NCBI GenBank assembly: GCA_035079385.1
Contig: JAVHKY010000062.1
Coordinates: 434,001-498,000, forward strand
Source: Aspidiotus rigidus
Taxonomy: Eukaryota; Arthropoda; Insecta; Hemiptera; Diaspididae
Length of the DNA stretch: 64,000 nt
Direction: 5' to 3'
In this document: piece after piece, positions 1 to 64,000 of the stretch
Layout: each line of letters starts with the position of its first letter
Numbering within the stretch: position 1 is the stretch's first letter
Program-made: the position numbers and the translations under genes
The notes under the pieces: generated by a model
Database searches by the model: none
Seen by the model: only the letters and a program-made list of their open reading frames with translations
What the model was told of the DNA's origin: nothing

Positions 1-3000
1 TCCTTAGCTAAATTGTATAAGATCTCAGCAGCTGCTGCGTGATTACCTTGGCGTTCAAGGAACATCCACAATATCTCTTTCACGTCCGATGTCGCGAATT
101 GTTGACAGGTAGGCGAACGCTGCAGGAAAAATTCCAGAGACGGTTTGCTTGACACCAACAATTCATTATGTAATTTTTTGCTCATCATCCAACTGTATAT
201 AGCACTATGCAATATTTCGTCAGAACTCGATAAGCATAAATCTACGAATTCCTGGAACTATAGAAAACCATGCGGTGCTCAAGTTTCCAAAGTATTTCTC
301 ATCTGCTGTTTATCAAAGATTATATGAACTACCTTAACTTGCTCTTGGGAAGCACCAGTAGAAGATTTGCACGATAGTGAGAATGACTGGAATAGCGTGC
401 TATCAGCGTTATTTTGGCTACCAGTTTGACGTGAATACAAATATTCTAAGACTGCGGTCAATTCTTTATAACAATTCATCCTATAAAAAAATTATTCGAA
501 ATATAGACCCAACTTCCTGCAAGAAAAGAGTGTCCAATCTTGAAATATACCTTTGTGTGTACGCTACATGTTCTGAAGAGTAAGGCGAACCTCCGTTGCG
601 ATAATATAAAGAACTAAGATCTTTTGGATCCAACTTCTTAGCGCACAATTCGCACAATTCATATACACCAGCGTAAAATCCGACGTCTACATATTGTGCA
701 CACATGGCGGATAAATTTATTTTGGGACAAACACCTCTCAGAATCTAGATAATACAAATAGCAGCAAGAAACCGTGAATTTAAATTCTATACAATATAAC
801 CATTGGACTACTGTGAGCACGACTCACCTTCAATGAGTCTTCAAGCAGTTTTTGTTTCTCATCCAAATCTATTTTACCGCGAGAAAACATGATCATCTCA
901 ATAGCCTAGTACAAATTAAATTCATGTTGAGTTGAAATTTCGCACGAATAGAACCAATATTTGATAAGATAGGTAAAAATTGAAGCATGCAGACGTACTT
1001 TGGCACAGACCGCATCTTCTATCAAGAATAACGAGGGGCATACATCGCGCAATTTCGTGCTGATGGCATCAACAGAAGAATTATCGTCTAAATACCTAGA
1101 AAATGGTTACGAGTTACTCGAATATAGTTTTTAGTAGGAAGGAATCAAAAATTTGAAAACGTTTTTCTTCTTACAAATTCAACAGTTTATTAATCAACGT
1201 ATTACACAGCTCCACTCCTGAGAATATTAAATCGCCGAACGTGATCGCGGATAAATAATTCAATTCGTTCTGTAAACATATGTAAAGAATGAAAAATGTG
1301 GAAAAGTGAAGTATCATAGATAATGAAATAAATGGCCAATTTATATTCCACTATCGAAAATCTACTGCTACCGGTCATCACATTTTGACCGTAATCATTC
1401 GTTTAAATTAAGTTTAATACAGCTGTAAATTTAAAAAACACTTGATTAGACTGTTCCCACCCCTCTCTTCACAAACATATTCTTCGCAAAATTGAAAGTA
1501 TGTCAATAGATAATGATTATCCGCATTCTGTGATCGGCAAATTTATCAATTACCACCACCATAATAAGGTCAACCGTGAAAGTAAACAAGGTGATAGGTA
1601 TTTTACCATCCCTTTCGTACGAAAAAACAGTTTGATTTTACGAACGCACATCCTCTCTTCAGATCTCATTATTAATATCACTTTCAGAGGCTACAACACC
1701 AAATTTCAAAATACATTCTAAACCCCACCCCTCATCAACAAGAATACCGGTGTTGTTTCAATTGCCCCGGCGTTTACCTCAATTTCTCAAAGCTAGGGTA
1801 CAAAAACGATGTACAGTGATCATACTGCTTTAGACTCCTATTCTTTCGTCAGAGGACATACTTTTAGGGTATTTTGGTCGACACTGCCGTCAAAACTAAT
1901 TTAGTACGAAAAATAATACCCGACGTTTTGGAAACAAAGTTTCCTTCATCAGGGGTAAAAGCATAACTGAATACAATTACAAAAATAGTAGGCCGAAGAA
2001 CGAGAAACAACCTAATAAGCCTTAAGCTTCAAAAACAAGAGTGAACCATGCTGTTTATATTGTATGAGTCAGTTTTAAAAATTACGGAGTTATCATGAAT
2101 TTTAATTTTGATAGCCTCCAACATTTTTCTTTTTCATCATTTTTTTTTTTTTAATGACTACCCCAAGTGGTTTATTAATCGAATTTTTACTAGTATTACT
2201 GACTTCCCCTCCCCCCTCCTAAAACGTAATTGAACACAAAAAACATAAATTTTATTCTATCCCTTACATATGGCTTTCCTAACTTGATTTTACAGAAACA
2301 TTTGGAAAAACTCGCTCCTAATATTCGTATTACATTTAGCTGTTGAAAGTTTACTAATACTCCTTCTACCAAATTGAAAGACCCTGTCCCCGCTATTTAT
2401 CGTTCTAATTTAGTTTATAATATTCCTTGTACTGAATGCGATAAAGTATATATTGGCGAAACAAAACAGTTGTTTGATGAGAGAATAAAGCAATACAAGA
2501 GGGATATTAACAATAAACTTGAAGGTACAGCGCTCTGTCAGCACACCTCAAACACAGGCAATGGTTTTGATTTCGATAATACTACCATTTTAGATTACGA
2601 AAAAAGCGATGAAAAAAGAAGAATGTTGCAGGCTATCAAAATTAAAACTCGTGATAGCTCTGTTAACTTTAAAACTGACTCATACAATATGAACAGCATG
2701 TTTCACCCTGTACTTAAAGCTTAGGCTTATTGCGTTGTTTCTCGTTCTTTGTGCTACTATTTTTGTATTTGTATTCAGTTGTGCTTTTACTCCTGATGAA
2801 GGAAATTGTATTTACAAAACGTCAGGTATTATTTTTCGTATTAAACTAGTTTTGACGGCACTGCCGAACAAAATGCCTTGATCATTTATTAAAAAACCGT
2901 AAAGAACATCATCTTCAAGTTTTGTGACATACGTTTAATTTTCGAGAAAAATTTTATTATAGGTCTAGAGTCTAATTGTAAAAAAAAGGTTGATCTTGAA

Positions 3001-6000
3001 AGTTGTTAATATCATGAAAGATAAAAACGGCGTCAATTCACAAGGCTCACCTGCAGTCTACATACCGCTCGTTCGTACACTCAGACATAACTCTTAATTT
3101 CCTTACTACGAGTATCTTTTTCGTACTTACATTTTTTACCATCTGTTCTTGTTTATTATTTTTAGTTCATCTTAATAATGACGTCGGTGCTTTAATGAAA
3201 ATTTGGTGAATGAAAAGCGTGCGTTTTATTTCATTATCTACAATAAGTAATTTTGTTTGAAATTTCTTCTCTTATGGAGCACAAACGTCATATTGATACC
3301 TACAGAGGATAAAGTGGCCGCAACTAAATGAAACTGGTGATCATAAAGTACTCTCCACAGATTGAGCATTTCACAAGCACGTCCAACAAAACTCTTCAAA
3401 GCCTGCAAAGACTTTTTTTCTTCGATATAAAGTTCTTGCAGTCTTCTACGATTATTCGGTGTACTGACAACAGCGTCGTTAGTGGTGCTTCTAGAAGGTG
3501 CAGCCCTAAAAGCAGAACGCTTTACCAAATTTTCGAGTCGAGAAAACTTAGGAAGAACTTCCAAAGTAATTAAGAAGTTCAAATCTTACATAGATGGAAC
3601 GGTAATAACTTGAGGATTGCATTCAATAAAACTCGTTAACGCAGCTAAATGATTAATAACCAAATTAATTCGCTCAATAGTTAACGAAGATATAACCTGT
3701 AAAAGATGAATTTTTATTTCTAAATTGGTAAAAGTATCACTAACGAACTATTTTTATAATTTTAATAAAGAGAGGCGATTATTCTTCACAATATCTCACG
3801 CTCGTTACTCTCTCCCACCTTGATAGAAAAAATTCCACCTTGAAATCATTACAACTGCAGAAAAATATCGAAGATAAAAAATAGAAGCACTCTTAGATGA
3901 ATTTTCATATTTCTCGAATACAGAAAAATAACTTGACTTACCCACTGTATTTTAGAATCGACTTTGATGCAATTCACAATGCGCGCATTCCATATGGGAC
4001 GCATAGTTCGACTCAAAAAAATATACAAACCATTGTGTTTATGCGAGAATTGGCGACCTAGTTGCTGATGATCATTGTGCACCGCTGACAACGAAATTTG
4101 TCGCGAACCTATTGGTGTAGAAACGCTTGCAGGACTGAAACCTAAATTGAAACATTAAAAGTTATTTCTCAACCCAATCAAACACATTTACATTCTTCTT
4201 TTCTTATTATTTCAACATTTAATCTTTACCAGTCGGTAATGTCTGATGAAGAGGTGATACTGGTGATGCAACAATAGGCGACGTGGTAGGAATTAATTTG
4301 GGTTCCCCACCATATAGAAAGAAACCGCGAGTCGCCACATTCGAAATCTACACAGTACGGATTAGATTGTAACTTTTGAAGAACTGCAGCTACATTCTAG
4401 ATGGTCGAGATTTTAAATTTCTTTATAATCAAAGGTACTTGAAAAATATCGGCTTACTTGTTCAGTTCCCGTTTTCTGGCACGCCAACAATACGAGAGTA
4501 GCGCAAATTTCATCTTCTGTCATGGTTTGAAAGAATGACCTCACTGTATCGCTGCCTGGATCGTGTCCTTCTTCCAATATTTCACGTATAACATCTACCG
4601 GTCGCAATTTTTGAAATATTTCAGAACCCTAATATGAAATTGATAAATGAATTTCTGTCACGTAAAACAATCATTGTCATTAATAGATGCGTAACCGTAC
4701 TTTATCCGTCAAACAAACGTATTTGGTAGTCAGCTCATAATGCTGGGTGACTAATAACGGTGGTTCGGGCTCAGCTGATGTTATGAACAAATTATTATCA
4801 TACTTCTCCAAAGACCATACAATTCCGTCTAGTCCGGCTACAGTTAACGTTTCACTTAGTATAGAACTAAATAGCGTCAAATCCGCACTAAGACACCACA
4901 ATTTATCCTGACATCCTTCGTAAGAATTGATCAATAGGCAAGTACCTAACAATTCAAACAACACCGCTGAGATTAAATATTGGAAATCTTGAATGCAAAT
5001 GACACGAAAAAGAAGGTACCGAGATAACTCGCAAAGATGAAATTAAGCTTCGTAATAGTCAGGAAATAGAGAGAAGAAATTGTTTACCTCGATTGTGTAT
5101 ACCAGTCCGAATCTTCGATGGACGTTGCGCGGGCGAAGTACCCGTATAACCAGGTGGCATTCTTACGTGACCAATCTTTAGAGAATGCGGTCGACTACCA
5201 CCAGAGATAGAAAAGTAAATACGTGTTCCAGACTCCATGATAGCGACCAGCGCTATTAATTTGGAATCGTATAATTCTATAGAGCAAATACTTATAACGG
5301 GGCCAAATAAACAACTTTCTTCCATGATCCTGAATCAAAAAATATCAAAAGAGCGTTATTTCAACTCTTTTTTTTGGCGGTGATATCTAATGAAAAGTAT
5401 CTATACCTGATAACATTATTCGAAATCGTAGAATAATTAAATGATGCAACTTTTGATATAGAAAGGCCACTCTCACCCAAATCATACATTTCGATTGAAC
5501 CTTTGGCTGATAAGGTGTACAAAACGTTACGGCTATTATCGACGCAAATCTGAACCAGTTCGTCTATTTCGTTGAAAACATTTAAAAACGATGGTACCAA
5601 CACCGATAATGCGCTGCTAGAATGATTTATTTTTTTACAACGTTTTCCCCACCAACTCATTTCTTTCTACGATGGAATAAAAGAAAAAGTTTTTGAGAAA
5701 ACAACACGCGGAATAAATGAATGTTTAAATTCTTATTGATCATACTTGATACACAAACTCGTACAAACAACCATCTTTTGCGCCCATGAAAATCCGACCA
5801 TTCTCCGTCCCCACAATGGTCGAGAACATAACTCCATCCGTTGGTAAAGTATACACCACTTCTTGGGTTATATGCATTTCTTCCGAAACCATAAAACTTT
5901 CATTGGGCTGACTAAAAGTGACTCCCAAGACCACTATGTTCGTTGATGTCGCCAAGACGAGCAAATAATGTACGAAATCTTGGAATACACCAGGTTTAGG

Positions 6001-6757
6001 TTTGACCAAGCCGACGGTAATAATAATTTCGGACACGCCGTCAAAATATGCAACATCAGTGCTACAATTTTACAAAAGCAAAGTTGAAATATTTCATTGC
6101 GAAAAGTTTGTTCAGAGATGTTAACAAATTCCTCACCCAAACTCGTAATCCCACAGAAATAAATCGCTGTCCAGTACAAGCCAAGCTCGCCTAATCTCTG
6201 AGAAGGTTCCCATGAGGGAATGGCAGTGAACACCTACGACGTTATTAAGGAACAATCGACAGAAAGTAGATAATGTGCAGTAATTTCGCTCTAAAACTAT
6301 TACAGGTTCGACTCCATTATATATCAAGGATACGAGAAAAATGTTCCAGGATTTCATTCGGGATCGGAACCTTATTGATGGATTTAAGTTGAACAATTGA
6401 TGCAAAAAAATCCGAAAAGTGGGGATATTCAGATTCATGCAAACCACTTTTCGTAGGTATACCTGGAAAGAAAAATGGTACAAAATTGTAGTCACGGTAA
6501 AATTAACGTCATTTATTCGTACAGAATCAACCGAGTAATCAAATCCGTGATAACACACCTTGTCTTACTTTCAATCTATCACCCAACTCCAAAAAACTAT
6601 TATCCAAGATTATAAAACGTTCTATATTTTTCACAGCTATCTCTATATCTTCTGCATTCCTCTGTTTCGGATCAATATTGGTAAAACTTATAGAATCATT
6701 TTCGATACCCGGTACCGGCTCGTGACTGAAACTATTCTGGCTCAGAGGAACGACCAT
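1..6757 (-). CDS. Nup155: Nup155/Nup154-type nucleoporin, 3-prime partial
   Basis: Large scaffold nucleoporin of the inner ring of the nuclear pore, with an N-terminal beta-propeller and a C-terminal alpha-solenoid. The family signature reads in order on the minus strand: RRAWLVLDSDLFLWDYE, GLVKPKPGVFQ, ENGRIFMGAKDGCLYE, CKKINHSSSALSVLVPSFL, VCVDNSRN-like VDNSRNVLYTLS, HVRMPPGY, and SDEILHSAIYSWM near the edge. Exons by splice sites and phase: 6559-6757, 6334-6462, 6137-6233, 5746-6061, 5407-5666, 5088-5329, 4701-4976, 4458-4628, 4230-4347, 3942-4141, 3590-3696, about 3300-3560, 1175-1269, 999-1095, 828-905, 551-744, 333-480 and <1-257. The C-terminal part lies outside the window. The start at 6757 is the first ATG of the open first exon. 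The junction near 3586 is unclear (in-frame TAA). The 1270-3300 intron holds a Penelope remnant. Confidence 0.93.
1868..2877 (+). mobile_element. Penelope-like element remnant with inverted termini, in a Nup155 intron
   Basis: About 165 bp at 1868-2035 is repeated in inverted orientation at about 2725-2877. Shared blocks include TGCCGTCAAAACTA, AATAATACC..ACGTTTTG and the stretch with GAAACAAC. Between them lies a GIY-YIG ORF. Terminal repeats plus a GIY-YIG endonuclease are typical of Penelope-like retroelements, whose pseudo-LTRs can be inverted. No reverse transcriptase domain remains, so this is a deleted copy. It is antisense to Nup155. Confidence 0.7.
2290..2724 (+). pseudogene. GIY-YIG endonuclease domain of a Penelope-like element
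   Basis: The open part (2374-2724, 116 codons; the first M is only an open-frame choice) contains VYNIPCTECDKVYIGETKQ, a GIY-YIG nuclease core with the Cys pair characteristic of Penelope endonucleases, followed by DERIKQYKRDI. This domain nicks target DNA during retrotransposition. Upstream codons from about 2290 read like the linker between RT and endonuclease but are interrupted by a stop. The domain C-terminus is present, ending at 2724 next to the inverted terminal repeat. The RT is missing, so it is not functional alone. Confidence 0.72.
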
Positions 6758-6996
6758 GATGAACGCGAAACACGAATTTCGATCACATATAGATGAATGG
6801 AATGTTCTGAAATCAGAAATTAATCATAGTTCCTCCTATCCTTCGTTTGAAGAAAAGTAGTATTGTTCTACTCAGATTATTATTTCAAATACCGCACAAC
6901 ATATCTTTACTACCAGCGGTTATTATGAAACGCATTGCACATTGCACGGATTGCACCTGCACGGTCCCTCGACAGTAGGGCACTATATACGATAAG

Positions 6997-7583
6997 GCGC
7001 TATATGATGTAGGTATAATGGACCGCCATCTTGATTGTAGAAAACGTAAACACGAGAAAAACTCCCATAAGAGCCAATGATAAATGTGATTTTTAATGAA
7101 GGATAACTCGAGATCGGCACCATAGATTTTCTTGATATTACCCTCGTTGAAAAGGAAATTTTATGGACATCAAATTATCTTCTTTTTGATTTTTTTCTAA
7201 AAGCATTTTTTTCGGAGTTATCGATTAATAATTGAAACACGTTTTTTCAGCCGTCTGGGTAATGAGTGGTAGTCGTACCTAGCGGCTACTTACAATTACA
7301 CTTCTTACCCAGAACGGCTGAAAAAACGTGTTTCAATTATTTATCGATAACTCTCAAAAAAATGCTTCTAGAGAAAAATCAAACAGTAGATAATTTGTTG
7401 TCCATAAAATTTCCTTTCCAACGAGGGTAATATCAAAAAAATCTAGGGTGCCGATCTCGAGTTATTGTTCATTGAAAAACACGAATTTATTGAAATTTAA
7501 CATTGGCTCCTATGGGAGTTTTTCTCGTGTTTATATTTTCTGCAATCAAGATGGAGGTCCATTATACCCACATCATATAGCGC
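6997..7583. repeat. Foldback/MITE-like inverted repeat
   Basis: Long inverted repeat. The left arm from 6997 (GCGCTATATGATGTAGG) pairs with the right arm ending at 7583. Both arms include GACC(G)CCATCTTGATTG and ACACGAGAAAAACTCCCATA, with a short loop near 7260-7300. No coding potential; the open frame at 7448-7633 is an arm artefact. Confidence 0.7.
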
Positions 7584-7918
7584 GTTATATACGACAGGTA
7601 CGTCCGACAAACATATTGGTTCCAGAAGCTTAATTTGTCCCTGAGAGCCTGTGTTGAATTTGTATATTATCCCATTTTAACAACGGATGACCCGAGACTG
7701 GCAGAATTTATTTTCTTGAAATTATACTCGTTGGAAAGACAATTTTATGGAGAAAAACGTTATTTCTCTCCGATTTTTCGTCAGAAGCATTATTTTTGAG
7801 TAATAAATTGAAAGGCGTTTTTTTGCCCGAACGCCCTCGTTCCGCGTAACGAGCGGTGATCGCAGGCGTTCGGTCGAAAAAATGGGTTTCAATTATTAAT
7901 ATTGATTACTCTGAAAAT

Positions 7919-8236
7919 TAGGGTATGCAATATAATAGTTTTTTAACTGTTATAACCGATAACCGAAACAAAAAAATGTCGTTAACCATTTGACTGATAA
8001 CCGTTTCAAATTTTCAAGACCATTTGACCGATAACCGTTAACCGTTTCAAAAATAAAACGGTTATAGCGATTAAAAAACGGTTAAAACTGTTATAAAACG
8101 GTTATAACAGTTATGACCGATATTTTCTGGGAAATTTTCTTACCGTTTGACCGACAACAGTTTTAAATTTAGCGAGTCTCCTGAGTCCTGACCAATAACC
8201 GTTAACCGTTATAAATTATTTCGGTTGCAAACCCTA
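7919..8236. mobile_element. hAT-like MITE, TAGGG termini, 8-bp TSD
   Basis: Starts TAGGGTATGCAA and ends TTGCAAACCCTA. It is flanked by an exact 8-bp duplication CTGAAAAT (7911-7918 and 8237-8244). The interior is low-complexity ATAACCGTTATAACCG-type repeats. It belongs with the element at 40364-40927. Confidence 0.75.
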
Positions 8237-8646
8237 CTGAAAATAATGCTTCCAGCGAAAAATTGAAGAAGACCGATTCCCAGGTGACGTAAATGAATCG
8301 AATTTGCGCGAATGAGTTGCGAACTAAGCAGGTTAAATGCTGCAGCTGCTTCTCTGCAAGGATGTTAACAAACTTTTTGTGTGTTAATTCCCATAAGAAT
8401 CACATAGCCTTTGAAAAAACGTGAATATTTCAAAAATTAACGATTTGTTAGGGACGAGCGGCCTTGTTTCATGAAATACAAACCTTTCACTTCCTTTATT
8501 GATATCGCTCATCATTAACATATCGTTAATTTTTAAAATACTCGGGTTTTAGGGAACGTTACGTGATCCTTATGGGAATTAACACGCAAAAAAGTTTGTT
8601 TACATCTTTGCGGAGAAGTAGCTGCAGCAGTCAGGTCTAGTTTTAG

Positions 8647-9544
8647 CTTAGACCATATAGTAACATAGACCGCCGATTCAATACATAAACGACGTTATCA
8701 GTTGTCGGAAGACTGGTGGCAGAAAATAAGACGGACGGGTCTAACATAGACGGTTCGGTAACCGACGGGGTAAGGATGATTATAAGCCTCGCCCGTTGAT
8801 ACGTTTAACGCCGCGCTCAGGGCTGCTTAGCCAATCAGATTGGCTAAAAGCTGAGCTAAGAACTAACGTTTTTGAGTGATCGGCTTCAACTAACAGCTAA
8901 TGGCTAATCTGCTCTGATTGGCTAGCTAACGGCTAGCTAAGGGTTAAAAATTTTAACATGAGTATCATTTTGCAGCTTCTTCCAAACTGTTTTTAAATGA
9001 GATGTTACTTTTGGGCTAATTGCAATTCGCAATAGAAAAAAAAACAAGAATCTTCAACAGCGTACTGTTAACAAACGAGAGTTTACACTCTTTTTTGAGA
9101 GTAAGAAATACTCTTTTTTAGCACCAAAATTCAAAAATACGTGATTCCTCTCTACAAAGATGGGATGAAAATTCACTTGGACATTGTTGTCTCTCATGTT
9201 TTAGATTTTTAGAGCAATCAAAGAGCAAAGAAGTATTGACTGGGCCCGCTGGCAGTGCTAGTGCTTTCTGATTTTGAAGAAAAAATTCAATGAAAATTAG
9301 CCGTTAGCTATTTCAATTTCAATGGCTAAAGGCTCAGCTAATTGCTAGTTTGATCTCATTAGCTAGCTAAAAGCTAGCTAATTTTGAGCAAAATTCCTTG
9401 GCTAACAGCTAATGGCTAAAAGCTAACAGCTAGCTAAGCAGCCCTGGCCGTGCTACGATAAAGACCCGTCCGTCTTATTTCGTCTACAGTGTTCCGACAT
9501 ACTTCTTATCACTATTGGCAGTCTATGTTACTAGATTGTCTAAG
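8647..9544. mobile_element. Non-autonomous element with CTTAGACC termini and 8-bp TSD
   Basis: Begins CTTAGACCATATAGTAACAT and ends with its imperfect reverse complement. It is flanked by AGTTTTAG at 8639-8646 and 9545-9552, an exact 8-bp duplication. The TIRs run about 110 bp and share order and sequence blocks (ATAGACCG, CGGAAGAC, GAAAATAAG, GGAC) with the ends of the 14.3-kb virus-like element. No ORF. A later insertion occupies 8818-9446. Confidence 0.8.
8818..9446. mobile_element. hAT-like MITE nested inside the CTTAGACC element
   Basis: Starts CAGGGCTGCTTAGC and ends GCTAAGCAGCCCTG. The flanks are GCCGCGCT / GCCGTGCT, an 8-bp duplication with one mismatch. The arms are made of degenerate GCTAGCTAA/TTAGCTAGC repeats. 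Non-coding. Confidence 0.7.
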
Positions 9545-10028
9545 AGTTTTAGTACAAATTGAACGAAATCACTGTCGTTCGTTCGCAAGTATGTCGTCAC
9601 TAGGTATCGGTCTATAAAATTTTCTTTCCAACGAGTACAACTTAAAGAAAATAAATTCAGTCAGTCTCTAGTTATTCGTCGTCAAAATACACAAATTTAA
9701 CACAGGCTCAATGGACAATATTAAGCTTCTGGAACCAAAATGTTTGTCGGACGCCATCCAAAGACACATCCTTATCCACAGTCCACAATCATTTGCAGTA
9801 TGCGGAATTGACTTGACAGCAGACATGACAAACTAAAGAACGAGGCAAAAACGCCGTTTAATTTTCCACAGGAACGAACGGATAGCCGTTCGTTCTCCCA
9901 TAAGACCTGTGTTAAAGACCGTTCTTAGTTCGTCATGTATGCTTGACAGAGCAATTGAGCGCTAGCGTTGCTAAGTGCAGTTGTGTGGAGATATACGCCA
10001 TTTTGGGTCTTGGCCAGTAGGTAGGCCT

Positions 10029-10288
10029 CATTGACTATATACACTTTGTAAGCAGCCGTACAAACCTTTTGTTAAAAGAGTTGTCGCGTCGTTTCGTTGG
10101 AAACTGCTACCTGAGTGCGCTGGGTGTTAACCGTTGGTGCAAAGGAGAGAGAACATACATCCCTCTCTGTTACACCCACGTCTTAACATCTGGCGCGATC
10201 TGTTATTTGTTTCCAACGTGCCTCCAAAAACCAACAACATTTTAACAATAGGTTTGTACGTCTGCTTACGAAGTGTATATAGTCAATG
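10029..10288. mobile_element. hAT-like MITE family A, copy 1
   Basis: 260 bp with termini CATTGACTATATACACTT. Exact 8-bp duplication GTAGGCCT at 10021-10028 and 10289-10296. The family recurs at 17814-18068 and 48501-48755. Confidence 0.85.
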
Positions 10289-10578
10289 GTAGGCCTAGTC
10301 AATTTGATAGACCATATTTGTAGTATGACGTCATAATTTTCATCTCGTTTATGAAAAAGGTATCTACATTAGATATGACTGTAGATACTATTTGAATGAA
10401 TTTGAGTTTACGTGCCCTGCTTTTCATTGAATCTCCAGATGTTTCATACAAAAAAAGTTCATCATTAGTTCTACTTTTGTTAAAAATATCGCAAAAGCTT
10501 TACATTCGAAGGGTTCTTCTAATATTTATCAAAGTCTGCAAAACCCTATGTAAACGAGCACTGTGCGCGCCAGCAGAG

Positions 10579-12006
10579 CAGGGATGGTTACGTTCATGAA
10601 CGCGTTCACTCGTTCACGTTCATTTTTTTTAAATGAACGTGAACGGAATGAACGGCATAAAAAAAAGAACTGAACGGAATGAACGCGTTCATTTCACTCG
10701 TTTTAATCCTGCGCTTTTGATGGTTTAAATCAATTCGCATGAGGACACAACTGTAGGTGCGCTAGAGTCGTGCCCGAAAAGGGGATTCGGCAAAAATTGC
10801 CATAAACCTGTATAAAACTAAAACGGGCTGTATCTATAGATACCTAAAAGAGACAAGATAGCTAACTCTCCATATGCGCTGTGTTAAAATCCGGTACCCG
10901 ATTTTTGTCGAGCTAATTTATGTGCCGAGAGATAGCGCCACTGTATTGTAGGGCTAAGTTAACATTGCGCTTATGGACGTTTTTCAGTATTTATCAATTA
11001 TCTCGGAAACCGTTTATTTTTACGAAAAAATGAAAAGAACAAAATTTATTCCCCTTGTAATTTCCTATCGTATGAGACCTATTTCATATTTTGAAAAAAA
11101 AAATCAAAGTAGGTCTCATTTGATAGGAAATTACAAGGGGAATAAATTTTGTTGTCTTCATTTTTCATAAAAATGAACGGTTTCCGAGATAATTGATGAA
11201 AACTGAAAAACATCCATAAGCGCAATGTTAATTTAGCCCAAGAATACTGTGTCGCTGTGTTGGCGTGCGGTGGAACACTAGAACTAACGAAGTTAGCTAT
11301 CTTGTCTCTTTTAGGTATCTATAGCTGTATCTTTGTCAATATTGAAAAATACAAAAAAGTAGTAAGAGCATTTTTTTATTATTTTCATTCATAGAATAAC
11401 CTAAAAGAAGAAAAAATTAAGATTTCAACAATTTTCTGTAACATCTCCCTTTCAGGCAGCTTCCAAAAATGGCCACCACAGTTTTCATAGAGGGCGCCTA
11501 CTTTGTGTCCTCATGCGAATACGTAAACGATAAGAAAAGTCTTTGTAGTAGTACTGCAGGGCGAGTATTCCACTAATGAACTGCGATGAAGTACGCAAAG
11601 TGCGCGAGATAGGCAACCAGGGGAAACCACGCGAAGTACGTTCGCACAAGTGATACCCTACTTCGGTGCACTTTACGAGTTTGTTAGTGGAATACCCGCC
11701 CAGGTACCCTAGTAGAAAGTAGAAACTCAACTGTTAACATTTGAAGAAGTAATTATGTGAAAAAGTTAAAAAAAAGTAGAAATTTGAAAATGAACGTGAA
11801 AAAACACGTTCATAAAATGAACGTGCGTTTTCTAGACGTTCACGTTCACGAAAAAAAAATGAACGTGAACTTTTTGGACGTTCACGTTCACGGAAAAAAT
11901 GAAAGTGAAATTCAAAGTCAGTGAAATTTTTGGACGTTCACATTCACGGAAAAGAATGAACGTGAACGTGAACTTCAGTTCAAGTTCATGAACGTAACCA
12001 TCCCTG
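10579..12006. mobile_element. hAT-like element with GTTCATGAACGT-type arms
   Basis: Starts CAGGGATGGTTACGTTCATG and ends with its complement. Exact 8-bp duplication CAGCAGAG at 10571-10578 and 12007-12014. The arms are degenerate AACGTGAACG repeats. The interior holds the MITE at 10834-11324 and non-coding sequence. No transposase seen; reverse-strand open frames at 11485-12191 follow the repeats. Confidence 0.78.
10834..11324. mobile_element. MITE family B, copy 1 (long palindrome)
   Basis: 491 bp with termini CTATAGATACCTAAAAGAG. Flanked by CTGTAT at 10828-10833 and 11325-11330. The two halves are nearly perfect inverted copies, so the open frame at 10973-11170 is a palindrome artefact. 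A second copy is at 47958-48447. Confidence 0.82.
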
Positions 12007-12254
12007 CAGCAGAGTAGCAGCTTGCAAATGTAAATTTCCCATACGTCATCACGAAAATGGTTCATTTCATATAGTAAGTAACCTTGCAAACAGTAACACA
12101 CAACACTGATGGCAGGTGGTGATAAGAAGGAAATCAAAATCTCGTGAATATGTTCTTCATTAAAACAACTTTTCATCTGGCGACGTTTCATGGAAACTTA
12201 CCTCGGGTAAAATCATAAATCAGAATAATCGATGAACGAAGGACAATTTCGATA

Positions 12255-13205
12255 ATGGCGGTTGCTGTCGTCGTTTTGGGTAAAGAAGTATGAACTCGAA
12301 CACTTTCATCATTACAATTACTAGTCTTGTTCAGTTGGAAGCATATTTCCCTCACCAATAATTTTCAGAACTCTCCCAAGTATCTGGTTTGTATCAATTC
12401 AGAGCAGGAACTCCAGTTACGTTATAAAATGCACACTGCCTTGGATTTCATAGAAGAAAAGTTATCATCAACTGGAAAGTCGTTGAACGACGTGCGGGAA
12501 CTGTATTTGGGTCAGTTGTATGCCGCTGAAGATTACAAATTGTATCCTTCCTATTTATAAGGAGTTCTATAATTATAAAAAGTAACGTATCTGAGAAAAA
12601 AAAAAGAAATCATGATCATCTCCTACAAGAATATCTTTAATTCATAGCAGATATGGTTACGTGACCAATACTAAAATAAAATTTATAATTGCTGTGGATC
12701 CAACTAATATGATCAGAGATAACGAAATTCGAGCGGTAAGTTATTAGTGATAGCTTTGCCCAGAACAACATGTAAAATGAATTCTATCCGATTTTTAAAC
12801 TTATGCGACTCATCATGTCACATAAAGTAGCGGGTCTCTCAACAAGAATAAAATATTTCTCTTTTAGGAAGGATAGGAAAAATTGCTTTAATTCAGGACG
12901 CTGTCATTTTGATGTTACTGTTTTAGATGTTTCGCACTTTACATGGAGCGTACGCAGATGCTGTTTGTTGTCCTTTTTATGTACCTGGAAGTCAGATTAC
13001 ATCATCGTGAGTTTAATAAAAATTTCATTTAGTATTTTCACCAAGACCTCACACCTAAACGAATCCGTTGAGTTGCTTTCATTTCAGGCTCGAAGATGGT
13101 TGTTTAACCGAAAGCGCTCGTCGTATTTTCATTTTTTCTGCGGTTTGCATTTTTTTACTCCACGTCGGAGTATTCCTCTTTCTCACACCTAGCTATTTTT
13201 CGTGA
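12255..13205 (+). CDS. TRAPPC2L: Trafficking protein particle complex subunit 2-like
   Basis: Small longin-fold (sedlin-like) subunit of the TRAPP vesicle-tethering/Rab-GEF complex, acting at ER-Golgi membranes. Exons: 12255-12287 ([11 protein letters not shown]), 12369-12541 ([26 protein letters not shown]), 12651-12735 ([25 protein letters not shown]), 12927-13006 ([14 protein letters not shown]) and a last exon from 13088. Splice phases agree through exon 4. In the last exon the phase-correct frame runs to a TGA at 13203-13205 and gives a hydrophobic tail unlike the family, whereas another frame gives a short SKMVV ending that looks more family-like. The C-terminus is therefore unsettled. 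The ATG at 12255 starts a typical beta-strand 1. Confidence 0.88.
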
Positions 13206-13640
13206 AGACAAATTTTTATGTTTGTTTAATTACAAATGGATTTCAAAGTTCTTCAATCAATTATTCAGAATCTCAATAAACTCTCAAGTTTTCCTTGCAC
13301 ACAAAAGAAATTAGAAAAGAAGAAATCAATAAGAGGATAGGTGTGTAAATGGCCAACACCAACGAGAACGCATTCCCAACAGCCGCCAACTAATTGCTCG
13401 CAAAATGTAATAAAGTTCGACACATAGATGTATATTAGAGAACCTAGATATTGTACTTGTCTTTAACACGTGTTAAATTTTTGTAATTGGTCGGTCATCA
13501 GGGTGAGCAAAGAATTGGCAAAACAATGAAGCAGTAAGGTCCCCCTTTCGATACACTTGTACCGAAAGGAAACTGGTGGAAAACATAAAATAAAATTTGA
13601 AAAAAAAAGGATAATAAAATAAAAATATATTTTATTACAC
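13206..13640 (+). other. 3-prime flank of TRAPPC2L, no gene seen
   Basis: AT-rich, no long ORF. Near 13541-13575 a diverged fragment of the following element's repeat unit appears (CCCCCTTTCGATACA, TGTACCGAAAGG). Confidence 0.5.
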
Positions 13641-14112
13641 TCCCAATGAGTCTAGAACTGCACTGAAAGGGAGACTGAATGAAAAAAATAACTATTATTT
13701 TTTTGCATGTCAGTGTGAGTCTAGAACTGTACCAAAAGGGGGACTGAATGAAAAAAAAATATCCAATGAGTCTAGAACTGTACCAAAAGGGGACTGGATG
13801 AAAAAAATATATCCAATGTACTGAAAGGGGAACTGAATAAAAAATTTTTGTTCTCTTTTAGACCTACCCATATCTAAACACTACAGAAATATTACCAAAT
13901 AGTATGAATAATATTGTGTTGAGCCATGTTTACAGGACGAGTTTTTGAAAGCAAATGAATATTTTTTCAGGATGCACCTACTTATATACCTACTTTTCGC
14001 TGAATAAACTTTCTTTTATCTGGTTGCTCACATATATAGTTTGTACACATTCAATTTTTGTCGCATAATTATCCATATTTCGAACTCTGATTTTATTAAA
14101 CACGATACAAGG

Positions 14113-14406
14113 TCAGTAATGTTTCAGCTCCTCGTCTGCACAACTACAAAAATCAAAATCACATCTACGTTCGCATAGACAGTGGTAGTAGGTTGATTTA
14201 AAAAACTCTAGGTTTCTTCCTACGTATATGATAAATGGTCCATTATAAATTTTTTTCGGAAACATAATTTTCACGTCGTCTAATTCAGCTACAAAGTGAT
14301 CATTTCTAGGCGATAGTTTTAAAATAGTATAAAGAACTGACGGTTCTAATTTGGAGCAATGAACGAGCTTCTTTTCATTAACTCGACCCATGATGAAGTG
14401 ACCCAA
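14113..14406 (-). CDS. Cysteine-cluster protein, paralogue of the 140-aa element protein
   Basis: 97 aa. It aligns over most of its length with the protein at 30535-30957: both have L-x-P-x-(V/I)-(L/I)-YT-(I/V)-x-K, then LD(D/N)VKI, and a cluster of the form YxxCxCxxxCxFxxCxC (here YYHCLCERRCDFDFCSCADE). The clustered Cys residues suggest a metal-binding or structural role. No function is known to me. The longer homologue has a further 50-residue Cys/Trp-rich tail missing here. The ORF lies 5 bp downstream of its neighbour (stop at 14412), consistent with co-expression. Confidence 0.6.
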   Translation of the reverse strand: MGHFIMGRVNEKKLVHCSKLEPSVLYTILKLSPRNDHFVAELDDVKIMFPKKIYNGPFIIYVGRNLEFFKSTYYHCLCERRCDFDFCSCADEELKHY

Positions 14407-14411
14407 TTCAG

Positions 14412-14600
14412 CTAGAGTGTCTTACTTTTATAATTTTCTATTTGTTTTTTACGTTCTTCCAATTCTTCCCAATAAGTTTGTAATTTTTCATTTTGTATTT
14501 CTCGTTCACGTTGTTCCTGTAAAGAATTATATCTCCCAGAGCCCACCCTTTTGAACGAGCATTCTTCAATCTCTTTGTGTTTACGTTTCTTATCCTCCAT
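14412..14600 (-). CDS. Short charged coiled-coil protein
   Basis: 62 aa, rich in Glu, Lys and Arg, with heptad-like EREIQNEKLQTYWEELEERK; probably a helical coiled coil. It starts at an ATG and sits directly upstream of the Cys-cluster gene. No family recognised; it may be a structural or DNA-associated accessory protein of the small element. Confidence 0.45.
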   Translation of the reverse strand: MEDKKRKHKEIEECSFKRVGSGRYNSLQEQREREIQNEKLQTYWEELEERKKQIENYKSKTL

Positions 14601-15202
14601 AATATAAGTGCGAAAATAAATAGCAGAAACGATAGCCTATGTACATGTACTAGAGTTTTTTACAACACATTTCTTCCAAGTTTTTTCTGATAGTATAATA
14701 TTTTTGTACAGTAATAGAAGTACCGTTTTGAAGTGATCATTAATTCGTCATATTTTGCGCTGAAACAGAAGAAAAAAACATCCGAATATAAGTATCAAGT
14801 TATAAAGCTCGACGCTCGAGCACACGTGTCGATAACGAGTCGACGACAGATTCTTAGTAATTAACGCTTCCACAACATTCGGCACACGTAAGGTGTCCGA
14901 CAAAGTGTCCGATAAAACTGTTTTGACAGAAATTAGGATATCGTGAAAATAATAGTCGGACAACGACGAATATATGAGACTCCGCCCACTCGATCAAAAA
15001 ATTATAAATTTAATCGACGACTAATTATCTTTCTCATTGTCTTTCGACAGCGTGGTCTACATACATACATACATACTGCACTGCTCTGCGTACACAATGA
15101 CACAAGCTTTCGTTTGCGCTATCAACAATAGTTCTTTTAAGAACTTAGGTGTGAGAGAAAATAGATTTAATTATAGCGTTAGAACAGACTAACCCCGAAA
15201 AA
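14601..15202. promoter_or_regulatory. Divergent intergenic spacer of the small element
   Basis: About 600 bp between divergently oriented ORFs, so it should hold both promoters. It contains GTCCGACAAAGTGTCCGA-type short repeats near 14895-14915 and an (ACAT)n run at 15059-15075. No clear TATA box at the expected distance. Confidence 0.35.
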
Positions 15203-15847
15203 ATGAACTTAGTCGTAGAGAATAGTTTAGATTTAAGTGCTAACAATTTAATCATTCTGAAACAGATCGTCGCTGGTTATGGTATCGCGAAATATTATAA
15301 ACTTAGGAAATTTCAACTCATCGAGGCGATTGTCCATGCTGATTTAATGTTAGATAATAGTAATAATAATTTTGTACTTTCTCCTAAACAGCAGACAACG
15401 TTTGAAATTCATTTACCCACAGAACCTCTACCTTCAGCTAAAGAAATCGAGCAGGCTGTAGGTATTCGAAATGAAGAAGACAAAGAAGACCAGAGTGTAC
15501 TAGTGTCTATTCCATGGGAAAAAATTTTGGTTGGAGAAGAAAAACGTGAAGAAGAAATTGTTCCTGAAGAAGACTTTAGCGACAAGGAAGATAAATTTTT
15601 CAATGCATTACGTCGACCAACCAGACATCAGGAAAATGACGACGATGGATTGGAGCTCGTAAGTCCTGAAGCTGAATCGTCAGTGAGTAAGAAAAAAATT
15701 CAATGTAGACCTAAACGTTCGCAAAAAACTACTCGTAATACGTCGAAACTTGGACCTGATTGGATATTTTTTTTTCATTCAGTCCCCTTTTGGTACAGTT
15801 CTAGACTCATTGGATATATTTTTTTCATTCAGTCCCCCTTTCGGTAG
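15203..15847 (+). CDS. SAP/LEM-like N-terminal protein running into the TIR
   Basis: 214 codons. Residues about 12-48 (LSANNLIILKQIVAG, YYKLRKFQLIEAIV) form a SAP-like two-helix motif that closely resembles the first 40 residues of the PolB at 33144-37262 (NVKQLRELAR, YYYKLNKVDLIASL). An acidic middle (EEDKEDQ, EEEIVPEEDFSDKED) and a basic stretch (RPKRSQKTTR) follow. The last about 30 codons are translated terminal-repeat sequence, so the natural C-terminus is probably lost. Likely DNA-binding; no catalytic motif seen. Confidence 0.5.
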   Translation: MNLVVENSLDLSANNLIILKQIVAGYGIAKYYKLRKFQLIEAIVHADLMLDNSNNNFVLSPKQQTTFEIHLPTEPLPSAKEIEQAVGIRNEEDKEDQSVLVSIPWEKILVGEEKREEEIVPEEDFSDKEDKFFNALRRPTRHQENDDDGLELVSPEAESSVSKKKIQCRPKRSQKTTRNTSKLGPDWIFFFHSVPFWYSSRLIGYIFFIQSPFR

Positions 15848-15936
15848 AGTTCTAGACTCATACTGACATGCAAAAAAAAAAAAATATTTTTTTTTTCCAT
15901 TCAGTCCCCCTTTTAGTACAGTTCTAGACTCACACC

Positions 15937-16984
15937 TACATGCTTGTTCTTATCAACAATAGAATGCATGCGAGGTGACGACGGAATTTCCTGTAGTTTG
16001 AACCATTTTGTCTAGTGTGCGCGTTGTGCCGTTTAATATTCCCCTTGGATTCTCTACATTGGTTAATAGTCACTTTTTTTTTCACGATGGCATAAAATTG
16101 CTTTTGATCATGGAGAGCCTTCTCTTCCAAGTTCTAACTCACTTTGCTCATCAATGGTCATATTTTGTTGTACACCATGCCAAAACTCACTCTGACTTGT
16201 GGTCTGATCCAATAGATTTGAAATGAAATGATTGCTGAATATTCATCTTTTCTTTGGTTTTGTTTTCAACAGACACTTTGAAATGACAGTGAGGAGTTTG
16301 TTACAAGAAGTTATTTAATGAATCACCTCTGGACTTCAAATTCCATTGTGTATGAACAAGTCATGAAACTGTATAATATGCATTACATTTTGCATTGCTT
16401 GTCTAATCCTGTATCTTGTTCCTTACCAAAGAATAAAGCAAAAGATCTTTTATACTTTAGTGCTGTAGAGAATATTAGTCATAATGTGTATATTGTAGTG
16501 GCGCTTGCGTTGAACTATTTATTTTCTCTCTAATTTACTACAAAAAAAAAAAAAAAAAAACATTTTTCGGATTCCAATGGAACACATTAATACAATCCAT
16601 ATGAAAAGAAATTTTTTGCGCTCCAAATATTATTACTCTAATTCAAACATACTGTATTCTGAAATAAGAATATTCTGAAAGGTAATAATGAACTTTATGA
16701 GTAGAGTTCAACCTTTCATTCTACGATTATGTGGCTTCATCAATAAATTATTGTTATTTTAGTCGTACTTAATAGTCGACACCTTGAGATTGGATTTCTG
16801 TCAAAAAAGCGTTAGTCTCGACATAAGAAATACATTGAGCAAACGCCCCTCTGACAGAAAGGCCCTCAAATATTTAGTCTTCATCAAGAGACCGATTCCA
16901 CGTGACGTCAAAATCTTTATTTCTGGTCGAATGCTTGTTCTCTGCTGCTGGCTTTGGGTCAGCCATCTATATTACTAAAGTCAT
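15937..16984. other. Intergenic, no supported gene
   Basis: Short frames only. A 20-nt A tract at about 16542-16560 follows the weak open frame 16318-16533 and could mark a retroposed transcript, but no parent gene is recognisable. Confidence 0.4.
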
Positions 16985-17795
16985 TAGACTAAATCGCCGT
17001 GACGTCATTCACGGACATTCACTGATAACAAGGCGATGTTTGCTCCGCAATGACTTACCCCAACTTACGCGTAAGTTCAAAACAAAAAAAATGCTCCATA
17101 AGAAATACACGGGAACGTTTCGATCTTACGTTCAGATTTGAAAACAAGAAATAAGTCAAGAATCACAGGTACATTTTCAAAGACATGAGAACTTCCTGAT
17201 TCTAAATATAAACACGTAATAGACTAAATCGCCGTGACGTCATTCATGAACATTTACTGATAACAGGAATCGAGAGAATGCGATAGTATACTGTATCAGT
17301 TAAAAGTAAGATATCGATTCCCATAAGAATACACAGGGATCATTTCGATCATACGCTCAAATTAAAAAATTGGAAATAAGTAAGCAATTACGTGTTTATA
17401 TTTAGAATCAGGAAGTTCTCATGTCTTTGAAAATGTACCTGCGGTTTTTAACTTATTTCTTGTTTTCAAATCTGAACGTAAGATCGAAACGTTCCCCTGT
17501 ATTTCTTAATTATGGAGCATTTTTTTTGTTTTGAACTTACGCGTAAGTTGGGGTAAGTCATTGCGGAGCAAACGTCGCCTTGTTATCAGTGAATGTCTGT
17601 GAATGACGTCACGGCGATTTAGTCTATTGCTTACTTATTTCCAATTTTTTAATTTGAGCGTATGATCGAAATGATCCCTGTGTATTCTTATGGGAATCGA
17701 TATCCTACTTTGAACTGATACAGTATACTATCACATTCTCTCGATTCCTGTTATCAGTAAATGTTCATGAATGACGTCACGGCGATTTAGTCTAT
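16985..17795. repeat. Interleaved double foldback (A-B-A'-B')
   Basis: Four arms share the terminus AGACTAAATCGCCGTGACGT. Arm A (16985-17220) pairs with A' (17386-17628), and arm B (17221-17385) with B' (17630-17795). The inverted repeats are interleaved rather than nested. The arms contain CCATAAGAAATACAC-type blocks found in other MITEs of the window. Confidence 0.75.
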
Positions 17796-17813
17796 ACCTG
17801 GAGAACGTTTCGA

Positions 17814-18068
17814 CATTGACTATATACACTTTGTAAGCAGACCTACATACCTTTTGTTAAAAGAGTTGTCGTTTTGTTGGAAACTGCTACCTGAGTGCGC
17901 TGGGTGTTAACTGTTGGTGCAAAGGAGAGAGAACATACACCCCTCTCTGTTACACCCACGTCTTAACACCTGGCGCGATCTGTTATTTGCTTCCAACGTG
18001 CGTCCGAAAACCAACAACATTTTAACAATAGGTTTGTATGTCTGCTTACGAAGTGTATATAGTCAATG
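17814..18068. mobile_element. hAT-like MITE family A, copy 2
   Basis: 255 bp, same termini as 10029-10288. The flanks share GTTTCGA (7 bp matching). The open frame at 17914-18132 is internal to it and not a gene. Confidence 0.8.
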
Positions 18069-18370
18069 GTTTCGATCATTCATTGATACATTGAAACGAG
18101 AAATAAACAAGGAAACAACGATACATTTTTGAATACTCTAGAACTTCTGGATTCTAAATATGAACATCAATGTGTGATCGAAACGTTCCCTGTGTATTCT
18201 TATGAGAATCGATAAGGCAATTGAACCAACAATTGTGATATCAAATAATATCGAACACATATGCGTGTATTCCTTGCTCAGTGATTACTGTTATCAGTGT
18301 CGTGACGTCACTGTGGAATCGGTATAGTATGCCGTGGGACTATCTTGGGGACTTGATTCTCAAATTCATA

Positions 18371-18763
18371 ATGGACTGTGTTATTTGTGATAACAAAAAT
18401 ATCGGCTGATATCGATTTGTTTGGCAAGAGTACTCATTCTGCAGGAAATCGGTCCAATCGCAAATTTGCTCCCATAAGAAATACACGGGGAGCAAAGATC
18501 AGTATGAAATTAATCAAAAATTAAAACAGATTTTGCGGAAAAAAGTTTATATTTATAGTGTGTGAGTAATCGACTTCTGAAAAGGAACTTTTTTCCCTCA
18601 ATTCTTTCTCATTTTTGATTAATACCATATGATCGATTTGCTTCCCATGTTTTCTTATGGGGAGCAAATTTGCGATTGGACCGATTTCCTGCAGAATGAG
18701 TACTCTTGCCAAACAAATCGATATCAGTCGATATTTTTGTTATCACAAATAACACAGTCCATT
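18371..18763. mobile_element. MITE family C, copy 1
   Basis: Termini ATGGACTGTGTTATTTGTG. Inverted arms include GGCAAGAGTACTCATTCTGC. Related copies are at 22958-23335 and, diverged, at 22039-22410. Confidence 0.75.
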
Positions 18764-19425
18764 GAAGACCTTTCTGTCAAAAGGGCGTCCATCCCATAAA
18801 TAAGAAATACATTGAGCATTTTCTCGTGCATACATAATTGATATGGACTACATCTTTGTAACGTTATTTATTTGGGCCGTGCATCCGTCAGAGAGCGTGA
18901 CCATCGAGTCGAAGTTATCAAAAGACGGAAGGCGAACCATGGAAAATGGAACACGGGAAAAATCTTCAAATTGGAATTTTTCAAAAATGACTCGTTGAAA
19001 ATGATTTCTTTTTGTACTATATGATAATCAAATCCTCTAAAATATAAGACCAAAACCACCGAACCTTTATAATTCTTCCTCAATTTTATAAGAATTTTTC
19101 AAAAATCATTCCTATACAATCATATGGAGGTTCACCTTCTGCCTTGCGTGCATGTACATGAACTTGTGTGCGTGTGATAAGCTAGCGCGTAACTAGCACT
19201 GACCGGCACAAATTGCCCCCTGCAAATTGCCAACTTCCTACCAACAAGACGCTAAGATACTGAAAACCCCTTGAATGTGATCGATAATATTATTCTGGGT
19301 TCAATCACATTATCCATTCCCTTGAGAAATACACAGGAACGTTTCAATTACGTTCAATTTAAAAATGAATAAGCAATTATGTGTTTGTTCTCAAGTGTTT
19401 GAAAATGTATCTGCAGTTCCTTATT
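18764..19425. other. Intergenic repeat debris
   Basis: Fragments of MITE arms (AAGGGCGTCC near 18780, AAATACACAGGAACGTTTC near 19325). No gene seen. Confidence 0.4.
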
Positions 19426-19548
19426 TGTGACCTTCAATGAGAAAAGTATGATCATTGCCCATTGGCAGGAACACCGTTTCTCTTCGACTGGACTTCTTAT
19501 CAGAGAGAAATGGTGGCAATGAGCATCTTTTTCTCATTGCAGGTCACA
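19426..19548. repeat. Small inverted repeat, family D copy 1
   Basis: Termini TGTGACCT and AGGTCACA with arms containing ATGAGAAAAAGATGCTCATT. A second copy is at 19926-20063. Confidence 0.6.
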
Positions 19549-19925
19549 TTAACTTCTTGTTTTCAATGAATATAAGGTCAAACGTTCCTGTGTATTTCTT
19601 ACGGGGCATTTTCTTTGTTTTGAACCAACGAGTAAGTTGGGGTAAGCTATTGCGGTGCCAAGTGCACGGCAGCCCATTTGCATAATAATTTGTTGCGGGT
19701 TGCAGCTTTATTGTTGGCACCATCTGATGAGATTCACCTATAAGGGCTCTGCTTTGAGCGCCACCCGAGGGTGATGGTGTGTAATAGTGCCATGGGAATG
19801 ACTTTTAAAAGTTCCTCACTACTCAATAGAATCCATTACGTCACAGTATCGATAAATTGCAAAATGCTGCCTGCTACAGTTCCTTGAAGTCTTTGTTCAC
19901 TCTTTTATTGTTGGAATTTTGTATT

Positions 19926-20063
19926 TGTGACCTGCGAGGAGATAAGGATGCTCATTGCCCACTGACAGGATCACCATTTCTCTCTGATTAGATGTCCAAT
20001 CAGAGAGAAATGGTGTTCCTGCACCAGTGGTCAATGAGCATCTTTTTCTCATTGCAGGTCACA
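19926..20063. repeat. Small inverted repeat, family D copy 2
   Basis: Near-palindrome from TGTGACCTGC to GCAGGTCACA, with a central TCTCTCTGATTAG / CAATCAGAGAGA stem. Confidence 0.65.
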
Positions 20064-20823
20064 TATACAATAGTATCGTTCTAAAAATTCATGAATATTT
20101 TGTAAATAGAACATAAATAAGCGATGGGAGTAATTCTTTTTCTAACTTTTAAGGAATTGATCTCTCCTACCTTATTAACGTTCTGTTTTTGAAATATTGA
20201 TCTGTTTTTGCAACGTTAGCTTTGCTTGTGGGAAAGTTGGAAGGGAAAGTTGACAAAGACTGGAGGAACTTCAGCAAGTAGCATTCTGCAATATTTTGCA
20301 ATCCATTGATATTGTGACGTATTTAAAAAATAAGTCCAACGATCAATTACTCTAAAAAATGAAATATACAAAAATTGGAGCCAACTCAGCCGAGTCTACT
20401 CTAACAATTTCAAAACTTTCTTAGGTGACTTTCCATTTGAGTTTTACAAGAAAGAAGAGCGAAATAAAAATACATTGTTTAGTCATTTGGGGGTATTGGT
20501 AGCGGTGTCACACTATTGTCGACTCTCTGTACACATAATCATGGGTAATTTCCCATTTAACTACGTGTTACGTTCTAATTTCAAAATATCTGAGAACCAA
20601 AGTTTTAATTAAAAAATTAAAGAGTAAAAATGTTATTTATTTTTAAATAATTTTTCTAATGAGACAATTTTCATTTTGGTCCGAGCACTTTTGGAAGATA
20701 AACCCTTCTATAGTAGTTGTTTTTTTCTACATTATTGAAATTATAGAGTGCGACTCTTTCGCGCCTGCACTCCAAATCATCACTTATTAATTATCATCTA
20801 ATCATCACCTCATCACCTGCAAG
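20064..20823. other. Intergenic, nothing recognised
   Basis: AT-rich with no ORF above 60 codons and no clear repeat. Confidence 0.4.
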
Positions 20824-20827
20824 CAAG

Positions 20828-21458
20828 GGTGGTCAGCAATTTGATTTTAAGGCTTACGCTTACGGCTTAAACTCAAAATAGAATTTTCTTTTTGCTCAAG
20901 TTTAATGCTTAAACTTAGAAGGAAGTTACTTTTCGCCCAATCTTAAAACTTATTTAAGACTCATGAGTTTCAACTTAAAATCTAAGCTTAAAGCTTGCAC
21001 ATTTTTTTGTAGAAAAAAAAAGTGTTCGTGTTGAAAAAAACATGTTTTTGTTAGAAAAAACATGTTTCTGTTTGAAAGAATATGATTTTCTTTTTTCATG
21101 TTTTAAAGTTCTTTTTTGCTTTTCAAGACGCCTCATTAAGCGAATGGAAAATTGTTTCGCTTATCAAGTAGCTAATAGTCTGTTCCAGGCAAGATCGGTG
21201 TACTCCAATGTTTGCCATAATGTAGCTGGTAGGAACGCGTTCAATCAGCAACCAATCACAAGAAAGCAAATGAAAGCGTCGTGTCGCGTTCAATGTGTGT
21301 CCCTACCGTTTCCTTCCCCCTCCCCCCGGAGTTGAGCGCACTGAAAACTGACATCACCAATCTTAATTGGAACAGACTGTAACTAAGCAAATGAAAAATT
21401 GTCTCGCTTTAGCTTTTTATAGCTTGAAACTTGAATAAAACCTAAGCTTACCACCCTT
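20828..21458. repeat. Inverted-repeat element with AAGGGTGGT termini
   Basis: AAGGGTGGTCAGC at the left and GCTTACCACCCTT at the right, with CTTAAGC/GCTTAAA-type low-complexity arms as in other hAT-like MITEs here. No target duplication found. The 21042-21335 frame is not supported as a gene. Confidence 0.5.
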
Positions 21459-21560
21459 AATTTTGGAGAAATTCCGCTTGGCAGCGCAAACTCTGTCCTT
21501 ATTGGCTGAGAGAGACAGTAGACAGACTCCTAATAGAAGGTGAGGACGTCGGCGTGGCTA

Positions 21561-21925
21561 GCGCTGCCGTACAAAGTTAAATTGACTATGTGCGAAAACA
21601 ACAATCACGGAAAAGTATAAAAAGAATATAAAAATGTATTCAATAGATATTCAGATCGCATAAGTTGCTCACTTATAGCAATTTTCAACGCAGAATTCGA
21701 TGATCATAATAATTTTCTTCAATAAGTGCTCAATCCTCAGATACGGTACATTTTTCACCTCGCGATGTATAAACGTCAAAATGTATATGCAACCGACTGT
21801 GATAGTAGTGGTGTGTGAATACAGAGCTTTATTACCAACATACATATAGCCCATGGATCCGAACGCCTCGTCTCGGTGATCGTTGTTTTTGCATTTACGT
21901 CAATTCAACTTTGTATGGGGCAGAG
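21561..21925. repeat. MITE with GCTGCCGTACAAAGTT termini
   Basis: Left GCTGCCGTACAAAGTTAAAT pairs with right ATTCAACTTTGTATGGGGC. The termini are related to the arms at 23779-23802 and 38725-38748. Confidence 0.6.
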
Positions 21926-22038
21926 CGGCACCTCGTGTGATTTTTCTATCGTGATTGACATTGAGCCTCTAGCCGCGTCGTCATCCGCTGAAAATAAAGT
22001 TACATACAAAGTGGATGTCCATTTTACCTGCTAGGCTA

Positions 22039-22410
22039 ATGGACTGTGTTATTGTGACGTTACAACTATTGATAGAAGATCAATTTTGTCCATTTGGCAT
22101 CTCGCTCCCATAAGAAATACATGTGGAGCAGAGATCACAATGCTATCAATTAAATATAAAAAATGATACGGTCAAGGGGTGTTTTTCTAAAATAGCGAGA
22201 AGTTGATAAACTTAAAATATAAACTTTTCTGTAAATTTCTACATTTCATATTAAATTAATACCAAGGTCATGTTTGCTCCGCATGTATTTCTTATGAGGA
22301 GCAAAATGCCGAATGGACATATTTTCAGCAGAATAGGTACTTCTGCTCACTCACACCTATGCATCTTGCACTCACATTCATTGTGCGTTATCACAATTAA
22401 CACAGTACAT
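22039..22410. repeat. MITE family C, diverged copy
   Basis: ATGGACTGTGTTATTGTGA at the left and AATTAACACAGTACAT at the right; internal CCATAAGAAATACATG block. Confidence 0.6.
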
Positions 22411-22687
22411 CCAACTTGAAACGCGCTGTCGGTACAACTGGTATTGGGGTTTAAACCGGCACTAGATGGCGCTGCAAAATTACCTGCGCGGGTGAAATTA
22501 AGTAAGTGATCGTGGATACTGGATAGTAAGATAGTTTCAAACGGAAATACTGTCAACTTCAGGAGGGAAAAAATGATAGAAAATTGTTCTGCGTAGTTGA
22601 AGTGATTATAATTCAATTTCTTAACGGCAATGTAGGATAAGTTTTCTTTTAAAATAAAGTTCTAGTCGAATAAAAAAGGTTTAATTT

Positions 22688-22795
22688 TGCCATAGTCTAA
22701 CGGTAAAATCATCATGATCACTCACTCAGTAATCGATAACACGGAGGGTGCCAATCTTTGAAACTCCAAGTTCAAATCCCACTCTTTATGAGAGT
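22688..22795 (+). other. tRNA-like sequence, possible SINE head
   Basis: TAGTCTAACGG (22693-22703) fits a Pol III A box and GTTCAAATC (22770-22778) fits a B box, with about 70 nt between them. The cloverleaf is poor, so a tRNA-derived SINE or tRNA relic is more likely than a working tRNA. Confidence 0.4.
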
Positions 22796-22957
22796 TCTTT
22801 TGTTTTTTCGGCATTTTTGTATGTTCTCGAAAAATACTGCTCAAAATTGAGAAAGTAAGATTGTTTCCTGTTGTAATTTCCTATCTGCGGGTACCCAATT
22901 AAGAATTTTTAACAAATATTAAATCAAAAATTCTAAATTAGGTGTCATACGATGGGA

Positions 22958-23335
22958 AATGGACTGTGTTATTTGTGATAACAAAAATATCGACTGATAT
23001 CAATTTGTTTGGCAAGAGTACTCATTCTGCAAGAAATTTATCCAACGAGAAATTTGCTCCCATAAGAAATACACGGAGAGTAAAGATCAGTATGAAATTA
23101 ATCAAAACTTAGAACAGATTTTGCGGAAAAAAGTTTATACATATTTATAGTGTGTGAGTAATCGATTTCTGAAGATGAACTTTTTTTCCCTCAATTCTTT
23201 CTCATTTTTGAATAATACTATATGATCGATTTGCTTCCTATGTTTTCTTATGAGGAGCAAATTTGTGATTGGATAAATTGGCTGCAGAGTGAGTACTCTT
23301 GCCAAACGAATGACGTCACAATAACACGGTCCATT
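22958..23335. mobile_element. MITE family C, copy 2
   Basis: Same termini as 18371-18763 (ATGGACTGTGTTATTTGTG ... AATAACACGGTCCAT) and the same internal stem. Confidence 0.72.
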
Positions 23336-23492
23336 ACAACAGGAATAAATTTCGTTCTGATACTTTCTTGATTTTGAGCAGTGTTTGTCCAGAAATAGTG
23401 AAAAACTAAATAAGCTCCCATGAGCAACCATGTTAAAATTACCCTACTTCTTACTAGCGCGTGGTGGTTTTTGGAGCTACATAAATGCTGGT

Positions 23493-23745
23493 CTTGGACC
23501 TTATAGTACATAGACCGCTAATAATGATAAAAAGCTTGTCGGAACATAGGAGACTCTGTAAGTCGGTAAGGTCTCACAGCGTTGATGGGCGTGGCATCGC
23601 TCACATCCCCTTACGTCGCATGCACCAAACCATCCATAGCAAACCTTTCCGACTTACAGCCAACCTCCTATGTTCCGACAACTGATAACATCATTTACAT
23701 AGGCTATCGGCGGTGGCGGTCTATGTACTATAATTATGGTCTAAG
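23493..23745. mobile_element. CTTAGACC-family MITE
   Basis: 253 bp. The left end is CTTGGACCTTATAGTACATA; the right end complement is CTTAGACCATAATTATAG. The flanks ATGCTGGT / AGGCTGGT are an 8-bp duplication with one mismatch. It shares ends with 8647-9544 and the 14.3-kb element. Confidence 0.78.
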
Positions 23746-23778
23746 AGGCTGGTACATACGATGCTAAAAATACTGTCC

Positions 23779-23802
23779 TACAAAGTGAGATTGACGTATA
23801 TC
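23779..23802. repeat. Left arm of a MITE split by the large insertion
   Basis: 24 bp identical in inverted orientation to 38725-38748, flanking the whole large-element nest. Probably the two ends of an older MITE. Confidence 0.6.
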
Positions 23803-24044
23803 AGAAATACAAATCTAGAAAAATGGATCTTCCGGCGGATTTACCTACGAGTGTGTGCGTGTGTGTTCCGTCTGTGAAATCATTCAAAAGTGGATGTACG
23901 TCCTATTCCTTTGTCGGCAAATGGGATGTATATCCACTTACGTGAATATTTGTAAATATCTCTAAAACTAATGCTGTTAATTAAAATTTAAAACGACCAT
24001 TGGATTCTTAGATAAAAATATTAGAAATGTGACCTTCCAACAGA

Positions 24045-24150
24045 CTATACTCTGCTCAAGTTAAGAAAGGATAGAAAGTACTACATTGAGAATCGAACAC
24101 GCCGTTCTCGAGGTACTACTTTCTATCCTTTCTCAACGTGAACAGAGTAT
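24045..24150. repeat. Small palindromic element
   Basis: TATACTCTGCTCAAGTTAAG at the left and the complementary CTCAACGTGAACAGAGTATA at the right, both with AAGGATAGAAAGTA-type stems. Confidence 0.6.
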
Positions 24151-24163
24151 AGGGCCCTTAGGG

Positions 24164-24260
24164 CTTAGACCATACAACAGATAGACCGAGCATAGCAATG
24201 AATCTTTGAACGGAGGACATGATAAGAAGACACATAAGAAAATAAGAGGGACTGGAGTAG
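24164..24260. repeat. Left terminal inverted repeat of the large element
   Basis: Pairs with 38320-38419. The outer 30 bp are identical to the complement of the right end; the inner part has indels. Confidence 0.85.
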
Positions 24261-24338
24261 TTATATCCCCCGTAGCGATCACCCGTCCGGGCCGCGCGGT
24301 ACTGATTTACACTTTTATTTTGATGTCCCCTTTTCAAA

Positions 24339-24860
24339 TCATATGTAGTAAGTATAACATCGTTTTCCCATTCTTATTCCCATTTTGTTTGAGAGTGAAA
24401 TATTCTTTAAAGTGTTATTTCCACATATTTTAAAGAAAAAATATTTCATTTCTTTCGCTGTTAATATACGTGGAGATATTAGAATGTTAATTTTGTGTCG
24501 CAAACGAGCCATTATGTTTTTCACAATGTGAAACGTTTCAAAGTATTTTTCCTCAGGAAATAAACTATATATGAAATTTCTAAGGATGTCTTCGTGGAAG
24601 CAAACATATTCATGTTTCAACTGTATTCGAGCATGAAAAATACCGTTTGGTTTTCTATTGAAAAAATTCACTATTTTAGTGGATAATTGGCAAAATATGA
24701 TAAACTCTCTTGTATCTGGTACATATGGTTCAATATCTTTTGTACATCCCCAATACGGACGATAGGGTACCCGACAGTATTTACATTTTTGATAGAATAT
24801 ACTTTTAAGACATGAATCCTTTAAGCTTTTAGGTTCATAAGCTTCGTGAAAGCAAGCCAT
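24339..24860 (-). CDS. Terminal 173-aa element protein, unrecognised
   Basis: 173 aa, last gene before the left TIR. N-terminal Cys/His-rich part (CKYCRVPYRPYWGC, residues about 27-40), then a mostly helical basic C-terminal half. Residues about 12-20 (SLKDSCLKSI) match an elongin BC-box pattern L-x3-C-x3-hydrophobic, which could be chance. A TATA-like box at 24892-24899 lies about 35 nt upstream of the ATG. No family recognised. Position at the element edge and host-interaction-like motifs would suit an accessory gene. Confidence 0.6.
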   Translation of the reverse strand: MACFHEAYEPKSLKDSCLKSIFYQKCKYCRVPYRPYWGCTKDIEPYVPDTREFIIFCQLSTKIVNFFNRKPNGIFHARIQLKHEYVCFHEDILRNFIYSLFPEEKYFETFHIVKNIMARLRHKINILISPRILTAKEMKYFFFKICGNNTLKNISLSNKMGIRMGKRCYTYYI

Positions 24861-24888
24861 GTTAATGAGAATGACTGACTATCTGCCC

Positions 24889-25551
24889 TTACTTATATAG
24901 TTTTTTATAAATTTTTAATAGCTCCTGTTTACTAGATAATTTCAATTTTATAGAATCTTTTTTTTCTTTTCGAGCTTTATTAATTTTTTTAATTTGGTAC
25001 TTGGTCAAAGGAAGGGAAATTTCGCTCATTATGGAATCCTTAGTACAAAACAAGTTCACATTTATTCCAACAGGTTGTTTATTCTCAGAAGCTGATAATA
25101 TCAGATTTTTTGAATATTCATCTAAATTCACAGGATAATTTGTGTAACTTTTCTTTGTATTCAAACCAGCACCTAAAGCTCGCTTTGCCTTCATAACATT
25201 TGTAACACCCCACGCTACCCCACGTTCACCAAGACTAGCTGAGGGATCTTTAAAACGACTCCAAGCTGCTAATTCTAAATCTTTGTCTGCAGCGTGACGG
25301 TCAGCTAATTTCTTTGACTTACTGTAGGCAATGTCATGATGCATAGCTGCTTCATCCAATTTATTTTTAGGTTTTATACCCTTCTCAAGACGTAAATCTA
25401 AGTGAGTACCAGGGCCAGCATATTGATATCCAAAAGGGATATGAGCTTCGAAAGGTAAATTATTAATTAAAGAATTCATTAGTCCTTTACCTGAAACGGG
25501 AATAGGAAATAATTTCTTGATGGCTTCTTGACGTTTCTCCTTGTAATTCAT
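24889..25551 (-). CDS. Phospholipase A2-domain minor capsid protein
   Basis: 220 aa. Residues about 38-105 form a parvovirus-VP1-type secreted-PLA2 fold: calcium-loop YAGPGT (44-49) and the catalytic pair HD within HHDIAY (71-76), followed by a helical ADKDLE segment. In viruses carrying it, this domain modifies endosomal membranes during entry. The C-terminal part (LPLTKYQIKKI, basic RKEKK) resembles the tail of PLA2 proteins in Polinton/adintovirus-like elements. The ORF is intact with a TATAAATA box at 25589-25596. It is probably an internal or minor virion protein, as judged from neighbours and domain. Confidence 0.82.
   Translation of the reverse strand: MNYKEKRQEAIKKLFPIPVSGKGLMNSLINNLPFEAHIPFGYQYAGPGTHLDLRLEKGIKPKNKLDEAAMHHDIAYSKSKKLADRHAADKDLELAAWSRFKDPSASLGERGVAWGVTNVMKAKRALGAGLNTKKSYTNYPVNLDEYSKNLILSASENKQPVGINVNLFCTKDSIMSEISLPLTKYQIKKINKARKEKKDSIKLKLSSKQELLKIYKKLYK
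24892..24899 (-). promoter_or_regulatory. TATA box (TATATAAG)
   Basis: About 32-39 nt upstream of the ATG at 24860. Confidence 0.55.
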
Positions 25552-25565
25552 TATTACTTTTTTTT

Positions 25566-25889
25566 TTAAAAAAAAAAAAGCACTTCTCTATTTATACTAT
25601 ACTTTACTATTTTCAAATTAAATACAAAGATAACTACAGTAGTACTAAATATTCCTGCTGTATACTTTACTACACGGCGTATTACTATTCTCCTCTTCTT
25701 CATTTTCTTGAACCAGTAATCTTCCTCGCATGTTTTCTCCAAATCATATTGGCGACGATTTTTCAATTTTGTTCTACGAAACCATTTTTTATACCATGGT
25801 GGTGACGATGGTGGAGCTACCGGATCACCCATTTCTTCGAATGCTTTGACTCTTTCTTGCCACTCGATCATCCAATCATCCACTTCCAT
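25566..25889 (-). CDS. Basic single-pass membrane-type protein
   Basis: 107 aa. Acidic-aromatic N-terminus (MEVDDWMIEWQ), a proline segment (APPSSPPW), a strongly basic middle (KKMKKRRIVIRRVVK) and a hydrophobic stretch at about residues 75-92 (YTAGIFSTTVVIFVFNL) that could span a membrane. No homologue recognised. It lies between the PLA2 gene and the DUF-type gene and does not overlap either. It might be a small virion or membrane protein of the element; this is inference from composition. Confidence 0.5.
   Translation of the reverse strand: MEVDDWMIEWQERVKAFEEMGDPVAPPSSPPWYKKWFRRTKLKNRRQYDLEKTCEEDYWFKKMKKRRIVIRRVVKYTAGIFSTTVVIFVFNLKIVKYSINREVLFFF
25589..25596 (-). promoter_or_regulatory. 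TATA box (TATAAATA)
   Basis: 38-45 nt upstream of the PLA2 gene ATG at 25551. Confidence 0.6.
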
Positions 25890-26012
25890 GGTATCGTCAC
25901 TTTCTTAAACAAACTCAAAGGAAGAGGACGTCGACAGTATTCCTCCTCTTCACTTTTTTTTAACAGAAATCGCAATTGACTTTACTGTTCGAAGGTTTAG
26001 ACACTAGTGAGC

Positions 26013-26917
26013 TCAAATTTCTCGTATCTCTTGTAAAATATTAACGAGTTCGTTAACCAGAAGTGGGCTATTATTTCCCGATTTAATCTCTCCATACACA
26101 ATGTACAATCTATCAAGCAATTCTTCGAAATTATTCCAATAAACATACTCAACTGGCGCATTAGTTAGAATTTTTCAAAGACCCGACCCACGTTTTGGGC
26201 TAAAACTAATGAGATCCTTAAATTCGTCAGCTAATGATTTAGGTTTTGTTGGTGTACTATAATCAATAGTTGGCTCCATATGCTTCAATACACCACGATT
26301 ACCGAGTATAGGTTTAATTATTTTTTTATATTTCATTCCACCGCTAGATTTTACTTTGAACTGTGTGGGTCATTATTTACACGATAAGCGTGTGTACTCA
26401 GAAGAATTTCTTCATAATTTCTCAAGTCAGTTTCATCGAAGTTTTTAGGGTCTTTTAAGGTTAGGAGAGACCACAATCCGTCAGTTCCCTCATATTTTTG
26501 TCCATCTTCAAATACAAAGGCGTCATCTATTATACGGACAGGTTTATTACCTATATAGAAGTACCTGTCTTCAAATCGAATTCCAAAGGTAGTATCCACA
26601 GCCTTATTTTGTGTAACGTGTAAATTCAAGTATTTTATAGCTGTTTCTCCAAATAACTCCTCAGCCTCCTCTTTTAATTTCTCTTTTATCTCACCTGGTT
26701 CCATAGGTATTTGTAGAATTTGTGTTGGACGGTTTTCCAATGTAGCTTTTATATCGTGAAGGGGTTTAATAATAGGTCTATATTCATCTTTCAGTACTTT
26801 CTGATGATTTATGAAACTATGTCTAATTTCCTCATATTTTTCTCGTAAGGCCTCACCGGTTTCTAGATAATCTTTTACTAAAGCATCCATTTTTGACAAC
26901 TTTTTACTAGTGAACAT
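26013..26917 (-). pseudogene. Broken DUF8207-like element protein
   Basis: The intact 5-prime ORF (26351-26917) has a helical N-terminus, then FGIRFEDRYFYIGNKPV and YEGTDGLWSLLTLK, the YxGTxGLWxLL signature of a protein family common in arthropod virus-like elements (DUF8207, from memory). The conserved tail continues in another frame after about 26357 (GGMKYKKIIKPIL), is interrupted by an in-frame TGA at 26175-26177, and resumes (VEYVYWNNFEELLDRLY) to 26013. So there is one frameshift plus one stop. The TATA box at 26919-26926 touches the first ATG, so the second ATG at 26890 is the likelier start. Function unknown; common near capsid genes. Confidence 0.68.
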
Positions 26918-26918
26918 C

Positions 26919-26926
26919 TATTTATA
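26919..26926 (-). promoter_or_regulatory. TATA box (TATAAATA)
   Basis: 29-36 nt upstream of the ATG at 26890, and only 2 nt from the earlier ATG at 26917, which argues for the inner start. Confidence 0.55.
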
Positions 26927-26929
26927 CAC

Positions 26930-27652
26930 CTAATCTTTTTTTTGTATAATTTTCTTTCCCGATGACGTCTTTTCTTCCTTAGTTGACATAGGTGTAATTA
27001 TCTGTACAATAACTTCTTCCTTGGTCAAAATTTTACTTTCATATACATTCAGCGTTCCGCTAGCTAGACCTTCACCGACTGATTCAAAATCATCCTGGTG
27101 GTTTTTCATATAATTACGAACATTATTATTAGTATGGTCGTTAATAATGAAGAATACACCTTTATCTTTCGAGAATAAACTGTCTTCTTTTTTCACAACC
27201 ACATCTTCATTAGAGTAACCAAAAAATAGACTAAAGCGTTTATATTTATCAATGTACTGATGAATATTACTAGTTTCAACAGTATTCATTTTAGGCCACA
27301 TATGTTCGGGTACACTTCCTAAGTCACTGTGTTTTATAATTAAGACACTGTAGTAATTATGAATAAAAATATATTCCCAAAAACCATTAACTGGTTTTGA
27401 ATATGTCTTAGTGGAGGTTTTTTTCTCATGTATATGAATTCTCACAAAAATATGATAATCAGTTTTTAAGTGGTTGTAAAATGGTGTTGTATCCAGAGTT
27501 TCAATATCGGTAGTTGAAAATTTTTCTTGTTCAATTAGAATTGTATAGGGTACATGTTGGAGAGGTACTGGTATATCACCAGAAATATTTAAGGTTGCTT
27601 CAAGACGTGTGACCCTTGCCTTGAGATGTTCAAAATCACTTCTACTAACCAT
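26930..27652 (-). CDS. 240-aa element protein, unrecognised
   Basis: Intact 240-aa ORF. A short coiled-coil-like start (DFEHLKARVTRLEATL, residues 6-21) precedes a beta-rich body with several aromatic strands (FWEYIFIHNYYSVLII) and a Lys-rich tail (SSGKKIIQKKD). No catalytic motif visible. A coiled coil followed by a beta domain would suit a trimeric spike or fibre, but I do not recognise a family. TATATAAA at 27657-27664 lies only 5 nt before the ATG, so promoter placement is uncertain. Confidence 0.6.
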   Translation of the reverse strand: MVSRSDFEHLKARVTRLEATLNISGDIPVPLQHVPYTILIEQEKFSTTDIETLDTTPFYNHLKTDYHIFVRIHIHEKKTSTKTYSKPVNGFWEYIFIHNYYSVLIIKHSDLGSVPEHMWPKMNTVETSNIHQYIDKYKRFSLFFGYSNEDVVVKKEDSLFSKDKGVFFIINDHTNNNVRNYMKNHQDDFESVGEGLASGTLNVYESKILTKEEVIVQIITPMSTKEEKTSSGKKIIQKKD

Positions 27653-27657
27653 TTTTT

Positions 27658-28367
27658 TTATATAGGTCGAAAACCCAGGGTTAAATTATTATTTTCTCCT
27701 CTCAACTCCAACAAATTATTATCTTGATCAGTTATTCTAATTACCAACTCGTAAATTACAGACGTGTTCAATGTAAAATAACAAATAGGATTTGGCTCCT
27801 TAATCACTTGACTACCTATTTTACTTATATCTAATGGAAAATCAAACAGAATATTTGTACTACGGTTCAAATCTTCAATATTTGAACGAATTAAATTACA
27901 ATGTATTTTCACAGTATTTATACTATGTATATTGACAGGTTTATCAGAAAATTCTACTCTATTAGGGCTAATTACTCGGTTTTCAGAGAAACCTAAAACT
28001 TTACCTATATTGTGAGGAGAGTCAAATGAAATCCTCCAACTAGTTTTTATTTTTATTTTCAGACTACGTTTTACAAATTCAATACTTGTCTTAGAATGAT
28101 TAATAATTTCATTACTTGCTAGAGCTTCAATAATATCATCTAATTCATAAAAACCAGGCTCAATATGTATTTCATGTCTAACTGTTCCTGCTGTTCCTGG
28201 TTCATGAAGTATTATAACATTATTATCATTCCTAATATTATACATGGTATTCCAAAAACAAAATGCTTTAATCCAACTTCGTACTGACCCTTTAACATTA
28301 TACCCTCAGGATCATACTCACGGATAATTTCAGAACTTGTGTCTGTTAAAGAAATTTGAAAAGTCAT
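27658..28367 (-). pseudogene. Penton-like minor capsid protein with a frameshift
   Basis: The long ORF (27658-28245, 195 codons) has features of the penton-like proteins of Polinton/adintovirus-type elements: FYELDDIIEAL, IGKVLGF, a strand series, and the ending ITDQDNNLLELRGE. About 41 codons of matching N-terminus (starting MTFQISLTDTSSE, with YEVGLKHFVFGIP) lie immediately upstream in a different frame from the ATG at 28367. The frame changes at about 28248-28255, so this copy carries a small indel. A TATAGATA box at 28397-28404 is correctly spaced for the 28367 start, which supports the longer gene. Expected role: single jelly-roll vertex protein. Confidence 0.68.
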
Positions 28368-28396
28368 CCTTACTCTTCCTTAGAGGAATATCTATC

Positions 28397-28404
28397 TATC
28401 TATA
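28397..28404 (-). promoter_or_regulatory. TATA-like box (TATAGATA)
   Basis: 30-37 nt upstream of the ATG at 28367 of the penton-like gene. Confidence 0.5.
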
Positions 28405-28405
28405 C

Positions 28406-29420
28406 TTAATCTCGTAAATAGTCGGTATTGTCGCAATAATTTTCAAGTTTAAAACCAGATTTTGCGTATGAAGAAATTCTATGCCATGTGTTATGAGTAT
28501 GATAATGTTCAAAACATTTTATCTGACAGTTATTTGAATTATTAATATCAGAGTAGGTTGAGTTGCGCATTTTTAAAATTTGTACAACAAGGTAATGAAA
28601 TGACTCCAAATAAGCTCCATCCTCTTCATTCCATAAAAGTAAGGGTACCTGATCATCTGGATTATGTAGACTTGTATGATGTCGTTTTGGGTCAACAATA
28701 AATTTTATCGTTCTATTTAATAAAGGATGAATTACACCTTGTAATTTACGTTCAGTATTTTTCAAAATTAGTAAATGAGGACCATTAGGTTCAGCAAAAG
28801 ATGCTTTAATTTCGTAATTATCGTCACTTTTATCTTTGAAAAAATCTGTACGCATGAAGGTTCCACCGTTTGTATCATTTTTCCCTTTTATCATTGTAAA
28901 ATTACATATTAGTACTGGTTCATTTTCATTGGAACAAGACTCGTTTATACGTGCAATAAATGTATACGTATTTTTGTAATTTATTTGAGTTGAAAATTTC
29001 GGTCTGACGGATATATGATTAACTTTTGGAAACTTCTCTTCATCGGAGAAATGAAAAAGAATTGTAGTGTCATCATGTACCTATTGAGGTCTTAGTTGTA
29101 TCCCAATTTAATTTTAATATCTTCCCTATAGGACTTACAGAATAACATTGTTTCTTACTGTAGTCAGTAAGTTTAGTATTATTATCAGAGTAGATATTAA
29201 ACACGACACAGTTATCCTTATTAAAGATTTCAATTCTATACAAAGAATGATCGGTCACATTTTCTAGGAATAAAACATCCAAACCTTGTTGTAATTCAAG
29301 GTACATTAACCCGTTAACGTTGTTGAAAGCTGTAAAATCATCGTAAGTGTAGGAATACATTTGTAGTTGGGAGGCTATTACCACTTTAGTAATAGCTAGT
29401 AGAATAAAAATCATTATCAT
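28406..29420 (-). pseudogene. Secreted glycoprotein-like protein with a frameshift
   Basis: The first ORF (29073-29420) starts with a hydrophobic signal-peptide-like segment (MIMIFILLAITKVVIA) and stops at 29073-29075. The frame offset by one nucleotide is open from there through 28894 to the stop at 28406, and reads similarly (FHFSDEEKFPKVNH, VRPKF). NxS/T sites occur in both parts (NVTD, NNTK, NESC, NFTM, NSTY). The simplest reading is one gene of about 335 residues broken by a single-base change near 29077-29082; programmed frameshifting or a small intron are alternatives. Probably an extracellular or envelope-type protein; family unknown. Confidence 0.6.
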
Positions 29421-29453
29421 CTTGTAAATTTAAAAAACTATAATCGTGGTCTT

Positions 29454-30035
29454 CTATGTATACAGATATTTACGTAAGTAATCTCTGTACATGAGAGCTT
29501 TTCTGTAAGCGCAACGTAATTCTGAGTGTCTACGAAGGTATTTACTACAACTACTATACTTATATTCTTTTAATTCCCGCTGACCTCTATAGTTGAAAAT
29601 ATCTAAATCTATTACAGGTCTATTCAATAATTGTTCCAAATACTTTACTCTTTCTGAACCTTTAATATACACCTTGTCAGCATTCTTCAAAGTTTTTTTC
29701 ATTAAATCCAACACATCTTCTTCAGGAGTGAATCCTAAATCCCAACCAAGACCGTGAATATTTTTTGTCACAAAGTCAACTTGTTTTTTTAAGCGAGGAG
29801 ATAATCTGTAATAACAAGTTGGAGGTCGAATAATACGATGTCTTACAAAACTACTATGTACAGATATAATACAAATTTCCTTGGGAAGAAAATCAGGTGC
29901 GTGAAATCCTTGAACATCGACAACGTACGAGTCAACATGGTTAAATGCCTTGAGATTTTTGTAAGATAGTGCAGCTATGTATACCCTTTTTAAATGATTC
30001 GTGAACGTCGTAAATTTGTTGTCTGGTTTTCGCAT
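29454..30035 (-). CDS. DxQGF protein, possible RNase H-fold nuclease
   Basis: 193 aa. Contains YVVDVQGFHAP (about residues 37-47) followed by LPKEICIISVH, HGLGWDLGF and ADKVYIKGSERVKYLE. This D-x-Q-G-F...KE pattern recurs in arthropod element proteins and suggests a degenerate RNase H/DnaQ-like strand order, but the full acidic set is not evident. The ATG at 30035 lies inside the 3-prime end of the TBP gene (95-nt overlap in another frame). Basic Arg/Tyr-rich C-terminus. Role unknown. Confidence 0.6.
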   Translation of the reverse strand: MRKPDNKFTTFTNHLKRVYIAALSYKNLKAFNHVDSYVVDVQGFHAPDFLPKEICIISVHSSFVRHRIIRPPTCYYRLSPRLKKQVDFVTKNIHGLGWDLGFTPEEDVLDLMKKTLKNADKVYIKGSERVKYLEQLLNRPVIDLDIFNYRGQRELKEYKYSSCSKYLRRHSELRCAYRKALMYRDYLRKYLYT

Positions 30036-30495
30036 TAGTTATGATAACTTTCCCAGATTTAAAAACTATGACTGTTACACCTTTACGATAAATTAACCCT
30101 GGAAAAATTTCTGGCTCATAATCCGAAAATTTTATATTTTTATAGTAGAAATTTGTAAAACGTGGTCGAAACCCTAAATCACAGCTAGCGACAATATTTG
30201 TTATTCGAAAATTCAAAAACTGTATTGATGAAAATCCCAAGTTTTTTAACCTGTCAGCAATCATACGTGCTGCTTCTTCCGCACTTTCTTCATTTTTTAT
30301 ACCAGTTAGCACTATCTTCCCTGAAGCAAATATTAAGGTTGTAAATTTTATTGGTTCTCGTAGACGTAGAATGATAGGGTTAAATTTTTTAGGATTGTAC
30401 TTAGTATCTGGATCAACTGAGGCTATCTGACTTAAATTGAGTTTACAACCTAAGTCGACTGTACACATAATATTCTGTATCACTGGGCAAGTCAT
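29941..30495 (-). CDS. Element-encoded TATA-box binding protein
   Basis: 184 aa, essentially only the TBP saddle core. Repeat 1 (residues about 4-92) has IQNIMCTVDLGCKL, YNPKKF, LREP and LIFASGKIVLTG; repeat 2 (about 95-172) has ITNIVASCDLGF, FSDYEPEIFPGLIYR and VIVFKSGKVIITNAK. The four DNA-intercalating Phe positions (F38, F56, F131, F145) and the two central Asn residues (N8, N100) are all present. No N-terminal extension. The start is the ATG at 30495, since the longer open frame upstream has no ATG; a TATAAATA box lies at 30532-30539. It is flanked by element genes on both sides, overlaps the next gene and has no introns, so it belongs to the element. It likely directs transcription from the element's own TATA promoters. 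Confidence 0.93.
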   Translation of the reverse strand: MTCPVIQNIMCTVDLGCKLNLSQIASVDPDTKYNPKKFNPIILRLREPIKFTTLIFASGKIVLTGIKNEESAEEAARMIADRLKNLGFSSIQFLNFRITNIVASCDLGFRPRFTNFYYKNIKFSDYEPEIFPGLIYRKGVTVIVFKSGKVIITNAKTRQQIYDVHESFKKGIHSCTILQKSQGI

Positions 30496-30531
30496 CGTGA
30501 AAAGAGTGAGAAAAAATGAAATCGACACTTA

Positions 30532-30539
30532 TATTTATA
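30532..30539 (-). promoter_or_regulatory. TATA box (TATAAATA)
   Basis: 37-44 nt upstream of the TBP ATG at 30495, so TBP could autoregulate. Confidence 0.6.
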
Positions 30540-30957
30540 GTAAAAAATGTGGGCAATCTTTTGTCATTTCCCAACTATATTCTTGACATCCCCAACACCA
30601 AACATAATCATCATCTAATAACTCGTTAATTTTAGCTTCAAATTTATCTATATCATATACAGGTACTTTATCAAAGTCGATACAATAGCATAAAGTATTT
30701 CGCTGAAGTATATCGCAAGCGCAGAACTCACAAGCCTGAGGACAGAAACAATACATGTATCTAGGTAGCACAAATTCCACAGTTTGCTTGTTATATTTTA
30801 AAAAATACATGTAATTACTCTTCCTACTTGTTGGTAAATGAATTTTCACATTGTCTAGCTGAATTTCCATAAAATCATCTAGAAATTCCACCTTTTGAAC
30901 TGTGTATATTACATTAGGTTGTAAAGTGTGAAAGTCAACAAGGACAAGCGACTCCAT
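30535..30957 (-). CDS. Cysteine-rich 140-aa element protein
   Basis: 140 aa. The N-terminal half has LQPNVIYTVQKVEF and LDNVKIHLP; the Cys cluster CFCPQACEFCACD (about residues 74-86) and a C-terminal CWGCQEY...DCPHF follow. It is homologous to the 97-aa ORF of the small element at 14113-14406, which shows the family is conserved and under selection in two distinct elements. Many Cys and one His suggest zinc binding. A TATAAATA box at 30999-31006 is correctly spaced. Function unknown; possibly a regulator. Confidence 0.65.
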   Translation of the reverse strand: MESLVLVDFHTLQPNVIYTVQKVEFLDDFMEIQLDNVKIHLPTSRKSNYMYFLKYNKQTVEFVLPRYMYCFCPQACEFCACDILQRNTLCYCIDFDKVPVYDIDKFEAKINELLDDDYVWCWGCQEYSWEMTKDCPHFLL

Positions 30958-30998
30958 CTTTGAGAAAGAATAGTAAGAAGTAACTTGGCTTCTACAGC

Positions 30999-31006
30999 TA
31001 TTTATA
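30999..31006 (-). promoter_or_regulatory. TATA box (TATAAATA)
   Basis: 42-49 nt upstream of the ATG at 30957. It overlaps the stop codon of the 39-aa ORF. Confidence 0.55.
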
Positions 31007-31121
31007 CTCCTGTAGAGGATATAACTCGGTTTGTAAGAGGATTGTAGACTGCTTGTTTATCCATAACCATAACACAGTGAATGACAGTTTTGGCGGGTAA
31101 ATTCTCACGCCAGTTGAACAT
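31002..31121 (-). CDS. 39-aa ORF with NPLT motif
   Basis: ATG at 31121, stop at 31002-31004, filling the gap between the capsid-like gene and the Cys-rich gene. The peptide contains AVYNPLTNRVISSTG, similar in style to the N-P-x-T-G-R-x-I motif of small adaptor domains in large DNA viruses. It is very short and could be chance. Confidence 0.35.
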   Translation of the reverse strand: MFNWRENLPAKTVIHCVMVMDKQAVYNPLTNRVISSTGV

Positions 31122-31147
31122 AATTCTAATATTTATCAGAGATTCTT

Positions 31148-32209
31148 TTATAACGGTAGGAATTGATGAGAACAGTCAATGGCAATAATAGGGTACTTTG
31201 TCAAAAATGTATTATAATCGATTAAAGGTTCAACTTCTTCCACATGTCTTCCATAGTAGGAAACTTTGAATTGATTGAACATATGGTACAAATTACCGCA
31301 TTTCAACTCAGAATACTTCAAATTTAAGCGCTCGCGTGGATAGTAAACGTTATTATTCAACAATACTTGAACATTCTCTAAATTACAAAAATCAAATTCA
31401 GTGTCCAACTTATTATCAACATCGGTCTGAAACCCTAATAGAATATATTTACATTTTGCATAGGCGACTGGGAAATCCCAAGTATATTCACTACCTATAG
31501 GTGGAGTAATATTTTGATAGAACCATTGTCTATAATTCAATTCGTAATTCTTATTGTTTAAAATATCTTTACGAATCTGAGTTTCAAAGTTTATATTAAA
31601 TTTTATTTGAGGTACCCTCCACACAATACTTGTTAAACTAAAATTAACTTTATACCCTGAAGTAGTATCTACGAATAAAATCGCGTTGGTATTATCAGTT
31701 GTATTCCTATAGAACGTTAATTTTTGAGGCATACGATAAAGAAAACTTTTACAGTCTTCAAAAAACCCCATTAATATAGAAAGAGGTATAGTGATGTAAA
31801 AATATCGTTTTTTGTTCAGTATATTTGTGTGAGAAGTAGAATTTATTTTCCAACCTGCTGTATTATAACGTAAATCCCGATCAAAGGACGCTAATCCTTT
31901 CATAAAAGTTGAAATACCAGGTTTACGAATTGTATCAATTTTACAATCTCCAATATAATAATCAATCCTATCGAAAATATGTAGTATTCCATTATTTGTG
32001 AAATGAATTTTATCTGTGTCTATCTCGGCGGCTACAGACTTGTCTTTTTCCGCCGAAAGAACACCTTGAATAATTAGTAAACTTTTAGAAGGTTGAGTTA
32101 CAATCTCATTTAATACTGAGATACTAAATTCCGACCCCGCTGTATCAAAATTTTCAGTGAGGGAGGGACGGTAATCAAAATATTCAAAACTTTCGATAAC
32201 GTTATCCAT
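31148..32209 (-). CDS. Candidate major capsid protein (jelly-roll)
   Basis: 353 aa, intact. Beta-rich throughout. The C-terminal third has VYYPRERLNL, LYHMFNQFKVSYYGR and YPIIAIDCSHQ, a pattern I recall from capsid-like proteins of insect and cnidarian virus-like elements. It is shorter than the roughly 500-650-residue double jelly-roll capsid proteins usual in Polintons. It starts at an ATG with a TATA-like box (TATACATA, 32238-32245) about 30 nt upstream. It lies between the ATPase and other virion genes, consistent with a morphogenesis module. The capsid assignment is inferred; structure prediction would settle it. Confidence 0.6.
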   Translation of the reverse strand: MDNVIESFEYFDYRPSLTENFDTAGSEFSISVLNEIVTQPSKSLLIIQGVLSAEKDKSVAAEIDTDKIHFTNNGILHIFDRIDYYIGDCKIDTIRKPGISTFMKGLASFDRDLRYNTAGWKINSTSHTNILNKKRYFYITIPLSILMGFFEDCKSFLYRMPQKLTFYRNTTDNTNAILFVDTTSGYKVNFSLTSIVWRVPQIKFNINFETQIRKDILNNKNYELNYRQWFYQNITPPIGSEYTWDFPVAYAKCKYILLGFQTDVDNKLDTEFDFCNLENVQVLLNNNVYYPRERLNLKYSELKCGNLYHMFNQFKVSYYGRHVEEVEPLIDYNTFLTKYPIIAIDCSHQFLPL

Positions 32210-32237
32210 TTTTATTAGGCTAGGGAATAATTAGCTC

Positions 32238-32245
32238 TATGTATA
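32238..32245 (-). promoter_or_regulatory. TATA-like box (TATACATA)
   Basis: 29-36 nt upstream of the ATG at 32209. Confidence 0.5.
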
Positions 32246-32260
32246 CTACTTGAAACAGTG

Positions 32261-32923
32261 TTAAAATTTTCTTTTATACTTACACCTATCATTTTCCAAG
32301 TCAACAACAAAAAATCCATAAGCTTCACGCCAACATGTATTACATAATGCTTTAAATTTTTCAAAACTTAAATCTGTTATATACTCTAAATATATTTGTC
32401 TCAAGTTGACCAAATCCTGGCGAAAGAGGATGAGATAATTGAAATTTTCACGAATACCACTCTTCTTGGAAATTTTATTATATGCTTGACTGAGATAGAA
32501 ACAAGAAATGTCTCTGTGACGACCACGTAGAAAGAAATTAGCTATTTTATCTTGATTTTCAGTTAGGACATCGTCAAACACTATGACAGAATTTCTTTCT
32601 ATACTTTCAGGGTCTGGTAGAAAATTGCAGGAAGTATATGTGTGAAATGTTATGCTCTTAGCATTCTTCTTCTTGTTGTAACTTGTGACCAAATCTCGTA
32701 AAAAACTATATTTTTCTTGCACAGCTGTCTTGGAACACAAGTAAATATGACAAAAGGGTTTTATATGTAGTAAAATTGTGAGTAAAACATTTGTCTTACC
32801 CCCTCCACTTGGACCAAAAATGCCTGCTCTTAAAATATTAGGAAACATTTCAACAGTTCTTTTAAGGTTTGGTTTTGTGTCAAAATTTATCACACTTATA
32901 CTATTTCTCAAAGGAGTAGCCAT
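32261..32923 (-). CDS. A32/FtsK-like genome-packaging ATPase
   Basis: 220 aa. Walker A GPSGGGKT (residues 37-44), Walker B VIVFDD (about 112-117), and a sensor-like FYLSQAY (141-147) after a RGRHRD segment. This matches the HerA/FtsK-superfamily packaging ATPases of Polintons, virophages and large DNA viruses, which drive DNA into capsids. The length is normal for the family and the ORF intact. The ATG at 32923 has a TATAAATA box at 32956-32963. The gap to the capsid-like gene is 51 bp. Confidence 0.88.
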   Translation of the reverse strand: MATPLRNSISVINFDTKPNLKRTVEMFPNILRAGIFGPSGGGKTNVLLTILLHIKPFCHIYLCSKTAVQEKYSFLRDLVTSYNKKKNAKSITFHTYTSCNFLPDPESIERNSVIVFDDVLTENQDKIANFFLRGRHRDISCFYLSQAYNKISKKSGIRENFNYLILFRQDLVNLRQIYLEYITDLSFEKFKALCNTCWREAYGFFVVDLENDRCKYKRKF

Positions 32924-32955
32924 AATGTATTGAAAAATTCATAATTATTTATATT

Positions 32956-32963
32956 TATTTATA
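32956..32963 (-). promoter_or_regulatory. TATA box (TATAAATA)
   Basis: 33-40 nt upstream of the packaging ATPase ATG. Confidence 0.6.
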
Positions 32964-32970
32964 CTAGTGT

Positions 32971-33145
32971 CGGACCCTCCACCACCCACTACTCTAGTAG
33001 CGCCGACATTCTATTCCCAAAAAATCGACCAAAACCAACCAAAAACGAGCAAAAACAACCAAAATCGACCAAAAAACAACCAAAAACGACCAAAATCGAC
33101 CGAAAACGACCAAGGACCCTCCACTACTCTAGTAGCGTCGACATT
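32971..33145. repeat. Direct repeats flanking a CCAAAANCGA tandem array
   Basis: 32971-33010 and 33114-33145 are near-identical (CGGACCCTCC..., CTACTCTAGTAGCG, CGACATT). Between them is an imperfect array of ACCAAAATCG/ACCAAAAACA units, about 100 bp. It separates PolB from the ATPase gene. Confidence 0.7.
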
Positions 33146-36100
33146 AATACTTATATCCATAAGGTACAGTGTCATAATTTTCTAAAATAATACGTTTATC
33201 AAAGTTGAAAGAGAAAGTCTTAGTCTGGTCTTCATTCACCAATTGTTTTGTCGTTTTATTCCTAACAATTTGATTATTAGTGACTTGAATTTTTTCAATT
33301 TCACCATCGATCAGTTTTTCCATGGCTTCAGCATTCAATTTTTCAGCATTTTTATGGTGAAGTGTGAAACCTTTAATTTTTGTGACTTCTTTTTGTTTGT
33401 CAGTCTTATAATAGTACGATTTTGGACCAGTAGTTAGAATATTTTCTATGAAACCTCCGTCCAATTCATCAGTCCACTCACCAAGGAGGTCTCCAGTCTT
33501 TACAGTATTTTTCCCATCGTTATAATACATGATAGAGTCTGTGTCACAATAGATCACAGCCTCTCCTAATACAACCATTTCTTTGTACAAACGTAGACGT
33601 GCGTGGGCTGTAGTGAATATAGCTACAAAAATATTAACATTATAATTATTCTTAACGTAATACTCTTTAAATTTGTATGTAATTTGAACCATTTCATCGC
33701 TAATAAAGATTAAATTTACATCTTCGAGTCTTTTATCTAATAATAATTCGTAAAATCTAGACGGATCGGTCACAAATTCATTCTGAGCCATATTATTACG
33801 TTGACCAAATTTTCCATACAACGAATTCATCGCTAGTTTTGCTAGAGCTCTTTTTACAGGGTTTGGTTTAATATTTCCTAAATCTAATTTTATACCCTGC
33901 CGTTTTTCCACATCCTCGGCATATGCTTTGTTGGAGGGATAATTATGAGGGCTAGATTCTAACTTAATTTTCATAAAATCGTTAATATAACCTTTAAAAA
34001 TATTCGTACTACTCTTAAAGTCCCAGACTTCGTAAATATCTAAAATTTTATAGCCTGTTTGAAGAGCAACTTTCACCTCCTCAGTCGCCCAAGTTCCAAC
34101 AAAGGCACGCTTCTCAACAGAGTGGATACATCTACGTGAACAGGATTCAGCACAGGCTCTACACAAAGCAAAAACTAATTTTTCGGACTTATTCATTTTA
34201 ATCTTAGCGGGTAACGTGGGAATATACAAATTTTGAGGAGGCAAAACTTTACATTTCATCAGACCAAACCAATTTTTATCATAAGTCTTAGGGTTAAAAA
34301 TTTTCTTAGGGTGGTCAATAGGAAATTTGTCGTAAAATAAGACTGATGGGTACAACGAGCACACGTCCACATATTTTATATTTTTTACTTTATTAGAGCG
34401 AGCTTTCAATTTAATCGCTTCTGTACGACCACCAAAGTACGCGTCGCGAGGATTCAAAGGTTCGACTAATTTTACATTTTTATACTGTTTATACAGAGGA
34501 GATGTTTTCCATTCACAATCCCAAATTTCTACAACTTCCAAGCCTGCTCGTTTCAATTGTTCAGTCCGTTCTTTAGTCTTTTCAAAGAGGTCTCCCATTT
34601 TCTCTTTCTTAACATTATTTACAGTCTCCTCCCTGTAACACCTCAAACAACCGTGCCAGAAGCAACTATGGAATTGATAAACCGTGTTGGTCTCAGAGTC
34701 AAATCCATCAACTTTATCTCCACAAATTTTCATTTCTCCACCATTTAGAGCGTGTTGAATATTTGGGTTTTCAAATGAATTCAACCACGCGATTGAAGAC
34801 TTAGAATACTTATCCTTAAGATCTTCATTAAAAACACCCAATGTGTCAGATTTTAAATACTTATCGCGAAAAATACCCATACAAACAGAGGGGAGGGTGA
34901 CATATTGAAAAGGGTCAACGTTGGCTATATCCAAAAATTCATTTCTTAATTCTAAACAACTACGTCTAAGTATATCTACATCCGAATGGCAATACTCTAG
35001 TAAGTCTTTTTTCAAATTAAAAATGTAATTTTCGCGGACTTTTTCCACATACCAGTTCAAGAACGCTTTACGAGCATCTTTTTTCATTGTATCATAACCG
35101 TAATATTTTTTATTAGGGAGTGGTCCGATATAATCTTCATTCACAATGGTGTTGAAGAAGTGAGGAAAGTATCCCTTTTTCAACTCTTTGAGACTGAAAG
35201 TTTTAGGAAAAGTGGACAATGGGGCCGCGATGAAATTAAAACTATCAATAATTTTTAAACGTAAATCGGGAACTTCTAGAAACATAAGTTTAGTTCCATT
35301 ATAAATTGTATATGGTTTTATAGTATTTTGAACACAATATTGCATAATAAATTGACTATCGTAACCCTTAGCATAATGAGCAATAGCTGTATAACATTTA
35401 TGATTAGGTGAAATCAGCCAGTTACAGAATTCATCGTTTGAGTGGAAAACAAACTTTTTACCTTCAAAATCGTGGGCTACAACTAAATTAGGAATATGAG
35501 TACCAGTTTCTTGCTGGCATTCGTAGTCAAAGAAAATATACTTTTCGGTATACTTACATTTTTTATTCTCTTTCTGAGGAAGTTGAATTTTTCTTTTTCT
35601 CACTTCAACTCTCGGTCCCTCATAATTTTCACATTTTATACCTAAGGTTTTAAAAGATTCCTCGTGGTTATGGAAACCTTTACAAGATAGACTATTTTTT
35701 GTTACCTCTTTTGCCTCGTCGTAGGCAGCATTCAATTTTATACATGTTTCGTGACTACCACCTTTATCCGGGTGATTTTTTAAAATTAATTTTCTAAAAT
35801 TATGTTTAACGACTTCGCGAACATCTATATCATTTACAATACAGTTGTGTTCCTCAAAAGGTATTTCAATTTGTTCTTCAATTTCAATATATTTAGGTGG
35901 GGCACAATTTAGACAACCGAATTTACATCGACCACCCTTCGACTTAATTTTTCGCATATAACATTCATGCTCACTCATTTTTACTTCTTCTTTACAATTG
36001 AAACATTTTTCAAAACCACAACCATGGTCTTCATGTCGAGTGCATATTTTAGCACATTTATTACATTTATAGGAGACTAAACATACTGAGGTTTGGTGTT

Positions 36101-37262
36101 CACGGTAGCATTCTTCATTAAAACAATACCGATTGCATTCCTCACAAAAAATCTTATTTTTACTCGAGATATCATGTTCCTCTTTCATACACAGAGGACA
36201 TGGAGGTGTTAATTTCTTACACTGGTGCGTATTTTTTTTATGGTAAGCCTTATTACATCTATGACAGAAGAACGATTCTCCAAAAAACGCGGTCATAGAA
36301 GAAATTAAATCATAGTGGTTACCATTCTTATACAAATAAATTTTTATTTCACGTTCGTGAGCGCCGTTGTAAATTACACGATTCAAATTTTCAGCGCAGA
36401 CTACCTTAATCTGAATATCTAATAATTCTTCTACATTACGAATATCTTCTAAAGTAAATCCCTCCTCATTATATTCACCTAAACGCGAACATAAATCTTC
36501 AGCGAGCTCAGTTTGAATTTTTCGACCCCATCTAATAGCTCGTATATTAGCGGGAGTCAATTTTCTACCTAATATTACATCCGTGTGATAAGTTAAACCT
36601 ACAAGGATCGCTCGGGGACAGCATAAATTGTCAGTATTTTTAATCTGTACAATACATCTTTTTGTATGCTTATCTTTGCTTAAATTAATAATTCTTCGCG
36701 CACCTGACGATCCTTTAGGCATAGAAATAAATTGAAAATGAAAAATACAGTCGAGTAGGTCGACTGCTTCATCAGATTCCAAGATCTGGCAAAGTTTTTC
36801 ACTTAATTTTATAAGAATGTCGTCACCAGAAGACAGAACTCCGGTGGAAATATAACCGCGGGTAAAATTAGAATTTTCTACGCTTACGTTCAGTTTATCT
36901 CCGTTTTCAAAATTAACGGACTTCTTTGCAAAAACAAATAATTCATTCATACACGCTCTAACAATATTACCCTCCTTAATTCTAGGCATCTTTTTCTTAA
37001 GCGTAATTTTAAAATGTTTTTCAGTAACCCCAAATTTTGTTCTGTGACGACTAGTTCCAGGTACCTCTATAATATTTATAAAACTAAGACCACCACCACC
37101 ATAGTAAGTTTTTTCATTTTTTTGGATGTTAGTAATATTTACATTAGCGTTAGTTAACGAAGCAATTAAATCTACTTTATTAAGCTTATAGTAATATCTA
37201 ATATGTACAGAGCGAGCGAGCTCGCGTAATTGTTTCACATTGTAGCCCTGAAAAGCTTCCAT
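33144..37262 (-). CDS. Protein-primed-type family B DNA polymerase with OTU-like, zinc-ribbon and J-domain regions
   Basis: 1372 aa from the first ATG (37262); the open frame extends 18 codons upstream without ATG. Order: SAP-like motif (6-40); OTU-like cysteine protease region with DNLCCPRA (about 211-218) and NGNHYDLI (about 313-320); four to six Cys/His zinc ribbons (333-477); J-domain-like helix pair with HPDKGG (497-502); exonuclease motifs FDYEC (578), AHYAKGYDSQF (628) and YCHSDVDIL (757); a Vsr/PD-ExK-like insert FHSCFWHGC...EIWDCEW (864-918); polymerase motif A DVCSLYPS (966), motif B KLAMNSLYGKFG (1142), motif C YCDTDS (1238) and GPKSYYYK (about 1279). All catalytic residues are present. 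It replicates the element genome. Long 5-prime leader with a TATA box at 37404-37411. Confidence 0.93.
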   Translation of the reverse strand: MEAFQGYNVKQLRELARSVHIRYYYKLNKVDLIASLTNANVNITNIQKNEKTYYGGGGLSFINIIEVPGTSRHRTKFGVTEKHFKITLKKKMPRIKEGNIVRACMNELFVFAKKSVNFENGDKLNVSVENSNFTRGYISTGVLSSGDDILIKLSEKLCQILESDEAVDLLDCIFHFQFISMPKGSSGARRIINLSKDKHTKRCIVQIKNTDNLCCPRAILVGLTYHTDVILGRKLTPANIRAIRWGRKIQTELAEDLCSRLGEYNEEGFTLEDIRNVEELLDIQIKVVCAENLNRVIYNGAHEREIKIYLYKNGNHYDLISSMTAFFGESFFCHRCNKAYHKKNTHQCKKLTPPCPLCMKEEHDISSKNKIFCEECNRYCFNEECYREHQTSVCLVSYKCNKCAKICTRHEDHGCGFEKCFNCKEEVKMSEHECYMRKIKSKGGRCKFGCLNCAPPKYIEIEEQIEIPFEEHNCIVNDIDVREVVKHNFRKLILKNHPDKGGSHETCIKLNAAYDEAKEVTKNSLSCKGFHNHEESFKTLGIKCENYEGPRVEVRKRKIQLPQKENKKCKYTEKYIFFDYECQQETGTHIPNLVVAHDFEGKKFVFHSNDEFCNWLISPNHKCYTAIAHYAKGYDSQFIMQYCVQNTIKPYTIYNGTKLMFLEVPDLRLKIIDSFNFIAAPLSTFPKTFSLKELKKGYFPHFFNTIVNEDYIGPLPNKKYYGYDTMKKDARKAFLNWYVEKVRENYIFNLKKDLLEYCHSDVDILRRSCLELRNEFLDIANVDPFQYVTLPSVCMGIFRDKYLKSDTLGVFNEDLKDKYSKSSIAWLNSFENPNIQHALNGGEMKICGDKVDGFDSETNTVYQFHSCFWHGCLRCYREETVNNVKKEKMGDLFEKTKERTEQLKRAGLEVVEIWDCEWKTSPLYKQYKNVKLVEPLNPRDAYFGGRTEAIKLKARSNKVKNIKYVDVCSLYPSVLFYDKFPIDHPKKIFNPKTYDKNWFGLMKCKVLPPQNLYIPTLPAKIKMNKSEKLVFALCRACAESCSRRCIHSVEKRAFVGTWATEEVKVALQTGYKILDIYEVWDFKSSTNIFKGYINDFMKIKLESSPHNYPSNKAYAEDVEKRQGIKLDLGNIKPNPVKRALAKLAMNSLYGKFGQRNNMAQNEFVTDPSRFYELLLDKRLEDVNLIFISDEMVQITYKFKEYYVKNNYNVNIFVAIFTTAHARLRLYKEMVVLGEAVIYCDTDSIMYYNDGKNTVKTGDLLGEWTDELDGGFIENILTTGPKSYYYKTDKQKEVTKIKGFTLHHKNAEKLNAEAMEKLIDGEIEKIQVTNNQIVRNKTTKQLVNEDQTKTFSFNFDKRIILENYDTVPYGYKY

Positions 37263-37403
37263 CTTTCTATCAGCCTGGGTTATCACCCCAAGATTAAGTG
37301 CATCAGACACTGACAAAAACTTTGAAAAAATATCTAGTCAAGACAGAGATGTTCTCTCGAAGGAGGCTGTAGGCGCAATGAAAAATACAGTCAATGGGAC
37401 CTG

Positions 37404-37411
37404 TATTTATA
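37404..37411 (-). promoter_or_regulatory. TATA box (TATAAATA), PolB promoter
   Basis: About 142 nt upstream of the PolB ATG, further than for other genes of the element. Confidence 0.45.
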
Positions 37412-38319
37412 GTTTTTTTGGTGATCTATCTGGCTATGTATACTCGGTAGGCCTATGAGAAACAGTGGGCTAGGCTCATAGAGTGTATGAGAGCTGTCTG
37501 GTTATGTATACTTGGTAGAAAAAATCTGAATACTCCTAAATCAAAGAGAGCTATCTCTCTCATACAATGGTGTACTTCATCATCTAAATGTAATTGGATG
37601 TTAACTAATCACCAGGAATGCGATATCATACAAATGTAATTAGGTTTATTTGTAGACACGTGTTTTTTTTTTTTTACTTTTTTTTGAAATCATCACCATG
37701 GAATGTAGTACAGATGTAAACACATGGTAATTCAATTTTCATTCTCGATTATACACCTCATTATCTAAATATAATTAAACGATAACTGATTTCCTATATG
37801 CATATACAGTGTGAAGATACTCAATGGGGAAACATGATCTCATATTCCGAAATTGAAAATAAAACTCATCAATTATACACCTCAATATCTAAATGCAATC
37901 GAGCGTAACGGAGATTAAATTTTCATACAAGTTAATTAAAATCATGATAGGAAAAAAACTCATTATCTAAATGCAATCGAGCGTAACGGAGATTAAATTT
38001 TCACAAGTTGATTAAATTTTCATTCTAATACAATAAAATAAATGTCACAGGTGCATGAATCAATGGCGAATGAGGATGAATCATGGGCGATAAATCATGC
38101 GTGACGAAACAGGAAAAAATTATCATCGAAAAAAATCGAAAAAAATTTTTGTCATTTTTTTTTTTTTTTCATGGCCCCGTGACATTGACCACTATCATAG
38201 AGGTCAAGTGTACCCAAAGGGGTCCCTTACTACTGACTGGACCTTGTTTACAAATTTGATGGGCGGCGCGGGTGTACGGTGTGTTTCACTGCTCCGCGCG
38301 TTCACCCGCGTTGCCTTCA
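37412..38319. other. Non-coding terminal region of the element with direct repeats
   Basis: Contains the repeated motif (C)AT(T/C)ATCTAAATGTAAT at about 37568, 37751, 37883 and 37961. The last two sit in 40-bp near-identical blocks (AATCGAGCGTAACGGAG) at about 37885-37925 and 37963-38003. Also (G)CTATGTATACT(T/C)GGTAG twice near 37433 and 37503. Candidate replication or regulatory region; no gene. Confidence 0.5.
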
Positions 38320-38419
38320 TTGAGGTCCAGTCCCCCTTATTTTCTTATCATGTCTTCCGTTCAACGCGTTGTACACGCGTATATGGTCGATGCTCGGTCT
38401 ATCTGTTGTATGGTCTAAG
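38320..38419. repeat. Right terminal inverted repeat of the large element
   Basis: Complement of 24164-24260. A short open frame (38097-38462) crossing it is not a gene. Confidence 0.85.
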
Positions 38420-38623
38420 CCTTAGGGTTAAATCATTACTGTTATTTTTAAAATTTCTCTAAATAAATTTATGAGCAGTTTCTTCTTCATTTTGATCTGA
38501 TTGCCTGCTGCATATATCTGGTCAACATCATACCCACTTAACATTTTGTTGATGATTTGTTTGTTATTTGTTAATTATAATGCAAAAAAAAATGTGGTAT
38601 TTTCTTGTTAACCCTAAGGGCCC
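38420..38623. repeat. Remainder of a MITE used as target by the large element
   Basis: Ends TTAACCCTAAGGGCCC (38608-38623). The complement, GGGCCCTTAGGG + TTAA, is split by the large insertion: GGGCCCTTAGGG at 24152-24163 and CCTTAGGGTTAA at 38420-38431. Confidence 0.7.
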
Positions 38624-38724
38624 ATTTCTGTTCGAAGGTTGCAAATTGTGAAATTTGCAGAATTGTAGGATAATTATTTCGTTCTTTCTGAAAGCAATAT
38701 ATCATTCTCCGAATCGTTGTTTTG

Positions 38725-38748
38725 GATATACGTCAATCTCACTTTGTA
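38725..38748. repeat. Right arm of a MITE split by the large insertion
   Basis: Inverted 24-bp match of 23779-23802. Confidence 0.6.
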
Positions 38749-38992
38749 CGGCAAAATAATCATGCTAGTTGTCTTGCAAATGTTTATGTAGATGCTACTA
38801 GCAACATCTGTACACCCAACGGAAACCGCGCGAAAATCTTGCGTTCAAATCAGCAAGCGTACTAGCATACGCAAGAAAGTATAAAATTTTCAACTTTTCC
38901 ATGCTAATGTGTTGTGCGTCAGAAAAAGGAACGTTTGTACACTCTCTTTGTACGTCCATCAGTCTAGAATACGCAGCTGACGCACGTCAGTA

Positions 38993-40068
38993 GGCCCTTT
39001 CCATATCGGCGCATTGCATACGTATTCTCTTACGTGTTATCGAAATGGTAGTATTTCTAACATTGCTCTTATGGGTGTTGCTGGATTGCATACTCATTTT
39101 CATTGTGGAGTAGTTTGTCTTAAGAGCAATGTTAGAAATACTACCATTTCGATAACGCGTAGTAGAATACGTATGCAATGCGCCGACATTAAGGCACCAT
39201 AGTACCATAGGTATGCTGGACTGATAACACGGAGACGACTTTTAGGCTGTAAGGTAGGAATATGGCTCGTGTAACGTCACGCGACAGCGAATGTAACGGA
39301 TGGGTACCGACCTTCGACCATATATTGATGGACATGCCATACTGATAAGAACGTGAAGCCAAACAAATCGATTTTGAGAAGTGACGAAAAGTTGCCCTTG
39401 ATTACGAGCTCATTTCGAGCAAGAAAATGATGTTTCCAGTTTTTTTTAACATAAATTATCAAGTAGACAACAATTATGCATAAATCACGTGAAAATCTTG
39501 GTTGATTTTGGTAAAAATGTGAAATTGAAAAAAAAAACGCGAAGCGTTATTCCCATGATGATAACAAAGTGCCACTTTTCGGTGTTTCTCGTTTTCGATT
39601 CCTTATCCGTGTGGCATGTCCATCAGTATATGGTCGAAGGTACCAACGACACTCGTCTGTTCCGCGACATTACGTGAAACGTGTTTGTACCCTATAACCT
39701 AAATGTCGTCTCCGTGTTATAAGTCCAGCATACCTATCGTACTATGGTGCCTTACCGACCAGAGCATTGCAGCCGTATCATACAGCTTAGACTTTCAGCT
39801 TAAACTTGGAACCTTGAAAAATACAACTTTGGCTTTGGCTTTTGGCTTTGGAAATACCTGAAAAATACAGCTGACTTTCGGCTTTTGGCTCTAGCTTTCG
39901 GCTGTTTTGATGAAATACTCCAACTTTTGACTTAAACTTACGACCTTGAAAAATATAGCTTCGACTTTGTCTTTCAGCTTGGAAAAAACATGAATAATAC
40001 AGTTGGCTTTCGGCTGTAGCTTTCGGCTTTTGGCCTGCTGCAATGCTCTGTTACCGACATGGAAAAGC
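38993..40068. mobile_element. MITE family E with two nested insertions
   Basis: The left part 38993-39188 matches the intact copy at 56366-56592 (GGCGCATTGCATACGTATTC). After CCGACATT it is interrupted at about 39189-39752 by an element with TATGCTGGAC / GTCCAGCATA inverted ends, itself interrupted by 39760-40050. It resumes with CCGACATGGAAAAGCCC. Confidence 0.68.
39760..40050. mobile_element. hAT-like MITE, 8-bp TSD
   Basis: Starts CAGAGCATTGCAGC and ends GCTGCAATGCTCTG. Exact duplication TTACCGAC at 39752-39759 and 40051-40058. Low-complexity GGCTTTTGGCTTT arms. Confidence 0.8.
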
Positions 40069-40363
40069 CCTATAGTATCATAGCATTGTTTGTACACATC
40101 CACAATCTATTGGCAAGCCTTTCACACTTGGGGTTCTTGATGCGGATAGTATAAGCGTTTGCCTGATTTGTTATCAAACTTGTAGTCAAACAGAAATTCA
40201 AGTTTTTAATTTTAAATAATTTTTGTAATTTTGTGGATTATATTTACATTTTACCATCCTGTGAAGAAGCAAAAATAAAAATTTGCCCAAAACTTCCAAG
40301 AATTTTGTCAATTTTTCAATCTGAATTTTCTCATTTTGATAATATGACCACGTGTATGATAAG

Positions 40364-40927
40364 TAGGGCTTTTGACCGTTATTGTTTTTTTCGGTCAACT
40401 CTCAGATTAACTCTCAGAAATTCTTTTTTTTACCGATTAAAAGTCAAAAAGGTCAAACGGTCAAATTTGGGCCTAAATAACGGTTATAACTGTTATAACC
40501 AAAAAATTTTGGTCAACCTATAAATCAATCTTTCAATCATCATGAAAAAAGAGTAAAACTGAAAAAAGTATTGTGCAGATCGCATTCTATAGTGAGAATG
40601 GGGGGGGGGGGAGGGGGCAAAAAACTTCCAGTTTTTGGATATCTGTTGGGGAAAATACAAAATTGTTGGGTTTCAATTAGGTAGTGTGATTCTTTTGGGA
40701 AGCAGAAGTATATGATGTAGAAACTTGACCATTATCTCATTCTGACCGTTATTATTTCGGTCACCATAACTGTTATGACCGTTTTGAGAGTTATTATATC
40801 GGTCAATAACTCTCATGAAACTAGTCACAATTTTGTAAAACGGTTATCGGTCAATGGGTCAAAAGTGATACTTTTTTTTTCGGTCACAGAAAATAACTGT
40901 TAAATAACTGTTAAATTCCAAGCCCTA
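40364..40927. mobile_element. hAT-like MITE, TAGGG termini
   Basis: Starts TAGGGCTTTTGACCG and ends CCAAGCCCTA. Exact 8-bp duplication ATGATAAG (40356-40363, 40928-40935). Interior AACGGTTATAACTG repeats as in 7919-8236. Confidence 0.8.
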
Positions 40928-40979
40928 ATGATAAGAAAAATGTAAACAAACGCCAAGTGTTAAAGCCTTTTAGTCCTTT

Positions 40980-41905
40980 CCAGTTAAGAGTGTCAGTAAA
41001 AATCAGTGCTGGTAAGCCGAAGCCGATGAACGGCTTAGCAGCAGCAGCAGCAGCCAGGGTTTTTGAGCTAATTAAGCAGTTCATTAGCCTTTCATAGTTT
41101 TGGAAGAAAGCCAATTAGCAGATAACAGCCGTTCCTAAATGGCTGCTTTTCACTTTTTCTTTTTTCAGTCTTTTTCCCCTCTTTCTATTTTTTGCTTTTT
41201 TCATTTTCACTCTCTCTGCAGGCGGTGGCAGGGAGGGCATAGCGGAAAGAAAAATAAAATCAAACCAAAGCGCTAAAGCCAGAAGCGACAAGCCCGCATA
41301 TCATATCAACTTATCAAGTGTACGAGGGAAAGCCATTTACGTGAACCGCAAATTTATTTAGATTATAAAATATTGAAGAATAGATCAGAAGAAATTCATG
41401 TTATTACACTCCAGAAAAAGTAAAAAACAAAGAGTATCCTGGTAAGAAGTGCAGGGCCAGGCTGTCATAACTCATAATTCATCAATTCATAATGATTTTA
41501 TAATATTTTGTATTTTTCAGTCACAAGTCATGATTGACTAATATTATAAACTCAAAATCATGTGAAAATGATATTCAATACTCCTTGCAAAATTTCATGT
41601 TAAATTGACATACAACTTGCAAATTAAGCCGTTAGCCGTTCGCAAAAAACTTTAGGCAGCCATTAAAATTACAAAAAAGCTGATAAAAAGCCAATCAAAA
41701 TCACAAACGTCTTTCAAGCTAATGGCAGCAGCTTAAGCCGATGGCGAACGGCTTACCACCCCTGAATTATTTCCTTCGGAAATTGCAAAATTTGCACTGA
41801 GAGCGTCGAGCAGCACGACGCTTCTCGTCTCTCATTGGCCGTGAAATTGACGCACCAGAACTCAAACGTTGTGGTCGCCTTTTGAATTACTGACACTCTT
41901 AACTG
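40980..41905. repeat. Nested inverted-repeat elements
   Basis: CCAGTTAAGAGTGTCAGTAA at 40980-40999 is inverted at 41886-41905. Inside, CAGTGCTGGTAAGCCG (about 41004) and CGGCTTACCACCCCTG (about 41764) form a second pair of hAT-like ends. No ORF. Confidence 0.6.
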
Positions 41906-41948
41906 GTATGGACTATACACTCTGTACGCTACACTCACACTCTCTTGC

Positions 41949-42100
41949 AAGCATAAGCGTCGTTCACACTAGCGTAATTTTCCGCGTTATATCACATAAC
42001 GCCGAAAGTTGAACCGGTCCAACCCCAGACCAGGAAAATAAAAATAACGCGGCGTTATCGACTGTAACGCGGAAAATAACGCTAGTGTGAACGACGCTAT
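41949..42100. repeat. Short MITE
   Basis: GCGTCGTTCACACTAGCGT at the left and ACGCTAGTGTGAACGACGC at the right, with TTTTCCGCGTTA stems. Confidence 0.7.
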
Positions 42101-42765
42101 ACTTACATCGTGTGTACCAGCCTTAATGGACCATGCGTGTTGGCACGTTCTGAAAACGTCATGAACAACCCCACCCATATTTGTGAAGCACCTTTTACCC
42201 CAGTTTACCGTATTTGTTCAAAACAAACTATCGATTCCCATAATAAGAAATGCTTGGGAACGTTTGATCACACATTCTTATTTAAATGTAAGAAGAAAAT
42301 AGGAAAAGAAAAGTTCATATTTAGAATCTGAAAGTGCTGAAGTATTCATAAATGTATCTGTAATTCTTTATTTATCTTTCGTTTTCAAATATCAACAAAT
42401 GATCGATACGTCCTGTGTATTTCTTATGGAGTTAATTTTTGTTTTGAACACAAACGGTAAACTGGGATAAGATTGTGTTAAAGTGGGGTTACGAAAAAAT
42501 ATGACGTTTGTAACGAGAGGATGTGCGAAGTACTAATCAAAAGTCAGTTCAGCGTATGCGGAGTGTTTACTACTGCTTGTAGTTTTAGGCTTATATAGAG
42601 TGTTAATGATCTAGTATATTATGTAACATAGACATATCCTGCGTGTTATTCTAACCTCCATTTGACCATTCTGTAAATAATTGTAAGAACATGATGCTTT
42701 ACATTATTATTATGTATTTTGTTTCACAGTTGTGACTCACTTCAGTTGTATCCTACAAGTCAATA
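42101..42765 (+). other. Upstream region of par-6
   Basis: Contains a diverged MITE fragment (CGATTCCCATAA, about 42231-42430) and probable par-6 5-prime UTR or upstream intron. No other gene. Confidence 0.4.
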
Positions 42766-44878
42766 ATGGAACTGGTGTTTGTTAAAAGTGAGGTTAGTTT
42801 CGATGTTATTTTTCATCCAGAGATATTTTAGTCTCAGCGTTCGTACATTCTTTATCTAATGATCACATTCCTTATTTTAATTACAAAAATGTCATGATAA
42901 CTCTTATCATTGTTTCAGTTCGAAGCCGAGTTTCGTCGTTTCACTTTAAAGCGATCAGATACTGAAACGTACGAGGATTTTAGGTCATTTCTAGAGAAGA
43001 TGCATAAACTGAATGAATTAGCCTTCATAATTTCCTATGTGGATCCGAAGGACGATGATATCCTCCCGATTAATAATGACGACAATTATGCTAGAGCTTT
43101 ACTGACTGCTAAACCTCTACTCAGATTAATAATAAGGAGAAAAGGTGAGTAATATATTTTTCAAAGTGCCTACTTTAATCTGAGTATGGTAACATCAAAT
43201 CGGGGTTATTTATGTTGCAGGAGAAAGTATGGAGGAGCTGAATGGGTATGGCACGATGAAACCACGTAATTTTATATCATCGATACTCGGTCGTACCCCT
43301 GGGAAGTCTAAGTCGCATCTCTGGATTTCAAATCCTCACGACTTTCGTCAAGTACTAATCTTGTAAATATGAAAACGTTGATTAATTACAGTTATTTATA
43401 TATTTTATTGTGATTTTTTTAAAGGTATCAGCGATTATCGATGTCGATATTGTGCCAGAAACGTGTCGACGTGTACGCTTATTGAAACATGGCTCCGATC
43501 GTCCTTTAGGTTTTTACATAAGAGACGGTATTAGTGTTCGCGTCACTCCCTCTGGTTTGGAAAAACTTCCAAGTATTTTTATATCGCGTCTTGTTCCTGG
43601 AGGCTTGGCTGAGAGTACTGGTTTGCTCGCAGTTGATGATGAAGTGCTCGAAGTTAATGGAATCGAAGTAGCTGGGAAAACGTTGGATCAAGTGAGTGGT
43701 AGCTTACTTCGTTTCCTTGTCTCACTGTTTTCCCAATTTATTTGAAATCGAAAATGAAAGAGTTTAATAAATTGACTTTTCGAAAGCTTGTAAACTTTAC
43801 AAAAATACGGCAACGTTTTTTAAAACCCTACCTAATTGTAAAGAAGGCTTCTTCAACCTGTTATTTGTGATTGTTCCGTATCATTACTCAGCTCTAGAAC
43901 AAATCGAGATGTATCAAAATCAATTTCAGAGAAATATTATTTGAAGGAGTGTCTTGAAATTATTCAATCTGTTCGGCTTTCTAACGTAACATCAAGAATT
44001 TTAAAGAAAATATTCGATTTTAGACTCTTCAGTTGATGTCGAAAGTTATCTTGGACGAACTTTTAATAAGTATGATATACCGGAGAAATAACACAAAAGG
44101 GTGACAAAAAACCACCTTTATTTGACTCTCTAGATTCGAGAGAAGAAAATGCCGAAGAACTAACTTCAAATATATCTTATAATACTGGAAAGTCTGTAGC
44201 GGCTACTTTTTTCATGTATTAAAAACCAAAAACTTTATTACCTTTCTTTTCTTTCTTTTTTCTTTGTATTTTCCGTGGGAAATTTGATTTTGTATTGGCT
44301 GTTTAATGATCCTATTGTAAGTAGTGTTATTTTTGCGTTATTCATAATAGACAAATTGACATATACCAGAAACCGCCGGCTCATAGCCTTTTCAAGGGCA
44401 ATTGTCGAGATTTCAAAGTTGATTGAGGGGAAGTTTATCGCTTTTCGTCCTTGCTCAAGAGCTGTTGATAAATTTCGAAGGACTCTTTCTCCAAAAAATA
44501 TTAGAGATGATTTAAAATTAAACTGACTGACCTTTTTGACATCAACAGATATGGTACTATGTTCTATAAGTTCTAAAGACGGGAAACAGTATTCTATAAG
44601 GAAAGTTTGAATAAATGAAAAGGAGCCTATTGATGAATCCTTGATTAATACTAGTATTGATGATATCTTCTGTAAAGGTTACCGACATGATGGTGGCGAA
44701 CAGTTCAAACCTGATCATTACTGTAAAACCGGCCAATCAGAGGACAACGTTATCAGCGCCACGTCGGGGTTCAATATCCCGAGTATCTCAATTGTCTACG
44801 GGATCTGCTCAGAGTGCAGCTACGACCACGAACACGTCCGAAGATGACGATCAGGACGAAATAGTGAGCTTTACGTGA
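42766..44878 (+). CDS. par-6: Partitioning-defective protein 6 (PB1-CRIB-PDZ)
   Basis: Cell-polarity scaffold of the Par complex that binds aPKC through PB1 and Cdc42-GTP through the partial CRIB, at the cortex. Exons: 42766-42792 (MELVFVKSE), 42919-43144 (PB1: [29 protein letters not shown]), 43221-43351 (hinge and semi-CRIB start, ISNPHDFRQ), 43425-43691 ([66 protein letters not shown]) and 44678-44878 ([20 protein letters not shown], acidic tail ending EIVSFT). All phases join, giving 283 aa, slightly short for the family. The ATG at 42766 is the first in the exon after an in-frame upstream stop. The 986-bp intron before the last exon holds unrecognised debris. Confidence 0.93.
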
Positions 44879-47138
44879 CCGCTTAGATACATTTAATTTT
44901 ATTTTTATTGCAACAAATTTTACTCCCAAAACATGAGTTTTTTTAATGTCCTTTATTAATTTACTAATATTTTATTCACCCGATCGAATTGAAAATTTTG
45001 ACTCTGGGGTTGTTATAAAAATCATTCTCTATGCTTTTGTATGCATCTTCCGGCGTGAAATTTAACTACGTTAACATCAATCGTCTGTCTAGTTCTTACT
45101 TTATTGGTAATGATTCGAATGCCAATCACGCCGTTTCGGTTCATTGAATTTTACAGAGCTTATGTAATCGTGTTCAGAGTCCCATTGATATCATGTCACT
45201 ATTGATGGTAATTGCAGTATTTTTTTTTATGGATTTCCAATTCACGAATTGGGACAAAGGTAAAAATTGAAAATTTATTTTCCTATATTCCAGTATTTTT
45301 ACAAATTACTTACTATTCTCTTTATTTTGACAATAATAACAATCTTCAGTTTGTATGGTAAGTTTATACTGAATATCAATGTGTGTATTTTTATACAAAT
45401 GTGATAAAAGTTTCTATTACCTATCCGCCCATTATCAATGTAATCGTGTTTTATCGCATTTTATAGATCAACGTGTGTATTTGTTTTATACCTATCATTA
45501 ATTCTAAGTTTCTTTATTTCTTTTTTATGTGTTTACGTGTATTTGATTTGTTTGATGGTAGAAGAATGGATAGAAACTTAGCTTTTCTTAGTCATGTATT
45601 CTACCAGAACAACCAGTTACGTCTTGAATTGATTAGAGCTTAGTGTGCATGTGCCGATTTTGGGGGGTTCATTTTAGGTACAGTGTACGAAAGTTGTTCA
45701 ATTTTAATATAGATATCATTTGTGCCTTTGTATGTATGTATTTATGTATGTACATCATCTAGAATACGTTTTGTTTGTTCGTTTGTTAGTTTCTCTCTTC
45801 TCCCTGATGATCCTACGTAATATTTTGCGCTCCAACACTCCGTATTTTAGGGTAGAAATATTCTCGGATGTTCATCTTGAGCTCAGAATATTATGTTAAA
45901 ATTGCTTTCCATAAAAATTTCCTTGTTGAACAACCTACTAAGTTTATGTGTGCGTCATTTCATGTATCGATCATAGATTGTGTTTTTGAAGTACACATGT
46001 GTATTTTGGTTTATGTAAGCACTCACATATCACTCGTTGCAAGCCAAAGACAGTGATCAATATTCATGAAAATTTATGTCAATCACTTCTTGTATCAGAT
46101 CTAATCGATAAGAATTTGAAGTGAAAAGTGATCATTAGAGTAAAAGTACGTTTCTTTCTATCACAGGCTTGTTATTTTCTCGTCTGCCCCCGTATTTCTT
46201 TTGTTATCGTCAAATCATGGGCGCAATTTCTTTTTGATGTTTGTCAAGAAATGTATTCATGTGTTTCAAACCTTACTATATTATAATTATTACGTAATTA
46301 TACCGGTGAGTTGCTGCATTGTCATATTTATTATTCATGCTCATCTTTTTTCTAGTAACCTTCATTACTGTTATTTTCTTGATTGAATATCTGTTTTCAA
46401 AAGTTCTCAATTGTACCACGCCACATACTCGTCAATAGAAAAGTGCCTTTTGAAAATGTTGGTGTATGGAAGATTGAATGTACATATTTTCTGAATCGTC
46501 CGTCAATCTTCATAAGTTTCCGCGTGTATGATATTGCCCTGTCTACATTTGTCCTGGTCATGATCATTGAGTTACTTATATACGATGGATTACTGATACG
46601 GACCAATCTAAACGTGTATTGCGATAATCGCGCTTGAGCTATGAAATTCTCCTTTTTCTTTCGACAACGAATCAGTATAAATGATGTCAAAAATAGCGAC
46701 TGTTGATATGTGTATTATGTACATGTACATCATCTCTCTTCCCTAACATGCCTCCGCCTAGACAGACTTCTGACAAACTACTGGTTGCTAATTACATTGT
46801 TTGACCATTGAACTTTAATATGCTTGTGAGCTTTTCTTATTCATTGTACAGAATGATAGCGGATTTGTCTCTCGCATTCTAACAGCGACCACTAACGTCA
46901 CTATTTCGACTTTCGATCAAGCTATCGAAATTGAATTATCCAAGCTGTAGAAACTAGGGCCTCTCGCTATGACGTCACATCACGCAAAATCACAAACCTC
47001 GCTCAGACCAAGGTTATTAGAATACTACGTGTACAGGTTGTCTCGTTCTTCTTCTTCTTACTACCGGGAGGACAAAATGCTGCCGCTCGCCCGCTCCATA
47101 AGAACGTATGTTAAATTTGTATTTTTCAAAGAAAGATA
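44879..47138 (+). other. Long flank after par-6, no gene seen
   Basis: AT-rich, probably par-6 3-prime UTR at the start. The several 60-97-codon frames have no family resemblance or splice support. Confidence 0.4.
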
Positions 47139-47486
47139 CCGTAAGGTCGGGCTACTTTGCAAGTATTTTTGATGGTTCTCAACTTTGGCGCGCTCTAGCG
47201 TTCATTGTATGCGTTAAAACATAGTCATATTCATACTTGAAATGTGGGTCTTGGTGAGGTGCCTCACGTGCGCCAGAAAAAAAAGTATCGATTTTTCATA
47301 TTTCTGGAAATACCAGGCATTGTAAAAAACTTGCAAAGTAGCCCGCAGGGTGGGCTACTTTAGACCCATGTATTTTAAATGTAGTCTGGGTGAAAAAAAT
47401 CATCAAAACTGGCGCCTATTTTTCGTATTTAATCTAACACGGTGCAAAGTAGCCCGCATTTCTAAAGTAGCCCGACCTTACGGTAA
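47139..47486. mobile_element. MITE with CCGTAAGGTCGGGCTACTTT termini
   Basis: Begins (TA)CCGTAAGGTCGGGCTACT and ends with the complement plus TA. TA flanks on both sides suggest a Tc1/mariner-type MITE. Confidence 0.68.
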
Positions 47487-47957
47487 CTCGAGAGCGTCTC
47501 AATGGATTTCTTTGAAATGACCCGCGTTGGAAAGGAAATTTTATGGAGAATAAATTATATCCTCTTCAATTTAACACTAAAAGCATTTTTTTCCGAGTTA
47601 TCCGGTGATAATTGTACTGAAGATTTCTCGTTATCACGTCGCGGCTGCGTGCTTGTACGTTGTCTGTATAGGCAGATTGAATTTTTTCATACAACTCATT
47701 CCTCTGCAGATAGTGTGGCGGATACCACAATAATTATAACTGGTAATTACGGTAATTAGAATAAGAAGCAATAAACGGATTAACGGTTCACGAGTTTCTT
47801 TATTTGGACGGATTACAGAGTAACATCTCTCACATGGTTTTACAGTTGAGACTTGAGGGTAGTGGGTAATGGTACTAGTGATGGGCAAAAACCAATAGTT
47901 TGAAACTACGGATAGTCCGATAGCCTTTCTCCTGACACTATCTATAGTCTGTTCCAC
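47487..47957. other. Intergenic, no gene seen
   Basis: Repeat fragments (GTTGGAAAGGAAATTTTATGG as in 7150-7170). Overlapping short frames on both strands are not supported. Confidence 0.35.
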
Positions 47958-48447
47958 ATATAGATACCTAAAAGAGACAAGATAGCTAACTCTCCATATG
48001 CGCTGTGTTAAAATCCGGTACCCGATTTTTGTCGAGCTAATTTACGTGCCGAGAGATAGCGCCACTGTATTGTAGGGCTAAGTTAACATTGCGCTTATGG
48101 ACGTTTTTCAGTATTCATCAATTATCTCGGAAACCGTTTATTTTTACAAAAAAATGAAAAGAACAAAATTTATTCCCCTTGTAATTTCCTATCGTATGAG
48201 ACCTATTTCATATTTTGAAAAAAAAAAATTCAAATTAGGTCTCATTTGATAGGAAATTACAAGGGGAATAAATTTTGTTCTCTTCATTTTTTCATAAAAA
48301 TGAACGGTTTCCGAGATAATTGATGAAAACTGAAAAACATCCATAAGCGCAATTTTAATTTAGCCCAAGAATACTGTGTCGCTGTGTTGGCGTGCGGTGG
48401 AACACTAGAACTAACGAAGTTAGCTATCTTGTCTCTTTTAGGTTATA
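47958..48447. mobile_element. MITE family B, copy 2
   Basis: Near-identical to 10834-11324. Flanked by GTTCCAC at 47951-47957 and 48448-48454. Confidence 0.82.
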
Positions 48448-48500
48448 GTTCCACGTAAGAATAGAATTTTTCAACTGTCACACTGGCTAGCTGCCGGGTG

Positions 48501-48755
48501 CATTGACTATATACACTTCGTAAGCAGACGTACAAACCTATTGTTAAAATGTTGTCGGTTTTCGGACGCACGTTGGAAACAAATAACAGATCGCGTCAGA
48601 TGTTAAGACGTGGGTGTAACAGAGAGGGATGTATGTTCTCTCTCCTTTGCACCAACGGTTAACACCCAGCGCACTCAGGTAGCAGTTTCCAACGAAACGA
48701 CAACTCTTTTAACAAAAGGTTTGTACGTCTGCTTACGAAGTGTATATAGTCAATG
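48501..48755. mobile_element. hAT-like MITE family A, copy 3
   Basis: Inverted relative to copies 1 and 2. Exact 8-bp duplication GCCGGGTG at 48493-48500 and 48756-48763. Confidence 0.85.
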
Positions 48756-48763
48756 GCCGGGTG

Positions 48764-49321
48764 TCTTTAACGCGCTATGACGTCGACAGGATAAACGTCT
48801 GTTCACGCCGTTCACGGCACAGTTACCGAGTTACGTACAGACGCTGACGCGCGTCCATCTCTACGCGCGTCAGTGTGTGAGATGAGCGAGAGCAACTGCC
48901 AATTCTCTATTCTATATTATTCTCTATTAATTTTTTCGGCTCTGGCTGGATGGACTATTGATAGAAGGAGAACGGTGGAAAAAGAAGATACGCTACAAGA
49001 TTACTAATGATAAAAAAAATCAATCATTCTCGCTCCATACTCCTCTGAGGAAATTTTCGAAGTTGAACATCTCCATTGAAAACAGAGAATTATAATATTA
49101 CTATCACATTCTGGTTCTTGATGCTAATTTCATTTTCGCACAAATTTATATTCTGAACGCTAAACTTTTATGAAACGGAATAACTAACCAATTTTCAGTT
49201 TTGCAGGAAGAATTTGATTCGAATTTGATATTGTTCTTATAAGTAGGTTCTCTTATCGAGCATTTATAAAATTTTGTAGTGGTGATAAAACTTTCTTCAA
49301 ACCGTTGGGTTGATTTGGACG
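48764..49321 (+). other. Upstream region of UBE2C
   Basis: No ORF; probable promoter and 5-prime UTR of the gene starting at 49322. No TATA box picked out. Confidence 0.4.
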
Positions 49322-50689
49322 ATGTCACAAAGCAGTAATTTCTTATCCAATAGTCGACCTCTCACTTCTCTTTTAAAAGAAGACAAATCAAATAAGAAGC
49401 ACGATTTGGGACCAGTTACAAAGAGGTAAGTTTACACTGGTCTGACAATTTTGCGTGATTTTTCTAGATTTCATGAAATAGAAAAAGACATTCATTGTTC
49501 TGATCTTCAAATACATTTGTTAGCTTCGTTGATCTTGTACTTATTTTTTGACACCATAGTTTAAAACGCAGATAATTGTATTGCAGGATCATTATTAACT
49601 ACATTTAATGAAAATTGATGACCTACGCAAATAGATATTACTTTCCTGAATGATGCTCTGTGTTTACTTGGTAGTTAGTAATGATTTCGATTTCTATTTT
49701 CAGGTTACAAACGGAATTGATGACTTTGATGGTTAGTATGGGTGTTGTTCCTCGTTTGAAGTCGCGTTCTTATTATGTCACTATTGGTTTGTTACCGCTT
49801 TTTCTGTTCCTCAACTTCTAAGTTCTAACCAAGACTTCGTCATTTTCTTCGTTGAGTCTTGTCTATCTTCAAGAATTGTGTAACCCTGATTTATCCTTTA
49901 TCTCTTACAGACTGCTGGAGAAAAAACAGTTTCAGCTTTCCCGGATGGTGAAAATTTGTTTTACTGGGTTGCCACAATAAGTGGTCCAGTCGATACCGTG
50001 AGTACTAGAAGAGTCATATCCAACATTTGTTTTATTCTTGTTTTTTTACGATGTTGACTCTCAGAATATTTATAGGTCTATGATGGCTTAACGTATAAAT
50101 TAAGAATAGAATTTCCACCCACGTATCCCTACACTGCTCCCAATGTTCGATTCACAACTCCATGTTTCCATCCAAATGTTGATAACCAAGGAAACATATG
50201 TTTGGATATTTTGAAAGAAAAATGGTCTGCTTTATATGATGTCCGCACTATTCTAATTTCTATACAGTCACTCTTGGGAGGTAAGTTGATACTCTCTCGA
50301 CAACCGTATGAATCGCTGATCCTTTCGCTTAACAACTTACCAATATTTATGAAAATTAGAACTGATACAAAACACGATTCTACTTGTGAATTATTTTGAA
50401 GGTACTAACCCAAGAATAATGTAATAATTTTGCATATCCTGGGAGAGTCATATAATTCATCAATTGAATGATCTTTGTATGATATTTTGAATTCTTCTTT
50501 TCGTTTTGTACATAAAGGAAGAGTTTATGTTGTGTATTGCTACATGAGGTAATATCAAGTTTTTTTCTTCTTACAGAACCAAATAATGACAGTCCTCTGA
50601 ATCAATATGCAGCTAGTATGTGGTCTAATCAAAAGGAATATAAGAAACATTTGCACGAATCATTTATCAAGAACAAAAGTTTGTCGTAA
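49322..50689 (+). CDS. UBE2C: Ubiquitin-conjugating enzyme E2 C
   Basis: E2 that works with the anaphase-promoting complex to start ubiquitin chains on cyclin B and securin (Drosophila vihar, human UbcH10). Exons 49322-49425, 49704-49731, 49911-49997, 50076-50280 and 50577-50689 join in phase to 178 aa. Signatures: [35 protein letters not shown]; the active-site block [19 protein letters not shown] with the catalytic Cys; [17 protein letters not shown]; and NQKEYKKHL. The N-terminal extension typical of E2C is present. An open frame reading past the 50280 donor is intronic. Downstream it converges on KXD1 with about 430 bp between stops. Confidence 0.95.
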
Positions 50690-51122
50690 TGTTTTTTTCA
50701 CGACTTCCTAATTTACCATATGTATCGTTGTCAAGAACAGTAAATAATATTGGCTATTTTAAATGTGTCTATGAAAATTTTTCTGTGCCTAATGCCATTG
50801 TACAGTCAATCGTTATTTAGTTTTATTTACCCGTTTAGTCATAACTGAGGTAAAAAATTAACTTGACTGTCATAGGAGAGGACAAATATATATCCATGAA
50901 TAAGTTTTGGTGAATTAATGTAAATTCTTAGGAATAAATTTTCTTTAATCATAGAAAAAAAGTTAGCAATTCGTTTATTAAGTTGGAAATTACTACAAAG
51001 ACTCTTGATTATGATGTTATTTAAAATCTGAAGAAAACAACGCGGTTACAAATTATACTTGTTTCTTCGAGTAACTTCGTAATTAGAATACCGCTAAGAT
51101 GCCGGTCACGATTTCGGTTTCT
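50690..51122. other. Shared 3-prime intergenic region of UBE2C and KXD1
   Basis: Convergent genes; several AATAAA-like signals (AATAAATTTTC near 50932). No other feature. Confidence 0.5.
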
Positions 51123-51951
51123 CTAGGATGTACTATGGCTGGTTGCGACTTCTCCAGTGGATTGTTCAGATAATGACTTGATATCTGAATGAACGAAGAA
51201 TTTGATAAAAATATTGCACTTACGAAGAATGTTGTCGGATGCACTTGAACTGAATCACAAATGGTGCAATATCGCAGTCGATGGTGTGAGGCGAATTAAT
51301 GAGAGCTACTTACCAAGTAGTAACGTTACTTACCTTTATCATGAGAAATACCAATATTGGATTTTACATTGAAGCTGATCTCTGAATCTTCATTGTCATT
51401 CTTCGATTCTTCCACTAATGTCATAATTTTGGATGATGTGGCTATAAATAAGAATTTAAAAGAGAGACCGACACGAAACGAGAAATGAATTTCAAACAAA
51501 AGTATTAAATAAAGAAGATCACCTCTCACACTTTTTGGAAATTGACTTTGTAACCTGGCCTTGAGAATATTGATTTTCTTGAAGGAGTAATCTAAATCTT
51601 TTTTAATATCGATTAGAATTTGCTTGTAATTTTTGAACTGTTGACTAGCAACCGTCAACCTGGAAGCTGACAATGCATTACAATTGAAGAGCATCTCATT
51701 TGTCTTTTCAAATCTCTGTAATCTAAAATCGAAGACACGGAATAATGGTGATGATAATGTTCAAACCATCTTTCTCAGTCTCTTGGAAAGTACATCTGTT
51801 TTTGAGCTCTAATCATTGATTCCACGTCCTGTTGGTCAACTAGACCTGCCAATCCTTGAATGAATACTTCTGATGCCGTGTAATTCTGAAAGCATTCGAT
51901 GCTTCCGTCGTCAGTATCGACAGGTGAATGATCAGAAATTTCGGAAGCCAT
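51123..51951 (-). CDS. KXD1: KxDL motif-containing protein 1 (BORC subunit)
   Basis: Small coiled-coil subunit of the BORC/BLOC-1-related complex that positions lysosomes. Exons on the minus strand: 51794-51951 (MASEISDHSP, VDQQDVESMIRAQKQ), 51523-51722 (LQRFEKTNEML, SASRLTVASQQF, IDIKKDLDYSFKKI: the KxDL motif), 51334-51441 (acidic TLVEESKNDNEDSE) and 51123-51184 (SLSEQSTGEVATSHSTS, stop TAG). All phases join to 175 aa, typical of the family. The ATG at 51951 follows stops in frame. Confidence 0.9.
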
Positions 51952-52355
51952 TTCCTAAGAAAATGGAGAACAAGATATAACCACAGATTTTTTTATAAGA
52001 GAATACTAATACGCATTGAACCAACAAAATAACACTTGCTGTCGTGAATGAGTTACAAACTGATAATGGAAGTAAATTTAATCTCATATTATGGTCAATT
52101 AGAGTTGGTATAGTATGCCTGTATGCGTAAAGAAGTTGAAAAGCTAAAATTTGCAACCTGCAAGTGTCCTGGTCTGCAATAAGCAAGAGTGCATTCTGAT
52201 ATGTCGCTCCTACGATTTCGTCGTCGCCCGGAGCGTTCCGAAAACCGTGGAGTGACACCGGGTGACATTTATGAACCGTTCTACGTTGGTGAAGTCCCTC
52301 ATTTAAGAGCGACCAATCAGAATTCAGCTTCTGTTTATTCACGAGGCATGAACCC
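51952..52355. other. Upstream flank of KXD1
   Basis: Probable KXD1 promoter. The 141-codon reverse frame (51932-52357) overlaps the KXD1 start and shows no family features. Confidence 0.35.
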
Positions 52356-52555
52356 AAGGTGAAGGTGTTTGAAAAGAGGTGTGCTCAGCTCAATGTAAAC
52401 AACAAGGCGCTACATCAGCTGATCTCCATTTTAAAAAATGTAAAAACGGAACCGGGTGCTGTCACTCGGTTCTGCGTCTCATGGATTTTTAAATGTGCAT
52501 GCGGGTTGCGTTTTGTTTACAATCGAACTGAGCACACCTCTTTTCAAACACCTTG
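52356..52555. repeat. MITE with AAGGTGTTTGAAAAGAGGTG termini
   Basis: Perfect 26-bp-class inverted ends at about 52357-52391 and 52526-52555. Non-coding. Confidence 0.7.
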
Positions 52556-52904
52556 GGCATGAACCACTTCCAAGCGCTCATTTTTTGTACTCCAGTATCA
52601 ATTGTTGTTCTCCGACCTTTCGATATCAGTATGCGACGTGCAATATAGAACATCGACTCGATTGTTTTATACTACAAAGAGAAAAGCAGTTTTTGTGTAA
52701 TGATGTAAATGAGTTGGTGATCGTGTTTTCTTTTTTGATTTGCGACGTGATATATCGGTATTGGATAATTTTGGATGATTTTAATAACGAATTTTAAAAC
52801 GTCACATAACGTCATATAATATTCGCTACAGTCTGCTGAGCAGCTGGAACATGATCAAATTTTTGAAAATATTATGATAGGTGATAAATGATAACGCATG
52901 ATGA

Positions 52905-53903
52905 CGAAAATTTATGTTTCCAAGGGGGAAATTGATGAGCGCGGACACAGTCACGTCATCCCAATGTCAGCGTGCCGCTCACGCTGTAACATCCCTAGAA
53001 CATTTCATCATTGTAGCGCTACTAGCGCAGAACATAGATTTACAGCAATGCAGTGGAAGACTTACCTTGGTACCGCTGTAGAGCGTGATTGTCGCTGTAT
53101 CTAGCTTGAAAGAGAAAGAGAATCCTCCCGTGGCCCCCACAGAAGCAATGAAGATATCAGACAAATCGAATGAATAAACTCTATTTGTAAACAATGAACA
53201 CCCAGCTTATAAAAGAATTTGAAAGTAAAAAATGAAAACACCAATAAGAGAAGAGAGATCAAAAGAGATCGTTTGTTCCAATAACATACAAAACGCGACC
53301 GAACCGCTGAAGTTAATCTGACTTCTTCTTCTTCTTGGAGTCTTTAGCAGGAACACCTAACGGACACAAGAACACATACAAATGTCCGTTAGTCTCAATA
53401 GAGATGTTCCTGTAAAAAAGAGGATTAATACCGCCGTTTAGGAGAAGCTCTGCACCTTCTCCAGAAACCGTTGTATTCGCCGCTCTGTAATTCCTACCTA
53501 TCAAAGTTTCCTATCTAAAAGAATTGCATCCTAACTTTACCTAATCTCCTGAACTACCTGAACTACCAGCTAAGTTTCCGAGAGCTTTCAACACATAGTA
53601 CATAACATGATCGCGATCAAGTATGAATAATAAAGGAAGAGATCACTTACGCTATGGAGGCTGTCTCCGTCTTCTCCAGTCATTTTTGATGAACTCCCAA
53701 TTAAACTAAACTTCTACCGGGATATAATAATCCGCACTGTAAGTCTTCCACTGCATTGCTGTAAATCTACGTTCTGCGCTAGTAGCGCTACGATGATGAA
53801 ATGGTCTAGGGATGTTACAGCGTGAGCGGCACGCTGACATTGTGATGACGTGACTGTGTCCGCGCTCATAAATTTCCCCCTTGGAAATATAAATTTTCGT
53901 CAC
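52905..53903. repeat. Large inverted repeat (about 167-bp arms) around a small ORF region
   Basis: Arms 52905-53071 and 53738-53903 are about 90 percent identical by eye in inverted orientation (GACGAAAATTTAT, AGCGCGGACACAGTCACGTC, CAGCAATGCAGTGGAAGACTTAC blocks). The 665-bp interior has minus-strand coding-like segments. Confidence 0.65.
53313..53690 (-). CDS. Possible small spliced gene inside the inverted repeat
   Basis: On the minus strand an ATG near 53686 begins MTGEDGDSLHS followed by a GTAAGT donor. A segment about 53540-53610 reads LDRDHVMYYVLKALGNLAGSSG and a last open frame (53313-53504) ends with GHLYVFLCPLGVPAKDSKKKKKSD and a stop. The lysine-rich tail and splice-like signals look gene-like. 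Exon joining is uncertain and I do not recognise the protein. It could be a host gene fragment captured between the repeat arms or a host gene beside which the arms inserted. Confidence 0.35.
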
Positions 53904-55244
53904 TTGGTAACAGTTACCCCTTGTTTAATGGGGGTTAGATTTATCGGCGGATTGAAACTGGCTTAGAACATTTTTGGCAGTTAAATTTGCGGCAAAAATC
54001 CTAGCAATTTCCTTTCAGGCCCAATTGCGGTTCTGTATGCACAGCAGAGGTGCTACAGAAGAGGTTACTGGAAATATGTTAGTGATTTAATTTGGCGGAA
54101 CTCTACACACAAAAAATTGCGGAAAAGTGACCTCTTATTTAAGATCCTGGATCTTTAGATTTGACAAATGTTCTAAGCGAGGCTTCTATGCTGTATGAGC
54201 TCACTGCTGAAGCCATTAATAGTTCGCCGTTACTGCTAGTTTCACAAGAGATGACTTAAGTAATTCAGCTAAAGGAAAGAAAAAAGTTGACTAAATTTAG
54301 TAATCACTTCAAGGTGATAAAGATCACTAACTGAACGGTTCAAAGTAGCAGTTCATAAGCGGTAAATGATCTGCACAACAATTGCCCATGCGGGGACAAT
54401 TTGCGGTCTGTTGTTGTTATTACAGAAGATATCATGCGTGATTGGGTGTGGTATTCAGGAACTTGGGTCCTGTTGAGGACTGTTGTTTTGGGTATGGGAC
54501 CTGATGTGGGTCTCTTCTGCAGGACTGTTCCTGGGTATCATACTTGTCACGTGAGGTTACCATTCTAGCGCAGGAGAATGGTAGGGGGAAGGTCAGTACC
54601 TACCCTCAGCTGAGCGCCGGCTACATGGAGCCAAATTGTGGGTGTGAAATCTTGTTCTTGTGATTCTCAGCTGCAATTTGCGAGTCTTTGAAATTAAAAG
54701 AGAGGAATAGTTAATGGCGATCAATTTTTCTTTACTCTCTTTCCTCCGCCATCCGGCTATCACAGCAGAAAACTCCCTACATAGTGCGTCACTCTATGGC
54801 TTTTAGTGAGAAGTTTATGTAGGCCACCCAATACAGCTGTGGCTTTCTTGAAAGTCACGTTTCAGTTAGGGTGAAGTCAGTTCTTGCGGTTGAACTGAAT
54901 GTAGGTCAAGATTTGGAGGACACGCCGCCTGGACGGATCTCCTCCTTGTCTGCGTAGTAGTGGCAACAACAGAAATTAATCTATCATGTCATAGTGATTA
55001 GGGAACTTGGAGTCAGAGCTGATCCAATGGCAGTAGCAGCTCTGAGATCTGCCACAGTTCAGTGATCAGATGCTGACAGCGGATAAGCCAGCATCATTTT
55101 TTAATGAATTAAAGCCTCAATGCGGTTGTGTGTTGTGTGTAGAGTTCTTTTCTATTCCTAAAAGCTGAAATACTATCAAAACTTAATTGTCTAAATTTGT
55201 ACCCCCCCCCCCCTCTTTTTTGTAGGGTTTAGGAGACAACTTAC
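53904..55244. other. Region upstream of the gag-like sequence
   Basis: Non-coding; may contain an LTR and leader of the BEL/Pao-type copy, but no LTR pair is visible. A C9 tract lies near 55203. Confidence 0.35.
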
Positions 55245-56240
55245 AACCTCAGGACTCCAAGTGGCAGTTACAGACGACCCTAGAGGAACTGAAGGAAGAC
55301 GAGGATACCCTTCAGGTCTTCAAATCTAATGGACTATCTACGGACAAGTTGAAGGCCTTTATGACTGCCTTACAAAAGAAGGCTCTTGAAGCGGAGGAAA
55401 CTTTTCTCTTAGAACCAGAGCTTACAGACGAAGAAAGAACTGAGATGAACGCGGTCATCACTTCTGTCAAAAAGAAGGCTGGAAGTTTGCTCCGAGCTTT
55501 TGCACTTCTCCCAGGAAGTGTACCCAGTCTGGGACGGTTCCTGCCCACGCAATGGAGAAGAGATCCTCCAAATATTTAAAGCGATTGGACCTGCCTAAGT
55601 TTTCAGGCGACATTAGAGAGTTCAATCAATGGTGGTGTCGGTACAAAAGAACCGTCCACGTTGATGATCTCATTGACCCATACCTAAAGCTTCAGTACCT
55701 AGAAGACGCTTTAGAGGATGAGCCAAAGGAATTTTTTCAAGGGTTCTCTCAAACAGACAATAATTCGTGATCAGACTATTTCGGGCTCGATATTCCAATG
55801 TTGATTTATTAAGCTAGGCTTATCGTCAGGATTTAGAAGCGATCCCCGAATGTTCTAACTCCTGGAAAGTTCAACGATCTACACTTGATGAAATTACAAA
55901 AATCATCACAAATTTGAACTCTATCGGTATCAGTGTAAATGAAGGGAACGTTTGCTCCCTAGTGATATGCAAATTCCCTGAAGCTACTCTCATGGCGGCA
56001 TATACTGAGAGTATGTTCCTAAAACCCTTAAAACCAGGAGAGATGACGACAGAAGCATCTACCTCTATGGAGAGCTTGAGGATACCTCTAGAAACTCTAC
56101 TTGAAGCAGTACGGAGGGTACTCCTCAAACTCGAGTTCATCGCTCAGGCAAAGGGGGAGGTCAATGCTCTTACTCGGGTGCCTACTACCACAGCGCTTGT
56201 TGGTACCAAAAACAATCGCAGTCAAGGCAATAGGTTTATT
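55245..56240 (+). pseudogene. Decayed BEL/Pao-type gag (DUF1759-like)
   Basis: 55552-55770 reads LDLPKFSGDIREFNQWW, VHVDDLIDPYLKLQYLEDAL and EFFQGFSQTDNN, the DUF1759 gag signature of BEL/Pao LTR retrotransposons. About 55885-56000 continues LDEITKIITNLNSIGISV and VICKFPEATL, as in the same protein family. Upstream frames 55250-55560 are helical gag-like. Stops and frame changes interrupt it at several points, and no protease, RT or integrase follows before 56366. It is a dead fragment. Confidence 0.72.
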
Positions 56241-56365
56241 GATGTAGGTTATAACTCATATAATATTGACAATCAGAGAGAAATGAGAATAGTCTTCCTT
56301 CATTGTTCAAAAGATACAATTTGCATGATCGTCAGTTTCAATTATGTACGTCAAGTCGTCAATAG

Positions 56366-56592
56366 GGCTTTCCCATGTCGGCGCATTGCATACGTATTCT
56401 CCTACGTGTTATCGAAATGGTAGTATTTCTAACATTGCTCTTATGGGTGTTGCCGGATTGCATACTCAAACTACTCCACAATGAAAATGAGTATGCAATC
56501 CAGCATCACCCATAAGAGCAATGTTAGAAATACTACCATTTCGATAACACGTAGGAGAATACGTATGCAATGCGCCGACATGGAAAAGCCCA
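56366..56592. mobile_element. MITE family E, intact copy
   Basis: Starts GGGCTTTCCCATGTCGGCGC and ends GCGCCGACATGGAAAAGCCC; long inverted arms to a loop near 56475. The copy at 38993 is interrupted. Confidence 0.75.
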
Positions 56593-56877
56593 AAGCCTCC
56601 TATAGTTACAAGCCATGAACGTAGAAAGGCAACACCGCATTCGGCCCACGGATTTACATGTAAAACACCTCTCTCATCAAAAAATCGAGTTGACCCTTAT
56701 TTAAAGGAAATTTCACAAGCTACAACTTTTGTTCTCTTCAATTTTTAAAAACTCCATATTTTCTTAAGAAACAGACGCTCAAAGAGTTTTTCCCCATAAG
56801 AGCCTATGTAAAAGTCGGCCCACGGTTGTGCAGTTGCCAATTTTACGTTCACGGCTTGTAACTATAGGAGGCTTTGA
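56593..56877. repeat. Inverted-repeat element
   Basis: AAAGCCTCCTATAGTTACAA at the left and TTGTAACTATAGGAGGCTTT at the right, with GGCCCACGG inner blocks. Confidence 0.7.
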
Positions 56878-58102
56878 AAAGCCCTATTCTACTTCGTACA
56901 GAACAGCGCCGCAGAGCATGAACCTCTTCAAACCTCCTGTGAGGTTGCTTGTTGGTTCCTTGAACGTGACTTGTTATTTAGCGCGAAACAGTTATGATTA
57001 CAAGAAAAAAGCAGCGCGTTCTCCAGCTCGTCACTTTTACCGGTCCAATATTTTATTTATTTTGTTTATATTTTTTAGAGTGCGTAATCGTTCAGCAACA
57101 ATTATGTGATTATTTTACTTGTATTTCAGACATTTTTAGAGAAATCACCTGTACTTCATTAAAACATGCAGACAAAAATATTGTGCTTATGTTACCAGTA
57201 TTTAAGGCATTTTTTAATAGAAAATCACCTGTAATTCATTATCCGAAATAGGTACCTAGTGATAAGTATTTATCACCCATAATTTTATAGATTTCACCCG
57301 ATTTTTTCCTTCTCCAATGGTTCGAAAATGTTTTCAAGCACGTATTATGTACACACCGTTGGTAGAAGTCTACTCATGTTGACGCATACCAAATCTCATT
57401 AAAAGCTCTCCAGAAATGTTAATATTTAGAGCCTTGTAAATCACCAGGTCTCTAACCTAGGTATAACTACCACCTTCTTTTCATCAAGAAACAATATCAC
57501 AACTCACAGAAAATAAGCTTCAAAAAAAAAAAATCCAGACTGGATATTTCTTTAGAAACTGTCGAGACATTATTTTACTTGTATTTCAGGTATTTTCTAG
57601 AGAAAATCACCTGTATGTCATTTTCACCAAGGTAGGTAGGTACTCAATAAAATTGTGGCACATGGAAAAGGAATCTGATAAAAGTGGACAGTATATTCTT
57701 TTCACTAGTTACATTTACTTATTTCTCTTTAATTCCACCTCATCACGAATAGCCTATTCTAAAACGATCTACAATGATTCAAAATTACGACACGTACGAG
57801 AGACGAACGAAAAACATACACTACTACAGTGAGTAGCGTTAGTCACAACAATTGAGTACCTAATAAAATTCATTCGATTACTGTCGTAGCTAATTTTTGG
57901 AATAAGTATAGTAGCGAACTGAGAATCTTGAAAAATTACAACGGATTAGACCAAGTGGACAAGACAAAAGGAAAATTTGTAGTCCTTATGAGATTAATTT
58001 TTCTTTGACTGATGACCTCGACTTTCACGTAATTCCAGTCTTTTGTTGAACAAAAAATTTTTAATAAAGTATGCAACCTCCAACTTTGGTTTGTTTATAT
58101 TT
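56878..58102. other. Intergenic, no gene seen
   Basis: Short direct repeats (AAATCACCTGTA-(C/A/T) at about 57143, 57222, 57603). No supported ORF. Confidence 0.4.
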
Positions 58103-58506
58103 GAGGACCTATCTGTATAAACAGACGCCCTTTTTGCGGAGACCTCGATTTTTGTGCGTTTCAGATCATAAACTATCTTTTATAATTTTTTTTTTTTTTT
58201 TTAACCCACAATTTTTTCCATCTTAGCAAGAAGGGCGTCCGTTGTCATATTTTCAATAATCTCTACTTTGTTTGTTTCTGGATGTATTCAAAATGTGATT
58301 ATCGTTTCTCATAGAAGAAGAGTTGCTCTTTAATTTTCATCCTTACCATTTTACCGACTTTTCTAACTAGAAAAGTGAGGTATTACACCCGTAGCAAGGT
58401 CAACAGGGGGAGTGGGCAATGAACTTTCTCGACGTTTTGGGGGTCCTAGATCACAACTAGCATAAAAAAAAATTTCAGGTTTCCTTATATATATATATAT
58501 AAGATT

Positions 58507-58998
58507 TTTTTGTCCGCGGAACTCCTCCGAAACTACCCGATGGATTTTTTTGTAACTTGGCCATATTGTAGTAGTATATCTGAAGATGTGCACCTGCAAT
58601 TTTTTTGAAAATCGGATGAGTGGTTCTCGAGAAATTTTCAATTTGTTGAGAAATTTTGCAGTATTTCGAGTACCTTTTTGTCCGCGGAACTCCTCCGAAA
58701 CTACCCGATGGATTTTTTTGTAACTCAGCCATATTGTAGTATTATATTTGAAGATGTGCACCTGCAATTTTTTTGAAAATCGGATGAGTGGTTCTCGAGA
58801 AATTTTCAATTTGTTGAGAAATTTTGCAGTATTTCGAGTACCTTTTTGTCCGCGGAACTCCTCCGAAACTACCCGATGGATTTTTTTGTAACTCGGCCAT
58901 ATTGTAGTATTATATTTGAAGATGTGCACCTGCATTTTTTTTGAGGATCGGATGAGTAGTTCTCGAGAAATTTTTACTTTTGTTGAAAAATTTTTCAC
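58507..58998. repeat. 163-bp tandem subrepeat, three units
   Basis: Each unit begins TTGTCCGCGGAACTCCTCCG and ends near GTATTTCGAGTACC. The corresponding stretch in the second duplication unit (61059-61373) has two copies. Reverse-strand frames here are repeat artefacts. Confidence 0.85.
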
Positions 58999-59563
58999 TA
59001 TTACGAGTAGCTTCTTACGAATAGCTGCGAGTAGCTGCTTACGTTAGGAGAAGCGGATTTTCCTATACGTTTACCACTTTCGTTATCAGTACGTGTATTG
59101 TGATGAAGAACCTTTCATCATTCGACAGGTTCATTCTTTGTTTATTTTTTACCAAGGGTTTATTGGATTTTATTTCCGATGAAACCTTTTCGTTCAAATT
59201 TAGTACACTTGTATCTCGCTTCCCACAGCCCCTAGAGCGTTGAATTTTGTTTTGTCAAATTTTATTTGTTTTGTTAAATTTATTTTTGAACGGATAGTGG
59301 CAATGGCGAGTTGTTCATTTTTCTAGCTATTTTTCATTATTATAAGTCATACTCGATAGTTTTTTTTTTTTTTTTTTTTATTATTATTATTTTACGAGCA
59401 TTATAAACTGCACGAGGGTTATTTGCTCGGCGTTACAATCTTATTTTAGAACATTACTTTAATTAGGTTAAATTAGGTACGTATTGGTGGAATTGAGTGG
59501 CGATCGAACGGAATTTGTTGGTGAATTATATGAAGTTGTAGAATTGAGTGGTGCGTAAATAAG

Positions 59564-59790
59564 TTAGGGTTGAGTCGATGGTTTCGGGTTGTTGTTTAGT
59601 GCTGCATTGATATTGGAAGATATATTTAGGGAGGTTCGAGTGGGTTGCAGGACGGGGCATGAGAAAAAATGATCAACTGATAAATTTTCTTGGAGACAGT
59701 GAGGGCATGATGGAGGAGCGAGATTAGTGAGAAGATAAGTATGAGTGAGACGAGTGTGGCCTATTCGCAGCCGAGCTAAAATGACCTCCT
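59564..59790 (-). pseudogene. LINE C-terminal fragment, copy 1
   Basis: On the minus strand: EVILARLRIGHTRLTHTYLL, PPSCPHCLQENLSVDHFF, SCPVLQ. This is the C-terminal Cys2-His-Cys region that follows RNase H in Jockey/I-type non-LTR retrotransposons. Stop at 59564-59566. No RT upstream, so it is a 5-prime-truncated relic. Confidence 0.72.
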
Positions 59791-60998
59791 CTTGCCTTGA
59801 ATTTCGTTGGGATGAGGACCAAAATGTGGGTTCACGTTTTATTTTTCTTAATTTGTTATTCGACTGATTTTAGTGAAAACCTTGATTTTGAATGATTAAG
59901 TACAATTTTTTAATCCTCATCAAGTGTGCTGATGCGAGACTATACCTGGGTGATTTCACTCTTAATTAATAATTGATTTATTTGTCATTTTTTCATGTAT
60001 GGGTACATAATTAATAGTGGTTCATAGTTGATTTGAGGTGTCAAAAGAGATGGAAAGATTATTTTCAATTTGGACTGGCTTTTTTGAGTGAGATTTGAGA
60101 TTAGACTAACGAGTAAACCGGGCTTGGGTGCTATATATTTTTACCGAATTTTCTAGCTAGAAAAGTGAGGTATTTTGTTAATACGTTTGGAATGGTTGAA
60201 GCGTGAGGGAAGGAATGAGGGGTTGACTATTGGGTGATTGGTTGCTTCTTTCGTTTCGACATCGATTTTTTTAGTTTTTCGGGATCTCGTTGTAGCTGGA
60301 TTCCCAGATGAAGAATTTTGGGGTGGAGTGTGCATAGAAAATGGTGATATGATAGCGTGAAGGCAATTTATGAGTGCACGAGAGGAATAGCAGCTCGAGA
60401 TAGCTTTAAGAGATGCCAGAAATCGGAAGTGATAAAGAATTGAACCACTCATCCTAATATACAGTATACTAGACTAATAATATGCTAAGAATAAGGTATG
60501 GGAAAAAATGATTGTAGAGCTCTTTTTTATTAGAAACAACTGTTATAGCCTCGTAGCAGTTTGGACAGGGGGAGGGGGAGTGGTTTTTCTGGAGACGTTT
60601 TGTAGGTTTTAGATGACTTTTAGCCTAAATTATAACAAAATTCAGGTTTCCTTATTGGATTATAGGTATTTTTACTCTGTTATCTGTTGATGTGACATCG
60701 TAGTGATAGAATTTATAAACTGAGTTTTATTGTTTATTCTACAAATGTTTGACATGATTGACAGGTCATTGGTATTTAATTTAAAGAGAGGGAGTGACTC
60801 TCTCAATGTTTTTTGCATTGTGGGAAGAAAAGTCGTGTACTACTCACGCGACTGCGTGAGTGTTTTTTACCGACTTTTCTAACTAGAAAAGTGAGGTATT
60901 ACACCCGTAGCAAGGTCAACGGGGGGAGTGGGTAATGAACTTTCTCGACGTTTTAGGGGTCCTAGATCACAACTAGCATAAAAAAAAATTTCAGGTTT

Positions 60999-61002
<4 letters not shown>

Positions 61003-61051
<49 letters not shown>
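61003..61051. repeat. (TA)n microsatellite
   Basis: About 24 TA units; the first duplication copy has only about 7 (58486-58500). Confidence 0.9.
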
Positions 61052-61053
<2 letters not shown>

Positions 61054-61943
61054 ATTTTTTTGTCCGCGGAACTCCTCTGAAACTACCCGATGGATTTTTT
61101 TGTAACTTGGCCATATTGTAGTAGTATATCTGAAGATGTGCACCTGCAATTTTTTTGAAAATCGGATGAGTAGTTCTCGAGAAATTTTCAATTTGTTGAG
61201 AAATTTTGCAGTATTTCGAGTACCTTTTTGTCCGCGGAACTCCTCCGAAACTACCCGATGGATTTTTTTGTAACTCGGCCATATTGTAGTATTATATTTG
61301 AAGATGTGCACCTGCATTTTTTTTGAGGATCGGATGAGTAGTTCTCGAGAAATTTTTACTTTTGTTGAAAATTTTTCACTATTACGAGTAGCTTCTTACG
61401 AATAGCTGCGAGTAGCTGCTTACGTTAGGAGAAGCGGATTTTCCTATACGTTTACCACTTTCGTTATCAGTACGTGTATTGTGAAGAACCTTTCATCATT
61501 CGACAGGTTCATTCTTCGTTCGTTCTTTACCAAGGGTTCATTGGATTTTATTTCTGATGAAACCTTTTCGTTCAAATTTAGTACACTTGTATCTCGCTTC
61601 CCACAGCCCCTAGAGCGTTGAATTTTGTTTTGTCAAATTTTATTTGTTTTGTTAAATTTATTTTTGAACGGATAGTGGCAATGGCGAGTTGTTCATTTTC
61701 TAGCTATTTTTCATTATTATTAGTCATACTCGATAGTTTTTTTTTTTTTTTTTTTTTATTATTATTATTTTACGAGCATTATAAACTGCACGAGGGTTAT
61801 TTGCTCGGCGTTACAATCTTATTTTAGAACATTACTTGAATTAGGTTAAATTAGGTACGTATTGGTGGAATTGAGTGGCGATCGAACGGAATTTGTTGGT
61901 GAATTATATGAAGTTGTAGAATTGAGTGGTGCGTAAATAAGTT

Positions 61944-62170
61944 AGGGTTGAGTCGATGGTTTCGGAGTTGTTGTTTAGTGCTGCATTGATATTGGAAGAT
62001 ATATTTAGGGAGGTTCGAGTGGGTTGCAGGACGGGGCATGAGAAAATAAAATGATCAACTGATAAATTTTCTTGGAGACAGTGAGGGCATGATGGAGGAG
62101 CGAGATTAGTGAGAAGATAAGTATGAGTGAGACGAGTGTGGCCTATTCGCAGCCGAGCTAAAATGACCTC
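61944..62170 (-). pseudogene. LINE C-terminal fragment, copy 2
   Basis: Second copy of the 59564-59790 sequence from the tandem duplication, with a one-base insertion near 61967 and a few extra bases near 62046 that shift its frame. Confidence 0.68.
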
Positions 62171-63357
62171 CTCTTGCCTTGAATTTCGTTGGGATGAGGA
62201 CCAAAATGTGGGTTCACGTTTTATTTTTCTTAATTTGTTATTCGACTGATTTTAGTGAAAACCTTGATTTTGAATGATTAAGTACAATTTTTTAATCCTC
62301 ATCAAGTGTGCTGATGCGAGACTATACCTGGGTGATTTCACTCTTAATTAATAATTGATTTATTTGTCATTTTTTCATGTATGGGTACATAATTAATAGT
62401 GGTTCATAGTTGATTTGAGGTGTCAAAAGAGATGGAAAGATTATTTTCAATTTGGACTGGCTTTTTTGAGTGAGATTTGAGATTAGACTAACGAGTAAAC
62501 CGGGCTTGGGTGCTATATATTTTTACCGAATTTTCTAGCTAGAAAAGTGAGGTATTTTGTTAATACGTTTGGAATGGTTGAAGCGTGAGGGAAGGAATGA
62601 GGGGTTGACTATTGGGTGATTGGTTGCTTCTTTCGTTTCGACATCGATTTTTTTAGTTTTTCGGGATCTCGTTGTAGCTGGATTCCCAGATGAAGAATTT
62701 TGGGGTGGAGTGTGCATAGAAAATGGTGATATGATAGCGTGAAGGCAATTTATGAGTGCACGAGAGGAATAGCAGCTCGAGATAGCTTTAAGAGATGCCA
62801 GGAATCGGAAGTGATAAAGAATTGAACCACTCATCCTAATATACAGTATACTAGACTAATAATATGCTAAGAATAAGGTATGGGAAAAAATGATTGTAGA
62901 GCTCTTTTTTATTAGAAACAACTGTTATAGCCTCGTAGCAGTTTGGACAGGGGGAGGAGGAGTGGTTTTTCTGGAGACGTTTTGTAGGTTTTAGATGACT
63001 CTTAGCCTAAATTATAACAAAATTCAGGTTTCCTTATTGGATTATAGGTATCTTTACTCTGTTATCTGTTGATGTGACATCGTAGTGATAGAATTTATAA
63101 ACTGAGTTTTATTGTTTATTCTACAAATGTTTGACATGATTGACAGGTCATTGGTATTTAATTTAAAGAGAGGGAGTGACTCTCTCAATGTTTCTTGCAT
63201 TGTGGGAAGAAAAGTCGTGTACTACTCACGCGACTGCGTGAGTGTTTTTTTGATTAAACTCGTTGTTGCGGAGATATTTTGAACTGAAACTTCAAACTGT
63301 TTTTTCTGTAATGAATTTTTCTTCACGGACGCCCTTTTTACAGATAGGTCCTCATTT

Positions 63358-64000
63358 AAGATACGCATACCTACCTGCAGTCCTTGCTACTAGACGTGCA
63401 GTCAAATTGTTCATTCTCTGAAAAAACGCTGATGGAATACCCTTCTAATAGAAAAGCATCATTTTGTATTATACTGAAGGATTTTAGTTGGGTAGCCTAC
63501 CCACTTGAACATGTCGTTGACGAATGGATCGACCCGATCTGAGTGAAATAAAAATACGTTCAAAATAACGGCCGTGTTCTGAAGCTTAACCAAGAACCAT
63601 GAAACATCGAAACTTCGTTAGGTAGGTAGGTAGGTAGGTAGGTAGGTAGGTAGGTAGAGGTAGGTATGCGTTTACATTCCTCCAAAAACACGAATTTCTC
63701 TGACCAAGTAATTTTGGGTTCAACCATTGCAGTGAAGCCGAGCAGTTATAACTTGTTCGTTATTATCCCGGTTTTTTATGTTCGAGTACCAGACGTCTGT
63801 TGATCGGTTCGAGTTTTTTTTTTTCAGTTTAATCTGTTACGGTGTACCCGTGAACTGTATTCCTTGAAAAATTTCAAAATTTTTCATTCAAGCCATCGAC
63901 GAACTATGTCTCTAGAGGAGGTATCGTAGCATTTAAAGATTTTTTCATCAACGAAATTACTTTAATTACTGAAAATGTTATCAGAATTTGAAATAGGTTG
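63358..64000. other. Window end, no gene seen
   Basis: An (AGGT)n microsatellite of about 12 units at 63619-63667; otherwise unremarkable. Confidence 0.5.

What the first reader, a model, noticed from the sequence alone, without database searches (positions are those of the whole stretch)
29941..30495. A virus-like DNA element that encodes its own complete TBP
The 184-aa protein is the two-repeat TBP saddle with nothing added. F38, F56, F131, F145, N8 and N100 sit at the DNA-contacting positions of cellular TBP. It is intronless, lies among virion genes and overlaps the next ORF, so it is an element gene and not a host insertion. I do not know of a TBP in Polintons or adintoviruses; large DNA viruses have only divergent ones. 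It may be a private initiation factor or a decoy for host TFIIA/TFIIB.
Basis: partly seen in the sequence, partly recalled or inferred. Interest (0 to 1): 0.92.

Follow-up and report, generated by a model that had tools for sequence, protein, structure and literature searches.

The report
Polinton elements carrying their own TBP
A 14-kb virus-like transposon in an animal genome carries its own copy of the TATA-binding protein that starts transcription; related old families of such elements carry it too, and it probably steers the host's RNA polymerase to the element's own TATA boxes.

Summary
Window 29941-30495, on the MINUS strand, encodes an intact 184-aa two-repeat TBP (Pfam 1.4e-45; AlphaFold pLDDT 93.5, TM about 0.87 to human TBP). 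It lies in a Polinton/adintovirus-type integration at 24256-38234 with a perfect 6-bp target duplication and PolB, packaging-ATPase, double-jelly-roll capsid and PLA2 genes. It is not a one-off: the same genome holds six more copies of this type and nine near-identical copies of a second type, all with TBP, and two deeper lineages with TBPs 33-42% identical. Twenty-five metagenomic proteins join them; six lie on contigs whose length equals that of a contig encoding the related ATPase. The tree separates element TBPs from the sampled cellular ones, and grouping with the host TBP is rejected (p 5e-5). Most DNA-contact residues are kept; dN/dS is about 0.2. TATAAATA precedes 14 of 35 element genes (0.6 expected), but also in a lineage without TBP. 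Best reading: a private initiation factor that brings host Pol II, through host TFIIB, to the element's TATA promoters. Function is inferred, not shown. Side finding, possibly larger: in the second type, PolB+TBP and capsid+integrase sit on two separate elements with shared ends.

The parts
24256..38234 (-). whole Polinton/adintovirus-type element, 13,979 bp (genes on the minus strand)
   Evidence: termini AGTAGTTATATCCCCC... and ...GGGGTCCCTTACTACT with identical 6-bp flanks
24250..24255 (.). target-site duplication GACTGG, left
38235..38240 (.). target-site duplication GACTGG, right
29941..30495 (-). TBP, 184 aa
   Evidence: Pfam PF00352 1.4e-45; fold; homologues
30532..30539 (-). TATAAATA 44 nt upstream of the TBP start codon; the six sister copies have TATAAAAG there
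33144..37262 (-). PolB with N-terminal SAP/Rho_N-like motif (first in-frame Met at 37262; ORF open from TTG at 37316)
   Evidence: DNA_pol_B_2 3.4e-49; Rho_N 0.001, below cut-off; start
32261..32923 (-). A32-type packaging ATPase, 220 aa
   Evidence: Pox_A32 1.3e-7; 86 relatives
31148..32209 (-). double-jelly-roll major capsid protein, 353 aa
   Evidence: PF21738 1.9e-35
30535..30957 (-). ORF140, Cys-rich, precedes TBP; kept in type B
29454..30035 (-). ORF193, follows TBP; kept in type B and in L041
24889..25551 (-). PLA2-domain protein
   Evidence: Phospholip_A2_4 2.1e-10
27658..28245 (-). ORF195, unidentified, kept across types A, B and E
   Evidence: no Pfam match
26351..26917 (-). ORF188, unidentified, kept in B2 and E
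   Evidence: no Pfam match
32946..32963 (-). two TATAAATA boxes upstream of the ATPase gene (32956-32963 and 32946-32953)
30999..31006 (-). TATAAATA upstream of ORF140
25589..25596 (-). TATAAATA upstream of the PLA2 gene

Best explanation
The gene is a long-standing gene of a group of Polinton/adintovirus-type elements. It encodes a bare TBP core that binds the element's own TATA boxes and, through host TFIIB, brings host RNA polymerase II to the element's genes, probably to the capsid, ATPase and accessory genes once extra DNA templates exist. Shown by computation: gene, fold, conserved residues, constraint, recurrence, TATA boxes. Inferred: binding, the partners, the timing. In the window's subclade the basic residues of helix 2, which in cellular TBP meet TFIIA, NC2 and Mot1/BTAF1, are changed, so I expect this TBP to escape those regulators while keeping the TFIIB contact.
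For: Fold and family. Recurrence: 7 of 7 same-type loci found by TBP (window included) and 9 of 9 type-B loci hold TBP beside the same neighbours. Deeper lineages have TBP near ATPase, PolB and integrase (L026), near PolB and integrase (L027), or beside a capsid gene (L028, L029). Of 25 metagenomic element-like TBPs, 6 share a contig length with an ATPase relative: 14851, 12174, 9227, 5555, 3681, 2609. DNA contacts over 31 element-type TBPs: F284 31/31, F301 31/31, N253 31/31, F210 30/31, F193 23/31 (Tyr in all 6 of lineage C); TFIIB contacts: second Glu 31/31, first Glu 17/31. No TFIIB-like gene among the element ORFs scanned with Pfam. dN/dS of window TBP against 5 of the 6 sister copies 0.19-0.23, near the ATPase (0.17) and ORF140 (0.18-0.22). 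TATAAATA within 100 nt upstream of 14 of 35 element genes against 0.57 in shuffles and 0 of 35 on the antisense strand.
Against: No expression, binding or promoter data. The TATAAATA motif was chosen after looking at the upstream sequences. Lineage E (L041) has the same TATA boxes (3 of 7 genes) but no TBP, so the boxes do not need it. The shorter TATAAA is also common inside PolB coding sequence (10 of 41 blocks). Type-B and lineage-C TBP genes show no TATAAA within 100 nt upstream, so self-activation is not general. The first TFIIB-contact Glu is kept in only 4 of 16 B-like proteins. The repeat-2 loop has an unusual length in nearly all element TBPs, on a side of TBP that, as I recall, meets TFIIB-type factors, so the partner may differ.
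Confidence: 0.62

Rival explanations
1. Decoy: the protein ties up host TFIIB or other factors, or sits on host TATA boxes, and so damps host transcription or defence.
For: Loss of the regulator-binding helix-2 residues in the window's subclade would also suit a dominant competitor.
Against: The full set of DNA contacts is kept and the element's own genes have strong TATA boxes; a pure decoy would not need DNA-binding residues to be conserved over such divergence.
Confidence: 0.12
2. Architectural role: a TATA-bending protein used in replication, packaging or integration of element DNA, not in transcription.
For: It lies beside replication genes; the N-terminal SAP/Rho_N-like part of PolB also appears fused to TBP in three metagenomic proteins (P0004-P0006).
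Against: The second TFIIB-contact Glu is kept in 31 of 31, and TATAAATA sits upstream of genes and never on the antisense strand of the 35 upstream stretches.
Confidence: 0.1
3. It serves RNA polymerase III or another TFIIB-type factor (BRF-like) and not Pol II.
For: Altered repeat-2 loop (13 residues in 21 of 24 A/B-like proteins, 20-23 in the 6 of lineage C, against 16 in 33 of 33 cellular rows).
Against: The genes it would serve are protein-coding with TATA boxes 30-83 nt upstream of most starts.
Confidence: 0.08
4. A recently captured host TBP copy without function in the element.
For: None beyond its cell-like sequence (about 48% to host TBP).
Against: Grouping with host TBP rejected; constraint; recurrence across lineages.
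Confidence: 0.03

Closest known systems
Polinton/Maverick and adintovirus-type elements
   Same: PolB, A32-type ATPase, double-jelly-roll capsid, PLA2, 6-bp target duplication; integrase in sister copies
   Different: carry a TBP; the window copy itself has no integrase
TBPs of large DNA viruses (nucleocytoviruses)
   Same: viral, two-repeat TBP fold
   Different: those matched by fold search are 8-22% identical to it among the 50 listed and usually come with a viral TFIIB (PMC7221094, passages); this one is close to cellular TBP, in a 14-kb element with no TFIIB found
Mirusvirus TBP
   Same: TBP in a DNA virus that needs the nucleus (59% of genomes, PMC10132985, passages)
   Different: mirusviruses have HK97-type capsids and far larger genomes; their TBPs were not in my tree
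Herpesvirus TBP mimic (KSHV ORF24)
   Same: viral factor that redirects host Pol II to viral late promoters (abstracts)
   Different: a mimic in a larger protein within a six-protein complex; here a plain TBP core
Haloarchaeal tailed-virus TBPs
   Same: virus-borne TBP
   Different: 25-26% identical, archaeal hosts
Cellular TBP, TRF2/TBPL1
   Same: fold, DNA contacts
   Different: separate branch; altered loops and helix 2

Membership tests
TBP (PF00352) | two TBP repeats and saddle fold | tested here: met
TBP (PF00352) | DNA-intercalating Phe pairs and central Asn | tested here: met
   all present in the window protein
TBP (PF00352) | binds TATA DNA and TFIIB | not testable with these tools
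   needs purified protein
Polinton/Maverick | protein-primed-type PolB | tested here: met
   DNA_pol_B_2 (organellar and viral) 3.4e-49
Polinton/Maverick | 6-bp target duplication | tested here: met
   GACTGG; also GTTACA, AACATG, CACATA at three type-B elements
Polinton/Maverick | long terminal inverted repeats | tested here: not met
   window copy shows only short similar termini; the sister copy L034/L035 has a 252-nt inverted repeat at 86%
Polinton/Maverick | retroviral-type (rve) integrase | tested here: not met
   no integrase match in the window; present in L034, L026, L027, L042
Adintovirus-type virus | double-jelly-roll capsid and packaging ATPase | tested here: met
Adintovirus-type virus | virion-maturation protease | tested here: inconclusive
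   none found in the window; protease-like ORFs read by eye in L034 and L041, not tested against a family
Recent host TBP retrocopy | nests with host TBP | tested here: not met
   AU p 4.65e-5; trees
Nucleocytovirus TBP | close kinship with those TBPs | tested here: inconclusive
   fold search only, 8-22% identity; none in my trees

The most novel reading that the evidence does not exclude
The TBP belongs to a two-part DNA virus. In type B, one element (B1: PolB, TBP and neighbours, no capsid, ATPase, PLA2 or integrase) and another (B2: ATPase, capsid, PLA2, integrase, only a PolB fragment, no TBP) share left ends, termini and one gene at 96-99% DNA identity, and each integrates as a complete unit. 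B1's TBP would switch on B2's capsid genes in trans through their TATAAATA boxes, making TBP the link that couples replication to virion production, with host TFIIB but outside host TFIIA/NC2/Mot1 control.
Probability: 0.3. Interest if true: 0.92.

Novelty: new variant of a known kind. Interest (0 to 1): 0.8.

Why it matters
Small nuclear DNA viruses are thought to rely on the host's general transcription factors. A 14-kb element with its own, cell-like TBP suggests that even these override the first step of promoter recognition. It offers a natural, minimal TBP that may be freed from TFIIA, NC2 and Mot1, and a handle on how integrated Polintons wake up. If type B is truly two-part, it would also be a Polinton-type virus with a divided genome, which the searches did not turn up.

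Tried and rejected
Rejected: host retrocopy. Rejected: truncated window copy; I first took the left end as lost, but the terminus and target duplication at 24256 show a complete insertion. Rejected as evidence: the ORF overlap.

Led nowhere: IMG/VR scans for TBP and for the packaging ATPase found no relative at all, so that collection says nothing on how common TBP is in the group. PHROGs gave only PolB-type matches, an endonuclease match within the PolB ORF and unknowns. Pfam did not name ORF140, ORF193, ORF195 or ORF188. Whole-genome searches with the PolB and with the lineage-C TBP did not complete, so it is open whether an undivided type-B element exists and how many lineage-C copies there are. 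Three short TBP-like pieces on C28 (3.82-3.84 Mb) and fragments on C20, C2 and C52:9.88 Mb were not examined.

Full report
Observation. The ORF at 29941-30495 lies on the minus strand and encodes 184 aa with two TBP repeats and nothing added. AlphaFold with 22 sequences gives pLDDT 93.5 and pTM 0.84; the best solved matches are human, yeast and plant TBPs, TM 0.83-0.88 for most, 43-46% identity. Viral TBPs in BFVD match only at 8-22% identity among the 50 listed of 54 with E up to 0.001.

The element. PolB, ATPase, capsid, ORF140, TBP, ORF193, ORF115, ORF162, ORF195, ORF240, ORF188, ORF107, PLA2 and ORF173 follow one another on the minus strand. The ends are 24256 and 38234, with GACTGG on both sides. 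The copy has no integrase match and no long terminal inverted repeat. It is mosaic: against sister copies it is about 87% identical in DNA over 26223-32923, about 73-74% in the part of PolB compared, and 98.8% at 37261-38195.

Recurrence in the genome. One search gave 34 TBP matches. Seven are this type (window included). In the six others the gene order around TBP is the same; the TBP frame is open to near its end in four, though L014 matches only 174 of 184 residues; one search reports one stop inside in each of the other two, late in one of them (L011). Nine are type B (63-64%, all open, differing by 0-5 of 510 nt from L019). Two are lineage C (L026, L027), four are lineage D (L028, two in L029, L031). 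One is the intron-split host TBP (L032), one host TRF2/TBPL1-like (L030), one an intronless host-like paralogue with no element neighbour (L025). The remaining nine rows are fragments or were not examined; of these L024 and L033 are decayed pieces beside ORF140-like sequence. The names of L030 and L025 are my reading of the sequence.

Not all relatives have it. L041, one of about ten copies of lineage E, has PolB, ATPase, capsid, ORF193-like, ORF195-like, ORF188-like and PLA2 genes but no TBP. The C54 copy, nearly identical to the window in ATPase and capsid, lacks the block from ORF140 to PLA2 in the 5 kb read.

Metagenomes. One search gave 2418 matches, 120 listed; 21 of these (P0002-P0007, P0009-P0023) and four (P0210-P0213) are element-like by tree. 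Six of these 25 have a contig length found also among the 86 ATPase relatives. As a control by eye, one of the 99 other listed proteins shares such a length (903 nt, P0112 and P0131), in the crowded short range. That equal lengths mean the same contig is an inference.

Tree. 72 rows: types A and B with their metagenomic kin form one set (24 rows, 98/96); with C 30 rows, 95/54; with D 31 rows, 77/79. The program warned of long branches and an unsettled bootstrap. Without 12 rows (long ones, the five archaeal-type ones and two of lineage C), one branch separates 28 element-type from 32 cellular rows (99/97). Holding window TBP with host TBP costs 142.7 log units, AU p 4.65e-5. Mirusvirus, nucleocytovirus and TRF1 proteins were not included, so the source of the gene is open.

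Residues. Counts are in the evidence field. PMC7221094 (passages and its section 12 read) names two Glu of the C-terminal lobe as TFIIB contacts, about 40% conserved at the first in viral TBPs, and a basic patch of the N-terminal lobe that meets TFIIA, TAF1, BRFs and Mot1. Here the second Glu is kept in 31 of 31, the first in 17 of 31. In helix 2 the window has K to M, Y to I, R to D and K to N; the Lys of the KY pair is lost in 8 of 8 A-like proteins but basic in 13 of 16 B-like ones. Matching these to the paper's patch, and the human and yeast numbers used, rest on my recall.

Constraint. TBP dN/dS is 0.19-0.23 (window against 5 of 6 copies); capsid 0.09-0.10, ATPase 0.17, ORF162 0.14-0.16, ORF195 0.18-0.19. 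Among the sister copies themselves it is 0.22-0.55 on very few changes.

Promoters. Exact TATAAATA occurs within 100 nt upstream of 5 of 14 (A), 3 of 8 (B1), 3 of 6 (B2) and 3 of 7 (E) genes; shuffles give 0.23, 0.10, 0.10 and 0.14; antisense 0 of 35. Two B2 genes shared with B1 were left out of the count. One A hit (ORF188, 9 nt from its ATG) is too close to serve that start. The motif was picked after viewing. TATAAA alone: 22 of 35 against 5.3 in shuffles and 3 of 35 antisense, but also 10 of 41 PolB coding blocks. Of 369 host blocks, TATAAATA occurs in 1 and 3 on the two strands.

Two complementary elements. B1 (C61:1898734-1911785, target duplication GTTACA; C10:1122484-1135978, AACATG) carries PolB and TBP; the nine B1 loci show no ATPase, capsid or PLA2 match in 10 kb, and no integrase match. 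B2 (C12:3815040-3828063, CACATA) carries ATPase, capsid, PLA2 and integrase, a PolB fragment and no TBP. Shared: left end 96.5% over 2.7 kb, first 625 nt of the PolB body 99.4%, ORF234 region 98%, right terminus 98.5%. B2 kin number 12 by ATPase and 14 by capsid. The nearest B1-B2 distance in these lists is about 0.54 Mb. Only one B2 was read; an undivided type-B element was not excluded. Complementary deletion derivatives are the plain alternative.

Verdict. Real, element-borne, old and constrained; function as a private initiation factor likely but unproven. The confidence figures are my judgement.

Noticed in passing
L036+L019 (C61), L040+L042+L043 (C12): Type-B elements come as two complementary units with shared ends: PolB+TBP on one, ATPase+capsid+integrase on the other.
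   Followed up: partly
window 13558-15941: A short piece resembling the left end of a type-B element (72-94%), with terminus-like repeats in opposite orientation at its two sides; possibly a miniature derivative.
   Followed up: no
L029 (C28:2860500-2866500): A palindromic pair of capsid+TBP units of lineage D, facing each other.
   Followed up: no
P0004-P0006; window 33144-37262: A SAP/Rho_N-like N-terminal part is shared by PolB and, in three metagenomic proteins, fused to TBP.
   Followed up: partly
L025 (C1:8376100-8386000): Intronless divergent host-like TBP, 53% to the host TBP, no element gene beside it.
   Followed up: partly
L031:464-955: A RING-finger protein gene next to a lineage-D TBP.
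   Followed up: no
window 24156-24256 and 38326-38427: Host DNA flanking the element forms an inverted repeat (77%); the element sits inside it.
   Followed up: no
window 16982-17795: Nested inverted repeats, 96-98% complementary.
   Followed up: no
window 58001-64000: Strong positive GC skew, 0.14-0.27.
   Followed up: no
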